Part shown: piece after piece, positions 1 to 64,000 of the stretch
Position numbering within the stretch: the stretch's first letter is position 1
How the letters are laid out: each line of letters starts with the position of its first letter
Assembly: GCF_947501165.1 (NCBI RefSeq)
Contig: NZ_CANMUU010000001.1
Coordinates: 806,001 to 870,000, forward strand
Source: an uncultured Allomuricauda sp.
GTDB taxonomy: Bacteria; Bacteroidota; Bacteroidia; Flavobacteriales; Flavobacteriaceae
Reading direction: 5' to 3'
Length of the DNA: 64,000 nucleotides
Program-made: the position numbers and the translations under genes
Notes under the pieces: model-generated
What the model saw: only the letters and a program-made list of their open reading frames with translations
Told to the model about the DNA's origin: nothing
Databases searched by the model: none

Positions 1-998
1 CAAGATTCACCAAAAACGACTTTGAAAATCCAAGGCCCAAATAAAAACAATATTAAACATGGAACAACTGCAAGAGCGGCTAGAGTTTTAAGGGTTTTTA
101 AAAATATTTCCCTACAATTTCCCATTTTTGCGAAGTCCTCACTCGCCTTCTGCTTAAAGACATCCAATACTGATCTACCCAATAAACTAATTGGTGCATT
201 CAAAACCCTTTCCATCAAAGAATAATTCCCTAAAATACCAGCACTGAAAAATTTTCCCAGTAGGAAGACCGGTAATTGATTAGAAACCACATTAATAAAT
301 TCTCCTGGCAAAGTAAACATTGGGAATCGCCTATATCGCTTCTTCATACTGATAAGTTTAGGCTTATCGTAGTACCTCACAAAATTGTTCTTTTCCTTTT
401 TTAATTGTAAGAACAAATAAATCACGGATAGTAGTCTTCCCAAAATAAATCCTCCTATCAATCCTATGGAATTTTTCTTCATCGTTCCCAATACAACTTG
501 TGCTATGGTCATAGATCCACTATTGGCCACCTTACTTTTAGCCATCACTTTGTAATTGGAATTACGATTAAACCAATAACTTATGGCATTAAATGTTCCC
601 ATTAAGAAAACAGATAGAGGTACAAAATAAAGCCATTTGGAAATTGATGCCCTCTTAGAAGACTCAGAAATCAGGAAATTGGTTATGGAAGTATTAAATA
701 CTAAAACGGTAGCAAAAAGGATCGTACTTATACCAGCTACAATAAAGAGTGCCAGAATTGTAATGTTGGCGGCATCTTTTTCATCACTTGGTAAAATTAT
801 TGCCAAATCATACTTCATTGAAGCCAACACGGTGCCAATTGCCACAAACGACATGTATAAGGCAAATATTCCAAAATCATCGGGCGTATAAAGCCTAGTT
901 AGAACCGGTGATAAACCAAGCGGTATCGCCTGGGCAATCGCTGTGCCCGTAACCAGGGTCAGTACGTTCTTTGTGAATTTTGAGTCTAAAAAAGACAT
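1..998 (-). CDS. Oligosaccharide flippase family protein (3' end cut by window edge)
   Basis: The reading frame opens at ATG 998 and stays open to base 1, giving about 332 residues without a stop. It begins MSFLDSKFTKNVLTLVTGTA and is a chain of hydrophobic segments, with an N-terminal motif (PVLTRLYTPDDFG) typical of Wzx-like flippases of the MATE/MVF superfamily. These move undecaprenyl-linked oligosaccharide units across the inner membrane. It is followed 8 nt upstream by a sugar-nucleotide dehydrogenase gene and others of a polysaccharide locus, which supports the role. The C-terminus lies outside the window. The substrate sugar is not determined. Confidence 0.85.
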   Translation of the reverse strand, partial: MSFLDSKFTKNVLTLVTGTAIAQAIPLGLSPVLTRLYTPDDFGIFALYMSFVAIGTVLASMKYDLAIILPSDEKDAANITILALFIVAGISTILFATVLVFNTSITNFLISESSKRASISKWLYFVPLSVFLMGTFNAISYWFNRNSNYKVMAKSKVANSGSMTIAQVVLGTMKKNSIGLIGGFILGRLLSVIYLFLQLKKEKNNFVRYYDKPKLISMKKRYRRFPMFTLPGEFINVVSNQLPVFLLGKFFSAGILGNYSLMERVLNAPISLLGRSVLDVFKQKASEDFAKMGNCREIFLKTLKTLAALAVVPCLILFLFGPWIFKVVFGES

Positions 999-1006
999 CC
1001 CTTTTC

Positions 1007-2580
<1,574 letters not shown>

Positions 2581-2627
2581 TTAAAGAATTTTTATCCCCA
2601 TATTCTAATACATTACTGTTAAGAAAT

Positions 2628-3617
2628 CTATGAAATCGCTTTCGCTTTTTTATTTAACAAAAGTAAAAGCTCCAACAAGAGAAAGGTTCCTAAAAAAAGA
2701 ATAGGCAAAAGCACTAATTTCTTCCCAAAAAACGCTTTAATTACTTGTTGGGGTTTTCCAAAATTAAGAACATTGATAGGTTCTTGGCGTTCCTGCAACT
2801 CAATTTTCTTTTGTTCAGAATCCTGAATCAATCCGTTTTTCAAATGGAACAGGCCTGTAATATCCATTGGTTTCTCATTATCCAATAAAATCTGGTTGCT
2901 TGGAAGCTGATTTTGTGCCTCTGCAATACTTTTAGTGTAATTTGCAACAAGAATATCTATCTGCTGAATAAGAATTTCATTTTGCTTTATGCGATTGGCG
3001 GCATTTTCATTACTGGTTTTAACTAAATTCTGAAAAAATTCTGTTGAGTTAATATACTCCATGACTTTTTCAGAAAAGACTTGCCCATCCCTCACATTTT
3101 TAAACGTAAATATTATTCTATGATTAAGCACACTGTTCTTAAGAAATTCAGCACGGATAACCTCTGAAAACTCATTTTTGTTTTGAAATTTCTCCAAGAG
3201 TGCGAGGTACTCTAAATCTCCCTCTTTGCCCATTTCTCTTTCGATAGGTTGCACCTCAATCTTATATTGCCCTAGATTATCAATGGGAATCCCCAAAGTT
3301 TTAAAGAATGATGTGTCTTTGGCCTTAATATTACTTGCAATTTCTTCAACCACGTCATATAAATAATTCTCGCTATCCAAATTAGGTTTTACAATAACTT
3401 CTATCTTCTTCTTTTCTTCGGTAATCTGATTAAGGCCATATCCTATCCCTAAACCCAACAATATTAGGCCCCCCAAAATAAATGCGCGTCTTTTTAAGTA
3501 TAAAAACAATCTCAGGAAGGCTATTCCCAACTTGTTAAACCCTCTTCCAATCATCTGGAACAATTGTCCCAAATCTATCTCATCAGACGTATTTTGGTTT
3601 TTTTGTTGTTCTTCCAT
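2628..3617 (-). CDS. Wzz-like chain-length determinant family membrane protein
   Basis: A 329-residue protein with a transmembrane helix near residues 46-65 (FILGGLILLGLGIGYGL) and a second at the C-terminus (VLLPILFLGTFLLLELLLLL), framing a large, partly coiled-coil periplasmic region. This two-helix layout is that of Wzz/polysaccharide co-polymerases, which control O-antigen or capsule chain length. No kinase domain is fused. Placement beside flippase and sugar-nucleotide genes supports the call. Sequence similarity to known Wzz proteins is only weak by eye, so the function is inferred from topology and context. Confidence 0.65.
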   Translation of the reverse strand: MEEQQKNQNTSDEIDLGQLFQMIGRGFNKLGIAFLRLFLYLKRRAFILGGLILLGLGIGYGLNQITEEKKKIEVIVKPNLDSENYLYDVVEEIASNIKAKDTSFFKTLGIPIDNLGQYKIEVQPIEREMGKEGDLEYLALLEKFQNKNEFSEVIRAEFLKNSVLNHRIIFTFKNVRDGQVFSEKVMEYINSTEFFQNLVKTSNENAANRIKQNEILIQQIDILVANYTKSIAEAQNQLPSNQILLDNEKPMDITGLFHLKNGLIQDSEQKKIELQERQEPINVLNFGKPQQVIKAFFGKKLVLLPILFLGTFLLLELLLLLNKKAKAIS

Positions 3618-3621
3618 ACTA

Positions 3622-5304
3622 TCAGCTGAATATTTGTTTTAAAATTCTATCCGTTATTAGGTATGTAGGTTTTACCCCAGTTGTTCCTAGTCCTCCAGAA
3701 GCTAAAGTGCTGCCGGTTTCTAAAGGGTTGTCTGAAGCATAGTACGCATACCTAACTTTTACCTCTTTATTTATGCTCTTCCGTATTTTGGAGGCTGATT
3801 GTATCGCTTTTTGATAGTGCACCCCCTCCATTTCCAATCCAATTACATTCCAGGTCGATTCCTTAAAAAACTTGAGGATGTCCTTGTTCTGAAGTGATGT
3901 TCCCAAAACCGTTACCATGGTCCCCTCCAAAACTTTTAAATTATGTCCTTCAAAATCTGTGGAACATAATTCGTTTTCAAAGGGGTAATTATCCGCAGTA
4001 CCTTCAAAAATATGTGCCGATGGTATCATTAAATCCCCTTTACCCCCTTCCAATATTCCTGCTTTTCCCATTACAGAAATTGAATCTACATTTAAAAACT
4101 GTTTACTTCCGTTATTCTCCAAGGGCTTTAATAGTTCATCAATAGTCTCGTAGGCTTGTTCCCCAAAAGCATAATCCATCACAAAAATAACTGGTTTTTC
4201 ATCTTGCTGAATTTCTTCATCAAAATCATAACAACATGCCCCTTTTCCAAATTTTGCAGAGTCAAATATTTGTATGTCAATATTGGCTCCAGAGTCATCA
4301 TCTAAGAAAATCATACCGTTCTCCTCGGCCCATGTTTTAACCTTTCTCTGAAATTCTTTGTTGTCGGCAGAACTCAATGCTTCATAAATGTCCAATGATT
4401 TGGAATTTGGAAATTCCTCAGATAGCGCTTTCCTAGCAAAAAGGGAGTTCATAACACTGTGCATGTTTGCGCTTATAATATGGATGGGTCTATGCAGTAG
4501 ATTTTGCTCTTCTAAGGTGTTCTTAATAGTTTCGGCCCAGCGCTCACCATGTATGTGGTGGCCCAGTCTCTCACGAAGCAAAGGACTGAATGTGATTGTC
4601 CTTTTGTTTCCAGATATTTCTTCTTCTATGGCCAACTTTCCTAACCAATACACAACATTGAGAAAGCGATCTTTTTTATTGGTGGTTTCCAGTTTTTTAT
4701 GCATTTCCACAACCTCCTCATATGTTCTACCCAGTATATTTGCGGTGTGGATTAATGCTACCTCCCTTTCAGCGTCTTCTTTTTCCTCTTTTTCCACAAA
4801 CTCAACAAGTTTTTCCCAGTCTCGAATAGTGGCTTTTCCATCATCTACCAAAACGCGCTTTGATATTTTTCCCGACTCAACAAAAAGAAAGGTAAGGTGG
4901 GTTAAAATGTCATAAATATCGCTGCGGCCTCTTGTAATTTCAATGTTCATTTGCTCGTCGTCAATACGGTAGCAATTTCTTCTACGCTTGGGGGGGATTA
5001 TGGGTTTCAAGTGTGATTTAGAGAAACCTTCATCAGAAGTTAAGTTTATAAAGCGACATTCCTCAATTCCCTCTGGCAAACGTTCCAGAACGTAAATAAG
5101 ACCATTGAGTTCGGCCTTCTCTTCCGCTATACTTCCATAAATTTCGGGGCGTAAAACCAAAAGTGCACTCCGCAGTGCATTACCAGATACGCCAGATGGT
5201 TTATAAAACCCTCGATTGAGCAAGTGACGCATGGTGATATATAGCCGTTCTATGGCATTTGTTGATTCCTGCGCCCGGGTTGTTTGTTTTATTCGTGTAG
5301 CCAT
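3622..5304 (-). CDS. DUF6909-like protein with a nucleoside-phosphorylase-like C-terminal half
   Basis: About 560 residues. I choose ATG 5304 (MATRIKQTTRAQ); an in-frame TTG lies 15 nt further up at 5319. I believe this is the Bacteroidota family DUF6909, although the name is from memory. The N-terminal 240 residues are helical. The C-terminal 250 carry VIFVMDYAFGEQ, a glycine-rich GKAGILEGGKGD, a VIGLEMEGVHY segment and a SDNPLETGSTLASGG tail. The LEMEG motif recalls the MxMExx element of purine nucleoside phosphorylases and AMP nucleosidase, so a nucleotide-handling or salvage role is possible. It ends 4 nt before the Wzz-like gene. Function is unknown; the similarity is judged by eye. Confidence 0.6.
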   Translation of the reverse strand: MATRIKQTTRAQESTNAIERLYITMRHLLNRGFYKPSGVSGNALRSALLVLRPEIYGSIAEEKAELNGLIYVLERLPEGIEECRFINLTSDEGFSKSHLKPIIPPKRRRNCYRIDDEQMNIEITRGRSDIYDILTHLTFLFVESGKISKRVLVDDGKATIRDWEKLVEFVEKEEKEDAEREVALIHTANILGRTYEEVVEMHKKLETTNKKDRFLNVVYWLGKLAIEEEISGNKRTITFSPLLRERLGHHIHGERWAETIKNTLEEQNLLHRPIHIISANMHSVMNSLFARKALSEEFPNSKSLDIYEALSSADNKEFQRKVKTWAEENGMIFLDDDSGANIDIQIFDSAKFGKGACCYDFDEEIQQDEKPVIFVMDYAFGEQAYETIDELLKPLENNGSKQFLNVDSISVMGKAGILEGGKGDLMIPSAHIFEGTADNYPFENELCSTDFEGHNLKVLEGTMVTVLGTSLQNKDILKFFKESTWNVIGLEMEGVHYQKAIQSASKIRKSINKEVKVRYAYYASDNPLETGSTLASGGLGTTGVKPTYLITDRILKQIFS

Positions 5305-5360
5305 TTTACCTTCTGGCAAAAATACACGAATTCCGAAGAATGCAGCATCTTTATTTTACC

Positions 5361-6857
5361 CTACTTCCGAAAAGGTTGTAATCCCTCTGCGACCTTTCTG
5401 TCATTGGCCAATCGCTGTACTTTGTTCTGCCCTCCCAATTTGCCAATGGTTTTCATATACGCTTTGAACCCCCCCATTTTTATTTGGGTAATCTTGATTG
5501 GCTGAAGAATCTTTCCTTCGATAAGGTCAAAGTAATAACTATTCTGTTTTTGCATACTGCAATCAATATCCAACAAAAACTTTTCAAGGTCAGTAGGCAT
5601 ATTTTCAAACTCTATAAACCATTCATGATAGGGCAATTCTCCTTCTTTAGGTGACGTTTGCGGTGCTACGGTAAATTCATTTACTACTGCATCCGAGTTG
5701 GAAACCGCCAATTTTAAGGCTTCCTCCACTTCCTTGGCAATCACATGCTCACCAAAAGCAGATATAAAGTGTTTGATTCTTCCAGAAACAACAATCTTAA
5801 AAGGGTTTTTTGAAATAAACCGAATGGTATCGCCAATGTTATAGGCCCATAATCCTGCATCCGTAGAAATTATCATGGCATAATCAACATCCAGCTCAAC
5901 CTCAGCCAAGGTTAAACGTTTACGGTCATCTGAAAAGAATTCATCGGCTTTAACAAACTCATAAAATATTCCCGAATTGAGCAAAAGAAGCATTCCAGGG
6001 TCCTTTTGTGAGTTTTGGTACGCAAAAAAACCCTCACTTGCTGGAAAAAGTTCTATACTGTCCACGGATTTGCCTATCAACTTCTCAAATTTTGAGCGAT
6101 ACGGCTCATAATTGACTCCACCGTAGATAAAAAGCTGGAAGTTTTTAAAAATATCTCCCACCTTTTTTCCGGTCTTTTCCTGTAGTTTTTCGAAATACAT
6201 TTGAACCCATGAAGGGATGCCCGCAATCACTGTCATATTTTGTGATTCCGTTTCTTCAATAATTTTATCCACCTTGGTCTCCCAATCTTCAATGCAATTG
6301 GTTTCCCAACTAGGCAAACGATTTTTTTGGAGATAGCCAGGCACATAATGTGCCGAAATTCCAGACAGTCTTCCCAGTTTAATTCCTCCTTTTTCTTCCA
6401 ACACCGGGCTGCCTTGAAGGAAAATCATTTTTCCATCAACAAAGGCGGTATTTCCAGTTTCATCAATATAATTCAGAATAGCATTCCTGGAAGCATTTAC
6501 CTGATGTTTTATAGACTCCTTAGTAATTGGAATGTATTTTGCCCCTGAAGTGGTTCCTGAAGTTTTTGCAAAATAAATGGGTTTTCCTGGCCATAGTACA
6601 TCTGTGTTGCCAGCTATTATTTGCTCAACGTAGGGTTTTAAATCCTCATAGTCCCTAATAGGAACTTTGCCTACAAAATCTTGATGGGTTGTTATGTCTT
6701 GGAAATCATGGTCCTTTCCAAATTGGGTAAATCTAGCTCGTTCAATGAGATTTTCAAAAACCCGAGTTTGTGTGATTATGGGGTCATTTACCCATTTACT
6801 GGTCTTTTTCGCAATAGAGCGAGCAAACCATTTGGCAGCAATAGCTTTTAAGGACAT
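5361..6857 (-). CDS. GH3 auxin-responsive-promoter family acyl-adenylating protein
   Basis: A 498-residue member of the ANL adenylate-forming superfamily. The phosphate-binding loop AKTSGTTSGAK lies at residues about 97-107, and GLWAYNIGDTIRF farther on matches the GH3-type A8/hinge region. Plant GH3 enzymes conjugate amino acids to jasmonate or auxin. The bacterial homologues, common in Bacteroidota, have unknown acid substrates. Its start codon directly abuts the stop codon of the M23 peptidase gene (6857/6858), which suggests one transcript and possibly a cell-envelope role. Family assignment is firm; substrate is unknown. Confidence 0.9.
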   Translation of the reverse strand: MSLKAIAAKWFARSIAKKTSKWVNDPIITQTRVFENLIERARFTQFGKDHDFQDITTHQDFVGKVPIRDYEDLKPYVEQIIAGNTDVLWPGKPIYFAKTSGTTSGAKYIPITKESIKHQVNASRNAILNYIDETGNTAFVDGKMIFLQGSPVLEEKGGIKLGRLSGISAHYVPGYLQKNRLPSWETNCIEDWETKVDKIIEETESQNMTVIAGIPSWVQMYFEKLQEKTGKKVGDIFKNFQLFIYGGVNYEPYRSKFEKLIGKSVDSIELFPASEGFFAYQNSQKDPGMLLLLNSGIFYEFVKADEFFSDDRKRLTLAEVELDVDYAMIISTDAGLWAYNIGDTIRFISKNPFKIVVSGRIKHFISAFGEHVIAKEVEEALKLAVSNSDAVVNEFTVAPQTSPKEGELPYHEWFIEFENMPTDLEKFLLDIDCSMQKQNSYYFDLIEGKILQPIKITQIKMGGFKAYMKTIGKLGGQNKVQRLANDRKVAEGLQPFRK

Positions 6858-7727
6858 TTACTTAAAGTCTATGTAGTTTAGCGGATTTATGGGTTTACCA
6901 TTTTTCCAGAGTTCAAAATGAAGATGTGGACCTGTTGTTAATTCACCCGTATTGCCAACCTCCGCTATCACCTCTCCCACTCTTACCAAGTCGCCCTGTG
7001 ATTTGCTCAATGACCCGTTGTGCTTATAAACCGAGGTCAAATCATCTTGATGTTTAACAATTATAACATACCCCGTTTGCGAAGTCCATTCGGCAAATAG
7101 TACAGTCCCGTTTGCCACAGATTTAACAGGAGTTCCCTTCGGAGCTACAATATCTACGGCATAATGTTTCAAACGCGCATCAAAACCTTGGGAAAGTGTA
7201 CCATTCAGTGGGGAAAACAATAACGCTTCCACATTTTCCACACTTCGTTCAAATAAATTATACTTGTCTTCCAGTTCTACCTCTTCTCTTAACAACAAGT
7301 CCTGACGTATCGGGGTTAAATCTACCGTTGAAGGATCCAATTTAAAACGCTCGAACAAAGAATCTCTATTGGTCTCATTATTTTCGATATCTCCTTTGAG
7401 AACCATTCGAATATTGTCTAAATACCTATTGGTATAATCGAGAACTGTAACTAATGAATCTGTTTTATAGGTAAGTTCTGTAGCCTGTCTTTTTAGTCTT
7501 GTAGAGGAATAGCCCGGTATATACTCCCTTAATGGTGTAAAGGCTATAATGAGCGTGGTAAGGCCAATCAAAACAATGATGAACAATGTTCCGGTGACAA
7601 AAACGTTCATCCGGTTCAATTTAAAAGAAATCTTTTCCTCAAAAGTATTCTCATTGAGAATAACCAAACGGTACTTGTGCAACAGCTTTCGCCTGAGTTC
7701 TTTGCGCTTTCTTTTTTTGGTCGCCAT
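6858..7727 (-). CDS. M23 family peptidoglycan metallopeptidase
   Basis: A 289-residue inner-membrane-anchored protein. The N-terminal cytoplasmic part is strongly basic (ATKKRKRKELRRK), and a transmembrane helix follows at residues about 40-62. The periplasmic section has a short coiled coil, then a LytM/M23 domain with the HYAVDI (HxxxD) and GPHLHFELW (HxH) zinc-binding motifs. Such enzymes cut or regulate cutting of peptidoglycan cross-links. All zinc ligands appear to be present, so it is probably catalytic. It is the first gene of the minus-strand group M23-GH3-DUF6909 and is divergent from tatA. Confidence 0.92.
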   Translation of the reverse strand: MATKKRKRKELRRKLLHKYRLVILNENTFEEKISFKLNRMNVFVTGTLFIIVLIGLTTLIIAFTPLREYIPGYSSTRLKRQATELTYKTDSLVTVLDYTNRYLDNIRMVLKGDIENNETNRDSLFERFKLDPSTVDLTPIRQDLLLREEVELEDKYNLFERSVENVEALLFSPLNGTLSQGFDARLKHYAVDIVAPKGTPVKSVANGTVLFAEWTSQTGYVIIVKHQDDLTSVYKHNGSLSKSQGDLVRVGEVIAEVGNTGELTTGPHLHFELWKNGKPINPLNYIDFK

Positions 7728-7892
7728 AATGACAAAGATAGCTTTAGATTTTAATTCAGATGTTAAGCTTTTTAAAATGCTTTTGCCAGATTTTACGGTT
7801 AATACAATCTATGTCGCCAATTTTCGTTAATACAAGCAACCATGTGCTATTCTTTTAGTACTTTTACACTCTATTAGCAAGAACTTAATATC

Positions 7893-8087
7893 ATGATTGC
7901 TTTAAATATTTTTCTCGGAATGCTTGGCCCTTGGCAAATTGTATTGATTGTAGTGGTTGTCCTTCTCCTTTTTGGTGGAAAGAAAATTCCTGAATTAATG
8001 CGTGGTCTGGGTAGTGGAATCAAAGAATTCAAGGATGCATCTAAGGAAGATGAGAAATTGGACGGTCCAAAAGAGTCTGACTCTTAG
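7893..8087 (+). CDS. tatA: Twin-arginine translocase subunit TatA
   Basis: A 64-residue protein with an N-terminal transmembrane helix ([22 protein letters not shown]), the conserved FGxKKIPEL hinge and an amphipathic helix ([16 protein letters not shown]), followed by an acidic tail. This is the standard TatA/TatE layout; TatA oligomers form the pore that carries folded proteins across the inner membrane. Length and motif order are typical. A TatC gene is not in the window. A weak promoter-like TACTTTTA sits at 7859-7866. Confidence 0.95.
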
Positions 8088-8176
8088 GCTTCTTTTTGTT
8101 TTAAACATTCCTCAAGGCCCTACTAGCGGTACATTCATCGACCAATAACTACATTATTTGGGCTTACATGACACAA

Positions 8177-8223
8177 AAAATACCTTTCACAACAAAAAGT
8201 TATTTTGCCCTTAAAGGTATTTT
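8177..8223. repeat. 11-bp inverted repeat between tatA and the OmpA-family gene
   Basis: AAAATACCTTT (8177-8187) is matched perfectly by AAAGGTATTTT (8213-8223) with a 25-nt spacer. A second perfect inverted repeat follows: AAAACTAGG (8242-8250) and CCTAGTTTT (8289-8297), 38 nt apart, ending 13 nt before the OmpA-family start codon. They could be transcript hairpins or paired operator sites. Neither has a T-run typical of a terminator. Function is unknown. Confidence 0.45.
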
Positions 8224-8310
8224 ACTTTAGCATTTGATAGTAAAACTAGGTTTAAGCCATCCTATTTCAGCTTATTACATCTAACCAGCCTAGTTTTGGA
8301 AAGAACAACA

Positions 8311-10365
8311 ATGAGAAAGCTGTCTTTGGTTATTGCCCTCGCTTTCATGTCTGGACTCAACGCCCAGGATGTTTCCTTTGTTCAATTTGAAGATGTAAAG
8401 GAAGAGTCTAGTGTTGAAACACAATCAGAAACATCTGGCGAAGAAGAAATTCCCAAAACCCTGAAAGAAGAAGAGGGTTCTCAAAAAGGCGTAAAAAATG
8501 GTATTGCAGAAAAACTTATAAACAAAGCTAACGGATACTTCGATAAAATGTGGTATGCCGAAGCAGCTCGAATTTATGATATTGTCCTTGAAGAAAGTGA
8601 CCAAGAACATACTTTTGAGCTATTGTCAAAAGCCGCTGAAGCTCATTATTATAGCGGCAACATGGAGAAATCTTATATATGGTACCATGAGCTCTACCAA
8701 AACCACAAAGAAAACATCACTGAAGAGAGTTTCTTTAAATATAACCATAGCCTAAAGGCAAATGGGCGATATAAGAGAGCCGCTAGACTTACCAGGCTGT
8801 TTCGTCAGAAACGTGAAAAAACGATAAAAGTACAGTCCCGTGAGAATCCCATTTGGGATAATTCTGCCTACGTTGAAGTTAAGAACATGGCAATAAACTC
8901 AAAATATTCTGATTTCTCTCCTATGTTTCACGGAGATGGGAAGGTAGTTTATGCCTCTGCCATGGACTCCTCTTTCTTGACCACAAGGCGCTATCGATGG
9001 AACAATCAACCATTTTTGGATTTGTATGTAGCCCGCCAGAATGAATCACAGGAAGATTTAGTTGGTGCCGGAAAGCTTTCAAAAAAAATCAATACAAAGT
9101 ACCATGAAGCTTCCGTTGCATTCTCTCCAGACCAGAAAACCATTTACTTTACCAGAAACAACTATGGAAAGAAAAAGAAGTTAAGGAGAGGTAAGAAAGG
9201 AGTGAATCATTTAAAAATTTACACCTCCAATTTTATAGATGGAGAATGGACCAAAGCAACAGAGCTACCGTTCAACAGTGAAAACTATTCCAATGGCCAT
9301 CCATCAGTAAGCCCAGATGGCAAAAAAATGTATTTCGTATCCGATCGCCCAGGTGGATTTGGCCTAACCGACATCTATGTGGTTGACATTTTGGAAAATG
9401 GGAAGTTCTCTGAGCCCAGAAATCTGGGTAAATCCGTAAATACTCCGTACAAAGAGATGTTTCCTTATGTAACTGGGACAAGTTTATATTTTTCTTCAGA
9501 CAGGACCATGGGAGTAGGAGGGCTGGACATCTATAAGTCCGACTATTCCGGGGAACTCTTCAATGTGGCGATAAACATGGGTAAGCCCGTCAATAGTAAT
9601 CGAGACGACTTCTCATACATAATTGATGCAGAAGGCCAAAAAGGATATTTTGCCTCTAACCGTAAAGGAGGTAAAGGTGATGATGATATCTATTCTTTTA
9701 AAAACATCCTTAATCTAAATGCAATAGCTGGTGTTATAAACAATATAGAAAATGAAGAGCTTCTGGATAACGTTACGGTCGCTTTGTTCAATGAAGAGGG
9801 AGAGAGGTTAGTGGAGACTACAACAGATAGTTTGGGTAATTTTGTGTTTGACGAACTTCTTCCATCCAAAAAATATAGTTTGGTTGCATTGAAAGAAGGG
9901 TTTGTAGAGGAAAAAATCCAAGTGAGTACCAAGAACAATGAAAGGATTTTTCTGGAACAATCCATAACTCCAATTAAAGAATTGGTGGTTCGGGAAAATG
10001 AAGTGCTCAAGGTAAATACTGAGAACATCTACTTTGATTTTGACAAGTTCAATATAAAGGCACAGGCTGCAGAAGAATTGGACAAGTTGGTGGATTTAAT
10101 GAAATCCCACCCCGAAATGGTCATTCGTATTGAATCCCATACAGATTCTCGTGGAACCAGAGCTTACAACAAGTATTTGTCTGATAAGAGAGCCAAATCT
10201 TCAAGGGACTATATTGTTTCCAAAGGAATAGAAGCCTCCCGTATTGAAAGTGCCATAGGATATGGCGAAGAGCGTCTTTTGAATGATTGCGGCGATGGCG
10301 TGCGTTGTAGCGGACAAAATCATAATCTAAACAGAAGGTCAGAGTTTATCATTGTAAATATGTAA
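8311..10365 (+). CDS. PorE-like OmpA family protein (TPR - PD40 propeller - CRD - OmpA)
   Basis: I choose ATG 8311, which gives a clean signal peptide (MRKLSLVIALAFMSGLNAQ); the frame also extends to a TTG at 8296. In order along 684 residues: TPR-like helices (about 55-130), several PD40/WD40-like blades with SPDGKKMYFVSDRPGG-type motifs (about 190-460), a carboxypeptidase-regulatory-like beta domain (about 465-555), and a C-terminal OmpA peptidoglycan-binding domain (about 570-684) with IYFDFDKFNI and the HTDSRG segment. This domain order is that of PorE, a T9SS-linked protein of Porphyromonas gingivalis that binds peptidoglycan. A link to the gliding operon at 30-50 kb is inference; many paralogues with this layout exist in the family. 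Confidence 0.8.
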   Translation: MRKLSLVIALAFMSGLNAQDVSFVQFEDVKEESSVETQSETSGEEEIPKTLKEEEGSQKGVKNGIAEKLINKANGYFDKMWYAEAARIYDIVLEESDQEHTFELLSKAAEAHYYSGNMEKSYIWYHELYQNHKENITEESFFKYNHSLKANGRYKRAARLTRLFRQKREKTIKVQSRENPIWDNSAYVEVKNMAINSKYSDFSPMFHGDGKVVYASAMDSSFLTTRRYRWNNQPFLDLYVARQNESQEDLVGAGKLSKKINTKYHEASVAFSPDQKTIYFTRNNYGKKKKLRRGKKGVNHLKIYTSNFIDGEWTKATELPFNSENYSNGHPSVSPDGKKMYFVSDRPGGFGLTDIYVVDILENGKFSEPRNLGKSVNTPYKEMFPYVTGTSLYFSSDRTMGVGGLDIYKSDYSGELFNVAINMGKPVNSNRDDFSYIIDAEGQKGYFASNRKGGKGDDDIYSFKNILNLNAIAGVINNIENEELLDNVTVALFNEEGERLVETTTDSLGNFVFDELLPSKKYSLVALKEGFVEEKIQVSTKNNERIFLEQSITPIKELVVRENEVLKVNTENIYFDFDKFNIKAQAAEELDKLVDLMKSHPEMVIRIESHTDSRGTRAYNKYLSDKRAKSSRDYIVSKGIEASRIESAIGYGEERLLNDCGDGVRCSGQNHNLNRRSEFIIVNM

Positions 10366-10621
10366 ACCCTCTACCAAAATTCCTTTTTTACCTTACCTTT
10401 TTACCCATTTGCAATCCCTAGAATGCATTTCATCGATACTTTTCATCTTTAAGACTTATCGCAGGCAATACCGTTAATCGATAAAAGTAAGAAGGTCGTG
10501 GGAGTTAAAGATACCTCCGATGTTTTCATCATTCTTTTTCTGCATTTTATCCTTCACTTTCTTCAAGTCCAAAGCGAAAGCGCAAAATTTGTCTTGTCTT
10601 TAAATCTTAAAATATATACTT
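10366..10621. other. 256-nt gap before a small membrane-protein gene
   Basis: AT-rich with pyrimidine-rich runs on the plus strand. I find no open frame, tRNA or convincing terminator. It may hold the end of the OmpA-family transcript and a long leader for the 56-residue gene. No TAnnTTTG element was seen. Confidence 0.4.
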
Positions 10622-10792
10622 ATGAAAAGATTATTACTTGTTAAAGAGATTTATATGGAGGCTTTTAAAAACTTAGGCCACATCATCTTGGAAAGATATT
10701 TTAAAGTGTTCTCCTGGTTTTGTTTCATTATGTTCTTTATAGTGCTATACGCATTCGTTTTCAGAATAGCCACAGGATTCGCTTTTGACTAA
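10622..10792 (+). CDS. 56-residue single-span membrane protein (probably DUF6747)
   Basis: A short frame, ATG 10622 to TAA 10790-10792. It starts MKRLLLVKEIYMEAFKN and has one long hydrophobic helix in its second half (FSWFCFIMFFIVLYAFVF) and an aromatic end (ATGFAFD). I recall near-identical small proteins across Flavobacteriaceae under the name DUF6747, but cannot confirm this here. It is a stand-alone gene with a 256-nt upstream gap and a strong hairpin terminator directly after it, so it has its own transcript. Function is unknown. The lysine-rich, aromatic composition and good terminator argue against a chance frame. Confidence 0.7.
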   Translation: MKRLLLVKEIYMEAFKNLGHIILERYFKVFSWFCFIMFFIVLYAFVFRIATGFAFD

Positions 10793-10820
10793 AAAATACT
10801 CTTAAGCATTTAAAGAACGA

Positions 10821-10855
10821 AAAAGCCCGGCACTTAGAACACGCTGGGCTTTTTT
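10821..10855. terminator. Intrinsic terminator after the 56-residue gene
   Basis: AAAAGCCC is mirrored by GGGCTTTT around a loop of about 17 nt, followed by T residues. The left arm is A-rich, so it can also end transcription of the minus-strand DUF4837 gene, whose stop is at 10883. The placement between two converging genes fits a bidirectional terminator. Confidence 0.8.
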
Positions 10856-10882
10856 GAATCTATTCTTGAGATTTTTGTACGG

Positions 10883-11875
10883 CTACGAACCTATTTCCGA
10901 TTCAAACCTAACGGTGCGTAATATAGCCTCGAGCTCAAACATATAATCCCTTTTTTCTGCTGAAGGCGCAAAAGTGAAACCTTCTAAAACCAACTTTCTT
11001 TGGTTCGCTTCGTCATTTATGATGTACGTTAAAAATGGCCCGGCCATGGGATATCCGCTTATTTCCCATATTCCTCTTGCTTCAGCCGCTTTTTTTCCAC
11101 CAATTTCTGCAGGAAGCACATAAGGCGCAAAAGCCTTTTCCGTAATCATGAAGGTATTTTCATAAGGGCCGGGAACATGCATTTTCCCTATGGAGTCCCT
11201 CATTTCTATGATGTCACGCACGAAGGTGGAATCCGTCGAAAAGCTCTCTTTGGGCATTTCATAAGCAATAATGTTCATGGTGCCTTTAGGGATTTGAATA
11301 TCCATCCAAACAAAGTTCTTTTCGCGCTTTCCAAGTTTATACAATGAAGGTATGCGAAGCGAAATGCCCAACTCTTCCTGCAAAGCCTTTTCCTTGCTTA
11401 AAGAGCGCGTAAATCTTTTTTGGGCTTCGTTTATTTCAACCTCTTTAAATGAGGAAATGGCCTGACCGGATAGCTTTTCGATATTCCCAGCAAGGTCATT
11501 ATATGTCTCTCCTTTGATGACCGCAACTTTTTGTGGTTCTGCATACACATTGGTTTTAATGTGTGCCAAGGATAGGCTGTCCTGTTCCACAAAAAGAACA
11601 GACCTTGAATGAGTCACAGCTCCTTTAAATACCTGAGGGGGAATCTGCGTAATGCTAAAAATAGGCTCTGCCTGAGGTAATCCCAGAACTTGCGCGGCAA
11701 AATGCTCCCTTACCTTGTCTCCTACGGCGCCTTTCCATAATTCAGTATCCATGACCACCATAAGAGAGTTGATTCCTCCCGTGGATGGCGGTAAAAAGCG
11801 TTCTTTCTTGCCTGAATCTTTACAAGCAAACAAGGCCATCGATAAGATGACCAGTAGTGTTCCAAATTTTTTCAT
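10883..11875 (-). CDS. DUF4837 family lipoprotein
   Basis: A 330-residue protein with a lipoprotein signal peptide (MKKFGTLLVILSMALFACKDS; lipobox LFAC, Cys 18). The body matches the Bacteroidota family DUF4837, with segments such as GGINSLMVVMDTELWKG near the N-terminus and GTMNIIAYEMP in the middle. The function of the family is unknown. It begins 12 nt after the stop of the MltD-like transglycosylase gene on the same strand, so the two are probably co-transcribed, which hints at a cell-wall or outer-membrane role (inference). Confidence 0.85.
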   Translation of the reverse strand: MKKFGTLLVILSMALFACKDSGKKERFLPPSTGGINSLMVVMDTELWKGAVGDKVREHFAAQVLGLPQAEPIFSITQIPPQVFKGAVTHSRSVLFVEQDSLSLAHIKTNVYAEPQKVAVIKGETYNDLAGNIEKLSGQAISSFKEVEINEAQKRFTRSLSKEKALQEELGISLRIPSLYKLGKREKNFVWMDIQIPKGTMNIIAYEMPKESFSTDSTFVRDIIEMRDSIGKMHVPGPYENTFMITEKAFAPYVLPAEIGGKKAAEARGIWEISGYPMAGPFLTYIINDEANQRKLVLEGFTFAPSAEKRDYMFELEAILRTVRFESEIGS

Positions 11876-11887
11876 ATTGTTCTAAAG

Positions 11888-13480
11888 TTACGAAGAACAC
11901 TCGCACAATTTAAGTTTTGTGCCAGGTTTTAGGTTGTTCCCACTAATACCGTTCCATTCTCGTAAATTATCCACAGAAATTCCCGGATATTTTCTGGAAA
12001 TTGTCCAAAGCGAATCACCACTTTGAACAACATGTATCTTTCCTGCCTTTGCCGCTCCTTCAGTGGATACTTTTGGCTTTGAGGTTTTCGCAACCTTTTG
12101 GGTATACGGCTTTCTTGGAAATATAGTGAGACGTTGTCCTACTCTTAAGTTATTACTTCGAAGTCCGTTCCATCGTTTTATCTGACTTACGCCCACGCCA
12201 TATCGCTCAGCTATCTTGCCCAAATAATCTCCACTTCGGACTTTGTATCGTATCTGATTTTTGGTCTCTACCAACTGTGGCAGGGGTTTTTCCAAAGAAT
12301 CCAATTCTTTCTTGGCATAGGCATAAATGGCTTCTTCATTGTTAACAAATGTTCCAATCTTAGAAACAGGCAAACGGAGTGCGTATTCTTTTCCTTTGAT
12401 TTTTGGAATAATGTTCAGCTTGTAGGCAGGATTCAACATTTCCAATTCTTCATTACTGATATCCACCAGTTTTGAAATCTGGTCAAAAGTGATTGTGTTT
12501 TTGACAATGATGGTATCCGTTTCAAAATACGGACGATCCACATTTACTTTCTTTAGGCCATGCTCATCGGCATATTCAAAAATGTACATGGTGGCCAAAA
12601 AAGCGGGAACATACCCTGCTGTCTCACGTGGAAGATTCCTTCTAATATTCCAATAATTTTTATATCCTCCAGATCTTCGGATAGCTTTATTTACATTTCC
12701 AGGTCCAGAATTATATGCGGCCAGTGCCAAATCCCAATCGTTAAAAATACCATAGAGTTTGGACAAATATTTTGTAGCAGCCTTGGTGGCTAATATAGGA
12801 TCGTTCCTTTCATCCACATAACTGCTTACATCCAAACCATATATTCGGCCAGTACTGTACATAAACTGCCAAAGACCTTTGGCTCCAACCCTTGATCTTG
12901 CTCTTGGATTCAATGCAGATTCCACTATGGCCAAATATTTCATTTCGAGTGGAACATCCTGATTGTCGAGTTCTTGCTCAAAAAGTGGAAAATAGAATTG
13001 GCTAGCAGTCAACATACGCTCCATTAAACCTCTTTTACGAACCAAAAATGATTTAATTACACTTTCCAGTGAGGGATTATAGGCAATGTTGAATGGTGTT
13101 TTTTCATTGAGTCTGGCCAATCTTGCTTTCAAAGTATCCGTAGGCAGGTCAATTTCATACGTTTCCTTTTCATCGGAACTTTGAACTTCAGCATACATTT
13201 CAGTGAACCAATCTGCACTTTTTGAAAGCTCTTTAAGCCAAAGGCTGTCGCTTTTTCGTGCTTCTTCCAAATCCTTCAGTTCAAACTTTCCATTGGTTCC
13301 TTTTGAGATAATGCCATCCATCTGGGAAGAGATGGAAGAATCATCAATTGAAATGGAATCAACAATAATTTGAGGGCTTGTTGATGAAGATATTCGGGTG
13401 CTATCCGCTTCTTGGGCTGTTATAAAAACCCAAGAAAATAGAAAAACCAACGATAAGGTTGCTTTACATTCTAAATTCAT
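11888..13480 (-). CDS. MltD-like lytic transglycosylase with two LysM domains
   Basis: I choose ATG 13480 (MNLECKATLSLVFLFSWVFI), which gives a signal peptide; the frame extends to a TTG at 13507. The SLT-type catalytic domain occupies the centre, with the catalytic Glu in AIVESALNPRA, then GAKGLWQFM and LALAAYNSGPGNV. Two LysM domains follow at the C-terminus (YKVRSGDYLGKIAERYGV and VVQSGDSLWTISRKYPGI). It cleaves glycan strands of peptidoglycan, forming 1,6-anhydro ends, in the periplasm. Length (about 530) and domain order fit MltD. It precedes the DUF4837 lipoprotein gene by 12 nt. Confidence 0.92.
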   Translation of the reverse strand: MNLECKATLSLVFLFSWVFITAQEADSTRISSSTSPQIIVDSISIDDSSISSQMDGIISKGTNGKFELKDLEEARKSDSLWLKELSKSADWFTEMYAEVQSSDEKETYEIDLPTDTLKARLARLNEKTPFNIAYNPSLESVIKSFLVRKRGLMERMLTASQFYFPLFEQELDNQDVPLEMKYLAIVESALNPRARSRVGAKGLWQFMYSTGRIYGLDVSSYVDERNDPILATKAATKYLSKLYGIFNDWDLALAAYNSGPGNVNKAIRRSGGYKNYWNIRRNLPRETAGYVPAFLATMYIFEYADEHGLKKVNVDRPYFETDTIIVKNTITFDQISKLVDISNEELEMLNPAYKLNIIPKIKGKEYALRLPVSKIGTFVNNEEAIYAYAKKELDSLEKPLPQLVETKNQIRYKVRSGDYLGKIAERYGVGVSQIKRWNGLRSNNLRVGQRLTIFPRKPYTQKVAKTSKPKVSTEGAAKAGKIHVVQSGDSLWTISRKYPGISVDNLREWNGISGNNLKPGTKLKLCECSS

Positions 13481-13598
13481 TTTTGGACTGGATTTGGTTC
13501 GGAACAAACGAAAATGGCTTTTTTTTCCGAAAAACTAAAACTTTCGCTCTAAAACATACGTTAAACCTGAAACACTCAGTCCTTTAAGAACGAATGCT

Positions 13599-14789
13599 TT
13601 AGTCCAATATTGCAGCTATTCCCGGTAAAGTTCTTCCTTCCAAACTCTCCAACATGGCACCCCCGCCGGTAGAAACATAACTTACCTTGTCTTGGAACCC
13701 AAACTGCTTTACTGCAGCAACGGAATCACCTCCACCAACTAAGGAAAATGCCCCGTTCTGTGTGGCCTCGTCAATAGCGTTACCCACGGCAATGGTTCCT
13801 TTGGAAAAGTTCTCCATTTCAAAAACTCCAACCGGGCCATTCCAAAGAATAGTTTTGGACTGTAATATTACTTCTTTAAAATTTTCCAGGGTCTGTGGTC
13901 CAGCATCAAGTCCCTGCCAGCCATCTGGGATTTCATTTACGCTTAGGAATTGTGTATTTGCATTGTTGTCAAAATCATCCGCCGCCAAGACATCCACAGG
14001 TAGATGTACCTCGACTCCTTTGGCTTCTGCCTGTTTTAAAATTTCCAATGCCAAATCTATTTTATCATCCTCACATATTGAGTCTCCAACACTTCCGCCT
14101 TGGGCTTTAACAAAAGTATAGGTCATACCGCCACCAACAATCAAGTGGTCTACTTTATCAAGAATATTCTCAATAATTGTTATTTTGGAAGATACCTTAG
14201 CCCCACCTAAAATGGCCGTCACTGGCTTTTCACCTGTTTGCATCACCTTTTCAATGGCTTTGATTTCCTTGGCCAACAAATAACCAAAACACTTGTTTTC
14301 GGGAAAAAACTTGGCCACAATAGTAGTAGAAGCATGGGCTCTATGGGCCGTTCCAAAGGCATCGTTCACATAAACATCTCCCAATTTAGAAAGATTTTCA
14401 GCAAATGATTCATCGCCACTTTCTTCTTCGGCATGGAAACGGAGGTTTTCCAACAAAAGGATTTCCCCGTTCTCCAAAGAGGCTGCGGCTTGTTCAGCTA
14501 GCTCCCCCGCAGAATTCTCAACAAACTTTACTTGAACACCTATAATTTCAGATACCTTTTCGCAGATATGGGCAAGGGACATATCTGGATTCACTTTTCC
14601 TTTTGGTCTACCCAAGTGACTCATCAGAATGGCACTACCGCCATCTTCCAATACTTTAAGAATGGTCGGTTTTGCCGCCTCTATTCTACTGGTGTCCGTG
14701 ACATTGAAATCTGAATCCAAGGGGACATTAAAGTCTACACGGATAAGTGCTTTTTTGTTTTCAAAGTTGAAATTATCTATGGTTCTCAT
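13599..14789 (-). CDS. pgk: Phosphoglycerate kinase
   Basis: A 396-residue cytosolic enzyme of glycolysis, converting 1,3-bisphosphoglycerate and ADP to 3-phosphoglycerate and ATP. The N-terminal substrate motif RVDFNVPLD, the GRPKGK segment, the [11 protein letters not shown] stretch and the nucleotide-binding [17 protein letters not shown] near the C-terminus are all present. Length is normal. A TACTTTTG promoter element on the minus strand lies 22 nt before the start codon. It is divergent from holB. Confidence 0.98.
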
Positions 14790-14810
14790 ATGCTATGGTT
14801 TAAGGAAATT

Positions 14811-14818
14811 CAAAAGTA
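14811..14818 (-). promoter_or_regulatory. Bacteroidota -7 promoter element for pgk
   Basis: Plus-strand CAAAAGTA reads TACTTTTG on the minus strand, matching the TAnnTTTG -7 consensus of the primary sigma factor in this phylum. It is 22 nt upstream of the pgk start. I see no clear -33 TTG partner. Confidence 0.55.
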
Positions 14819-14894
14819 AAGATTTCCCATTAGCTCCCTATATTCTGCTGCTATAATTTTAAAGTGAAAGCCCAATCCATCAGAACTTAAAACT

Positions 14895-14902
14895 TATATT
14901 TG
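14895..14902 (+). promoter_or_regulatory. Candidate -7 promoter element for holB
   Basis: TATATTTG matches TAnnTTTG exactly but ends only 4 nt before the holB ATG at 14907. If used, the message would be leaderless or nearly so. No -33 partner is visible. Confidence 0.35.
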
Positions 14903-14906
14903 ACTT

Positions 14907-16058
14907 ATGCTGTTCAAAGACATTTTGGGGCTTAATCATATTAAAGGGCATTTAACCGCTACCGCGGATAGCGGGCGTGTTGCACATGCCCAACTTTTTA
15001 TTGGTCCAGAAGGTTGTGGTGCTTTGTCCATGGCCATAGCCTATGCCCAATATTTGTTATGCAAAAACACTGGTGGCGAAAATGAAGGCGGTAATGAAGC
15101 TTGCAATCTTAAATGCAATACACTTTCCCACCCTGATCTTCATTTTGCTTTTCCAGTATCCAATTCAGATAAGGTAAAATCACATGCCGTAAGTGATCTG
15201 TTCATTGAGGAATGGAGGCAATTTGTAAAGGAACAGCCTTATGGCAATCTTTTTGATTGGTATCGACTGGTGGGCATTGAAAAGAAACAAGGTCAGATTG
15301 GGGTTGATGAGGCACAGGATATTGTGAAGAAGCTTTCTTTAAAATCTTATGAAGGAGGATATAAGGTGATGATTATTTGGATGGCCGAAAAGATGAACAC
15401 AGCAGCAGCCAATAAGTTATTGAAATTGGTTGAAGAGCCTCCGGAGAAAACTGTGTTATTGCTTATTGCTGAGGAGGAAGAACAGATTATCAATACTATT
15501 TTGTCACGTTGCCAAATACTTCATTTTCCACCTTTGCCCGAAAGCATCATAACCGAAACATTGGAAGAAAGGGGGGTAGAAAAATCCGAGGCTTTTTCTA
15601 TTGCTCAAGAAGCCAATGGAAACTACAACAAAGCACTGGATTTGGTAAAGAAAGATTCTGAGGATTTGGTTTTTGAACAGTGGTTTGTGCAATGGGTGAG
15701 AAGCGCTTTTAAAGCCAAAGGCAATAAGAGTGCGATCCATGATCTTATACTCTGGAGCGATGAGGTCTCCAAAACGGGAAGAGAAGTGCAGAAGCAGTTT
15801 TTGAACTACTGCATCACAGTAATGCGACAAGCACTATTTCTGAACTATAATGTGGGCTCTTTAGTCTATTTAAAGATGCACACGGTAAACTTTGATCTTA
15901 AGAAATTCGCTCCCTTTATTCATGAAAACAATATCATGGAAATTGTGCAGGAAATAGAAAAAGCCATTTATCATGTGGAACGAAATGGTAACGCTAAAGT
16001 TATCTTTACCGATCTTTCCATCAAATTAACTCGACTGCTTCACACAAAAGCAGCTTAA
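14907..16058 (+). CDS. holB: DNA polymerase III subunit delta prime
   Basis: A 383-residue AAA+ clamp-loader subunit. The N-terminal HIKGHL and the IGPEGCGALSMA loop correspond to Walker A, but the usual GKT/S is replaced by GAL, as expected for a subunit that does not hydrolyse ATP. A cluster of cysteines at residues about 58-75 (CKN...CNLKCN) is the zinc module of delta prime. NKLLKLVEEPPEKTVLLLIAE and the ILSRCQ segment, carrying the arginine-finger motif SRC, are conserved. It acts with DnaX and HolA to load the sliding clamp. The DoxX gene follows 9 nt later. Confidence 0.92.
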   Translation: MLFKDILGLNHIKGHLTATADSGRVAHAQLFIGPEGCGALSMAIAYAQYLLCKNTGGENEGGNEACNLKCNTLSHPDLHFAFPVSNSDKVKSHAVSDLFIEEWRQFVKEQPYGNLFDWYRLVGIEKKQGQIGVDEAQDIVKKLSLKSYEGGYKVMIIWMAEKMNTAAANKLLKLVEEPPEKTVLLLIAEEEEQIINTILSRCQILHFPPLPESIITETLEERGVEKSEAFSIAQEANGNYNKALDLVKKDSEDLVFEQWFVQWVRSAFKAKGNKSAIHDLILWSDEVSKTGREVQKQFLNYCITVMRQALFLNYNVGSLVYLKMHTVNFDLKKFAPFIHENNIMEIVQEIEKAIYHVERNGNAKVIFTDLSIKLTRLLHTKAA

Positions 16059-16067
16059 TTACACCTT

Positions 16068-16451
16068 ATGGAACACATAACAAAAATCATATTACTAGTT
16101 TTCTTGGCCATTACATTTATCCAAAGCGGATTGGACAAAATTGTAGATTGGAAAGGAAACTTAGGATGGCTCAAAGGTCATTTCTCAGAAACCATTTTTA
16201 AAAATATGATCCCATTGCTTTTAGGTGTTATCCTTCTTTTGGAATGTGTTTCTGGTGTTTTGGCCGTTGCTGGCGCCATTCAATTTGCAACTTTTAATTC
16301 CAGTTCGTTGGCTCTATATTCCGCAATACTCTCTTGCATCACTTTATTGTTTTTGTTATTGGGTCAACGTGTTGCCAAAGATTATGATGGGGCAAGGACC
16401 ATTGTGATTTACTTTATGCCTGCGATTTTTTTGGTATTCTTGTTGCAATAA
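16068..16451 (+). CDS. DoxX family membrane protein
   Basis: A 127-residue protein with four predicted membrane helices. The motif FIQSGLDKIVDWKGNLGWL at the N-terminus and the LLLGVILLLECVSGVLA helix match the DoxX/MauE group. Bacterial DoxX-like proteins have been tied to thiol or oxidative stress handling, but the specific role here is unknown. It starts 9 nt after holB and probably shares its transcript. Its stop codon runs into the T-tract of the terminator used by the opposing OmpH gene. Confidence 0.75.
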   Translation: MEHITKIILLVFLAITFIQSGLDKIVDWKGNLGWLKGHFSETIFKNMIPLLLGVILLLECVSGVLAVAGAIQFATFNSSSLALYSAILSCITLLFLLLGQRVAKDYDGARTIVIYFMPAIFLVFLLQ

Positions 16452-16474
16452 AAAAGCCCATCAATGATGGGCCT
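16451..16474 (-). terminator. Minus-strand intrinsic terminator of the OmpH gene
   Basis: GCCCATC (16457-16463), AAT loop and GATGGGC (16467-16473) form a perfect 7-bp hairpin. On the minus strand it is followed by six U residues (plus-strand A 16451-16456), so it terminates the OmpH transcript. There is no T-run on the plus-strand side, so it is probably weak for DoxX. Confidence 0.8.
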
Positions 16475-16502
16475 TATAGATATCGTAGTGGAATAACTCT
16501 TA

Positions 16503-17009
16503 CTATATCTTGTACTTATTATTGAGTATCTTCAATAATTCGTCAGTAAGGTCTTTACCCTCTTTTCCATAAAGAACACTTCCTCCATCTCCTCCGCCTA
16601 AAATATAGGTGAAGCCATTAGTTTTGCCATAGGCTCTAATTTCTTTTTTCACCTTACTAACCAAAGAATCCATTTCCGTTTGACTGGTTTGCTGTAATTG
16701 CTGCTCTTCTTGCTGCAATTGATTTCCCACAAACTGTCCCTTTTGCTGAAGTACGGCATATTCTTCTTGGGCACTTTTTTGTGACATCTTTTGTGCCTTG
16801 GTCTGGAACTGTTGCAATTCTATCTGGAATGCTTGGGAAATACTATCTCTCTTTTTGGTCAAAGCTTCTACTTTGGTTTTGAACTTTGCCTCGATGTCTA
16901 TCTTTTCTTGATAACCATCCATCAGTTTGACGTTGTCCACATATCCAATTTTATCTTGTTCGCAAGACATGACCAACAAAGCGATTATGGGTATTACAAT
17001 TTTCTTCAT
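16503..17009 (-). CDS. OmpH/Skp-like periplasmic chaperone (lipoprotein form)
   Basis: A 168-residue protein with a lipoprotein-type signal peptide (MKKIVIPIIALLVMSCEQ; Cys 16). The rest is a Gln/Glu/Lys-rich coiled coil (about residues 40-125) with the conserved IGYVDNVKLMDGYQ start and a C-terminal AYGKTNGFTYILGGGDGGSVLYG segment of the OmpH family. Skp-like trimers hold unfolded outer-membrane proteins. A lipid anchor differs from E. coli Skp, which is soluble. A TATTTTTG promoter element lies 20 nt upstream and a strong terminator follows, so it is monocistronic. Confidence 0.88.
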   Translation of the reverse strand: MKKIVIPIIALLVMSCEQDKIGYVDNVKLMDGYQEKIDIEAKFKTKVEALTKKRDSISQAFQIELQQFQTKAQKMSQKSAQEEYAVLQQKGQFVGNQLQQEEQQLQQTSQTEMDSLVSKVKKEIRAYGKTNGFTYILGGGDGGSVLYGKEGKDLTDELLKILNNKYKI

Positions 17010-17029
17010 CCTTGTGTTTTAAAGATGGG

Positions 17030-17037
17030 CAAAAATA
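17030..17037 (-). promoter_or_regulatory. Bacteroidota -7 promoter element for the OmpH gene
   Basis: Plus-strand CAAAAATA reads TATTTTTG on the minus strand, an exact TAnnTTTG match, 20 nt before the OmpH start codon. No clear -33 element. Confidence 0.5.
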
Positions 17038-17236
17038 GAAAAGCTTTTTTAATGATATCGTTAAGTTTTACGAATTGTACCTCATTCAGCAAAAGGGATA
17101 AGAAAAAACTATGGGGAAAATAGATAAAGATTGGCTTTTCCTATTTTAATGGCTTCTTTTTGACGTTCTGCAATGCCTTTTCTTCTTTTATTCGTATAAA
17201 TACATGCCTGCTAATTAGAAAGTCTCATATCGCGCC

Positions 17237-18076
17237 TTATTCCCTGTTTTTGTTCTTTTCTAAAACATAAATCATGGAAGAATACTCGTTCGTAAAGATT
17301 GCATGGATATTGGACCATAAACCTTTAAAGAAAGCACTAAAAAGATAAAATCTATTTCCCTTATATTTTTCTGAAAGTAACGAGACATAAAATGCATCGA
17401 ACCGCATAGGCTTGATTGTTTTTACTTTCATCCCGTGTTCTTTAAAAAGCACGCGAATTGAACTTTGCGAGAAATGCCATAAATGACGAGGCACATCATA
17501 CGCGGCCCAATACTTTCCGAAATGCTTTGCATCCCAGGAACGAAAGTTTGGAACCGCTATCACCAAAATTCCAGAATCATCAAGAAGATTTGAAATTGTT
17601 TTAATCTGATGATTCAAATCTGGAAGGTGTTCCAAAACATGCCATAAGGTTATCACATCAAAACTTGAATCAGACAGTTCACTTAAATCTTCAGTAAGCT
17701 TAATCCCTTTTTGTTGAGCTCTTCCTCTAGCTTTCTCATTGGGTTCCACCCCAGAGACCGTAAATCCTTGTTGATTGGCAAAAACCAAAAAATCTCCGGT
17801 GCCTGCGCCAATATCCAGTAGTTTTTTTAGTTTATATCCTTGATTTTCAATTAGTTGTATTTTATTTTTGATGTTCTTTGCCTTAATAGCCTGATATAAA
17901 CCATCAACTACTGACTTTTTTGAATCCGTATGTGAAATATAGTTGTCTCCTTGGTAAAACGCATCAAGATTATCCGGTATTGGTTTGGTAAATAGCATGT
18001 CCTTTGATTCGTCCCAAATCAAATCAAATTCCTCATTCGAAAATGAGTAGTCTTTAGTTTTTAAATACAACTTCAT
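17237..18076 (-). CDS. Class I SAM-dependent methyltransferase
   Basis: A 279-residue protein of the Methyltransf_23 type. SAM-binding motif I is LLDIGAGTGDFL (residues about 87-98); the acidic residue of motif II is in SGVEPNEKA; and FDVITLWHVLEHL supplies the post-motif. Its N-terminus (DYSFSNEEFDLIWDES) and the PRHLWHFSQSS segment occur in many small-molecule or polysaccharide methyltransferases. The start overlaps the 3' end of the upstream lipoprotein gene by 23 nt, pointing to translational coupling. Substrate is unknown. Confidence 0.85.
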   Translation of the reverse strand: MKLYLKTKDYSFSNEEFDLIWDESKDMLFTKPIPDNLDAFYQGDNYISHTDSKKSVVDGLYQAIKAKNIKNKIQLIENQGYKLKKLLDIGAGTGDFLVFANQQGFTVSGVEPNEKARGRAQQKGIKLTEDLSELSDSSFDVITLWHVLEHLPDLNHQIKTISNLLDDSGILVIAVPNFRSWDAKHFGKYWAAYDVPRHLWHFSQSSIRVLFKEHGMKVKTIKPMRFDAFYVSLLSEKYKGNRFYLFSAFFKGLWSNIHAIFTNEYSSMIYVLEKNKNRE

Positions 18077-18596
18077 TATAATTATGCGTATTTAAATATT
18101 CATTTTTTAGATTTGAAAGATATTGTATGACCTGCTTTTTGTCTGAAGAGTTTTCCAATAAAATATCATTTCCTAATTCATCGTATACCTCCATGGCAAT
18201 ATAAAAATTTCCTTTTCTTGTCTCATGAATTTCATCAAAAACCGGATCCATATCAGCCCTACTTAGTAAAGCATCTGCCACTACTGGAATTAGATTAATG
18301 GTTTTATCTGGTATTTCAACTTCGTAAAACGAAAAAGCATATTTTCTGTTATTCACATAAAATGGAACATCTACATCTACAGAGAAATCTTCCAAGTCAA
18401 ATTTAATGTTCACGTAATCGTAGAACTCGTTTGCTTCTTTAGGATCCTCGAATACATAAACGGTTTTCTTAGGAAGACTTCTTCTAAATTTTTTGCCTTT
18501 TACAATCTTATAATCCTTAATACTGGGTGCAACTCTTAACGGAATACAAGAATAGAACAAAAAGAATATAAGGAAAATGCTGAGGTAGTTTTTCAT
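18054..18596 (-). CDS. Hypothetical lipoprotein
   Basis: I choose ATG 18596 (MKNYLSIFLIFFLFYSCIPL), which gives a lipoprotein signal with Cys 17; the frame could extend to 18644. The mature part (about 160 residues) is charged, with KFRRSLPKKTVYVFEDPKEANEFYDYVN and a KGNFYIAMEVYDE segment. I do not recognise the family. It overlaps the methyltransferase gene by 23 nt. The mature protein would sit at the periplasmic face of a membrane. Confidence 0.7.
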   Translation of the reverse strand: MKNYLSIFLIFFLFYSCIPLRVAPSIKDYKIVKGKKFRRSLPKKTVYVFEDPKEANEFYDYVNIKFDLEDFSVDVDVPFYVNNRKYAFSFYEVEIPDKTINLIPVVADALLSRADMDPVFDEIHETRKGNFYIAMEVYDELGNDILLENSSDKKQVIQYLSNLKNEYLNTHNYNEVVFKN

Positions 18597-18658
18597 TGGT
18601 TTAGAATTGTCTGAAATGACAACAAAAACCAGTCCAAATTGCAAACCAAGCGCTTTCT

Positions 18659-18674
18659 TGTTCCACGTGGAACA
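18659..18674. other. Perfect parS-type palindrome (site 1)
   Basis: TGTTCCACGTGGAACA is a perfect 16-bp palindrome and matches the ParB-binding parS consensus (TGTTNCACGTGAAACA class) apart from one symmetric change. It lies in the gap between the mnmG stop and the lipoprotein gene. An identical copy is at 20556-20571, on the other side of mnmG. Confidence 0.85.
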
Positions 18675-18680
18675 CCTACA

Positions 18681-20549
18681 TTACCTTCCTAAAAAAACCA
18701 ACAACACACTGATGTCAGCTGGGGAAACTCCGCTTATTCTAGAGGCTTGTGAAATACTTACTGGGCGTATTTGCTCTAGTTTTTCCCGCGCTTCGTATGA
18801 TAAGGATTTCAGTTTTGAATAATCGAAAGAATCTGGTATCCTGACATTTTCCAACCTATGCAACTTGTCCGCATTATTCTTTTCTTTTTCAATATATCCT
18901 GAATATTTTACTTGAATTTCAGCCTGCTCTAGGACTTCTCTGCCCAGTTGGTTTTCAGAAACAAAATCAGAAACGGATTCCAATTCAAGCATGTGGTCCA
19001 TGCTAACCTTTGGCCTTGAAAAAACTTTGAATAGCTTATCGGATTGACGAACCAGTGCAGAATCAACGCGCTCTAAAATTGGATTAATTTCCTCCGGGTC
19101 AAAGCTTGTCTTTTTAAAGAAGTGAATGAAGTCATCAGACTTTCTTTGCTTCTCTTCCATCAACTTGAGTCTTTCTTTTGAGGCCAAACCAAGTTCATAT
19201 CCTTTTGGCGTTAGCCTCAAATCTGCATTGTCTTGTCTCAACAAAGTTCGATACTCTGCCCTGGAGGTAAACATCCTGTAGGGTTCTTCAGTGCCTTTAG
19301 TAATCAGATCATCGATCAGCACACCTATATACGCCTCATCTCTTTTTAGTGTAAATGGCTCTTGTTCTCTTATTTTCAGATGCGCATTTATTCCTGCCAT
19401 CAGACCCTGAGAAGCAGCTTCCTCATACCCTGTTGTTCCATTAATTTGCCCTGCAAAATATAGGTTGTCAACGAGCTTGGTTTCAAGTGTGTGTTTTAAC
19501 TGTGTTGGTGGAAAATAATCATATTCAATAGCGTAGCCTGGACGGAAAAACTTTACATTCTCAAATCCCCTTACCGACTTCAGAGCTTTGTATTGAACAT
19601 CTTCAGGCAAGGAAGTGGAGAACCCATTTACATATACCTCTACTGTATTCCATCCTTCAGGTTCCACAAATATCTGATGCGCATTCTTATCCGCAAATCG
19701 ATGTATTTTATCTTCAATGGATGGGCAATATCTGGGTCCAATACTCTTAATTCTTCCATTAAACATTGGCGAACGATCAAAGCCTTCGCGCAGCAGATCA
19801 TGAACCAACTCACTTGTATGCGTCATATGACAATCCCTTTGTTCCTTTAAAACAATGGTGTCCAGATATGAAAACTTTTCGGGTCTACTATCGCCGGGTT
19901 GTGGAATCATCTTTTCATAATCCAAAGACCGGCCATCTACTCTAGGAGGTGTCCCCGTTTTCATTCTTCCTGTGTCGAATCCAAAATCAACAAGCTGCTC
20001 CGTAATTCCCGTGGCAGGCCTTTCTCCAGCCCTTCCTCCACCAAACTGTTTTTCCCCAATATGAATCAACCCATTTAGAAAGGTTCCATTGGTCAACACT
20101 ACAGCCTTAGACCTAATATCAATACCAAGCGATGTCCGAACACCTACAATCGTGTTCCCCTCAACCAAAAGTCCTGAGACCATTTCTTGGTAAAAATCAG
20201 CATTGGGAGTTCCTTCCAAAATCAATCGCCATTCTTCTGCAAAACGCATTCTGTCATTCTGCGCTCTCGGACTCCACATAGCTGGACCTTTGGATTTATT
20301 GAGCATCTTAAACTGTATGGCAGATTTGTCGGTAACAATTCCACTATATCCACCTAACGCGTCTATTTCCCGAACAATTTGTCCCTTCGCAATTCCCCCC
20401 ATTGCAGGATTGCATGACATTTGTCCAATGGTCTGAAGGTTCATAGTGACCAGCAATGTCTTTGATCCCATATTCGCAGCTGCAGCAGTAGCCTCGGCTC
20501 CTGCATGGCCGCCTCCAACCACAATTACATCATATTCCTTTTCAAACAT
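18681..20549 (-). CDS. mnmG: tRNA 5-carboxymethylaminomethyluridine synthesis enzyme MnmG (GidA)
   Basis: A 622-residue FAD protein of normal length. The dinucleotide-binding motif VVGGGHAGAEAT is at residues about 11-22, followed by SCNPAMGGIAKG, the GRAGERPATG segment and GYEEAASQGLMAG, all hallmarks of MnmG. With MnmE it modifies the wobble uridine (U34) of several tRNAs in the cytosol. It is the last gene of a group DUF4175-ybeY-mnmG, 2 nt after ybeY. It is bracketed by two parS-type sites; in many bacteria gidA is close to the origin and parAB. Confidence 0.98.
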   Translation of the reverse strand: MFEKEYDVIVVGGGHAGAEATAAAANMGSKTLLVTMNLQTIGQMSCNPAMGGIAKGQIVREIDALGGYSGIVTDKSAIQFKMLNKSKGPAMWSPRAQNDRMRFAEEWRLILEGTPNADFYQEMVSGLLVEGNTIVGVRTSLGIDIRSKAVVLTNGTFLNGLIHIGEKQFGGGRAGERPATGITEQLVDFGFDTGRMKTGTPPRVDGRSLDYEKMIPQPGDSRPEKFSYLDTIVLKEQRDCHMTHTSELVHDLLREGFDRSPMFNGRIKSIGPRYCPSIEDKIHRFADKNAHQIFVEPEGWNTVEVYVNGFSTSLPEDVQYKALKSVRGFENVKFFRPGYAIEYDYFPPTQLKHTLETKLVDNLYFAGQINGTTGYEEAASQGLMAGINAHLKIREQEPFTLKRDEAYIGVLIDDLITKGTEEPYRMFTSRAEYRTLLRQDNADLRLTPKGYELGLASKERLKLMEEKQRKSDDFIHFFKKTSFDPEEINPILERVDSALVRQSDKLFKVFSRPKVSMDHMLELESVSDFVSENQLGREVLEQAEIQVKYSGYIEKEKNNADKLHRLENVRIPDSFDYSKLKSLSYEAREKLEQIRPVSISQASRISGVSPADISVLLVFLGR

Positions 20550-20551
20550 AA

Positions 20552-20971
20552 CTATTGTTCCACGTGGAACATTTTTATTTTTTCCTCTTCCTTTGCCCTC
20601 ATTAAAACAATCTCTTCCTCAGACTTATCCCCATAACCTGCCAAATGCAGTATCCCATGACTCATGACTCGTAAAAGCTCCTCCTGTTCATCTACCTGAA
20701 AAGTTTTTGAGTTCTCTCTTACCCGGTCCGTAGAAATGAAGATATCTCCTGAAATAACGTTCCCTTCCGTGTAATCAAAGGTGATAATATCGGTATACGT
20801 ATCATGACCCAAATACTGTTGATTGATGGATAATAGTCTATCATCATCACAAAAAATATAGTCCAGCTTACCTACCACCAAACTCTCTTCCGTTATTATT
20901 CTATTAATCCAATCGGAAAACTTTGGAATGTCGTTTAGAATAAAATCTGATTCAAAATGAAAATCAATCAT
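20552..20971 (-). CDS. ybeY: Endoribonuclease YbeY (rRNA maturation)
   Basis: A 139-residue metal-dependent RNase involved in 16S rRNA 3'-end maturation and 70S quality control. The signature HGILHLAGYGD corresponds to HGxLHLxGYDH, but the third zinc-ligand His is Asp, a change that I recall as usual for Bacteroidota YbeY. YLGHDTYTDIITFDY is the other conserved block. Its last codons (MFHVEQ) are encoded by the parS palindrome at 20556-20571. It overlaps the end of the DUF4175 gene by 8 nt and ends 2 nt before mnmG. Confidence 0.95.
   Translation of the reverse strand: MIDFHFESDFILNDIPKFSDWINRIITEESLVVGKLDYIFCDDDRLLSINQQYLGHDTYTDIITFDYTEGNVISGDIFISTDRVRENSKTFQVDEQEELLRVMSHGILHLAGYGDKSEEEIVLMRAKEEEKIKMFHVEQ
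20556..20571. other. Perfect parS-type palindrome (site 2)
   Basis: A second perfect TGTTCCACGTGGAACA, 1897 bp from site 1. It lies inside the last codons of ybeY (encoding FHVEQ on the minus strand), 6 nt before the ybeY stop and 7 nt upstream of mnmG. The coding location shows that the centromere-type sequence is kept within a gene. Confidence 0.85.
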
Positions 20972-23900
20972 TCTTGAAATACTCCTTCACTTTTTTGTCA
21001 TATTGACGGCGCAAAGGTAGTGTTTGCCTGTTTAATATCTCAACATCACTGCGGTTATCTATCAGCTGTTCAGGCTTTGTAGTAATTGGGTTTTTGTATT
21101 TTTCAAGATTGGTTTCACCTTCCCTTTCCTCTCTTTGACCTTGTTTTAAAGCTGCATTTTCCAACTTCAACAACTGATGTTGTATTGAGTTTGCCTTATT
21201 CTTGGTCCTTTGTGTTATACCATTTTCAATTAAATCATTTTCAAAATCCTCCATTTGACGAATCAATTTCTTAGCCAAATCTCTATCCGATTCCCTGATC
21301 AAATCATTTAACTGTTTTTCCAATTGTTGTCTCAAAAACTGCTGCTCCTTATATATTTCGTATACCTCATTAAACCCAAGTTCTTCTTCATCCCCAGTTG
21401 AAGCTCCTCCAGATTCCTGCCCTGACAAACCCTTTTCTTTTCCTTCTTTTCCTTCTTTTCCTTCGTTTTCTTTTCCATCTTTACCGTCCTTACCTGAACC
21501 TTGAGCATCCTTTTGTGATTCTCCCTCACCAGAACTTTCTTTTTTACCCTGTTGTCCTGAACCATCAAGCTTTTCCTGTAAGCCCTCCTGCCCTTTAATG
21601 ATGTCCGGCAGCTGAAAATCCTGTCCGCCTTGACCTTGGCCTTGGCCAGGCTGCATATTCTGCTGCATATTATCCAGTATATTCGCAAGAAAATCACCTA
21701 AGGAATTTGTTGCATTGATAACATACTGCTGATAAGACGCACCTTGAAAAACTTGATTCTCGGCTAGACTTTCCAAAGATTTATCAATATTATAATACAC
21801 CTCTGTAATCTGTTCATTGACAAACTCGGACAACTCCGCTCTTCGCAGCGACAGTGAAAACAAACTATCATCCACATGCTCAAACAAATCTTTTAGCTCA
21901 TTTTGATCCCTAACCATTTTTCCATATTGCGAAACATCCACATCGGACTCCTCAACCCATTCAAAAAGCTGTTCTTGTTTAAAAGAAAATGTAACGAGAT
22001 TGTCTAAAATTTGTCGTAACATTTCGGCATCCTCAGTGTCTGAAGAACCGCCTCCAGCAGAAGCACTCTGCTGCAAAGATTGACTCAACTCTTGCATTTT
22101 CTGAGCCGCGGACTTTTGTTTTTGTTTTGCCTTTTTAGATTCTTGTGTTTGCTTTTCACCGTCTGAAGCCTCCTTGTCCTTTTGAAGCTCCTGCAGCGCC
22201 TCTTTTTGATCCTGCTTAATGGATTCTTGGCTTCTTTCTTTTACATCAATCTGCAAAGGTTTCTTTAAACCTTCATTGTCCTTTTTAAGCTCACTTAGCT
22301 CTTTTGCCAACTCTTCAAACGATTTGTTCAGTTTTTCCTGAGTGTCGACATTTTCCTCATTGCTTAATTTTTTGTCCTCCGCTTTCTTTTCCGCTAGTTC
22401 ATCTTGTTCCTTTGAAAGTTTATCCAATTCCTTAGCAAGTTGAGAGACCTTCTCAGTAACATAATACCGTTTTGTAAGCTCAAGAATCTGCTCCAAATTT
22501 CTGGCATTGGAACTTTGCTTCTTAGATAATTCATCCAATCTCTTTTTTAGCTCTTCCTTTTCTATTTTATCTGCAAGCTTGTCTAACTCCTCAAGCAACC
22601 TTTCGTTTTTCCTGGCTTCAAGTTCTTGTCGCTCCAATCTTTCCTGAAGCAATCGCTTTAACTCATCTCCCTTTTCATTTTTCTCCAAACTTTCATTCAG
22701 TTGCTTGCTAAACTTTTCCATTAGCTGTTCCTTTTGCTTTTGCTTTTGAATGAAATCTTTGATTCTGGTTTTCTCCTCAAAATTGAAGCTGTTTCCTTCC
22801 TTTTGCTTTTCGTTTATTTTAGACAAGGTTTCTTGTTGTTCCCTATACCCCTCTAAAGACTTATCAAACTTCTTTAAAAGATTATCCTGAAGTTCTAACT
22901 CTTTGTTTATCAATTCATTACCATCATAAACTCTCGTGCTAAATACTTTGCTCTTTGCTGATTTACCTCCTCTAATTCCATCATTATCAACTACTTCAAA
23001 ATATAACTTATAATCCTTGCCTTGTTGAATCTCTACGCCTGAAGGGAACGTGTAATAAAATTGATGCCCACTTCCACTCACTGACTCCAACAAAACCCTT
23101 TGTTTGTTCTGCTCATTATTCGCCTCATAATAAATCAAACTCAAACTTGAAAGTCCATAATCATCTGATAATTGACCCGTGTAAAAGGACTGATTAGGGT
23201 TTAACGAGTCCAAGACCTGACTTACTTCTATCTTTGGAGAAGCATCTCGAATCACATCAATCGCATAGTGTAATGATTCAAAGTCCGCTACTTCTTCATT
23301 CGAAGTGCTTATGGAATAGTCCAAGTTTTTATAAAGACGTTTAACCATCTTGAACTTTTCCTCGCTTAACCCGAAAACTTCAACTGTATCCAAGGAGGTC
23401 ATTTCTATCTTATCAACAGACGTTCCCTTAATCTCCCATTCAATTCGCGTTCCCTCCGGGACCACAGCGTTGCCACTTCCATTTACAATTTCCGCACCCT
23501 TATTCAAATAAGCGGGATAGTTTAATCTCATAGTAAAATCCACCAAGGTGGGCGTACTAATACTTTCAATATTATAAGTTCTAGAGTCCCATCCATTTGC
23601 AGAAACATAAAATTCCTTATCATTAAAAGGTGGTTGAACCGTATACAGAAACCTGTTTCCGTTTCTTCTCATCAACAAAGACTTGGTCCCAAACACAATT
23701 GAGGCATTTTCCGGCACCAAATCCCCATCTATGGCGAACTCGATTGTAAAAGGCTCATTGTCCAAAACTTTCAAGTTGGTATTGAGCAGTGTGAACGAAA
23801 AGGGAGCCGGTCTTTCGTAGGCTAAATCATAGTTTACCACTCTACTATGTGAATTCATTAACTGTCCAATATTGCCAGATATCCAAAACAGAATTAAAAC

Positions 23901-24383
23901 CAAAACGGGCGCAATTAAGTGTTTTGCATAACCAACGCTCTCCTTAAAATCTATAGCGTCTTGAAAGGGCAAAACAGCTAGGTTTTGTGACCTCTGTTCA
24001 ATACTGGCCTCTAACAGTTCGGACTTTGATGGGTTTTCCGCAAGTTCCAGAAGATTGAACAACTTGTCTTCGACCTTTGGAAAGTGGATTCCAATTAATC
24101 TAGAAGCCTCTTTATTTGATAGTCCTTTTTTGACTTTAAAAAGATAAAAGATTGGAATTATTATAAACCGATACAACAGGAAGAGCTCTACTACAAGGAA
24201 GATTACAAACAGCGTCAAGCGCCAACTTCCATCAAGCCAGAAAAGAAACTCTACTGAAGTAATGGCCAACCAAAACAAAAGCCCAAGGCCTCCAAAAAGT
24301 AGTGCGCCTTGAATTAATTGTTTGGTATAATATCTTTTTGTGAAGCCTTCCAACTTCGCCAAAACACCCTGATAACTATTCAA
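20964..24383 (-). CDS. DUF4175 family membrane and coiled-coil protein
   Basis: A 1139-residue protein. Hydrophobic helices lie at about residues 28-75 and 150-170, and the following part is Ig-like or beta-rich. Long Glu/Lys/Gln-rich coiled coils run from about residue 490 to 860. A Gly/Gln/Lys low-complexity section (MQPGQGQGQGGQD, then acidic KEGKEGKEK) is near residue 920-1000. The layout matches DUF4175, conserved in Bacteroidota and of unknown role. No ATG is seen near the N-terminus; TTG 24383 is the likely start. The 3' end overlaps ybeY by 8 nt. Structural or scaffolding function in the envelope is inference. Confidence 0.8.
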   Translation of the reverse strand: MNSYQGVLAKLEGFTKRYYTKQLIQGALLFGGLGLLFWLAITSVEFLFWLDGSWRLTLFVIFLVVELFLLYRFIIIPIFYLFKVKKGLSNKEASRLIGIHFPKVEDKLFNLLELAENPSKSELLEASIEQRSQNLAVLPFQDAIDFKESVGYAKHLIAPVLVLILFWISGNIGQLMNSHSRVVNYDLAYERPAPFSFTLLNTNLKVLDNEPFTIEFAIDGDLVPENASIVFGTKSLLMRRNGNRFLYTVQPPFNDKEFYVSANGWDSRTYNIESISTPTLVDFTMRLNYPAYLNKGAEIVNGSGNAVVPEGTRIEWEIKGTSVDKIEMTSLDTVEVFGLSEEKFKMVKRLYKNLDYSISTSNEEVADFESLHYAIDVIRDASPKIEVSQVLDSLNPNQSFYTGQLSDDYGLSSLSLIYYEANNEQNKQRVLLESVSGSGHQFYYTFPSGVEIQQGKDYKLYFEVVDNDGIRGGKSAKSKVFSTRVYDGNELINKELELQDNLLKKFDKSLEGYREQQETLSKINEKQKEGNSFNFEEKTRIKDFIQKQKQKEQLMEKFSKQLNESLEKNEKGDELKRLLQERLERQELEARKNERLLEELDKLADKIEKEELKKRLDELSKKQSSNARNLEQILELTKRYYVTEKVSQLAKELDKLSKEQDELAEKKAEDKKLSNEENVDTQEKLNKSFEELAKELSELKKDNEGLKKPLQIDVKERSQESIKQDQKEALQELQKDKEASDGEKQTQESKKAKQKQKSAAQKMQELSQSLQQSASAGGGSSDTEDAEMLRQILDNLVTFSFKQEQLFEWVEESDVDVSQYGKMVRDQNELKDLFEHVDDSLFSLSLRRAELSEFVNEQITEVYYNIDKSLESLAENQVFQGASYQQYVINATNSLGDFLANILDNMQQNMQPGQGQGQGGQDFQLPDIIKGQEGLQEKLDGSGQQGKKESSGEGESQKDAQGSGKDGKDGKENEGKEGKEGKEKGLSGQESGGASTGDEEELGFNEVYEIYKEQQFLRQQLEKQLNDLIRESDRDLAKKLIRQMEDFENDLIENGITQRTKNKANSIQHQLLKLENAALKQGQREEREGETNLEKYKNPITTKPEQLIDNRSDVEILNRQTLPLRRQYDKKVKEYFKND

Positions 24384-24457
24384 AATATTTTATATTTATT
24401 ACAAGATACCCGATACCCTGCAATTGTCTTAAAAAATTTTTGTTAAAAGGCCCTCCT

Positions 24458-25519
24458 ATGAAAGATTTGAAGTATTTAGCCGCATTTACCATACCAGTTT
24501 CTGCTGTAATAAGCCTTTATTTTAAAGGATATTGGAGTTTTTTTACACCTTTTTACACCTTTGCAATCATCCCTTTATTGGAGATTCTTCTTCCCGTCGA
24601 TTCCTCTAATCTTTCTCCAGAAGAAAGGGAACAGAAGAAAAAAAGCCGCCTTTTTGATTGGTTGCTTTATCTAAACGTTCCAGTAGTTTATTTCTTTTTA
24701 ATCTACACTCTTTTTGATATCACCACTACAACTTATCAAGCTTATGAGATTATTGGATTGGTCTTTTCCATAGGAATAGTTTTTGGTGTTAATGGCATAA
24801 ATGTGGGTCATGAGCTGGGGCATAGACAAAACACTCCTGAAAGGTTTCTAGGCAAATTGCTCCTGTTGCCGTCCTTCTATATGCATTTCTATATTGAACA
24901 CAACTTCGGTCATCATGCCAAGGCAGCAACTAAAGAAGACCCTGCTACGGCCTCCTACAATCAAAGTGTTTATTCTTTTTGGTTCACCTCAACCACTGGG
25001 CAATATATTAACGCATGGAAAATTCAAAACACCCTATTGCAAAAGCAGGGCGTGCATTTTCTAAGTATCAAAAATGATATGTTTTGGTACACGCTTATCC
25101 AGGTTTTGTTTTTAATAACAATCTATTTCCTATTCGGAAGTTTAGGGCTAATTTTTGCTATAGGTTCAGGAATTGTTGGTTTCTTATTGCTCGAGACCGT
25201 AAATTATATAGAACACTATGGTTTGATGCGAAAAAAAATGCCTTCTGGAAGATATGAGCGCGTAAGGGAATGTCATTCATGGAACAGTAACCATGTTATA
25301 GGAAGAATTGTTTTGTATGAGCTGACAAGGCATAGTGACCACCATTATAAATCATCAAAAAAGTATCAAATACTCGACTATCACGACATATCGCCTCAAA
25401 TGCCCTACGGTTATCCAACCTCAATGGTGCTTTCATTAGTTCCTCCGCTTTGGTTTTATGTCATGAACCCAAGGGTTCCCAAAGACATGAAACCCACAAA
25501 TTCGCTTTCTATCGCATAG
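24458..25519 (+). CDS. Alkane 1-monooxygenase (AlkB-type membrane diiron hydroxylase)
   Basis: I choose ATG 24458 (MKDLKYLAAFTIPVSA); a TTG at 24440 is less likely. About 353 residues with several membrane helices. The histidine boxes are GHELGHRQNT, the HNFGHH cluster, and HSDHHYKSSKKY, with an additional NYIEHYGL block, as in AlkB/XylM enzymes. These oxidise the terminal methyl of alkanes or aromatics with O2 and rubredoxin. Substrate range is not evident here. It is divergent from the DUF4175 gene (74-nt gap) and followed 33 nt later by gltX. Confidence 0.9.
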   Translation: MKDLKYLAAFTIPVSAVISLYFKGYWSFFTPFYTFAIIPLLEILLPVDSSNLSPEEREQKKKSRLFDWLLYLNVPVVYFFLIYTLFDITTTTYQAYEIIGLVFSIGIVFGVNGINVGHELGHRQNTPERFLGKLLLLPSFYMHFYIEHNFGHHAKAATKEDPATASYNQSVYSFWFTSTTGQYINAWKIQNTLLQKQGVHFLSIKNDMFWYTLIQVLFLITIYFLFGSLGLIFAIGSGIVGFLLLETVNYIEHYGLMRKKMPSGRYERVRECHSWNSNHVIGRIVLYELTRHSDHHYKSSKKYQILDYHDISPQMPYGYPTSMVLSLVPPLWFYVMNPRVPKDMKPTNSLSIA

Positions 25520-25528
25520 TGCTTTTCA

Positions 25529-25536
25529 TACCTTTG
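25529..25536 (+). promoter_or_regulatory. Bacteroidota -7 promoter element for gltX
   Basis: TACCTTTG matches TAnnTTTG exactly, 17 nt upstream of the gltX ATG. An AAGGT stretch just before the start could be a weak ribosome site. No -33 TTG is apparent. Confidence 0.55.
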
Positions 25537-25552
25537 AAAAAATTTTTAAGGT

Positions 25553-27055
25553 ATGTCAAAAGTTAGGGTTCGTTTTGCCCCCAGCCCAACAGGTCCTTTA
25601 CACATTGGAGGTGTTAGGACGGCATTGTTTAACTATCTCTATGCCAAAAAACACAATGGCGACTTCATCCTTAGGATAGAGGATACTGACCAAAACAGGT
25701 ATGTAGAAGGAGCTGAGGCCTATATAATCGAAGCATTGAACTGGTGCGGAATTCCTTTTGATGAAGGACCCGGAAAAGATGGAGGGTTTGGACCCTACCG
25801 CCAAAGTGAGCGAAAGCATCTTTACCAACAATATGCTCTTGAGCTCATAAAAAAAGGACATGCCTACTATGCCTTTGATACTCCTGAAACTCTAGATTAT
25901 CACCGTAAAGACCATGAGGCTAAGGGAAAAACTTTTATTTATAACTGGCACAACAGGGAAAAACTTTCCAATTCCCTTTCGCTCACCCAAGAAGAAGTCC
26001 AGAAAAAAGTAAATGGGGGTGAAGATTATGTAATTCGGTTTAAATCACCCAAGGACCAAGAACTTATTTTACGCGATAGTATTCGCGGAGAAATTACCAT
26101 CGACACCAATATTCTAGATGATAAGGTCTTGTTTAAAAGTGATGGCATGCCCACCTATCACCTCGCCAACATTGTGGATGACCATTTAATGGAGATTTCC
26201 CATGTGATTCGTGGCGAAGAATGGCTTCCTTCTTTGGCGCTTCATCAATTACTTTATGATGCATTTGGTTGGCAGGCACCACAGTTTGCCCATTTGCCTT
26301 TGATTATGAAGCCGGTGGGAAAAGGTAAATTAAGTAAGCGTGATGGAGAAAAGGGAGGATTCCCTGTCTTTCCCCTTCAATGGAATGATGCGCAGGGGTA
26401 TAGGGAAAGTGGATATTTCCCGGAAACCGTAATTAACTTCTTGGCGCTACTGGGTTGGAATCCGGGTACTGAAAAAGAACTGTTTTCTCTTGATGAACTC
26501 ATTGGATCCTTCAGTTTGGAACGCATCAACAAATCCGGTGCGCGCTTTGACCCAGAAAAGACAAAGTGGTTCAATCATCAATGTCTCCAGCAAAAGTCAA
26601 ATACTGAATTGGCTACACTTTTTATTGAGCTCGAGGGCCAGAACCATCCAGAACTTAACGATAAAAGCAAGGATTATACGGAAAAGGTAGTCTCGTTAAT
26701 CAAAGAGAGGGCCAATTTTGTTTCTGAATTATGGAGTTTAGGCGGTTATTTTTTTGTGCCACCCTCTCAATACAATGAAAAAGCAGTTAAAAAACAATTT
26801 AAGGACGATACCCCAGCTATATTACGAGAGGTTTCAGGATTAATTGAAGCGGTACCAGATTTTACGTCTCAAAATATTGAAAGTGAAATCAAAGATTGGA
26901 TTGCACAAAAAGAGCTTTCCTTTGGAAAAGTTATGGGACCTTTACGTTTAAGTATTGTAGGAGATTTGAAAGGACCGCATCTCTTCGATATTATTGAAAT
27001 GATTGGAAAAGAGGAAACAATATATCGTATCGAGAAAGCAGTATCGTATATCTAA
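25553..27055 (+). CDS. gltX: Glutamyl-tRNA synthetase
   Basis: A 500-residue class I aminoacyl-tRNA synthetase. The HIGH-type motif is PTGPLHIGGVRTALFNY (residues about 11-27) and the KMSKS-type motif is KLSKRDGEKGG near residue 260. It charges tRNA-Glu with glutamate in the cytosol. A separate glutaminyl-tRNA synthetase gene is present at 28.3 kb, so the Gln-tRNA amidotransferase route is not essential. Length is typical for Bacteroidota. Confidence 0.98.
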   Translation: MSKVRVRFAPSPTGPLHIGGVRTALFNYLYAKKHNGDFILRIEDTDQNRYVEGAEAYIIEALNWCGIPFDEGPGKDGGFGPYRQSERKHLYQQYALELIKKGHAYYAFDTPETLDYHRKDHEAKGKTFIYNWHNREKLSNSLSLTQEEVQKKVNGGEDYVIRFKSPKDQELILRDSIRGEITIDTNILDDKVLFKSDGMPTYHLANIVDDHLMEISHVIRGEEWLPSLALHQLLYDAFGWQAPQFAHLPLIMKPVGKGKLSKRDGEKGGFPVFPLQWNDAQGYRESGYFPETVINFLALLGWNPGTEKELFSLDELIGSFSLERINKSGARFDPEKTKWFNHQCLQQKSNTELATLFIELEGQNHPELNDKSKDYTEKVVSLIKERANFVSELWSLGGYFFVPPSQYNEKAVKKQFKDDTPAILREVSGLIEAVPDFTSQNIESEIKDWIAQKELSFGKVMGPLRLSIVGDLKGPHLFDIIEMIGKEETIYRIEKAVSYI

Positions 27056-27200
27056 GCCACCATCAACCTGATTTCTGCTTTTTGAAACTCTCTATCGTTA
27101 ACAGGTTAACCCCCTTACTCTGTAACAATTTTGTCAATTTCACTACCAATCAAGTACCGAGTTTTGTAACTTCCTGAAATCAACATTAAATAGTATATAT

Positions 27201-28136
27201 ATGGGCAATTTCCTTTTAATACCAATCATTTTTTTTGGATTAATAATCCTATTTGCTTCCTTCTTTGTGGTAAAGCAGCAAACTGCTGTTATCATTGAGC
27301 GCTTTGGAAGATTCCAAAGCATCCGAAATTCCGGATTGCAAATGAAAATCCCTTTGGTAGACCGAATTTCCGGTAGATTAAGTTTAAAAATTCAACAGCT
27401 GGACGTCATTGTAGAAACCAAAACATTGGATGATGTTTTTGTAAAACTTAAGGTTTCCGTTCAATATGTTGTAATTCGTGACAAAGTATATGATGCGTTT
27501 TATAAACTGGAATATCCCCATGACCAAATCACTTCATTTGTATTTGATGTAGTACGTGCCGAGGTTCCCAAAATGAAATTGGATGACGTCTTTGTTAAAA
27601 AGGATGATATTGCCATTGCAGTAAAACGTGAACTTCAAGAATATATGTCTGAATATGGATATGACATCATTAAAACTCTAGTAACTGACATTGATCCAGA
27701 TGCTCAAGTTAAGGAAGCGATGAACCGAATCAATGCTTCTGAACGTGAAAAGATTGCGGCACAGTTTGAGGGAGATGCCGCAAGAATCCTAATCGTGGAA
27801 AAAGCAAAAGCTGAGGCCGAAAGCAAAAGATTACAAGGTCAGGGTATTGCAGATCAGCGTAGGGAAATCGCCAGGGGGCTAGAAGAGTCTGTTGAAGTTT
27901 TGAACAAAGTTGGCATCAATTCGCAAGAAGCCTCTGCGCTAATTGTAGTAACCCAACATTATGATACATTGCAAGCTATTGGCGAAGAAACCAATTCCAA
28001 CTTAATACTATTACCAAACTCTCCACAAGCAGGAAGTGATATGCTCAACAATATGGTCGCCTCATTTACGGCAAGCAATCAAATTGGAGAAGCTATGAAA
28101 AAACAGAACAATAAGAATAAAAATGAGGACAACTAA
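27201..28136 (+). CDS. SPFH/Band 7 (stomatin-like, QmcA-type) membrane protein
   Basis: A 311-residue protein with an N-terminal membrane anchor (residues 1-24) followed by the Band 7 domain (VKQQTAVIIERFGRFQSIRNSG; continuing to about residue 200) and an Ala/Glu-rich coiled coil (EKAKAEAESKRLQGQGIADQRRE). The layout fits stomatin/paraslipin/QmcA proteins, which form microdomains in the inner membrane, often with a NfeD partner or FtsH. A NfeD gene is not nearby. Specific function is unknown. Confidence 0.92.
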   Translation: MGNFLLIPIIFFGLIILFASFFVVKQQTAVIIERFGRFQSIRNSGLQMKIPLVDRISGRLSLKIQQLDVIVETKTLDDVFVKLKVSVQYVVIRDKVYDAFYKLEYPHDQITSFVFDVVRAEVPKMKLDDVFVKKDDIAIAVKRELQEYMSEYGYDIIKTLVTDIDPDAQVKEAMNRINASEREKIAAQFEGDAARILIVEKAKAEAESKRLQGQGIADQRREIARGLEESVEVLNKVGINSQEASALIVVTQHYDTLQAIGEETNSNLILLPNSPQAGSDMLNNMVASFTASNQIGEAMKKQNNKNKNEDN

Positions 28137-28160
28137 GTTCAATGGAATGAAATAGCACAT

Positions 28161-28186
28161 AAAAACCCTGCAATGCAGGGTTTTTT
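28161..28186. terminator. Bidirectional intrinsic terminator
   Basis: AAAAACCCTGC (28161-28171), AAT loop and GCAGGGTTTTT (28175-28185) form a perfect 11-bp hairpin flanked by A and T runs. It can end the SPFH transcript (stop 28136) and the converging glnS transcript (stop 28334). Confidence 0.9.
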
Positions 28187-28333
28187 CATTTTAAAGCTCT
28201 CTGATCAAGGATCAACACCGATAATATACCTACTGTTTTAAAAACAACAAAAGCCAGTAAAAACAGCTCAAAACAGCTTGCCTTGAATAATGATTCTCTA
28301 TCAAAATTAGTTTTTATATAGGATTTTCCTATT

Positions 28334-30019
28334 CTAGGTTTTTTGTTCAATTTTTGCCCAAGTATCTCGCAAAGTAACCGTTCGGTTAAAAACTAAGTGT
28401 TCTGGTGTAGAATCCAAATCCACATTAAAGTATCCCAACCTTTGAAACTGGAATCTGTCTCCCGGTTTTGCATCTTTCAAACTTGGCTCCATGTGTCCGG
28501 TAATCTTTTGCAATGAATTAGGATTAACAAAATCCATAAACTCTTTGTCTTTATGGCCATCTGGAGTGGCATCTGTAAACAACCTATCGTACAATCGCAC
28601 TTCGGCCGCAATGGCATGTGAAGATGAAACCCAATGCAGTGTTCCCTTTACTTTTCTAAGACTTTCTTCGGTTCCACTTCCACTTTTACTTTTTGGGTCA
28701 TATGTACATTGCACTTCTACCACATTGCCGTCTTCATCTTTGGTACAGCTTTCGGCTTTTATTATATATCCATTCTTAAGGCGAACCTCTCCGCCTAATT
28801 TTAATCTAAAGAACTTACGATTGGCCTGCTCCCTAAAATCCTCTTGTTCTATATACAGTTCTCTGGAGAAAGGTACTTTTCTTGTACCCGATTTTTCATC
28901 CTCAGGATTATTCTCAGCATCCAACCATTCTTCCTTTCCTTCTTCGTAATTAGTAATAATAACTTTAAGAGGATTCAGAACCGCCATAACCCTTGGGGCT
29001 ATTTTGTTTAAATGCTCTCTTACATGAAACTCCAACAAAGAAACATCAACCACATTGTCCCTTTTTGCAATCCCTATGGTATCTGCAAAATTTCTTATGG
29101 ATTCAGGGGTATATCCTCTTCTCCTCAAGCCAGATATAGTAGGCATCCTTGGATCGTCCCAGCCTGAAACAATATTGTTTTCAACCAATTGTAATAGCTT
29201 TCGCTTACTCACCACGGTATGACTCAGGTTTCTTCGTGCAAATTCCCTTTGTTTGGGTCTTAGTCTATTTTCTGATACCAACTGGTCCAAAAACCAGTTA
29301 TAAAGCTCTCTGTGAGGCAAAAACTCCAAAGTACATAAGGAGTGGGACACTTGTTCAATATAATCGCTTTCGCCATGTGTCCAATCATACATTGGATATA
29401 TACACCAATCGGTATTTGTTCTGTGATGCGCTTTATGGAGCACACGATACATTACCGGATCACGCATAAGCATATTTGAAGAAGCCATATCTATCTTTGC
29501 CCTTAAAACATGGTCTCCTTCCTTAAAATCGCCATTTTTCATACCCTCAAAAAGACTCAAATTTTCCTCAATGGAACGATTTCTATATGGACTTTCTCGG
29601 CCAGGTTCTGTTGGAGTTCCTTTTTGATCTGCAATTTCTTCTGAAGTCTGACTATCTACGTATGCTTTTCCTTCTTGAATAAGTACTACAGCCCAATCAT
29701 ACAACTGTTGGAAATAATCTGAAGCGTAACACTCTGTATCCCAATCAAATCCTAGCCATTTGATGTCCTTTTTAATCGCGTCTACGTATTCCTTTTCCTC
29801 CTTTGCGGGGTTTGTGTCATCGAATCTCAAATTCACAGGGGCGTTGTATTTTATCCCCAATCCAAAATTGAGACAAATAGAGCTTGCATGTCCAATATGG
29901 AGATAGCCATTAGGCTCCGGTGGGAACCGAAAACGCAGCTGGTCTTTTACATATTCTGCCCTTAAGTCATCCTCAATGATGTGCTCTATAAAATTCAGTG
30001 ATTTTTCCTCTTCGCCCAT
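28334..30019 (-). CDS. glnS: Glutaminyl-tRNA synthetase
   Basis: I choose ATG 30019 ([14 protein letters not shown]); the frame opens with a TTG at 30025. About 561 residues. The HIGH motif is [16 protein letters not shown] (residues about 33-48) and the KMSKS-type motif is VVSKRKL. A C-terminal beta-barrel anticodon-binding part follows. It charges tRNA-Gln directly in the cytosol. The gene converges on the SPFH gene across a shared terminator. Confidence 0.98.
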
Positions 30020-30025
30020 AATCAA

Positions 30026-30283
30026 TAATTGAAGCGCAAATGTAGCAAAAACAGTTGCTTCAGACTATTTAAAGCATCAAGTGTATACAAAGTAGGCCAT
30101 TTCACAACAGTTTTGGTATGACCCACAACAATATCTTTCCTTTCCACTTAATAAAAATCATATTTGTTATTGGAATACTGTATGAAAATTTGGCTGCCGT
30201 AGAACAGCTGCCAAACAACTCAACATCTTAAGGGGCACATATTTGGGGCAAATTTTGTCGACAACCTCTTAAAACTAACGCTG
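30026..30283. other. Intergenic leader upstream of the gliding operon
   Basis: A 258-nt gap between the divergent glnS and sprC-like genes. It holds an imperfect hairpin, TTTGGCTGC (30189-30197) and GCTGCCAAA (30207-30215), with a 9-nt loop and one T-T mismatch. No exact TAnnTTTG element was found. The promoter of the long operon should lie here. Confidence 0.4.
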
Positions 30284-32548
30284 ATGAGAAAAAATAATTC
30301 AACCTACAGCATTCCAACAATCATTGCTATTGTGATGATGTTTTTTTCTATGGGTGCTACCGCACAGATCTTGAATCAACCCGAAGCGGCTCCCAATCCG
30401 AATCTAGGAAGCGGCTTTCCTTGGACAGCTGCCTGTGCCTCTGCCAGTTTCAATGAATATTTTGTCAATTTTACCTGGAACTTTCCATTGGTCGAATCTG
30501 ATAATGAGTTTATACTCGAACTTTCAGATTCCAATGGGAACTTTGGCGACCCTGAAGAACTAGCCCGTGTTTCCGATAAGAATACTGATTTTGATTTTGA
30601 TTTTGAATTCACGGTTCCAAATGATGCACGAGGAGAGAACTATAGGCTGCGTGTACGAAGTACAAACCCATCGAAAACCAGCCCTCCATCAGTTCCTTAT
30701 CCTATGTATTTTGTTGACTTTGCAACACCTTTGCGCATTAGTCAAGATGGCAACGGAACGCTACCAGATGGAGGAGAGATTCAGCAGTGCGATGGAGGTT
30801 CAATTACTTTGGCCACCCATAACATTCCAAATGCCAGCACCTACCAGTATAATTGGTATAGAAGTTCCACTTTACTAGGTGAAAAATCAAATCAACTGAC
30901 CGTTTCAACTCCTGGAATGTACTATGTAGAGTTGGACTATGGTAGTATCTGTACTGGCTCTGCCAATACGTCTTCCAATATTATAGAAGTACTAACAGGT
31001 TCTTCGCTCGGCGTAGCAATAGCGGGTTCAAGTACGGTGGACCTGTGTATAGGCGACCCATATACACTTACTGCAAACTTAGACGGTTCAGGCCTTACAT
31101 ATACTTGGTACAAAGATGGTTCCATAATCTCTGGTCCTACAGTTGAAGGAAACACATTGAATATAAACACTTCATCTTCGGGTTTTGAAGGAAACTATGA
31201 AGTTGAAATAGAGGGCGCGGGTGCATGTACAGAAAGATCTTCCTCTGTCACCGTTCAAAATCTAGGTTCAGTTTCAGCAACTCTTCAAAATGAAGAGAAT
31301 ATTGTACTTCTTCCGGGCCAAGACGAAACTTTATCTGTAACCACGAATGCGGTCTCTCCCACTTTTCAGTGGTTTAAAGATGGAGCCGCCCTTTCAGGAG
31401 AAACAAGTAGCTCTTTGACAATCAATGATGTTGGGGTCTATTTTGCTCGAGTAACGGAAACAGCGGGTTCCTGTGTCACATCTGCTCCGGTAGATTCAGA
31501 AAGTACTACGGTTGTCTCCCCTAATTCCTTTGAGTTTACCATTGATTTTGTTGGCGGTTATGTTGAGTGTGTAGATTCCAATGCTACAATCGGTATTGCT
31601 ACAATCGATGCCATTGGCTCTTCTGGTGTAAGAACAGATGTTACCTCAGCATTGGAAAATTCATTTGCCTACCAATGGTCCTACAATGGAAGCCCCCTTG
31701 CTGGAGAAACTTCTAGAACCCTAACAATAACGGATAATGTCAATAACGGCGCTTATACTTTAAATGGGACATTATCTTCTTTTAATGCCAGCTCTAACTC
31801 ATTGAACGTAAGATTAGCAACCAATGAAACATTGGCTCTAACTTCTGATGGAACTGTGCTTTGTCCTGATGGTAGTAGCTTAACTATAACTACGTCAAGA
31901 GATTTGTCGGGAGAAACTTTTCAATGGCTAAAAGATGGTAGCAGCTTCGATACCTCATCAACAGCTTTGACTGTTACCGAGTCCGGAACATATCAATTAA
32001 GTGTAGATACCAATGATTGTCCTTTGGTTTCCAACGAAATAACCGTAATTCCATTTGACGAGTCCTTACTTGTATTGGACAGTCCAGAAAATATAATAAT
32101 CATCGAAGGGGAAACAGAAACCGTTACCGCAAGTGGTGCCCAATCTTATGAATGGTTTGATGAAAATAACACCTTATTAAGCAGTCAGGATTCCTTTTCA
32201 TTTAATGCTGAAGGACAATATTTGTTAACCGCTGATTTTGGTAATTGTTCCGTTAGCAGAGTAATTACGGTATCCTTTAGAGACACTTTTGCCATTCCAA
32301 ATGTGATTACGGCAAATGGTGATGGTATAAACGATCTTTGGGTTCTACCAAATACTTTCTCTAGAGACCCACAGGTATTAGTTACCATTTTTGATGAAAG
32401 AGGTAAGGAGGTTTTCAGTCAGACTAACTACGAAAACAACTGGCCAGAATCTACTACTCCCTTTAGTCAACAGAACATGATTTTCTATTACAGGTTGACC
32501 CGCGAAGGTAAGAACCTAAGGCAAGGAACCATAACAGTTATCAGATAA
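30284..32548 (+). CDS. sprC: SprC-like secreted protein with T9SS type B (gliding motility-associated) C-terminal domain
   Basis: A 754-residue exported protein with signal peptide (MRKNNSTYSIPTIIAIVMMF...ATAQ). The body has several Ig/PKD-like beta domains, each with a YxWY/QWFKDG type core (YTWYKDGS, FQWFKDGA, FQWLKDGS). The last 85 residues, from about AIPNVITANGDGINDLWVLP, form the CHU_C-type sorting domain used for type IX secretion. Gene order with the next three genes matches sprC-sprD-sprB-sprF of Flavobacterium johnsoniae, in which the genes support surface motility. The name rests mainly on synteny. It ends 7 nt before the next gene. Confidence 0.75.
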   Translation: MRKNNSTYSIPTIIAIVMMFFSMGATAQILNQPEAAPNPNLGSGFPWTAACASASFNEYFVNFTWNFPLVESDNEFILELSDSNGNFGDPEELARVSDKNTDFDFDFEFTVPNDARGENYRLRVRSTNPSKTSPPSVPYPMYFVDFATPLRISQDGNGTLPDGGEIQQCDGGSITLATHNIPNASTYQYNWYRSSTLLGEKSNQLTVSTPGMYYVELDYGSICTGSANTSSNIIEVLTGSSLGVAIAGSSTVDLCIGDPYTLTANLDGSGLTYTWYKDGSIISGPTVEGNTLNINTSSSGFEGNYEVEIEGAGACTERSSSVTVQNLGSVSATLQNEENIVLLPGQDETLSVTTNAVSPTFQWFKDGAALSGETSSSLTINDVGVYFARVTETAGSCVTSAPVDSESTTVVSPNSFEFTIDFVGGYVECVDSNATIGIATIDAIGSSGVRTDVTSALENSFAYQWSYNGSPLAGETSRTLTITDNVNNGAYTLNGTLSSFNASSNSLNVRLATNETLALTSDGTVLCPDGSSLTITTSRDLSGETFQWLKDGSSFDTSSTALTVTESGTYQLSVDTNDCPLVSNEITVIPFDESLLVLDSPENIIIIEGETETVTASGAQSYEWFDENNTLLSSQDSFSFNAEGQYLLTADFGNCSVSRVITVSFRDTFAIPNVITANGDGINDLWVLPNTFSRDPQVLVTIFDERGKEVFSQTNYENNWPESTTPFSQQNMIFYYRLTREGKNLRQGTITVIR

Positions 32549-32555
32549 CCAAAGA

Positions 32556-34595
32556 ATGAACCTCAACAAACACATACTACTAATTACGCTTTCATTATTA
32601 TCCCTTTCTGGTCTTTGGAGTCAGGAAGAAACTCCTTTTGTGAGCTATGAGGTTCCTTCCCAAAACCTCTTGAAGTTTAATCGCTTCTTGATAAACCCAA
32701 CTTTTTCAACAGTTCGGGAAGATAAGTCGTACATCAATTTGTTTCATAGAAACCAATCGGTCTCTTTTGATGACAACAACCAGGTGTACTTTCTTAGTTA
32801 TAGTGGTAGAGTTGGGGATAGAAGTGGGGTTGGTCTTAGTTTGTTTACAAATCGTGAAGGGCTTTTCAATAACTTCGGTGTACATGCAAATTATGCATAT
32901 GGTGTGAAGTTAAGCCCAAAAAGCAACTTCACTTTTGGAGCTAATTTTTCATATTATCAAAGTGCTTTCAATCAAAATAGAGCAAACACAGTCGACGATG
33001 ACCCTTTTTTGAATAGCCTTGAAAGCAGTTCATTAATTTCATTTCAACCAGGTTTCAATATTTCTTTTGGAAAGTTTGATTTTGGCGGATTTGCGGAAAA
33101 CCTTTTTGACTACAATTTAAAAAATAGTGAATCCGTCACAGATTTCAATGAAAAAACCTATTCAGGACATCTTCAATATACCCATCAGTTTAAAAATGCT
33201 GCGGGCATCCTAGAACAAGGAAGACTCATGCCTCTGGCGCGGGTAAGAAAAGTAGGAAAAGAAGATATTACTTTGGGGGGAAGTTTGGTGATGGACCTTC
33301 CAAAACTAGGTTGGGTACAAGCAGGTTATGATGACTTTTATGGTGCTTCGGCAGGGCTTGGTTTCAACTTAAACAAGAACCTGTCCATTGGCTATACCGT
33401 TGAAAAGGGTTTGACCAATAACTTCGAAAACTTTGGTGTAAGTCATGAGGTCTCACTGGCCTATTCATTTACTCCCAACCTAACTGAAGATCGAGTACTT
33501 CTTGAAAAAGAAAATGATTTAGTTCAAAATGATAGTATTCCCCAAGAAAATTTAACCCTTTCAGATAAAGATTTAGAGATAGCCCAATTAAGGGAAAAAC
33601 TAGCAGAAAATGACGCTATTCTAGACGAGCTCTTGTTCCGTCAAGATTCCATTGAGCAAAATAGAAAACAAGACCTTGAACGTCGCTTTGAATCCGTAAT
33701 GAAAATGGTTCGAAGAGAGACTAAGGGTAATCAGCCTGAAGTAGAAAAAAGAGCGAGAGAACTATATTTTGAAAACGTAGACAGTTCTTCTTTAGTGAGT
33801 AGAACCAAAAAACAACCCATATCCAACCATGGGCTTTCTAATACCTCATCAGTTAATAGGGTAATTAAAATAGATAGAAACTCAGCAAATACTGCTTCTC
33901 GCTCCACAAATGTTGCAAAAGATAGAACTATAAATACATCCAAAGCGCAATCCCGGTCCTTTGGTTACAACTATCCGGTATTTGATATTCCCGATGTTGA
34001 AACTGGTCATTATCTGATTGCTAATGTTTATCGGGAAGATGAAAACTTAAATCGCTTTTTGGACGAGTTGCACGGTCTAGGAATCAATGCCAGATATTTT
34101 GAAAACCCAAAGAACAATCTAAAGTATGTTTATTTAGAGCACTCTCAATCCAAAACACAGGTTGCAGAACAATACAAGACTCAGTTATCCGGCAAGTTTT
34201 TGGCGCCAATGTGGGTGATGTCAGTAAAAAATGATATCTCCACATTGCCTGTTGCGATGCAAACAAGGAATTCCAACCAAACAAAGAATTCCCATCAAAA
34301 CAACGGCGGCTCAGCCACCTATAAAACCTTTGACATCGATGGACATGGACAAGGCTATTACATAATTGCCAGCGTATTTGCCACATCCCAAGATGCCAGA
34401 ACATTTGTAAAAGAGCTCCAGTCCAGGGGGTTCGACGCAAAATACTTCACCAATCCCGAGGACAATTTCCGCTATGTGTACCTGAAAAAACATGACACCT
34501 GGACAAATGCATTAACCTCATACTATACCAAACTGAACGCTTCGTATGATGACGATATGTGGATCATGCGGGTAAAACCAAACTATACAAGTTAA
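32556..34595 (+). CDS. sprD: SprD-like PorP/SprF-family outer-membrane protein with two SPOR-like repeats
   Basis: A 679-residue protein with a signal peptide (ending LSGLWSQ). Residues about 25-310 form the PorP/SprF-type beta-barrel (YEVPSQNLLKFNRFLINPTFS start; FTFGANFSYYQ strand pattern). A charged coiled coil follows at about 320-400. Two similar SPOR-like units close the protein, starting at residues about 472 (GHYLIANVYREDENLNRFL) and 589 (GYYIIASVFATSQDARTFV), each with a FLDELHGLG/FVKELQSRG helix and a YVYL strand. SPOR domains bind denuded glycan, so it may tie the barrel to the wall (inference). It sits 1 nt before the giant adhesin gene. Confidence 0.75.
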   Translation: MNLNKHILLITLSLLSLSGLWSQEETPFVSYEVPSQNLLKFNRFLINPTFSTVREDKSYINLFHRNQSVSFDDNNQVYFLSYSGRVGDRSGVGLSLFTNREGLFNNFGVHANYAYGVKLSPKSNFTFGANFSYYQSAFNQNRANTVDDDPFLNSLESSSLISFQPGFNISFGKFDFGGFAENLFDYNLKNSESVTDFNEKTYSGHLQYTHQFKNAAGILEQGRLMPLARVRKVGKEDITLGGSLVMDLPKLGWVQAGYDDFYGASAGLGFNLNKNLSIGYTVEKGLTNNFENFGVSHEVSLAYSFTPNLTEDRVLLEKENDLVQNDSIPQENLTLSDKDLEIAQLREKLAENDAILDELLFRQDSIEQNRKQDLERRFESVMKMVRRETKGNQPEVEKRARELYFENVDSSSLVSRTKKQPISNHGLSNTSSVNRVIKIDRNSANTASRSTNVAKDRTINTSKAQSRSFGYNYPVFDIPDVETGHYLIANVYREDENLNRFLDELHGLGINARYFENPKNNLKYVYLEHSQSKTQVAEQYKTQLSGKFLAPMWVMSVKNDISTLPVAMQTRNSNQTKNSHQNNGGSATYKTFDIDGHGQGYYIIASVFATSQDARTFVKELQSRGFDAKYFTNPEDNFRYVYLKKHDTWTNALTSYYTKLNASYDDDMWIMRVKPNYTS

Positions 34596-34596
34596 G

Positions 34597-37500
34597 ATGT
34601 CCAATCACATACTAAAAACCCTTATCTGCCTTTTTGGCATTGGATTATTAGGTCTAAAAACTAGCGCGCAGGTCGAAGTGCCTTTCACGCCTAGATTGGA
34701 TAATTCATTCATCAACATTAAGGGTGACTACACTTTTCTTTCCAACAGTATAATAAACCGCGTGGATGGGAGCAACACTGCAAATGACCCCTTTAACGGA
34801 AACTCCAATAACAATGGGTTCCATAGGGATTATATCGATATAGACTCCGATCCAACAACTTTTAGTTCAAGTAGTTCTACCTTGACCCTTCCGTTCTGTT
34901 CGCGGATTTATTGGGCAGGACTTTATTGGTCTGCAAACTATCAACAAGAAGTACTTAACAATACACAAATACCAACTCTGCCCCAAAATGATACGCAGAG
35001 GCTCGATTTTACTCAAATAAAATTTAGGGTTCCAGGAAGTACAACCTATATGGATTTACAAGCCGACAACAATCCAGACCCTGTCGGAGAGGAGGATGCG
35101 ATAATCTATGATAATGTCAATTTTAAAGACTCCCCCTATACATGTTTTAAAAATGTAACCAATATTCTTCAAGGTCTAGCCGACCCTGCTGGAGAATACT
35201 TTGTGGGGAACGTAAGAGCAACAAGAGGGCGAAGTGTTGGTGGTGCTGGTGGATGGACGCTTGTTATTATTTACGAAAACCCAACCCTTAACGGAAGATA
35301 CATTTCAGTTTTTGATGGCTATGCAGGTGTAAGTGGCAGTTCAAGTGCCGACATCAATGTTTCTGGTTTTAATACCATCCCCGTGGGTCCTGTTCGTGCG
35401 CGATTGGGTGCCAGTGTGGTTGAAGGAGATCGTAGTATTTCTGGGGATGCCTTTCGCATTCAAACCCCTTTGAATCCGGGGTTCACTAGCCTTTCCAATG
35501 CAGGAAACCCAGCGAACAATTTCTTTAACTCCAACATCACCATTGATGGTGCTGATGTGACCACTAGGAATATATCTGCTACAAACACTTTGGGTTTTGA
35601 CTCCGATATATTTGAAATCAACAACCCGGCAAATAGTATAATTGCCAATACCGAAACCGATGCAACTCTAAGACTGTTCACGCAAGGTGATGCTTTTGGG
35701 GCCTTTTTGGTGACCTTTGGAGTAGAAATCATAGAGCCCAACATTGTACTTGAAAAAAGAGTTGAAGATATTGGCGGAAATGATATTACTGGGCTAGGGG
35801 TGAATCTTGGACAGGTTTTGGACTATGTCCTTTCCTTTGTCAATACTGGAAATGATGATGCAACAAATTATGTAATCCGAGATGTATTGCCCACCAACGT
35901 TACTCTAGACGAAGCTTCATTGACTCTTCCAACTGGAGTTACCTATGTGTATGATGAGCCTAATCGTGAAATCACCTTTACCATTCCGGATAACCTAGTA
36001 GAAGAAGGTGATCCCATTTCATCCATTAGAATGCGTGTACAAGTAGCGCAAAACTGCTTCGATTTTGTGGACGCTTGTACCGATGTTATCCAAAACCAGG
36101 CTTTTTCTACCTATGAAGGTGTAATCAATGATAACCAAATTAGTGATGACCCCAGTGTTTCCGATTTTGACGATTGTGGTTTTACAACGCCAGGAGCAAC
36201 CAACTTTTTATTGGATGACCTAAATGCCTGTAACTTTAGCAGAACTGTGGAGCTTTGTGGAAACTCGGTTACACTTGATGCCGGGGACAATTTTGACGCC
36301 TATGTTTGGTATAGGGATGAAAACGGAAACAACTCCATTGATGCAGGGGATACAGTATTGAACGACGGAGACCCAGACGGAGACCCAAGCACACTAACGG
36401 TAACAGATATAGGGACTTACATTGTGGATAAGCAAGTTGCAGATCCGTGTAAAGACTTCGCCGAAATCATTGTTGTGGAGCGAGTGGGAGCCACGCAGAC
36501 CAATCCGATTACAACTCTGATAAACGACACTTCCAATACGGTGGAAGGCGAAATCGTAATCTGCCCCAATGATGGTAGTGAATTACCGGAAATCTTTCTC
36601 TGCGGCTTGAACGACACCGAACTGGTTCAAATAAATATTCCAGATGCTGTTAGTATAGAGTGGGAACTTTTAGATGAATCTAGCTGTTCTGCCGCAACTT
36701 CAGGATGTGCCAACACCAACAACAGTTGCACATGGAATGTTGTAGAAACAGGAAGCGATTTTACAGCTTCAGATGCTGGCCAATATCGTTTGGTCATCAA
36801 TTACCAAAATGGATGTTTCAGCAGATTCTACTTTAATATTTTCAAAAACCCTCTAGACCCTCAGGTCAACACAAGAGATATTATTTGTAGCACCAATGGT
36901 AATATAACCGTAACCAATATGCCGCTGGATTACGAGTACCGTTTGATTGATCAATCTACTGGAAATGTAATTGTAGGCTACAACCCAAGTCCAAGTTTCG
37001 ATATTGCAACCAATGGTGCATATACTGTTGAAATGCGTCAACAAGGCGTGGTTGATGGTTGTGTGTTTGTGCTCGATAATATTGGAATACTTGATAGGGA
37101 TTTTCAAGTGGATGTGACCACAAAAGATACCGATTGTAATGGTCTTGGGGAGATTTCAATCTCTGTTTTAAATGTTGAGCCCCAATACTACTATGAAATT
37201 TCTCAAGGGGGCATTACCGTAGACACTTTTGGACCATCAACGGACAACAACTACACTTTCGAAAATCTAAATGATGGTATATATGATGTTCTAGTTACTA
37301 CCGACGATGTTTGTAATTATACGGAACAAGTAACCATCAACGATGTTACAGACTTGGATGTAACCGCGGTCACCACCAAAAATATAGATTGTACGGACGG
37401 TATCATTACAGTGACAGGATCTGGCGGTTTTCCCAATCCCGATTATGTTTATGCCATTTGGAGCCGCGACGGGGTTGACCTCTATACCTCCGTCAATGAC

Positions 37501-40500
37501 ATACCGGCTAGTGAATTCCAAGTCCCTAACGACTTTACATTCACAAATGGCGAAGAAGGAGACTATGAATTCATCGTTGTTGATGGGAACAATTGTACAT
37601 TCATTTCCAATGTGGCTACCGTTGTCGTAGCACCCGCAATTGTCTATACAACATCCCAGACCGAAGTTTCATGTTTTGGCGGCAATGATGGGTCCATTGC
37701 TTATAATGTGACAAACACCAACGGGTATACCTTGGATTTCACCTTGACACCAACAGTTGGTGCACCAACGACGAATACCTCTGGCTCATTTACTAACCTT
37801 CCCGCTGGTGATTATACCGTTACGGTTACCCAAACCCAAGGAGGTGTAAGCTGTGACGAAATAGACAATTTTACGATTACCGAACCTGCTGTGGGCATTT
37901 CTGCAAATACGGTCTTAATCCAAGATTTTACCTGTTTACAAGATGGGGTTATTGAAGCTCAAAATATTGCTGGCGGAACAGCTCCATATGAATACAGCAT
38001 AGACGGAATCAACTTCTTTAATGGAGCAGGAGCAGAGCGATTCTCCAACTTAACAGCAGGAACTTATACTATTACGGTTAGGGATGCGAACAACTGTACG
38101 TTCGTAACAAATGCAATCACATTGGACCCTTTAAATCCACCAACGGATTTGACCTTTACTGCTACTACACCTAATTGCCCTGCTTTAACCTCTGATGTCA
38201 CAGTAACTTCTGTGAATGGTGATGCTCCTTTTGTTTTTGAAATTATAGCTCCAGCACCTTTGGCTGCTACTTCCATAACGGGAAATAGCGCAGATTTTGA
38301 TGCTCTTGCTCCAGACACATATACTTTTAGAGTCACGGATGGAAGAGGATGTGTCTATGATGAATCCTTTACCATAAGCCCTGTGTCGCAAATCAGTGTT
38401 ACAGGTCAATTGGTTAGCAACATTAGTTGTTTGACCAGTACGGATGGTGAATTAACTTTTACGGTCTCGGACTTCAATACGGATTTCAACTATTCCATTA
38501 CTGGGCCTTCCAATTTCAATGGAAACAACGAAACCAATGGAACCATTTCCTTATCCAACTTGGATGATGGAACATACGATATTACAGTAACAGATAATTT
38601 AACCAATTGTACTGCCACGGCGAGTGTGACCATAAATGCCCCTTCGGCGGCTTTAACTTTGAGTGCCTCTGAGGTTCAGCCCACATGTACCTCAACAGGA
38701 GGTGTAACCCTTTCCTCAACAGGAGGTTGGGGAGGAAATAGTTTTACACTTACCAATCCTGACGCTACACCTTTTGGAACCAATAGTACCGGTGTTTTCA
38801 ATAACTTAACCCAGACCGGACTTTATACAGCTTCAGTTACTGACGCTAATGGTTGTGTTGTTACAACTAGTTTTACTTTGAATCCTGCAATTGCGCCAGT
38901 CCTGGCTATTGTTCCCAACGATTTTTGCTTTGACAATGCTGTTGGATTGACACTGACGGCTAATATTACCTCAGGTGGAGATGGAAACTATCAGTACAGC
39001 CTTAATGGTGGGGGTTTTGGGACCAACAACGTCTTTTCTGGATTGACCTCAGGAACATATACCATAGAGGTGCGAGATGGAAATAACTGTACCGATACAG
39101 AAACGATTACAATTAATCCTGAGTTAACTGTTGTTGCTTCAGCGCCAAACATAACCGCTTGCGCCACATCCACCAATGTGGATATCACTCCAGCAGGAGG
39201 AGATGGCAATTATGTTTTTGCCATTGTAGGTGATGGTGTGACTCCTACCGGTGGAGACTTTTCTACCACCAACCCTATAAGCGTCACCGGTGTGGGTGAT
39301 TATGATGTATATGTGCGAGATAACGGAGGCGCCTCCGGATTTTGTGAGGCTTCATTCGATTTGAATATTGTACAAGATGCACCATTATCTCTCGCTATTT
39401 CCGATACCGGAATTCTGTGTAGTGGTGAGGCCCAGGCTAATATTAACATTGTTGCATCTGGAGGTGAGGCTCCATTTCAATATAGTATTGACAATGGTAC
39501 TACATACCAAACTTCCAATGTCTTCGTAAATCAGATTGCAGGAAATTATGACATTCGAGTAAGGGATGCGAATAATTGTGAGGTTTCACAAGCCTACAAC
39601 ATTACGGAACCTTTTACCTTATCAGCTTCTGCGGCTGTAACCCAATTGGCAGAATGTAACCCTGGTTTGGGTGCCGAAGTAAGAATCACAAATGCCATTG
39701 GGGGAACTGCTCCTTATGAATATAGTTTTGATGGAGGTACCAACTATGCTGCTAGTCCTATTGGGTTCTTGCTGCCTGGAACTCACACCGTATTTATTCG
39801 AGATGCCAACAACTGTACATTCCCAATGTCAGTAACAGTAGAGCCAGAGCCCACGCCTCCTGGAATTACCCCGTCTATTGTTTACGAATGTGATGGTGAA
39901 GGAACTGTTACACTGACCCCCGATAGTGTTGATTTTGACTACACCTATGAAATTGGAGGAACTCCAAACACACCGGCGACCTCAAATGTTTTCAACAATG
40001 TTCCCGTAGGCACAAATACATTTACCATAAACTACTCTAGCAACATTCCTCCTTCACCTAGCGTGCTTTTGTTAGAGGATTTTGGTGTTGGACCCAATAC
40101 ATCAATTCCCCAGGTAGACACGGCATTTTATTGTTACGAATCACAGGATGCCTCTTTAGGTACTTGTCCAGATGCAAACTTTCAAATTAACGACTTACAG
40201 TATAGCGTTACCAACAATATCGTTGCACCATTCCCCGCGTGGAGAAGTCCAAATGATGCATCTCTCACTCCTAACGGAAGATATTTAGCAGTTAATGTTG
40301 GAAATCCCGGGGTCAACACCGTAGTATATTTCAAAGAGGATATTGAAGTTATCCCAAATAGGGATGTTGTTTTCTCATTGGCCGTTTTCAACCTTGTCCG
40401 ACAAGGCAGAAACCTTATTGAACCGAACATTCTTGTTGAGCTTGTAGACCCTTCTGGGGTTGTAATTTCAAGCGGTACAACAGGTGCAATTCCTGAAAAC

Positions 40501-43500
40501 ACTGGTGCTAATGATTGGCAGAATCTTACCATTCCAGCGCTAAATCCAGGTGCCAACACAACTATTGACATAGTTATTAGAACGATAGCTACCGGCACAA
40601 GTGGTAATGATGTTGCTATTGACGACATCCAAGCCTTCCAACTTCCGGAAGTTTGTGCTGGTTCTTTAACCGTTGATGTGGTTATAGAAGATGGCAATGC
40701 TTTTGATGCAGAAATAACTGCTTTTTCGGATGTAAGTTGTAACGCTGGAAATGATGGTTCCATAACTTTTGAGGTTGAAAACTTTGACCCTGTTAATGGG
40801 TTTGAATATCGTTTAGGAAATACAGGCCCATTTACGGTTTCTACCACAAGCCCAGTTACTATTTCCAATGCCCTTACTGGTGATAATATTATCGCTGGAG
40901 CCTATGACGTTGAAGTAAGGGATGTGCTTGACAATTCTTGTACGGTAACCTTAAATCAAATCATAGATCAACCCGATGCGCTGGTTACAGATGCCTCAGT
41001 GACTACAGCACTGACTTGTACAAACGGAGGTGCCGTAATAACCGCAAGTATTCTTTCTGGTGGAACCCCAGGATTCGAATATCGCCTTGAGGATGCCTCT
41101 ACCTTACCAACTATAACCGTAGTTAGACCCTATCAAGCATCAGATGTCTTTACGGGTGTTCCTGCCGGAAGCTATATTGTTAGGGCAAGGGATGCCAATG
41201 GTTGCGAGGATACTATTGATTCGAGCATAATCGTTGCTCCAACCACACCAATAACGTACACTTTCACTGCCTGTTATGGTGGAAACAATGACGGTACTAT
41301 ACAGATTGATGTTACCGCAGGAAATGGAAATTATGAGTTCAGCCTAAATGGAGGGCCTTGGACAGCCCCGACTCCTTCCAACGCCACGACCTTTACTTTC
41401 AATAATTTGGTCAGTGGAAACTACACCATCAATGTAAGAGATGGTTTGGGTTGTGAAGGCACGTTGGAAAATGTTACCATATACGATGCGCCAACCATAG
41501 ATGTTGTCGACATCAGTACTTGTGCCAACGGTAGCATTACAGTAACCGCTCCTGCTGCACTGACCAACCTTGAATATGCTTTTGTTCCTACTGGAAATAG
41601 TCCTTCAGGATTATTCTCAACCACCAATACCTTTGCTGTAACCACTGGAAACGATGGTGATTATGATGTATACGTAAGGGATACCTCTGCCAGCAATGCA
41701 TACTGTGATTTTGTGGAAACCGTTACGGTAAATCCTGCAACTCCTTTAACTGTTGTAAATACCCCAACAGACCCACAATGTCATAACGGAATGGGTTCCA
41801 TTGAAGTGGACATAACTTCTGGATTGGCTCCTTTCACAATTGATATCGTGGATTTGGACAATGCTGGGGCAGGAAACCAAACGGACACTAATGTTTTGGT
41901 GACTACAAGAACCTATTTCAACTTAATACCTGGTAATTATACTATTAATGTTACCGATGCTACAGGTTGTACGGTTACAGAGACTCCTGTGACCATAAAT
42001 AATCCTGATGAACTAATAGCCGATATTATTCCCATACTGCCTCCTGGCTGTGATCCGGACATTAATTTGACCGGTTTTGAATTTGACAATTATCCTTTAA
42101 CGTTATCCGGAACTCTACAGTTTAGTGCGGATGGTGGTTTAAACTGGCAGACCAGTGATACATTTACTGGAATGGATCCGGTAACTGGAACAATATATTC
42201 TTCAGGTACTGTCATAAATCCTTCTATCAGAACCGTGGACGCATCCAATAATACGCTGTGTCAAATAGATTTACCTCAGTACATCATACCATTTCCACTT
42301 GACGATTTGAACATTACTATCTCAGCGATTATTGTGGATTGTAATGATCTTCAAGTAACTGTACAAGGTACACAAGGGTCACCAAATTACGAGTATACCT
42401 ATTCGGATGACCCCGCCAACTTTGATGAAGCTACTGCAACATGGACCGCTCCTACTCCAGGAAACCATGTGTTCACTGGTCTGGTACCAGGAAGAACCTA
42501 TGTTTTCTATGTAAGGGATTCAAGTCCTTGTGTAAGACAAAGTACGGTGAATGTAAATGATGTGGCGCCTCCGCCTGTTGAAATAACAGCAGATGTAACA
42601 CCAAGTTGTTTTGGGTCCAATAATGGTCAGATTACGTATACTGTTACAGAAGACACTCCAGGTGATTTGGGAGGAACATTTACATGGAACCTATTCGAAC
42701 TTTCCAACCCAACCGTTTCCATTAATTCTGGAACCGAAGTTGGATTCATTTCTGGCGATTCATTTACCGTCCCGGTAGCTCCTTTGGCTGGACTTGCCGC
42801 GGGAACTTATTTTGTTGAGATTCAAGGAGCAGCTCCTAACAACTGTATGGTCGGAAGTGAAAATGTCATCTTGTTGGAGCTTGATCAAATTACGGGAACA
42901 CCATCAGTTCTTCAAAATATTAGCTGTGATTCGCCTGGATTGATTCAAATCCAAAACCCAAGTGGGGGTGGAGGAATCTATACGTATACCTTGTATTATG
43001 ACATTAACAATACTCCTGGTAATCTGGCTGATGATGTGCTTATTACGACGACTACGGATAACCCTATTGAAGTCCCTGCAAACTCTGCAGCTGGAAGCTA
43101 TAGAATAGCTGTTCAAGACCAATATAGTTGTTCCAACGAACTTGGTTTTGTTTCGTTAACCTTAACTCCAGACCCAACTATAGATAGTGTTGTTGTAGAC
43201 AATTGCTCCAACCCTGCCACGGTAACCATCAATGCTACCAGTGCGGCTCCGCAAATTCTGTACTCCATAGATGGGGGAACAACTTTTGTGAATAATGGAG
43301 GTGTTTTCAACAACGTGGCAGCTGGAACATACAATCTTGCTATTCGTGATAGCAATGGATGTTCGGCAATTAGCACCGTAACAGTTCATCCTTTACTACA
43401 GGCGGATGTCCAGCTTACCAAGCTTTTAGACTGTTCTGTTGCTCCAAATACTCCTGATGCACAGATTACAATTGACGTGACCTCTGGTTCCACAAGTTAT

Positions 43501-46500
43501 GATTACGAAATTACAGATGGTACAGGAACAGTAGTAAGCCGAACCAATTTGCCAAGTAATCCTTTTGTTTTTAATACTTCAACGCCCGAAGATTACACCA
43601 TAACCATCTTCGATAACAACACCACTACTCCAGAATGTACAAGGGTATTCAATATTACAGTTCCTCCTATTGTAACCCCGTCTTTCAACATAGTTGCAGC
43701 AACTGATGTTACTTGTTTCGGAAGTGATGACGGTTCTATCACCGTAAATGCGGTAGATACAGGCAATGGTCCTTACGATTTTGAAATTATTTCTGGACCT
43801 GGTAGTTCTGCTACATTTCCAATACCACCAACCAGCAATACTTCTGCTTCTGCAACATTCTCTGGTTTAGAAGGCGCTACGGGCGCTGGAATTACCTATA
43901 CTATTCAAGTAACTGCGCAGGCTACGGGATGCACAACAACGCAAACCCAAGTAATCACACAGCCCGCTCAATTATCCGTGTCTGCAGCCGCAACTCCATT
44001 TACCTGTGCCGCTGGAAACAATGCAGATTTATCAACCATTACGGTTACGGCCACTAATGGAACAGGTCCTTACTTGTACAGTATTGACAATGTCAATTTC
44101 CAAAGCTCAAACACTTTCAATGTTGCTGATACGGGAGCCGTTCAGAATATTACTGTGTTCGTTACCGATGCAAACAATTGTGCTGAAACTGATGCAGTGG
44201 TAATTCAGCCATTGGATATTCTTACTTCTGCCAGTATTAGTATAGACAACGCAGCCACATGTGTTGCGGGAGAAAACATTACTATAACCGCAAATGGTAC
44301 GTTCACCAACTCCTCAACACATCCTGGAAATTATCGGTTTAGATTATTGCCTGGCGGTTCTTTCCAAGCTTCTGGTAGCTTTACTGGATTAAGTGTTGGT
44401 GTTCATAATTTTGAAATAGAAAACACGGTAACCAACTGTATCATCACTACCTCTCATGAGGTATTGACTCCTGAGGTATTACAATTGAATGTTGTAAGTA
44501 CTACTGATATCACTTGTTTTGGAGATACAAATGGTCAAGTGAGCCTTAATCTTCAAGATGCTTCCAATGTCACCTATGCAAGTGCCACAAATTACACGCT
44601 GTATTATGATGTAAACAATACGCCAACAAACTTGGCTGATGACGTGACCTCAACCGGTTCAGATGCTGATGGGGCATTTACTATAACTGGGCTAGCTGCA
44701 GGAACATACTTTATTGAAGTGGTCGATGACAATCCTCCAGGTTCAGCGTGTACATATTCGCAGTCCTTCAATATTGCTGGACCTAATGTTGGTATTTCAG
44801 CTAATACCCAAGTTTCCGAGGTAACCTGTGCCCTTAACGACGGTAGTATTGAAATCATCAATGCTGCTGGTGGATGGGGTGGATACACCTACTTTGTGGG
44901 TACTGTTGCTCCAACCGGTCCAGGCGATTATGTTGCCTCACCATTATTCCAAAATCTAGCAGGTGGAGCAACTCCGGGAACCACATATCAGGTATGGATT
45001 AAAGATCAATTTGATTGTGAGTTTCAGTTACCAAATGTAGTTCTGGTTGACCCAGACCCAATTACGGCAACGCTACAAATCAACACGCCGAACTGTACCA
45101 ATATTGAAGGCGAAATTGAAGTAGTGGGTACGACAGGTGGACAAAATGCAAATTATACCTTCCAATTAAGAAGAAACGGAACCTTAATTGGTTCACCACA
45201 GACCAGCCCAGTATTTACTAGTTTGGGTGCTGGAATATATGTTGTTGAAATAGCAGACCAGTTCTCATGTGCCCATACAACAAACTCAGTAGAACTGTTT
45301 GATGAAATTGTACCTGATGTGACTTTGGACAAACCTATTGACTGTACCCTTGACCCAGGTGGTCATGTGACTGTAAGTCAAACCGGTGGCTCCGGTAACT
45401 TTACTTATGCCGTAACCTTCCCTGACGCATCAACGCCATTACCGACCAACAATACGGGTGTTTTCACGGATTTGACCATGGCTGGAACGTACACATTTAC
45501 CATTACTGACAATGCCACTGGACATGCGTGTGTAAAAACTATTACATTGGATTTGGACGACAGAGTAATCCCCATTATCACCAATGTAGTTGAAGACCCT
45601 GTAAACTGTAACGGAGGTTCAGACGGTTCATTGACGGTTCAGTTGGACCCGGCCACAACGGTTAATCCTGTTTATACCTATGAGCTGTATGAAATGGCAA
45701 ATTTGGTAACGCCGTTTAGGTTTGCCCAAACCAGCAACGTATTTGATAATTTACCTGCAGGGGATTATCGCGTAAGGGTTATTTCAGGCAGGTCTTGTGA
45801 TGCATTTTTTGACCAAACCGTTACAGAGCCAAATGCTTTAAACGTAAGCGCATTGGCAAGTGCATTTGCATGCAGTCCGTCCAATACCGTAAATACGGCA
45901 ACCATAACCATTACCGCAACAGATGGAACTGGTCCTTACCTGTACAGTATTGATAATGTAAACTTCCAGACTTCAAATACCTTCGACATTGTAGATACTG
46001 GAGTAATTCAGAACATCACGGTCTTTGTGAGGGATGCCAACAACTGTTTGGAAACGGATGCCGTTTCTGTTAATCCTATCAACGTGTTCACCGCAGCAGT
46101 TTCGCAAAACATTGCCATTAGTTGTGCCAATCCTGAAGAAGTATTGCTTACGGTTACTGATAATGGTGTTCCAACCAATAGCTATACCTATACACTGCTA
46201 CCTTTAGGAAATACGTTAGGCACACTCACGTCCACGCCTACGAACACAACCGGGGTATTTGAATTGACAGCCCCTGGAAGCTATACGTTTAGGGTAACCG
46301 ATACGTCTACAAATTGTTATGTGGATACTGCCCCGTATGAAATAGCCCCATTCGATTTAATTGATGTTGTGGCCACACCTACAGCACCTGTTACATGTTT
46401 TGGGAACGCAGACGGTGCAGCTGAAATCAACATCACAGGGTATTCCGGTACTTTTGATTTTGAAGTATTCAATGCAGATGGAACTACTACTGGAATCACG

Positions 46501-48894
46501 GGCTCGGGCAATACGGCTACAAGTCCGATGCCCATACCTAATCTACCTGGAGGAAACTTTTTTATTCGAATAACACAAACGGCCAACCCATTGTGTGCCG
46601 AAGATTCCAACGTATTTACCATTGTTTCTCCTAGTGCTCTTTTAGACGCAAGTCCTGTTGAGGTGGCCAATGTTACCTGTGCCAACAACCTTGGAGAAAT
46701 TGAGGTTTCCCCAACTGGTGGCTATGCTCCATATGATGTTGTGTTGACCAACACCACAACAACTCAGGTATATACCGCTACAGATGTTACAAGCATTGTA
46801 TTTAGTGGTCTCTCAGAAGGAACCTTTGATGTAGAAATAACGGATAATAACGGTTGTGTGATTAACAGACCTGTACAGTTAACCCAACCTATACCGATTA
46901 CCGCAGATATTACCGCAACACCAACCACTCTAGTTTGTTATGGAGATACCAACGCAACGGTATCCGCAATAAACGTGGTCAACGGTAGAGGGGTATACCT
47001 GTATCAGTTGAACATTTATGATGCAACTGGAACTACCATAGTTTCTTCGTCTGGCACTCAGTCAAGTGCAGATTTCAACAACCGTGGTGCTGGAATATAT
47101 AGCATCACCGTTTCTGATGGTTGGAGCTGTGATGTAGAAACCATTCAAGTAACCATTTCAGAACCTGCCGAAGTAATGGCCAACCTAATTCAATTAACAC
47201 AGCTTACCTGTACAAATCCAGCTGAGTTGGAGTTAACGGCTACCGGTGGTACGGGTCCTTATGAGTTTAGTTTGGATAATGTTGTATTCTCCCCAATGAC
47301 TGGGGCTGGAGGTGACACACACGTATTCACTGTTCCAGATGGTGCATATCAATATTACGTAAGGGATGCTTTTGGTTGTGAGGCGATGATTTCCAACCAA
47401 ATCACCGTTGACCCAATAACACCATTGGATGTTCTCATAGACGATAGTGCCGCATTCATCAATTGTACTGGTGAAGCTTCTGCAACTATAATAGCTGATG
47501 CTATTGGTGGGCTTGGAAATTATTCTTATGAGTTGTTCTCAGACCCCGGACTAACCAGTTCAGTGGCTGGCCCACAAACCGATGGTGAATTCAACGGACT
47601 ATTGGCTGGAACATATTATGTGCACGTAACCAGTATGGACTGTGAAGTGACAAGTGGTGTAATTCAAATAGATGATCCTGCCCCATTGCAGATAGACAGA
47701 CAAGAATCAACAGATGTTACGTGTTCTGGTCTTGAAGACGGTACAATCACAGTTGAAGTGTCCGGTGGAACGGGTGAAATATTTTACGCAATTACACCTA
47801 ATCTAAACCAGTTTGATACGGTCAATACATTTACAGATTTGGCACCTGGTGTTTATGATGTCATTGCCCAAGATAGAAACGGATGTTTTGAAACCTTCCA
47901 GTTTACAATTAATCAGCCCGATCCTATTGCCGCAGATGCTATAAACGTAATGCACGAGGTATGCTTCGAGAGCGCTGATGGTTCCTTTGAATTAGATATC
48001 ACCGGAGGAACGGCTCCATACTTTACCAGTTTGAATTCCAATGCTGATGCTGATTTTGTTCAGGACCAAATCTTGTTCCAGAATTTGTCTGCAGGAACCA
48101 ACGTTGTTTTTGTACGTGATTCTCAGGGTTGTGAGACCAATGTCTTTGTGGAAATCAACCCAGGAGTAAACCTTGAAGCAACCGTAACACCAATATACTC
48201 ATGTGATGGAATAATCCCGGATAACAGCTTAGGCATTGTGTTCACCGATTCTACTGTAAGTACAGATGTTTTGTATGCCTTGGATTCCACAGATCCTTTG
48301 GATATGCAATTGACGGCCGATTTTACCAATATTCCTCCCGGAGACCATTACTTGACCATAGCACACTCCAATGGATGTATAAATACCGTAGACTTTACCA
48401 TAGAAGCATTTGAGCCGTTGACCTTGGTATTGGAAAACAGTAACATAAATGAAATCACAGCTACAGCAACCGGAGGTCTAGAAGATTATACCTTCTTCTT
48501 TGGTGATATTGACAATGGAACTGACAATACATTCATAATTAATAGAACAGACACATACCCGGTAACCGTTATAGATAACAACGGTTGCTCGGTAACCATG
48601 GAAATTTTTATGGAGTTCATTGATATTGAGATTCCTAACTTCTTTACCCCAGATGGTGATAATCTCAATGATACATGGATTCCAGATAATTTAGAAGCCT
48701 TTCCAAATGTACTAATGGTCATTTTTGATCGTTATGGTAGAGAGCTCCATCGTATGGGTTATGGCGACCCTGGATGGACTGGTATTTATAATAACAGCGA
48801 GCTCCCTACTGGTGACTACTGGTATATCATTAAGCTGCAAGGTGAAAGTGATAACCGGGAATTTATTGGACATTTTACCCTATATCGACAATGA
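34597..48894 (+). CDS. sprB: Giant SprB-like cell-surface gliding adhesin (4765 residues)
   Basis: A single frame of 14.3 kb. In order: signal peptide (MSNHILKTLICLFGIGLLG...SAQ, residues 1-25); an N-terminal beta domain to about 375 with WAGLYWSAN; a DUF11-type domain at about 377-500 (LDYVLSFVNTGNDDATNY); then tens of SprB-type repeats of 70-100 residues with a CxGxxDGSI-like start, GGxxPYxYS core and DxNxC end; a distinct jelly-roll-like insert at about 1822-2020; and a T9SS type B sorting domain at about 4675-4765 (PNFFTPDGDNLNDTWIPD). SprB moves along the cell surface, driven by the gliding motor. F. johnsoniae SprB is larger (about 6500 residues). Placement between PorP/SprF-family genes supports the call. 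Confidence 0.88.
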   Translation: MSNHILKTLICLFGIGLLGLKTSAQVEVPFTPRLDNSFINIKGDYTFLSNSIINRVDGSNTANDPFNGNSNNNGFHRDYIDIDSDPTTFSSSSSTLTLPFCSRIYWAGLYWSANYQQEVLNNTQIPTLPQNDTQRLDFTQIKFRVPGSTTYMDLQADNNPDPVGEEDAIIYDNVNFKDSPYTCFKNVTNILQGLADPAGEYFVGNVRATRGRSVGGAGGWTLVIIYENPTLNGRYISVFDGYAGVSGSSSADINVSGFNTIPVGPVRARLGASVVEGDRSISGDAFRIQTPLNPGFTSLSNAGNPANNFFNSNITIDGADVTTRNISATNTLGFDSDIFEINNPANSIIANTETDATLRLFTQGDAFGAFLVTFGVEIIEPNIVLEKRVEDIGGNDITGLGVNLGQVLDYVLSFVNTGNDDATNYVIRDVLPTNVTLDEASLTLPTGVTYVYDEPNREITFTIPDNLVEEGDPISSIRMRVQVAQNCFDFVDACTDVIQNQAFSTYEGVINDNQISDDPSVSDFDDCGFTTPGATNFLLDDLNACNFSRTVELCGNSVTLDAGDNFDAYVWYRDENGNNSIDAGDTVLNDGDPDGDPSTLTVTDIGTYIVDKQVADPCKDFAEIIVVERVGATQTNPITTLINDTSNTVEGEIVICPNDGSELPEIFLCGLNDTELVQINIPDAVSIEWELLDESSCSAATSGCANTNNSCTWNVVETGSDFTASDAGQYRLVINYQNGCFSRFYFNIFKNPLDPQVNTRDIICSTNGNITVTNMPLDYEYRLIDQSTGNVIVGYNPSPSFDIATNGAYTVEMRQQGVVDGCVFVLDNIGILDRDFQVDVTTKDTDCNGLGEISISVLNVEPQYYYEISQGGITVDTFGPSTDNNYTFENLNDGIYDVLVTTDDVCNYTEQVTINDVTDLDVTAVTTKNIDCTDGIITVTGSGGFPNPDYVYAIWSRDGVDLYTSVNDIPASEFQVPNDFTFTNGEEGDYEFIVVDGNNCTFISNVATVVVAPAIVYTTSQTEVSCFGGNDGSIAYNVTNTNGYTLDFTLTPTVGAPTTNTSGSFTNLPAGDYTVTVTQTQGGVSCDEIDNFTITEPAVGISANTVLIQDFTCLQDGVIEAQNIAGGTAPYEYSIDGINFFNGAGAERFSNLTAGTYTITVRDANNCTFVTNAITLDPLNPPTDLTFTATTPNCPALTSDVTVTSVNGDAPFVFEIIAPAPLAATSITGNSADFDALAPDTYTFRVTDGRGCVYDESFTISPVSQISVTGQLVSNISCLTSTDGELTFTVSDFNTDFNYSITGPSNFNGNNETNGTISLSNLDDGTYDITVTDNLTNCTATASVTINAPSAALTLSASEVQPTCTSTGGVTLSSTGGWGGNSFTLTNPDATPFGTNSTGVFNNLTQTGLYTASVTDANGCVVTTSFTLNPAIAPVLAIVPNDFCFDNAVGLTLTANITSGGDGNYQYSLNGGGFGTNNVFSGLTSGTYTIEVRDGNNCTDTETITINPELTVVASAPNITACATSTNVDITPAGGDGNYVFAIVGDGVTPTGGDFSTTNPISVTGVGDYDVYVRDNGGASGFCEASFDLNIVQDAPLSLAISDTGILCSGEAQANINIVASGGEAPFQYSIDNGTTYQTSNVFVNQIAGNYDIRVRDANNCEVSQAYNITEPFTLSASAAVTQLAECNPGLGAEVRITNAIGGTAPYEYSFDGGTNYAASPIGFLLPGTHTVFIRDANNCTFPMSVTVEPEPTPPGITPSIVYECDGEGTVTLTPDSVDFDYTYEIGGTPNTPATSNVFNNVPVGTNTFTINYSSNIPPSPSVLLLEDFGVGPNTSIPQVDTAFYCYESQDASLGTCPDANFQINDLQYSVTNNIVAPFPAWRSPNDASLTPNGRYLAVNVGNPGVNTVVYFKEDIEVIPNRDVVFSLAVFNLVRQGRNLIEPNILVELVDPSGVVISSGTTGAIPENTGANDWQNLTIPALNPGANTTIDIVIRTIATGTSGNDVAIDDIQAFQLPEVCAGSLTVDVVIEDGNAFDAEITAFSDVSCNAGNDGSITFEVENFDPVNGFEYRLGNTGPFTVSTTSPVTISNALTGDNIIAGAYDVEVRDVLDNSCTVTLNQIIDQPDALVTDASVTTALTCTNGGAVITASILSGGTPGFEYRLEDASTLPTITVVRPYQASDVFTGVPAGSYIVRARDANGCEDTIDSSIIVAPTTPITYTFTACYGGNNDGTIQIDVTAGNGNYEFSLNGGPWTAPTPSNATTFTFNNLVSGNYTINVRDGLGCEGTLENVTIYDAPTIDVVDISTCANGSITVTAPAALTNLEYAFVPTGNSPSGLFSTTNTFAVTTGNDGDYDVYVRDTSASNAYCDFVETVTVNPATPLTVVNTPTDPQCHNGMGSIEVDITSGLAPFTIDIVDLDNAGAGNQTDTNVLVTTRTYFNLIPGNYTINVTDATGCTVTETPVTINNPDELIADIIPILPPGCDPDINLTGFEFDNYPLTLSGTLQFSADGGLNWQTSDTFTGMDPVTGTIYSSGTVINPSIRTVDASNNTLCQIDLPQYIIPFPLDDLNITISAIIVDCNDLQVTVQGTQGSPNYEYTYSDDPANFDEATATWTAPTPGNHVFTGLVPGRTYVFYVRDSSPCVRQSTVNVNDVAPPPVEITADVTPSCFGSNNGQITYTVTEDTPGDLGGTFTWNLFELSNPTVSINSGTEVGFISGDSFTVPVAPLAGLAAGTYFVEIQGAAPNNCMVGSENVILLELDQITGTPSVLQNISCDSPGLIQIQNPSGGGGIYTYTLYYDINNTPGNLADDVLITTTTDNPIEVPANSAAGSYRIAVQDQYSCSNELGFVSLTLTPDPTIDSVVVDNCSNPATVTINATSAAPQILYSIDGGTTFVNNGGVFNNVAAGTYNLAIRDSNGCSAISTVTVHPLLQADVQLTKLLDCSVAPNTPDAQITIDVTSGSTSYDYEITDGTGTVVSRTNLPSNPFVFNTSTPEDYTITIFDNNTTTPECTRVFNITVPPIVTPSFNIVAATDVTCFGSDDGSITVNAVDTGNGPYDFEIISGPGSSATFPIPPTSNTSASATFSGLEGATGAGITYTIQVTAQATGCTTTQTQVITQPAQLSVSAAATPFTCAAGNNADLSTITVTATNGTGPYLYSIDNVNFQSSNTFNVADTGAVQNITVFVTDANNCAETDAVVIQPLDILTSASISIDNAATCVAGENITITANGTFTNSSTHPGNYRFRLLPGGSFQASGSFTGLSVGVHNFEIENTVTNCIITTSHEVLTPEVLQLNVVSTTDITCFGDTNGQVSLNLQDASNVTYASATNYTLYYDVNNTPTNLADDVTSTGSDADGAFTITGLAAGTYFIEVVDDNPPGSACTYSQSFNIAGPNVGISANTQVSEVTCALNDGSIEIINAAGGWGGYTYFVGTVAPTGPGDYVASPLFQNLAGGATPGTTYQVWIKDQFDCEFQLPNVVLVDPDPITATLQINTPNCTNIEGEIEVVGTTGGQNANYTFQLRRNGTLIGSPQTSPVFTSLGAGIYVVEIADQFSCAHTTNSVELFDEIVPDVTLDKPIDCTLDPGGHVTVSQTGGSGNFTYAVTFPDASTPLPTNNTGVFTDLTMAGTYTFTITDNATGHACVKTITLDLDDRVIPIITNVVEDPVNCNGGSDGSLTVQLDPATTVNPVYTYELYEMANLVTPFRFAQTSNVFDNLPAGDYRVRVISGRSCDAFFDQTVTEPNALNVSALASAFACSPSNTVNTATITITATDGTGPYLYSIDNVNFQTSNTFDIVDTGVIQNITVFVRDANNCLETDAVSVNPINVFTAAVSQNIAISCANPEEVLLTVTDNGVPTNSYTYTLLPLGNTLGTLTSTPTNTTGVFELTAPGSYTFRVTDTSTNCYVDTAPYEIAPFDLIDVVATPTAPVTCFGNADGAAEINITGYSGTFDFEVFNADGTTTGITGSGNTATSPMPIPNLPGGNFFIRITQTANPLCAEDSNVFTIVSPSALLDASPVEVANVTCANNLGEIEVSPTGGYAPYDVVLTNTTTTQVYTATDVTSIVFSGLSEGTFDVEITDNNGCVINRPVQLTQPIPITADITATPTTLVCYGDTNATVSAINVVNGRGVYLYQLNIYDATGTTIVSSSGTQSSADFNNRGAGIYSITVSDGWSCDVETIQVTISEPAEVMANLIQLTQLTCTNPAELELTATGGTGPYEFSLDNVVFSPMTGAGGDTHVFTVPDGAYQYYVRDAFGCEAMISNQITVDPITPLDVLIDDSAAFINCTGEASATIIADAIGGLGNYSYELFSDPGLTSSVAGPQTDGEFNGLLAGTYYVHVTSMDCEVTSGVIQIDDPAPLQIDRQESTDVTCSGLEDGTITVEVSGGTGEIFYAITPNLNQFDTVNTFTDLAPGVYDVIAQDRNGCFETFQFTINQPDPIAADAINVMHEVCFESADGSFELDITGGTAPYFTSLNSNADADFVQDQILFQNLSAGTNVVFVRDSQGCETNVFVEINPGVNLEATVTPIYSCDGIIPDNSLGIVFTDSTVSTDVLYALDSTDPLDMQLTADFTNIPPGDHYLTIAHSNGCINTVDFTIEAFEPLTLVLENSNINEITATATGGLEDYTFFFGDIDNGTDNTFIINRTDTYPVTVIDNNGCSVTMEIFMEFIDIEIPNFFTPDGDNLNDTWIPDNLEAFPNVLMVIFDRYGRELHRMGYGDPGWTGIYNNSELPTGDYWYIIKLQGESDNREFIGHFTLYRQ

Positions 48895-48912
48895 CGCTTA
48901 ACCTACTGAATC

Positions 48913-49863
48913 ATGTTTAAAAAACTCTGTACCCCAATTTTAATCCTTTTTCTGGCCTTTTTTGGCAGAAGTCAGGAGCTGACCATACCGCAGTTGTCCC
49001 AGTACATTGCGGATAACCCCTTTATCATGTCTCCCACATATGCAGGTATTGGTGATCATATTAAAGTTAGATTGAACGGGCTTACGCAATGGGTAGGCAT
49101 TGAGGATGCCCCAGACACCCAAACTCTTGCAGCGGATGCACGCGTAGGTAATCGCTCAGGTATAGGTATGCTTCTTTACAATGATAGCAACGGAGAAACT
49201 AAGCAGAGAGGTTCTCGAGTGTCTTTTGCACACCACCTTACCTTGAACAGATATGATGATATCTTTTTGTCTTTTGGTATTTCATATAACTTTAACCAGT
49301 TTAGGATAGATGTAGAGAATTTTACAGAGTTCAACGGACAACTTCCTACGGACGATAGGGCAACAACCAACCATAATTTTGACATTGGCGCTTTGTACCG
49401 TTACGATAAGTTTTATTTCAGTGTCAATGCCTCCAATCTCTTGAACAAGGATTTGACCCAATTCAACCCAGTTTTTGAGCCAAACACATTAAGAAACTAC
49501 TACGTCTACACTGGATATAGTTTCATGAAAAACAAAAACAGTAAACTTGAGGTTGAACCTTCTGTTTTCTTTCAATGGTTTGAAAACGACGGCCGTTCTG
49601 TTACCGATTTAAATGCCAAGTTCCGTTTTCACAATTTTGAGGACTATTATTATTTGGGTGTAACCTATCGTTTCTTGAACGATCAATTGGGAGAGCCTTT
49701 ATACATAGCTCCCATTGCTGGTTTAAAGAAAAGTAACTTCTATTTTGGGTATTCATACCAGGTTATAACCAATGAAATTTTGGGTTACAGTACAGGGACC
49801 CATGTATTGACCGTTGGGATGGATTTATTCCAAGGATTAAGCAACTGTCGTTGTACCTATTAA
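48913..49863 (+). CDS. sprF: PorP/SprF family type IX secretion outer-membrane protein
   Basis: A 316-residue protein with a signal peptide (MFKKLCTPILILFLAFFGRSQ) and the PorP/SprF signature LSQYIADNPFIMSPTYAGIGDHIKVRLNGLTQW near its N-terminus, followed by an amphipathic strand pattern ending in a final Tyr. SprF-type proteins help export or surface attachment of the adjacent T9SS type B cargo; F. johnsoniae sprF mutants fail to display SprB. It follows the adhesin gene by 18 nt, the order known from the sprCDBF operon. Confidence 0.9.
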   Translation: MFKKLCTPILILFLAFFGRSQELTIPQLSQYIADNPFIMSPTYAGIGDHIKVRLNGLTQWVGIEDAPDTQTLAADARVGNRSGIGMLLYNDSNGETKQRGSRVSFAHHLTLNRYDDIFLSFGISYNFNQFRIDVENFTEFNGQLPTDDRATTNHNFDIGALYRYDKFYFSVNASNLLNKDLTQFNPVFEPNTLRNYYVYTGYSFMKNKNSKLEVEPSVFFQWFENDGRSVTDLNAKFRFHNFEDYYYLGVTYRFLNDQLGEPLYIAPIAGLKKSNFYFGYSYQVITNEILGYSTGTHVLTVGMDLFQGLSNCRCTY

Positions 49864-49895
49864 TTTGATTAATTTAGCGCCCACTTTAAAACACT

Positions 49896-50258
49896 TTGCA
49901 AGTGGGAAGCATTAGTCTTAATAACATCCGTGTCCATGCCAATCATGGTTGCCTTAGGGAAGAAGGGCTTATAGGAAGTGATTATCGAGTTGATATGGTA
50001 GTCTGGGCCAACCTGAAAAAGCCTTCTCTTTCTGATAAACTTTCTGAAACCGTAGATTATGTTCATCTGAACAATATTGTTAAGGAAGAAATGGCCATCC
50101 GTTCGAAACTTTTAGAACATGTTGCCCAAAGAATCTCAACTCGTATTTTAAATGAGTTGCCGTTAGTTGATAAGGTCGAAATATCGGTCTCTAAAATAAA
50201 CCCACCTATCGGAGGCGACGTGGAGAGTGTTTCGGTAAAAATTGAGAATACTCGTTGA
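49896..50258 (+). CDS. folB: Dihydroneopterin aldolase
   Basis: A 120-residue enzyme of tetrahydrofolate synthesis that splits 7,8-dihydroneopterin to 6-hydroxymethyl-dihydropterin and glycolaldehyde. The motifs IRVHANHGCLREEG, TVDYVHL and the C-terminal SKINPPIGG match FolB. No ATG is available: TTG 49896 or GTG 49902 (GSISLNNIRV) must start the protein. It is 32 nt after sprF on the same strand and is followed by two tRNA genes. Confidence 0.92.
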   Translation: MQVGSISLNNIRVHANHGCLREEGLIGSDYRVDMVVWANLKKPSLSDKLSETVDYVHLNNIVKEEMAIRSKLLEHVAQRISTRILNELPLVDKVEISVSKINPPIGGDVESVSVKIENTR

Positions 50259-50298
50259 AATGCTTCCCTAAGTAACTCAATAATAATTAAGATTTTAA

Positions 50299-50306
50299 TA
50301 ATTTCG
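50299..50306 (+). promoter_or_regulatory. Promoter-like element before the atypical tRNA-Cys
   Basis: TAATTTCG differs from TAnnTTTG at one base. It ends 8 nt before the first tRNA-Cys, nearly the same spacing as the exact match before the second tRNA-Cys (9 nt). Confidence 0.35.
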
Positions 50307-50314
50307 CTACTTAA

Positions 50315-50386
50315 GGCATTGTGGTCGAATTGGATAGACGAAATCTCGCAAAGGTTTTTATGGTGGTTCGAGTCCACCCGATGCCT
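50315..50386 (+). tRNA. tRNA-Cys(GCA)-like gene with C33 in the anticodon loop
   Basis: A full cloverleaf can be drawn. Acceptor GGCATTG/CGATGCC has one T-G wobble. D-stem GTC/GAC has a GG-containing loop. Anticodon stem AAATC/GGTTT carries loop TCGCAAA. T-stem GGTGG/CCACC has loop TTCGAGT, with discriminator T. The anticodon is GCA, but the base before it is C instead of the near-invariant U33. No CCA is encoded. It resembles the standard tRNA-Cys 87 nt downstream in the acceptor stem but differs in the D, anticodon and T stems. It may be a functional variant, a tRNA-like RNA or a decaying copy. Confidence 0.7.
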
Positions 50387-50456
50387 CTAGGTCGTTTACT
50401 CCGGTGAAAGCTTACATTTAGGACATTTTGTATCTTAAAGATTCGTAAAATATTTT

Positions 50457-50464
50457 TAGCTTTG
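50457..50464 (+). promoter_or_regulatory. Bacteroidota -7 promoter element for tRNA-Cys
   Basis: TAGCTTTG matches TAnnTTTG exactly and ends 9 nt before the tRNA 5' end, so this tRNA probably has its own start site. Confidence 0.5.
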
Positions 50465-50473
50465 CCAACCATT

Positions 50474-50544
50474 GGCATCGTGGCCGAGTGGCTAGGCACA
50501 GCTCTGCAAAAGCTTGTACAGCGGTTCGAATCCGCTCGATGCCT
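50474..50544 (+). tRNA. tRNA-Cys (GCA anticodon)
   Basis: Acceptor GGCATCG pairs perfectly with CGATGCC, discriminator T. The anticodon loop is CTGCAAA (U33, anticodon GCA); its stem is CAGCT/AGCTT with the outermost pair (27-43) mismatched. The T-arm is AGCGG-TTCGAAT-CCGCT. The 3' CCA is not encoded. A strong terminator follows immediately. Confidence 0.95.
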
Positions 50545-50546
50545 CT

Positions 50547-50575
50547 AAAAAGCCGGTTTTGAACCGGCTTTTTTT
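50547..50575. terminator. Bidirectional intrinsic terminator after tRNA-Cys
   Basis: AAAAAGCCGGTT (50547-50558), TTG loop and AACCGGCTTTTT (50562-50573) form a perfect 12-bp hairpin. It ends the tRNA transcript and, from the other strand, the LysE gene, whose stop codon (50574-50576) lies in the T-run. Confidence 0.92.
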
Positions 50576-51236
50576 ATTCCCTTATATGTTCCAATCCTTC
50601 TTTAATGTTGAATTTATCCTTTGGAAGAAAGCCTTTACTTATCAAAACAATTCCACAAACCATTAAAATAACGCCTAATCCTTTTTTTAAGAGGACTATT
50701 CGTTCTTCCGTAAGATAGCGCTTCAATTGTTTTGCCAATAAGATTTTAATTAAATCTGTACTGAAGTAGGTTACTAGGACAGTACCAAAAAAGATGGCCA
50801 TTCGATTGGCATCATTGTCCAAACTTGGTCCAACTATCACCATCATACCCAACCAAAATGCCAACACCCCAATATTGATAAAATTCAACAGAAACCCCTT
50901 TACCATCAATCCGAGATACGTACCTTTCTTAATTTTAAGTCCTGGTTTTTTCTTAGTTTCTTTTCGTACAAATATGACAATACCGTAAACCAGCATAATC
51001 ATCCCTCCAAATACAAACAGTCCAGGTTGGTTGCTTAAATTCTCCAATAATTGAAAACTACTGAAATAGGCAATGAGCAAGAATACAATATCGGCGACTA
51101 TAACACCAATATCAAAGCTTAGTGCCGCTCTAAAACCTTTTGTGGCACTTGTTTCCAAGAGCACAAAAAAAACAGGTCCTATTACAAAACTCAGGAAAAA
51201 ACCTAAAGGAATCGCTGTTTGAATATCCTCAACCAT
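50574..51236 (-). CDS. LysE family amino-acid exporter
   Basis: A protein of about 220 residues with six predicted membrane helices. The N-terminal PLGFFLSFVIGPVFFVLLE matches the LysE/RhtB pattern, in which a GPxxxxV motif lies in the first helix. Such proteins export amino acids or related small molecules. I choose ATG 51236; a GTG at 51245 overlaps the upstream stop as GTGA. Either way it is coupled to the head-GIN gene. Substrate is unknown. Confidence 0.88.
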   Translation of the reverse strand: MVEDIQTAIPLGFFLSFVIGPVFFVLLETSATKGFRAALSFDIGVIVADIVFLLIAYFSSFQLLENLSNQPGLFVFGGMIMLVYGIVIFVRKETKKKPGLKIKKGTYLGLMVKGFLLNFINIGVLAFWLGMMVIVGPSLDNDANRMAIFFGTVLVTYFSTDLIKILLAKQLKRYLTEERIVLLKKGLGVILMVCGIVLISKGFLPKDKFNIKEGLEHIRE

Positions 51237-51241
51237 CCTGA

Positions 51242-51919
51242 TCACATTCTTTTTATTTTACCGCCAAATACGGTTTTCTCATCCATCTTTGATGGGTCTC
51301 CGTACACTTCAACCTCACCACCAGCCTTAACGGTTGCTTTAACATATTCCGTCGCATAAATACTTCCTCTTCCTCCAGCATTTACAGAAATGGTAGTAAA
51401 CTCAGTTTTAAATTCTTTCCCGTTGTAACTGCCCCCAGTATTAATAATTATATCCTGATTTTTAGAGAAACCTTTTGTAATAACATCCCCTCCAGTTACT
51501 GACTTTATCAAAAGTTGTTCCACTTGACAACCAATCTCCAGCTCTCCTCCCTCTTGTGCCTTCAGCTCAAGTACATTTTGTTCAAATGTTTCTCCTGAAG
51601 ATATCCTTGCATCTTCATTTGTATCCAACACCTTTAACTCTCCAGAATAATAAAGATCCACAAAGGTTCTATACCCACTAAATATTTTGTCAATTTCCAT
51701 GCGAAGTTTCAAAACCCCTCCGTTGTTAACAATAGCAACTTTATGGGTATTTGCTCCTTTAATTACCGCTTTATCTTCATTGAATTTAATCAGATTAACG
51801 GATAAGCCATCAAAAGCCTTTACCTCTGAAAATGTCTTCAATTCTTTGGTAATGGTTTTTTCTTGGGCCTGCAAACCCAAAATCAATAAAAAGAATAAAA
51901 AACTTTGTATTGTTTTCAT
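51242..51919 (-). CDS. Head-GIN (DUF2807) domain exported protein
   Basis: A 225-residue protein with a signal peptide (MKTIQSFLFFLLILGLQAQ) and a repetitive beta-helix-like body with strands such as FDGLSVNLIKFN, LKAQEGGELEIGCQ and VNAGGRGSIYATEYVKATVKAGGEVEVYG. This is the putative auto-transporter adhesin, head GIN (DUF2807) family, common in Bacteroidota and of unknown role. It lies 32 nt after rnr and is coupled to the LysE gene. Confidence 0.85.
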   Translation of the reverse strand: MKTIQSFLFFLLILGLQAQEKTITKELKTFSEVKAFDGLSVNLIKFNEDKAVIKGANTHKVAIVNNGGVLKLRMEIDKIFSGYRTFVDLYYSGELKVLDTNEDARISSGETFEQNVLELKAQEGGELEIGCQVEQLLIKSVTGGDVITKGFSKNQDIIINTGGSYNGKEFKTEFTTISVNAGGRGSIYATEYVKATVKAGGEVEVYGDPSKMDEKTVFGGKIKRM

Positions 51920-51951
51920 ACGCTGAAAATTAGCGGTTATTCCAACAAATT

Positions 51952-54135
51952 CTATTCTCTTTTTCCAAGAAGAGAAAAATCTAAATGTCTTTTAACTAAA
52001 TCAGTATCCTTAACCATTACCCAAACTTCATCTCCTAATTGATACATTTTTTTTCGCCTTTCACCTACAATGGCATACTGGCGCTCATCAAAAATATAAT
52101 AGTCGTCCTTAATATCTCGAATCCGCACCATTCCTTCACATTTATTCTCTATAATTTCTACATAAATTCCCCATTCCGTAACCCCTGAAATTACACCCAA
52201 AAACTCTTGGTCTTTGTGATTTTCCATAAAACGTATTTGCATATACTTTATGGAATCTCGTTCTGCACTGGCAGCCAATATTTCCATATCTGAAGAGTGT
52301 TTACACTTTTCTTCATAAATCTCGGCCTTTGGTTGCTTCTCCTTATCCAAATAACTTTGAAGAAGCCTATGTACCATTACATCTGGATAGCGTCGGATTG
52401 GTGATGTAAAATGGGTATAATATTCAAAACCTAAACCATAGTGACCTATATTTTCAGTAGTGTAAATCGCTTTGCTCATACTTCGAATGGTCAACGTATC
52501 CACTAAATTTTGTTCTTTTTTCCCTCTTACATCTTTTAAAAGTTGATTTAGAGAACTGTTCAGGCTCTTTTTGTCCTTAAGATTGATGCTATGACCAAAT
52601 CTTGAAATCACTCCATTTAGAGCCAATAACTTTTCTTCGTCCGGTTCATCATGAATTCTATATACAAAGGTCTTTTTCTGCTTTCCAATAAATTCAGCTA
52701 CCTTTCTATTGGCCAACAGCATAAATTCCTCAATAAGCTTATTGGCATCTTTAGATTCTTTAAAATAAACCCCATCCGGCTCATTATCCTTAGTCAGGTT
52801 GAAACGAACTTCTATTTTATCAAACGAAATGGCACCTTCGTCCATGCGCTGTTTTCTCATGATTTTTGCCAAATCGTCAAAAGTCAAGATGGCATCAACT
52901 ACATCACCATCAACTGAATACGAATCTTTTCTAATGGAAATGTCTTTTGGAATGGTACCTGATTTGCTTTCAATAATATGTTGTGCTTCTTCGTATGCAA
53001 AACGTTCGTTGGAATTAATGACCGTTCTCCCGAACCACTGATTGATTAAGTTGGCCTTATCGTCCATTTCAAAAACAGCAGAAAACGTATACTTTTCCTC
53101 ATTGGGTCTAAGCGAACATGCCCTGTTGGATAAAATCTCTGGCAACATCGGAACCACTCTGTCAACCAAATATACAGAGGTGGCCCGTTCATAGGCCTCA
53201 TCATCTAAAACGGTATTTGGCTCCAAATAATGGGATACATCGGCAATATGGATTCCTATTTCAAAGTTTCCATTCTGTAATTTTTGAAAAGAGAGTGCAT
53301 CATCAAAGTCTTTTGCATCTTTCGGATCAATGGTGAAGGTCAATACCTCTCGCATATCTCTCCGTTTTGCAATTTCCTCTTCCTTAATGGAAGTATCCAG
53401 TTTGTTGGCATATTGTTCTACTTCGTACGGAAATTCATAAGGCAATCCATACTCCGCTAGAATGGCGTGAATCTCGGTTTGATGTTCTCCAGGCTTTCCT
53501 AAAACTTCCATTACTACTCCAAAAGGAGAATCTGCATCTTCAGGCCAATTTTCAAGATTCACCAATACCTTATCTCCATGTTCCGCCTTTTTCAGTTTAT
53601 CAATGGGAATAAAAATATCCGTGTACATTTTCGGGTCCGTAGGACGTACAAAAGCAAAGGTTTTTTGTTTGTCAACTATACCCACATAGCTACTCTTCTT
53701 TCGTTCCAAGACTTTGGAAATCTCTCCTTCAGGTTTCTTTCCATTACGTTTTGGTTTTAGAAAAACTTCTACAACATCTCCATGAAATGCTTTGTTCAGC
53801 CTATTGAAGGGGACAAAGATGTCCTGCTCCATATCTTCTACAATTACATAGGCGTTGCCACTACTGGTCACATCAATTTTTCCAGTAAAACATGTATTCA
53901 AACTAGGTTTTTTCTGGAACTTGCCACGCTCTACCTCAACTATTCTTTCACTGGCGCGCAGTTGCCCCAAACGTTTAATCAAATCGTTACGATCTCGAGT
54001 TTCTTCAATACCTAGTTTGGATGCTATTTGTTTATAGTTGAAACTTTTGGAAGGTTCTTTTTCTAAAATTGTAAAAATACCTTTGGTTATTTCATTCTTC
54101 CTCTGGCTTCTCGCTCTTTTCTTTTTTTTCGACAT
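51952..54135 (-). CDS. rnr: Ribonuclease R
   Basis: A 727-residue 3'-5' exoribonuclease. Order: N-terminal winged-helix/OB part with cold-shock folds (GKIDVTSSGNAYVIVEDMEQDIFVP), catalytic RNB domain with TIDPKDAKDFDDALSF carrying the metal-binding aspartates, and a C-terminal S1 domain (GVISGVTEWGIYVEIIENKCEG). The N-terminus is strongly basic (SKKKKRARSQRKNEIT). It degrades structured RNA in the cytosol. Its start faces the AT-rich candidate origin. Confidence 0.97.
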   Translation of the reverse strand: MSKKKKRARSQRKNEITKGIFTILEKEPSKSFNYKQIASKLGIEETRDRNDLIKRLGQLRASERIVEVERGKFQKKPSLNTCFTGKIDVTSSGNAYVIVEDMEQDIFVPFNRLNKAFHGDVVEVFLKPKRNGKKPEGEISKVLERKKSSYVGIVDKQKTFAFVRPTDPKMYTDIFIPIDKLKKAEHGDKVLVNLENWPEDADSPFGVVMEVLGKPGEHQTEIHAILAEYGLPYEFPYEVEQYANKLDTSIKEEEIAKRRDMREVLTFTIDPKDAKDFDDALSFQKLQNGNFEIGIHIADVSHYLEPNTVLDDEAYERATSVYLVDRVVPMLPEILSNRACSLRPNEEKYTFSAVFEMDDKANLINQWFGRTVINSNERFAYEEAQHIIESKSGTIPKDISIRKDSYSVDGDVVDAILTFDDLAKIMRKQRMDEGAISFDKIEVRFNLTKDNEPDGVYFKESKDANKLIEEFMLLANRKVAEFIGKQKKTFVYRIHDEPDEEKLLALNGVISRFGHSINLKDKKSLNSSLNQLLKDVRGKKEQNLVDTLTIRSMSKAIYTTENIGHYGLGFEYYTHFTSPIRRYPDVMVHRLLQSYLDKEKQPKAEIYEEKCKHSSDMEILAASAERDSIKYMQIRFMENHKDQEFLGVISGVTEWGIYVEIIENKCEGMVRIRDIKDDYYIFDERQYAIVGERRKKMYQLGDEVWVMVKDTDLVKRHLDFSLLGKRE

Positions 54136-54729
54136 TAACCATCTTATTTTGTGAAAAATACGAATTATAATCTTTTACGGATGTTCCGTATACTAGGTAG
54201 AACAAAAACAACATCTTTTATTAACATGAAATAGTATTATATTTTCTTTCTTTCTTTAAAAATTAAAAAAATGTTGGTTATGATAGTATGTTAAAATGTG
54301 GAATATGTATTTTAAAGAAAGCTTGCTTTCAACAGATGAATATTTTTATCCACAATCTTTCCAAGGGTAATAAAATTTAAAATCAATGAGTTAGGTTTTT
54401 TCTTCACGACTATTAATAAAATATATCAACATTGATTTATTGAAAATTAAAAATTGATTTAATGTTAATTACTCCATGTTTTGTATTGAAATATGTTGAT
54501 TAAATATTAATGGAATATTACCAAAAGTTTACGAAGGTTTTCGTAATGGAAATAAATCAAGTAAAAACAAAATTTAATTTCTTGTAGTTTTCTTCAAAAG
54601 ATCAACAAATAGATGATTATTGAAAAGACTTGTTTATGAGGTGATTACAAATAGTGAAAAAGTTTTATCAACATCGTGCATAGAAAAGAATTGTACCTTT
54701 GATTTTAGTACCATTAAACTAAACATGTC
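54136..54729. other. AT-rich intergenic region with DnaA-box-like sites: candidate oriC
   Basis: A 594-nt gap between divergent rnr and rpiB, the longest in the window and visibly its most AT-rich stretch. A perfect DnaA box TTATCCACA is at 54346-54354. Close relatives are TTATCAACA (54665-54673), ATATCAACA (54423-54431), TAATCAACA on the minus strand (54494-54502) and AGATCAACA (54599-54607). No open frame is evident. The layout of an AT-rich element with several boxes is that of a bacterial replication origin. dnaA is not adjacent. The rpiB promoter lies at its right end. Confidence 0.6.
54694..54701 (+). promoter_or_regulatory. Bacteroidota -7 promoter element for rpiB
   Basis: TACCTTTG matches TAnnTTTG exactly, 28 nt before the rpiB ATG at 54730 and directly after the last DnaA-box-like site. 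Confidence 0.55.
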
Positions 54730-55161
54730 ATGAAAATCGCTATAGGAAATGACCATGCCGGAACGGAATACAAACTCGCCATTGTAGGTCTTTTAAAATC
54801 AAAAGATATTGAGGTTGTAAACTATGGAACAGACGGAACAGACAGTGTAGATTATCCTGATTTTACACATCCTGTGGCTAAGGATGTTGAAAATGGGGAA
54901 GTAGATATGGGTATTGTTATATGTGGTTCAGGAAATGGTGCCAGCATGACTATTAACAAACATCAGGGAATTCGAGGGGCGTTATGTTGGAACAAAGAGA
55001 TAGTAGCTTTAGCTAGAGAGCACAATGATGCTAACATATTGAGTCTTCCGGCACGTTTTATTGCATTACCACAAGCTTTGGAAATGGTAGAAACGTTTCT
55101 GAACACGAAATTTGAAGGTGGGAGGCATGAACGCCGAATAGAAAAAATGCCCTGCGTCTAA
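54730..55161 (+). CDS. rpiB: Ribose 5-phosphate isomerase B
   Basis: A 143-residue RpiB/LacA/LacB-family enzyme that interconverts ribose 5-phosphate and ribulose 5-phosphate in the pentose phosphate pathway. The N-terminal GNDHAGTEYK, the active-site Cys in VICGSGNGASMTINK and GIRGALCWN are characteristic. Length is normal. It is the first gene of a plus-strand run (rpiB, CDF transporter, ElaA-like GNAT). Confidence 0.95.
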   Translation: MKIAIGNDHAGTEYKLAIVGLLKSKDIEVVNYGTDGTDSVDYPDFTHPVAKDVENGEVDMGIVICGSGNGASMTINKHQGIRGALCWNKEIVALAREHNDANILSLPARFIALPQALEMVETFLNTKFEGGRHERRIEKMPCV

Positions 55162-55173
55162 TAAAATTTAATT

Positions 55174-56094
55174 GTGGGCCATCACCATCACCATCATGGC
55201 CACGAACACGGCCACACTGATTTAAAAGGGAGAAACCTTCTCCTTTCCATTCTACTTAATGTAGGTATTACCGCAGCACAGGTTATTGGTGGTATCATTT
55301 CCGGGAGTTTGGCTCTATTGTCAGATGCCCTTCACAATTTTAGTGATGTACTGTCCCTTGTCATAAGTTTTATAGCCACGAAGTTGGCAAAACGAAAAGC
55401 CAGTACAGATAGAACTTTTGGATTTAAGCGTGCAGAAATATTAGCTGCGTTCATTAATGCATCCACCTTAGTTATTGTGGCAGTTTTTCTTATGATTGAA
55501 GCCGTAAAACGATTTTGGCAACCTGAAGAAATCGCCTCAAATCTGGTTATAGCAATGTCGTTAATTGGGATTCTTGGCAATGGGTTTAGCGTGCTGCTTT
55601 TAAAAAAGGATTCGAATGAGAACATGAATATGAAAACTGCCTATCTGCATTTATTAACAGATATGATGGCTTCCGTGGCGGTTCTAATTGGTGGAATTCT
55701 AATGAAGTTTTTCCAAATGTATTGGGTAGATGCGGCCTTGACTATGGCTATAGGCATTTATTTGATTTATATGGGGTATTACCTGTTAAAAGAATCTACA
55801 AAAGTGTTGATGCTGTTCACGCCAAAATCCATTGAAGTGCAAGAAATTGTGAATTCTATTTGTGAATTGGATGCGGTAAAGAATGTGCACCATGTGCATA
55901 TTTGGCAATTGAACGAGGAGGAAATCCACATGGAAGCACACATAGATTTTAAAGAAGATATTCGGCTTTCGGAGTTTGATAAAGTTCTGGAACGCATAGA
56001 AAAACACGTACACCAAAGCCATGGCATAAACCATGTGAACATACAACCGGAATATGACAAATGTGATTCCAAAAACATCATAGTACAGGACTAA
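55174..56094 (+). CDS. Cation diffusion facilitator (zinc-type) transporter
   Basis: A 306-residue CDF protein with six membrane helices. GTG 55174 is the only plausible start (an in-frame stop lies 12 nt up). The N-terminus is MGHHHHHHGHEHGHTD, a natural histidine cluster, probably for binding zinc. Metal-site motifs SDALHNFSD in helix 2 and HLLTDMMAS in helix 5 match zinc/cadmium exporters of the CzcD/ZitB kind. A cytosolic C-terminal domain with HHVHIWQLNEEEIHMEAHID follows. It exports Zn2+ or similar from the cytosol. The stop overlaps the next start by 1 nt. Confidence 0.93.
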   Translation: MGHHHHHHGHEHGHTDLKGRNLLLSILLNVGITAAQVIGGIISGSLALLSDALHNFSDVLSLVISFIATKLAKRKASTDRTFGFKRAEILAAFINASTLVIVAVFLMIEAVKRFWQPEEIASNLVIAMSLIGILGNGFSVLLLKKDSNENMNMKTAYLHLLTDMMASVAVLIGGILMKFFQMYWVDAALTMAIGIYLIYMGYYLLKESTKVLMLFTPKSIEVQEIVNSICELDAVKNVHHVHIWQLNEEEIHMEAHIDFKEDIRLSEFDKVLERIEKHVHQSHGINHVNIQPEYDKCDSKNIIVQD

Positions 56095-56537
56095 TGGAAA
56101 TCCACATAAAAACCTTTGAAGAATTGAGCAAGGCAGAACTCTACGCCATTTTGGCCTTACGGTGCGAAGTCTTTGTAGTGGAACAAGAGTGCGCCTATCA
56201 AGATTTGGACTATAAAGACCAAAAAGCCATTCATATACTAGGAAAAAAAGACAATAAAGTAGTGGCCTATACACGAATATTTAAGCCTGGCGATTATTTT
56301 GAAAATACCAGCATTGGACGAGTGGTGGTTGCCCAAAACGCTCGGCAATACGGCTATGGAAAGGACATTATGGAAGCCTCTTTAAAGGAAATAGAAGAGA
56401 ACTTTCCAAACGGAGCTATTGAACTCTCTGCCCAGACCTATTTAACGAAGTTTTATAGAGATTTGGGTTTTATGGAACAAGGCGAAAGCTATCTCGAAGA
56501 TAATATACCACATGTGAGGATGGTGAAAAAAGAATAA
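56094..56537 (+). CDS. ElaA-like GNAT N-acetyltransferase
   Basis: A 147-residue GNAT protein of the ElaA type: ALRCEVFVVEQECAYQDLD, GRVVVAQNARQYGYGKDIM (acetyl-CoA-binding loop Q/RxxGxG) and the ending LEDNIPHVRMVKKE. The substrate is unknown. It shares one base with the stop codon of the CDF gene (TAATG), so they are translationally coupled. A 15-codon remnant resembling its C-terminus lies at 57144-57188. Confidence 0.9.
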   Translation: MEIHIKTFEELSKAELYAILALRCEVFVVEQECAYQDLDYKDQKAIHILGKKDNKVVAYTRIFKPGDYFENTSIGRVVVAQNARQYGYGKDIMEASLKEIEENFPNGAIELSAQTYLTKFYRDLGFMEQGESYLEDNIPHVRMVKKE

Positions 56538-56585
56538 AACAATACTATACTTTATTGCAAGTTGCTTAATGCCAATAATCTCCAA

Positions 56586-57137
56586 ATGAATATCACATTA
56601 AAAACGGAAAGATTGCTAATCCGTCTAGTTTCTTTGAAGGACTTAGAAGAAATACACGAGCTACACTCTTTACCAGAAACGGATAGATTCAACACCTTAG
56701 GCATACCCAGGAACATTGATGAGACCAAGGAAGTTCTCATGGAGTGGACTGATAAAAATAACTCAGGAAAAAACAGGAATTTTACTTTTAAAATAGAAGA
56801 ATTAGAAAGTAGGTTATTTGTTGGGCTTATTGCATTGAACTTAGGAGTATCAAAATTTAAAATAGGTGAAGTTTGGTATAAGTTGCACTCTAAGTTTTGG
56901 AATAGAGGTTATGCTACCGAGTCCCTGAGCTGTATTTTAGAGTTTGGTTTTGGGGAACTTAAACTGCATCGTATTGAAGCTGGATGCGCTGTAGAAAATT
57001 TAGGAAGTATGAGGGTCTTGGAAAAAGTAGGCATGACCCAAGAAGGTAGAAAACGAAAAGTACTACCCCTTAAAGACGGTTGGTCTGATAATTTTCATTA
57101 CGCGATTTTAGCAACAGATAAAAAAGAACCTACATGA
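56586..57137 (+). CDS. RimJ/RimL-type GNAT N-acetyltransferase
   Basis: I choose ATG 56586 (MNITLKTERLLIRLVSLKD), the usual start of this family; the frame extends to a TTG at 56562. About 183 residues with TERLLIR, KLHSKFWNRGYATESL (acetyl-CoA loop) and the ending HRIEAGCAVENLGSMRVLEKVGM, which define the Acetyltransf_3 group. RimJ-like enzymes acetylate ribosomal proteins, but most family members act on other substrates. It may have been inserted into the ElaA region (see the remnant directly downstream). Confidence 0.88.
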   Translation: MNITLKTERLLIRLVSLKDLEEIHELHSLPETDRFNTLGIPRNIDETKEVLMEWTDKNNSGKNRNFTFKIEELESRLFVGLIALNLGVSKFKIGEVWYKLHSKFWNRGYATESLSCILEFGFGELKLHRIEAGCAVENLGSMRVLEKVGMTQEGRKRKVLPLKDGWSDNFHYAILATDKKEPT

Positions 57138-57143
57138 GCTAAG

Positions 57144-57188
57144 GATGAAATTCTGCATATTGGGATGGTGAAAAAGGTGGTAAATTAG
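57144..57188 (+). pseudogene. C-terminal remnant of an ElaA-like acetyltransferase
   Basis: Directly after the RimJ-like stop, the same frame reads DEILHIGMVKKVVN then TAG. This resembles the C-terminus of the ElaA-like protein 600 bp upstream (EDNIPHVRMVKKE), with GGATGGTGAAAAA shared at both places. No start or body of a gene is attached. It is best read as the leftover tail of a second ElaA-type gene. Confidence 0.4.
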
Positions 57189-57211
57189 GTATTAACAATG
57201 CATAAGAAAAC

Positions 57212-57634
57212 ATGAAAACAATTACTTGGAAGGTACATTTAAAATCAAGCCCAAAAACAGTTTTCAGTTTTCTTTCTACTTCTGAGGGAAGAGCAAAATT
57301 TTGGGCTGAAAAAGCAACTGAAGAAGACAATATGGTACACTTTGTTTTCCCTAATGGTCAGACGTACAATAGTAGAATTTTGAAATCTGTTCCTAACCAA
57401 AAATTTTACTTGGACTATTTTGAAAGTTTGGTGAGATTTGAATTAGAACCTTTGGATGATGGAGGAACTGATGTTACCTTAATCAATGAAAATGTTCCGG
57501 ATGATGAGTTCAATGAGGTTCATGCAGGATGGGTCTCAGTATTAATGAATTTGAAAGCAGCCGTGGACTTTCAATGTGATTTAAGAAACCATAACCCAAA
57601 GAAGACATGGGATCAAGGATACCTAGACAATTAA
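57212..57634 (+). CDS. SRPBCC (AHSA1/START-like) family protein
   Basis: A 140-residue protein. The N-terminal WKVHLKSSPKTVFSFLSTSEGRAKFWAEKA and the following beta strands with ending helix (WVSVLMNLKAAVDFQCDLR) fit the SRPBCC/AHSA1 fold, which encloses hydrophobic ligands or binds Hsp90 in Aha1. The specific role is unknown. It stands alone between the ElaA-like remnant and the restriction-modification pair. Confidence 0.8.
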   Translation: MKTITWKVHLKSSPKTVFSFLSTSEGRAKFWAEKATEEDNMVHFVFPNGQTYNSRILKSVPNQKFYLDYFESLVRFELEPLDDGGTDVTLINENVPDDEFNEVHAGWVSVLMNLKAAVDFQCDLRNHNPKKTWDQGYLDN

Positions 57635-57833
57635 TACACATCTATCATCTTACTTTGAATTTAAGGAACTAACACGAAGCGGGAAAACAAAATACCTTCT
57701 AACGTACAGGACGCATAAAAATCTCGAATTGTTGATTTTAAGAAATTTGCAGGACAAGAATTATGTGGAAAGATATATCACTGAAAAAATGAAGCAAACC
57801 AAAAAAACTAAACAAATCTCCTTGCCACCCTAA
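57627..57833 (+). pseudogene. Possible coding remnant without a usable start
   Basis: An open frame of 68 codons follows an in-frame TAG at 57624-57626 and ends at TAA 57831-57833. Its translation has protein-like composition (FEFKELTRSGKTKYLL, then a Lys-rich tail), but there is no early ATG; the first is at 57789. The end overlaps the converging putative endonuclease gene by 26 nt. It may be a 5'-truncated fragment or chance. Confidence 0.2.
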
Positions 57834-58413
57834 TTTCTTTTAAAAACGCCAATTGCAGTACCAGATTAATAGGTTGTTCGGCTTTGTTTTTGCTTGAAAA
57901 ATGAACATGCCCCTCTTTACGTAAATCCAAACCAGACAGCTCCATTTTCCCATGAAAACCTAAATGTTCCAATACCTGATTTTTGAGAAAAGCTTCGTCT
58001 AGACCGTTGTCAGTCAAAAAACAAAGTAGCTTCTTTCGGTTTACAAAGGTGATGTTGCAAGCTGTAAAGCTGTCATTTTCTTTTTGGATATTAGTAACCA
58101 ACGCATACATATGGGTTTTCTTTTCGCTATCAAATAACCAACCGTGTTTTAGGGTTTCGTTCTTGGTGTAGAAGAGCTCAAAAGCAAAAGTGGGCAAATT
58201 TTTATTGAGGTAATCCAACTGTGCTTTTTCGTCTACAAAGTAGACTTCACCTGTCTTTTTGTGGGTGAGGATGAGGTCAATCCCACTCAATTGCTGCTCC
58301 AGACTATGCGCGCGCTTAAAATCATACATTTTTAAATGTATGCGATAATAGGAATCCAATAAGGGGGTTAGTCTTTTCTCTTGGGCTAGATCAGTTTTGA
58401 AGTTGCTTTTCAA
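57808..58413 (-). CDS. Putative type II restriction endonuclease (PD-(D/E)xK-like)
   Basis: A 201-residue protein of no family known to me. It begins with TTG 58413, inside the 3' end of the cytosine methyltransferase gene (23-nt overlap). Residues 38-63 show a nuclease-like layout: E39, D46 in SGIDLIL, a turn with THKKTGEVYF, then D61-E62-K63 in FVDEKAQ, which fits the D...(D/E)xK active site in consecutive beta strands. Position directly after and coupled to a C5 methyltransferase is the classic arrangement of a type II restriction-modification system. The catalytic role is inference from motif and context. Confidence 0.6.
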   Translation of the reverse strand: MKSNFKTDLAQEKRLTPLLDSYYRIHLKMYDFKRAHSLEQQLSGIDLILTHKKTGEVYFVDEKAQLDYLNKNLPTFAFELFYTKNETLKHGWLFDSEKKTHMYALVTNIQKENDSFTACNITFVNRKKLLCFLTDNGLDEAFLKNQVLEHLGFHGKMELSGLDLRKEGHVHFSSKNKAEQPINLVLQLAFLKEIRVARRFV

Positions 58414-59635
58414 GGGTTTTTATTTTCTGGAACAGGGCATTGCCCAGTTTTTCCACAACCCCAACCACCAAGGCATTGCCCATAAAAAAGGCTCTTTTAG
58501 TGTTGGAAATGCCTTCCAATTGCGTGTGATTGTCGGGAAATTGGTTCAACCGTTCCAATTCAACAGGAGTAAGTCTTCGCAATCCTGAAGAGGTTTGGAC
58601 TACGTGTTTAAACCGGGACGGAGACTTTCCGCCTTCACCGGTTATTATGGTTCTGGAAGGTTGATCAAGCGCATCTGGGAAAACCATGCTTCCCTCGCTA
58701 TAATGGTAGGCAAAACCTTCTTTGGTCTTGCGAGTTTCTTTTTTAGCACCCTTTAGGTATTCCCATTTAGGGATGTCGTCTTCAGGGATGTAAAATTCAG
58801 GGTCGGGCTGTTGATGTTCTAAAATATCCGAAAGCACAATCCTATTTCCGCTATAATCTGGAACGGTGCTTATTGTATGTACTTCATTCTTGAAACAGAT
58901 GCCGGAATTTTGAAAAGGGGAAAGCCCTTGGCCTAAATTGAAGGAGTTGGAGAGGGAGACCAAATCATTGTCCAAAGTAAAAGATTTGAGGGCTCCTTTT
59001 TGTTTTACAGGAAACGAAGAAGTCACGCTCCCACATTCCAAAAGCCATTCTTTTGGGTTTTGTCGGATGAACTGCTCATAAACTGAAGTGGATATATGAT
59101 ACCCCATAAAAAAAACCCGCCTCCGGCGTTGTGGCATTCCATACTCAGCGGCATTGATTACCCGCCATTCTACGGCATAGCCTAAATCGTTAAGGCTTTT
59201 CAGCATAAGAGCAAAGTCTCGCCCTCTTTGAGCAGAAGGGGACTTAAGCAAGCGGTCCACATTTTCAAAAAGTAGGTATTTTGGTTTGCTTTTCTTTTCG
59301 GAAAGGATACGATGGATGGACCACCATAAGACCCCTTTTTTCCCGATAAGGCCTTTAGAGTTTTTCAATGTAGTCGCCACAGAATAGTCCTGACACGGGA
59401 ATCCTCCCACTAAAACGTCATGGTCAGGGATTTCGGTAGTGGGAACTTCTTCAATGTTGATATTGGAATGATTATCTGACCCAAAACGGGCCTCATAAAC
59501 CATTGAAGCGTGTTGCATTTTGGTGGAAGGCTCCCACTGATTGCTCCATACCACATCGAAGCGTCCGGTATTTTCCAGACCCAATCGAAATCCGCCAACC
59601 CCTGCAAAAAGTTCACAAACCTTCAATTTTCGCAT
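58391..59635 (-). CDS. DNA (cytosine-5)-methyltransferase
   Basis: I choose ATG 59635 (MRKLKVCELFAGVGGFRLG); the frame opens with a TTG at 59641. About 414 residues. C5-methyltransferase motifs appear in order: I (ELFAGVGGFRLGLE), IV (GGFPCQDYSVA with the catalytic Cys), VI (FENVDRLL), VIII (QRRRRVFFMGY), a target recognition region at about 200-330, IX (PSRTIITGEGG) and X (FFMGNALVVGVVEKLG). It methylates cytosine in a specific site that cannot be read from sequence. It overlaps the downstream putative endonuclease by 23 nt. Confidence 0.95.
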   Translation of the reverse strand: MRKLKVCELFAGVGGFRLGLENTGRFDVVWSNQWEPSTKMQHASMVYEARFGSDNHSNINIEEVPTTEIPDHDVLVGGFPCQDYSVATTLKNSKGLIGKKGVLWWSIHRILSEKKSKPKYLLFENVDRLLKSPSAQRGRDFALMLKSLNDLGYAVEWRVINAAEYGMPQRRRRVFFMGYHISTSVYEQFIRQNPKEWLLECGSVTSSFPVKQKGALKSFTLDNDLVSLSNSFNLGQGLSPFQNSGICFKNEVHTISTVPDYSGNRIVLSDILEHQQPDPEFYIPEDDIPKWEYLKGAKKETRKTKEGFAYHYSEGSMVFPDALDQPSRTIITGEGGKSPSRFKHVVQTSSGLRRLTPVELERLNQFPDNHTQLEGISNTKRAFFMGNALVVGVVEKLGNALFQKIKTLEKQLQN

Positions 59636-59709
59636 TTTCAAAAGTAGCGTTTGTGGCTAAATTATGAGCGGGAACCAAAAGCGAACTTTTTAACAGGATA
59701 CATATTAAT

Positions 59710-61128
59710 CTATCTTTTAAAAGTTTTAATGGCTTTTAGAACATCCTCCTTATCCTGCTGAAGGTTTTGGGCAACGCTTCTAAAAAAGGATTGGCGGTCT
59801 TCTGGATAATTTAGGTCGTAATGGGGAGGAATACCGATTGACTCATAGCAAACACCATCCATGTCATAATAAACTTCGTTTGAAATTGCGAACGACCATC
59901 CGTTGGGGAGAGGCTTTTCCAAAGCATCGGATAAAGCCCCTTGAGTTCGGGAACCTATACGGGTAATTTGAGGTAGTACTTTTGAGGCCATCACAAAAAA
60001 ATCTGTGGCACTGGCCGATTGTTGTGAAGTAAGCAAAAACACCGGTTTTAGATAGGGATTTTCAGAAGGTTCCATATTTATGGAAATCTCTGGGGTAAAC
60101 CCTTTTTCAGTTTTGGTTTTTTTAGTGGCTACTTTTCTTTGTTGGTCGTTGAACTGCTTCAATATTTCAAGACTTACCACATCTTGTCCTCCGCCATTAA
60201 AGCGCAAATCTAGGATAAGCGAATCCGTTTCTTGCAGGTCTTGCATAGCTCTATTTATGACTTTAGAGACACCAATTCGCTCTTTCTCAATGTACTCTGC
60301 TTCGTTCATTTGGGTAAAAGCATCTACATAGGTGCTTATATATCCATTTTTCTGCACCAAAGAATCAGGTAGATCTAGGTCTGCATATAACCACATGCTT
60401 TTCACGTGGATATATCCCATATTTCCATTCAGTTTGCCCCAACTGATAATGGGAGAGTCAACAGTAAAATCTTCTTCAAGGAAAGTGTCTGAAACTAGTT
60501 TAGCCATTTGAAAGTCCCCATATTCAGGAAATTCATCCTCTTCCGTTTCGGATTCGGTCTCATTTTCCAAAGAAAATACTTGTTCATAAACTTCATCTGA
60601 GGGCTCAACGTACCCATGATTGTCCTTGAGAGCGGTCATAATTTCTTCCATCACCAGATAAAGGTCCAGATTTGTGGTTGTTCTGGAAATTTTGTTTCGG
60701 TTGGTTGTATATAAGCTATCCCAATTTATTTGATTGTCCTCAAAATAGGCGTAGTTGTTTTTGATAGCTTCCGCATATACTTCAAAATTATAAATAGGGT
60801 CTTTTTTCTTGTAATCTGATAAAAGTTCAGTACATATATCCGGCATTTTATCCAATCGGATATATTCATAAATCCCAGTACCCTTTAGTTGTACCAAAGT
60901 ATCATTTCTTAATGTCAGGTTATTTCCAAAAGAAGTAATGCTTCCTTCCTGAAGAGGCAGGCAAGAGATGGGGGAGGTGTCGTAAAAAGAAAAGGAATCT
61001 TTACCTATATCAAGAATTCTTCCATAGCCAATAGCTTGCCAAACCCCTTCTTTACTTTGGGGCGTGGATTTTTCGTTCTTGCACGAGAAAAGAAAAAGAA
61101 TACAAGTAAATACTATAAGATGCCGCAT
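59710..61128 (-). CDS. S41 family (C-terminal processing) peptidase, lipoprotein
   Basis: A 472-residue protein with lipoprotein signal (MRHLIVFTCILFLFSCKN; Cys 16). The catalytic core is at the C-terminus: DSLILDLRFNGGGQD, the nucleophile Ser in TSQQSASATDFFVMAS, and TQGALSDALEKPLPNGWSFA. This matches tail-specific protease-like S41 enzymes. The segment before it has no PDZ domain that I can recognise. It acts in the periplasm or at the outer membrane; substrate is unknown. Confidence 0.87.
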   Translation of the reverse strand: MRHLIVFTCILFLFSCKNEKSTPQSKEGVWQAIGYGRILDIGKDSFSFYDTSPISCLPLQEGSITSFGNNLTLRNDTLVQLKGTGIYEYIRLDKMPDICTELLSDYKKKDPIYNFEVYAEAIKNNYAYFEDNQINWDSLYTTNRNKISRTTTNLDLYLVMEEIMTALKDNHGYVEPSDEVYEQVFSLENETESETEEDEFPEYGDFQMAKLVSDTFLEEDFTVDSPIISWGKLNGNMGYIHVKSMWLYADLDLPDSLVQKNGYISTYVDAFTQMNEAEYIEKERIGVSKVINRAMQDLQETDSLILDLRFNGGGQDVVSLEILKQFNDQQRKVATKKTKTEKGFTPEISINMEPSENPYLKPVFLLTSQQSASATDFFVMASKVLPQITRIGSRTQGALSDALEKPLPNGWSFAISNEVYYDMDGVCYESIGIPPHYDLNYPEDRQSFFRSVAQNLQQDKEDVLKAIKTFKR

Positions 61129-61200
61129 TGTTTTGAGAGTTTGAATAAAAGATTAGTTCAAATTTCAATTGTTACAGCTTCTTTGTTGTTTCAAGGAACT

Positions 61201-61554
61201 CTAGTTGGATATTTCCTCCACAAATATGGGCTCTTTTCCATTTTCAAAAATTAGAATGGCGGCCGTAGTTGTTAGTGCTGCACCCCCTAACAGCTTTACT
61301 GCGGAAACTTTCTTTCGCTCTACAGATTCAATTTGGTCTCTTGGGATTTTGATGGAGTTTTGGTTAATGTCAAATAGAAAGTAATCAGAATAAACTTTTT
61401 TACATTTTGCCTCAATAAGCTTGCCTTCTACCAATTGAAAACTATACAGTTTACCTTCTTTAATATCTTCAGTTCCTATAGACTTGTAGGTATAACAACT
61501 TAGGAAAAGAAGAGGGAAAAGCACACAAAATAGAAGGCGGTTTTTCAATAACAT
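61201..61554 (-). CDS. Hypothetical small lipoprotein
   Basis: I choose ATG 61554 (MLLKNRLLFCVLFPLLFLSCYTYK), which gives a lipoprotein signal with Cys 20; the frame extends to 61605. The mature part is about 95 residues: strand-rich (YSFQLVEGKLIEAKCKKVYSDYFLFDI), then SIKIPRDQIESVERKKVSAVK and a hydrophobic C-terminal helix (LLGGAALTTTAAILIF). Similar bacteroidal proteins carry an 'I..d.I..v..rk.s..kt' pattern, but I do not know a function. Confidence 0.65.
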   Translation of the reverse strand: MLLKNRLLFCVLFPLLFLSCYTYKSIGTEDIKEGKLYSFQLVEGKLIEAKCKKVYSDYFLFDINQNSIKIPRDQIESVERKKVSAVKLLGGAALTTTAAILIFENGKEPIFVEEISN

Positions 61555-61650
61555 TAGTTTTAGAGTGAAAATACAAATAGTTTTCAAAAAGGGCTTTATA
61601 GTCAAAATTAGATGATCAGCCCCACTATAAATGTTATCGTTTCCGCTAAA

Positions 61651-62100
61651 TCAATGCGCAGTTTTATTTTTATAGTGGGCGTAAAAACTGGTGATAATGG
61701 CCAGTGAAGAAAATATTGTCATCACAGTACCGGGCATAAATTTTACGAATCCTCCCAAATCCATGAACAAGAAGTAGCCCAAATCTGCCAATCCTCCGGT
61801 AATTGCAGCTAAAAATATGGCATTTTTGTTTCCTTTCCAGATGTAAAAGGCACAGATTAAGGTGACAAGCCCAATCCAAAACAAGTTGAATCCATGTTGA
61901 CCAATGATTGCGCCTGCCGCTTTTGGGTAGTCCATTTCTAGGGTTTCGGGCTCTATGGCATCAGCAATTCCGCTGATTGAGGCCACAATGTCATCAGTTA
62001 GCACACCTTTCATGGTCATTATTCCGGCAAAAATGTGCACCAAGCCCCAAATGACCCATAAGATTGCTGATGTTTTTAAAAGAAGGGATATTTTTTTCAT
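61651..62100 (-). CDS. Hypothetical four-helix membrane protein
   Basis: I choose ATG 62100 (MKKISLLLKTSAILWVIWG); the frame opens with a TTG at 62127. About 149 residues with four membrane helices (SAILWVIWGLVHIFAGIMTM; HGFNLFWIGLVTLICAFYIW; FLAAITGGLADLGYFLFM; MPGTVMTIFSSLAIITSFYA). The family is not recognised. It follows the CRP-family gene on the same strand after 83 nt and may be its target (inference). Confidence 0.65.
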   Translation of the reverse strand: MKKISLLLKTSAILWVIWGLVHIFAGIMTMKGVLTDDIVASISGIADAIEPETLEMDYPKAAGAIIGQHGFNLFWIGLVTLICAFYIWKGNKNAIFLAAITGGLADLGYFLFMDLGGFVKFMPGTVMTIFSSLAIITSFYAHYKNKTAH

Positions 62101-62183
62101 GGAAATTGATATTAGGATTTTGCTCAATATCCCATTTACGCATCAAGAATCCATTAATCTACATTAAGAAATGAGAGGCGGAT

Positions 62184-62648
62184 TTATTTGTAACGCTCTC
62201 GTTTAATTTTGCTCAAAGTTTCTGGAGCGATTCCTAAGTATGAGGCTATCATTTTTTGTGGGACACGTTGAATGATATCTGGATAGGTCTTCTCAAAATG
62301 TTCAAAGCGTTCAATGGCTGAAGCACTCATGAGCATTATGATTCGTTTTTGCAAAACAGAAAGGCGTTTGAGAAAGGCGCCAACATTTTGTGCTTCTCGT
62401 TTAATATCTTTTTGTAAAACCCAAACATCGGATTCTTCCAAGGCATCAATGTAAAGCTCGCAGGGAACATCTTTAGGTAGGTTATCGCCAACAGTCCAGT
62501 TTTCATGGGCAAACATAAAAATGTGTTCTTTTCCTTTTTCATCTAAGGTATAGCTTCGCAAAAGCCCCGAAACCACATGATAGACCTTGCTGTCAAGTTC
62601 CCCTCTTCTTTGAAGTATTTCTCCCTTCTTTACATGGATTCGCTTCAT
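62184..62648 (-). CDS. Crp/Fnr family transcriptional regulator
   Basis: A 154-residue regulator: N-terminal cyclic-nucleotide-binding fold (KKGEILQRRGELDSKVYHVVSGLLRSY) and a C-terminal helix-turn-helix (KMIASYLGIAPETLSKIKRERYK). Bacteroidota members are usually about 190 residues, so the first 25-35 residues of the sensor fold are missing. The ATG overlaps the stop of the upstream gene (ATGA), which argues that this is the real start. The ligand cannot be told. Confidence 0.85.
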   Translation of the reverse strand: MKRIHVKKGEILQRRGELDSKVYHVVSGLLRSYTLDEKGKEHIFMFAHENWTVGDNLPKDVPCELYIDALEESDVWVLQKDIKREAQNVGAFLKRLSVLQKRIIMLMSASAIERFEHFEKTYPDIIQRVPQKMIASYLGIAPETLSKIKRERYK

Positions 62649-63070
62649 CTGGATTTCTGTTTGCCTACTGCTGCAAAATCACGTTCCATGCTTCCTAAAG
62701 AAGGCTTGGTAAAAATCATATACAAAATAAGAAACAAGCCAATTATCAAAAGCTCTTTCTTTAGAAAGAGAATCAAAAATGCAGCACCTTCAAGTATGGC
62801 CCAACGTATAATGCATGCTGTTTGATAGGCACTGACTCTTTCTTCCATTTTTAACTTTGAATCTACAGCTTTCAATTGTTGTCTGTAAACTATGTTTCCC
62901 AAAAAAATGGCAGAAACACCTAAAAAAAGATAGATTAGGGTGTTGACATCTATTTTTGGAACGTTCATGAATTCTAGGGTTTGTAACTCTCCCAGAAAAA
63001 AATAGGCGAAGGTTATCCCAACACATAGTCCAATATGTACGATTTTGATTGGTTTCAGCTTTTCGTCCAT
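62645..63070 (-). CDS. Hypothetical four-helix membrane protein upstream of the CRP-family gene
   Basis: A 141-residue protein with about four membrane helices (IVHIGLCVGITFAYFFLG; LIYLFLGVSAIFLGNIVY; ACIIRWAILEGAAFLILFL; LLIIGLFLILYMIF) and a RWAILEGAAF segment found in small Bacteroidota membrane proteins of unknown role. Its stop overlaps the CRP-family start by 4 nt, so the two are translationally coupled. Confidence 0.7.
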   Translation of the reverse strand: MDEKLKPIKIVHIGLCVGITFAYFFLGELQTLEFMNVPKIDVNTLIYLFLGVSAIFLGNIVYRQQLKAVDSKLKMEERVSAYQTACIIRWAILEGAAFLILFLKKELLIIGLFLILYMIFTKPSLGSMERDFAAVGKQKSR

Positions 63071-63198
63071 ATTATTTGTTGATACTTGTTAGTAGGTAAG
63101 TTACGCTTTCTGATGAGTTTGGTTTTTGTAGTCTTTAGGGTCAAATTTCTTACCTTAAGAAAATTACACGCATTAATCGCAACATTAAACCATCAGAA

Positions 63199-63729
63199 AT
63201 GAAAAAGTTTAAAGTCACAATTATCCTGGTCTTCACAGCGGTTTCCGTTCAATCACAAGAACCCGCTAAAGCAAATCCAAAAGATGTTGCATCCATAGAT
63301 GCCATAATCCCTGCAGTATATGATGTTATTTCCGGCCCGGCAGGTGAAAAAAGGGACTGGGATAGAATGCGCAGTTTGTTTATTCCCGAAGCAGTGTTGA
63401 TACCATCGGGGCAAAACCCGCAAACTGGGGACGTGGGATATAGATATTGGGGTTTGGATGATTATATCAATAAGGCAGGAAGCAATCTAGAAAAGGATGG
63501 TTTTTTTGAAGTGGAAGTGGCCAGAAGGGTCGAACAATATGGAACTATTGCCCATGTATTTTCCACATATGAATCTCGCCGAAATCAGGATGATGATAAG
63601 CCATTTACCCGGGGCATTAATAGTATTCAATTACTAAAAGGCAGGGACCGATGGTATATTGTTAGCATTTTCTGGATGGGTGAGAGTCCGGAATATCCAA
63701 TACCCGAATCCTATCTCATTGGCGGGTAA
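63199..63729 (+). CDS. Exported NTF2/SnoaL-like protein
   Basis: A 176-residue protein with a signal peptide (MKKFKVTIILVFTAVSVQSQ). The mature part has the NTF2-like pattern: an N-terminal helix (IDAIIPAVYDVISGPAG), KRDWDRMRSLFIPEAVLIPSG, a middle helix (GLDDYINKAGSNL) and strands ending in GINSIQLLKGRDRWYIVSIFWM. Such folds bind small ligands or are enzymes. Function is unknown. It stands alone on the plus strand. Confidence 0.75.
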   Translation: MKKFKVTIILVFTAVSVQSQEPAKANPKDVASIDAIIPAVYDVISGPAGEKRDWDRMRSLFIPEAVLIPSGQNPQTGDVGYRYWGLDDYINKAGSNLEKDGFFEVEVARRVEQYGTIAHVFSTYESRRNQDDDKPFTRGINSIQLLKGRDRWYIVSIFWMGESPEYPIPESYLIGG

Positions 63730-63762
63730 AGCATTCACTCTTGAAAAGTAAAACACAAAACA

Positions 63763-64000
63763 TTATCTAGTAAAATCATCAATTTCTTTAAAAATATCTA
63801 CAGAAACACGATGACCCAATTTATGCATAGATTCCATTTTTGTTTTATTGTTGCCTTTCCAAAAATTCTTCCAGTCTTCTAAAGAATCCCAGCGGGCCAC
63901 TGTTTTTATCTCTTTGGTATCGTTGTCATTTTGAATCATAAAGCTCCCTCTGGCACCCTTTACCTGTTCATGGATTGTATTGGTAGTCTTTTTCCATGTC
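63763..64000 (-). CDS. Antibiotic biosynthesis monooxygenase (ABM)-like protein, 5' end cut
   Basis: The minus-strand frame is open from the right edge to TAA at 63763-63765. It reads ...GARGSFMIQNDNDTKEIKT, then VARWDSLEDWKNFW and a Lys-rich helix ending KEIDDFTR. The VARWDSLEDWKNFW pattern is typical of the ABM-like dimeric alpha-beta barrel. The start is outside the window, so a full call is not possible. Confidence 0.55.
   Translation of the reverse strand, partial: TWKKTTNTIHEQVKGARGSFMIQNDNDTKEIKTVARWDSLEDWKNFWKGNNKTKMESMHKLGHRVSVDIFKEIDDFTR

Follow-up and report, generated by a model that had tools for sequence, protein, structure and literature searches.

The 594-bp intergenic gap between the divergent genes rnr and rpiB (54136..54729) is very probably the DnaA-dependent chromosomal replication origin, oriC, of this genome, as judged from boxes, AT content, the changepoint of skew at third codon positions (GC3) and conservation in both the genus and the family. 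The gap lies in a stretch of 64,000 nucleotides, hereafter the window (G000:C1:806001-870000), from a 3.73-Mb assembly of 13 contigs. Among named loci, those of Allomuricauda and Flagellimonas are nearest, and the window probably belongs to that genus. The initial annotation had put the gap forward as a candidate replication origin, and this proposal is supported by the skew turn in sampled stretches of the genome, by the skew of its relatives, and by the conservation of gap length, DnaA boxes and parS linkage.

The rnr–rpiB gap and its DnaA boxes

The left neighbour of the gap, rnr (51952..54135, minus strand), encodes ribonuclease R with RNB, cold-shock and S1 domains, and the right neighbour is rpiB (54730..55161, plus strand), a name taken over from the first reading; the two genes are indeed divergent, as initially described. 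Likewise, in our own gene set the gap is both the longest of the window (594 bp; runners-up of 568 and 517 bp) and the most AT-rich (0.768, or 76.8%; second gap, 0.692), in agreement with the earlier description. The richest 594-bp stretch elsewhere in the same window reaches an AT content of 0.702, compared with 0.768 in the gap.

Counting as a DnaA box any 9-mer with at most one mismatch to TTATC[CA]ACA, we found five boxes in the gap, whereas 0.89 are expected from 1000 dinucleotide shuffles (p 0.001). Box 1 (54218..54226, plus strand) reads TTATTAACA here and TTATCAACA in most relatives, and is the best-conserved 9-mer of the gap in a 78-row alignment. Box 2 (54346..54354, plus strand) is an exact TTATCCACA here and TTGTTCACA in most of the genus, box 3 (54423..54431, plus strand) is ATATCAACA here and TTATCAACA in many members of the genus, box 4 (54494..54502, minus strand) is the reversed TAATCAACA, also identified by box scan and alignment, and box 5 (54665..54673, plus strand) is an exact TTATCAACA found by box scan. 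Four of the boxes listed in the initial annotation (54346, 54423, 54494 on the minus strand and 54665) are thus recovered, and a fifth, at 54599..54607 on the plus strand, drops out, as its sequence AGATCAACA has two mismatches; it is a weak box whose position is nevertheless conserved. The earlier list was also incomplete, having overlooked the best-conserved box at 54218. The density of boxes was assessed in a 444-kb sample comprising the window and a further nineteen 20-kb stretches, all from one contig (C1). Six 600-bp windows in this sample contain five or six boxes, and all six overlap the gap, with at most four boxes per 600 bp elsewhere; the extra box of the top 600-bp window is TTAGCCACA at 54873, within rpiB.

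A lone TTATCCACA has little meaning in this genome, because exact copies occur three times in the window and 12 times in the 444 kb. TTATCAACA is rare elsewhere in the genome, with seven copies in the 444 kb. In 77 dereplicated gaps of relatives, the mean number of boxes per gap is 4.61 versus 0.78 in shuffles; TTATCAACA is present in 53 of these gaps, where 1.0 would be expected, and TTATCCACA in 6 of the 77. Moreover, 61 of the 70 copies of TTATCAACA in these gaps point one way. The characteristic box of the predicted rnr–rpiB origin is TTATCAACA, not the perfect TTATCCACA.

Directly adjoining box 1 is a T-rich and AT-rich tract (54227..54277, up to 0.88 AT), which we propose as the putative DNA unwinding element. 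It is followed by the conserved TTATGATAG (54278..54286, plus strand), in place of which alignments of much of the genus display a ATGATGATGAT-like tract; this tract does not match what we take to be the DnaA-trio. Near the other end of the gap, TACCTTTG (54694..54701, plus strand), part of the conserved block GTACCTTTG, is likely the -7 element of the rpiB promoter, on the assumption that TAnnTTTG is the -7 element of Bacteroidota. A AATTATAAT block at 54163-54171, which adjoins the start of rnr and is among the best-conserved blocks of the gap, may be the rnr promoter.

The arrangement is widespread. A match to rpiB was found in 35 out of 39 genomes searched, and a divergent rnr–rpiB pair with a gap is present in 122 of 139 loci, a count that includes the window's own locus and in which some genomes probably appear twice, under a handle and a name. 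Of these 122 gaps, 97 span 450-760 bp and 25 are longer, up to 2879 bp; the box statistics given above leave out the 25 gaps longer than 760 bp and dereplicate the remaining 97 to 77, and the 78-row alignment consists of these 77 and a duplicate row for the gap of the window. The 17 loci without the divergent pair comprise five cut by a contig end, eight from other families of the order, for which 1.5 kb upstream of rpiB was covered, and four (L176, L183, L186 and L199) in which no rnr was found within the 3.5-4 kb covered. In G025 and G027, members of other families, the place of rnr beside rpiB is occupied by phosphoglycerate kinase, and a MORN-repeat protein occupies it in G026 and G036; a gap next to rpiB is retained in two further families. 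Within the genus, gap length is 584-596 bp in 20 of 22 loci, the exceptions being L033, cut by a contig end, and L031, read with a chance ORF inside the gap. The alignment of same-genus gaps (21 rows, L033 being left out of the 22 loci) has a mean column identity of 78%.

Skew switch in this genome and in closed relatives

Raw GC skew was followed over 23 blocks, taken from the window and the 19 sampled 20-kb stretches of C1. It is negative in 12 of the 13 blocks to the left of the gap and positive in one, and to the right it is positive in six of ten blocks and negative in four. The best single changepoint separates the two blocks that adjoin at the gap (Mann–Whitney p 0.0011, permutation p 0.0012). 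Since gene direction flips at the gap too, GC3 skew was fitted with direction as a covariate, using 322 ORFs of at least 150 aa, a 450-base limit for which rpiB is too short to be scored. GC3 skew switches best between two neighbouring scored ORFs, rnr (centre 53045) and the gene that follows rpiB (centre 55633), with a log-likelihood gain of 66.1; the maximum gain in 300 permutations, in which every fourth position was scanned, is 27.5. Because a 14.3-kb ORF dominates its stretch, the fits were repeated without ORFs longer than 3 kb, which left the changepoint unchanged, with gains of 61.8 and, unweighted, 52.9. At the runner-up positions 56240 and 52314, at least one ORF step off, the fit is worse by 1.4 and 3.4 log units, so that the switch is resolved to a few kb; the printed changepoint of 54339 is a mere midpoint of the flanking ORF centres (53045 and 55633) and adds no finer evidence for the gap. 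Within this span of a few kb, it is the boxes, the AT content and the conservation that single out the gap. In the sense of the plus strand, GC3 skew is -0.09 on the left and +0.06 to +0.07 on the right, and this holds for either gene direction; about one-third of the ORFs are plus-strand genes both left and right of the gap. Within the window, GC3 skew is negative in each of the 12 scored ORFs from mnmG to the gap (centres from 22675 to 53045) and zero or positive in each of the eight scored ORFs beyond the gap on the right, in either direction. On the positive side, L093 and L105 have a slightly negative lean. The initial annotation had predicted a skew turn at about 54.4 kb and named a turn elsewhere as refuting the proposal; in the sampled stretches the turn does lie here, at a resolution of a few kb.

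Sampled skew of 11 closed relatives, with a resolution of 0.1 of the circle, agrees with an origin at rpiB in all three same-genus genomes (20 stretches each) and in six of eight others, namely seven of the same family and G025 of another family, with ten near-even stretches each; two of these 80 stretches, the first of G161 and the seventh of G144, were shifted to fit inside the contig. In the three same-genus genomes, a free two-breakpoint GC3 fit places the origin at rpiB in each case, and a raw-skew fit with an antipodal terminus places it within ~40 kb of rpiB. Among the eight other genomes, the best GC3 rotation is at rpiB in six, with G153 and G161 displaced by 0.1 and 0.2 of the circle, and the expected GC3 sign is found in 35 of 40 stretches on the right arm and in 36 of 40 on the left, the other 5 and 4 going the wrong way. 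Raw skew gives a best rotation at rpiB in five of the eight, the other three being off by 0.1 of the circle, and the expected sign in 30 of 40 right-arm and 35 of 40 left-arm stretches. In G025, the representative of another family, sampled skew also turns at rpiB. In the sampled stretches of the 11 closed genomes, 791 of 1559 ORFs (51%) are co-directional with the replication fork, implying almost no leading-strand gene bias, though the third-codon skew is clear.

parS sites, dnaA and alternative placements

Two exact copies of the parS palindrome TGTTCCACGTGGAACA bracket mnmG/gidA (18681..20549, minus strand), a gene named in connection with oriC in two published Flavobacteriaceae genomes. 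One site (18659..18674) is located just past the 3' end of mnmG and the other (20556..20571) just before its start, inside the 3' end of ybeY. The genome has no further exact copy of TGTTCCACGTGGAACA; a similar site with two mismatches is found on another contig. The gap begins 35.5 and 33.6 kb beyond the ends of the two parS sites, which bears out the distance of 34-36 kb given in the initial annotation. The linkage was followed in 34 closed genomes, which are related and so not independent; they comprise 29 members of the family, three of the genus and two from other families. The parS pattern differed slightly between the two groups in which they were searched. A site of the searched forms was found in 29 of the 34, always 6-55 kb from rpiB and on its upstream side in 27 of the 29; parS of the searched form is absent in 5 of the 29 closed family genomes. 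The comparison leaves out G038 (300 kb, no rpiB match) and G034, a closed genome of another family that has 79 bp upstream of rpiB, no parS match and dnaA at 0.06 of the circle from rpiB. In this genome the two parS sites closely bracket mnmG, and a spacing of ~1.9 kb recurs in many relatives. The single ParB-type gene of this genome is on contig C2, not beside parS. The window also contains an ORF of 4765 aa at 34597-48894, and three closed relatives likewise have ORFs of 10-13 kb in the interval from rpiB to parS.

The parS sites bear on the most serious alternative, that replication starts at mnmG, between or beside the two sites (~18.6-20.6 kb of the window), and that the rnr–rpiB gap is a bystander. 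Apart from parS itself, this placement has the backing of published work: in their accessible portions, the papers on Mariniflexile litorale (PMC11278836) and Algorimicrobium (PMC12843772) name mnmG as oriC or its neighbour on the basis of Ori-Finder 2022, and claim a fit to their own GC skew, although one of the two puts mnmG at oriC in the text and at ter in a figure legend. An offset of tens of kb would probably be invisible on published GC-skew plots, and Ori-Finder, as far as its accessible description goes, uses indicator genes and TTATCCACA as the default box, both of which may draw predictions off an origin built of TTATCAACA. In this genome, the GC3 gain at mnmG, between the parS sites, is 13.4 versus 66.1 at the gap (without ORFs longer than 3 kb, 33.5 versus 61.8, and 33.5 versus 52.9 when unweighted), and the 12 scored ORFs from mnmG to the gap all keep the negative sign of the left arm. 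Furthermore, the segment that separates rpiB from parS was scored in three closed relatives, and its skew follows the arm in which parS lies (+0.25 to +0.28), also when ORFs longer than 3 kb are removed (+0.05 to +0.13, with only 3-6 ORFs each); were replication to start at parS, the sign would be reversed. The intergenic gaps beside mnmG are, moreover, just 36 and 2 bases long. We thus regard an origin at mnmG as very unlikely.

It is highly improbable that the gap merely provides an extended promoter region for both rnr and rpiB, or harbours an unannotated RNA. Promoter-like conserved blocks do lie at both of its ends, but boxes and conserved blocks also occupy its middle, Rfam matches are far below the gathering score (best E 0.22; 24.9 versus 65.2 bits), and such a reading leaves the skew turn and the parS linkage unexplained. 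Sites of the datA or DARS type, which titrate or recharge DnaA, carry DnaA boxes too, and the cluster could in principle be such a site near a separate origin; this is barely credible, given that no other 600-bp window in the 444 kb has more than four boxes and that skew turns at the gap itself.

An origin beside dnaA is the general rule in bacteria, and several of the closed assemblies are numbered from dnaA, but this placement has next to no chance here and is already contradicted by the sampled skew of relatives: no box with at most one mismatch is found in the ~350 bases covered upstream of dnaA, and in the three closed same-genus genomes dnaA is 0.58, 0.59 and 0.63 of the circle from rpiB, with the opposite skew turn at ~0.41-0.57. 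In this genome, dnaA is a single-copy gene (E 7.9e-27) on contig C2, confirming that it is not adjacent to the gap. Across the 34 closed genomes, the distance between dnaA and rpiB is 0.20-0.48 of the circle, with a median of ~0.36, and exceeds 0.25 in 32 of the 34, that is, dnaA is in the half of the chromosome opposite rpiB; the lengths of 22 of these genomes are known to 0.1 Mb, and both bounds were tried.

Domain IV of the encoded DnaA aligns with the solved chain 1j1v (E 1.7e-19). The recognition motif is DHATVLHAC, in contrast to DHTTVLHAC in 1j1v, and 8btg also has DHTTV; we take 1j1v and 8btg to be from E. coli and B. subtilis, respectively. The substituted site has a role in base contact. 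The substitution might account for the preference for TTATCAACA over TTATCCACA, which is a lead only. A second, weaker match to DnaA domain IV was observed in G153, G158 and G137, in ORFs of 186, 134 and 142 aa, respectively, the last of them below the cut-off; these ORFs perhaps encode a short DnaA-like protein.

Proposed initiation, implications and comparison with known origins

Boxes, AT-rich tract, conservation, skew turn and parS linkage are directly seen, and from them we infer DnaA binding, melting, initiation and segregation, as well as the role of each box. DnaA produced from the distant gene would bind the mostly same-facing boxes of the TTATCAACA type, and its assembly would melt the T/A-rich tract adjoining box 1. 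The helicase would then be loaded and two forks would depart in opposite directions, one via rnr toward mnmG and parS and the other via rpiB. ParB bound to the two parS sites 34-36 kb away may separate the new origins. It is possible, though on present data doubtful, that Flavobacteriaceae as a whole combine a fixed rnr–rpiB origin, family-specific TTATCAACA boxes, a DnaA with DHATVLHAC and a dnaA gene held in the terminus half. If dnaA is so held, the initiator gene would be doubled late in each round of replication, and its dosage would therefore track fork progress and not initiation, a control layout opposite to that of usual models.

Three features are of interest: a site fixed across the family, the variant box and the position of dnaA. 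The rnr–rpiB gap would give many members of a large bacterial family an origin that is precisely placed and open to test. It also suggests that assemblies numbered from dnaA and origins labelled by mnmG are misplaced, the former by a fifth to half of the circle and the latter, provided that mnmG is a marker of parS as in this genome, by 6-55 kb. A correct origin is needed for growth-rate estimates from read coverage and for studies of gene dosage, and the family may offer a natural case for the effects of a dnaA gene far from oriC.

Like oriC of the E. coli and B. subtilis type, the predicted origin combines a cluster of 9-mer boxes, an AT-rich tract, an intergenic site and a GC-skew switch, and parS is near the origin, as it presumably is in many bacteria with parABS. 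It differs in that dnaA is distant, the main box is TTATCAACA and not TTATCCACA, and the flanking genes are rnr and rpiB. Neither rnr–rpiB as oriC nor a preference for TTATCAACA nor dnaA in the half opposite oriC was found in the literature searched, a scope that excludes subscription papers and DoriC itself; DoriC may well hold the rnr–rpiB site for some species.

The accessible portions of the following reports allow a closer comparison. The mollicute DnaA motif TT(T/A)TCAACA (PMC3322544) is the same box variant as the dominant box of the rnr–rpiB gap, but the lineage is unrelated and its authors doubt that phytoplasmas are covered; the same variant is also one box of a cyanobacterial origin. 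No DnaA boxes were found in Blattabacterium, which is without dnaA (PMC2768785). That oriC of Bacteroidetes is commonly distant from dnaA is already published, in the report on Prevotella intermedia OMA14, which cites DoriC (PMC4755523). The oriC of that strain was likewise predicted at the skew turn, with DnaA boxes and far from dnaA; unlike here, neither the neighbouring genes nor a conserved neighbour pair or a family-wide box is stated in the portion available. In Elizabethkingia meningoseptica, another genus, Ori-Finder predicted a 649-bp oriC with three boxes, scored against TTATCCACA with one mismatch, and dnaA is ~1.87 Mb away by map coordinates (PMC8994065); the portion available again names no neighbours of that region. 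Neighbour genes of a Flavobacteriaceae origin are not given in the available portions of PMC13342612 and PMC8359277. Finally, M. litorale and Algorimicrobium belong to the same family as the genome studied here, and their published origins probably refer to this part of the chromosome, given that in our window the parS sites 34-36 kb from the gap sit at mnmG; those reports name mnmG, whereas the evidence presented here favours the rnr–rpiB gap.
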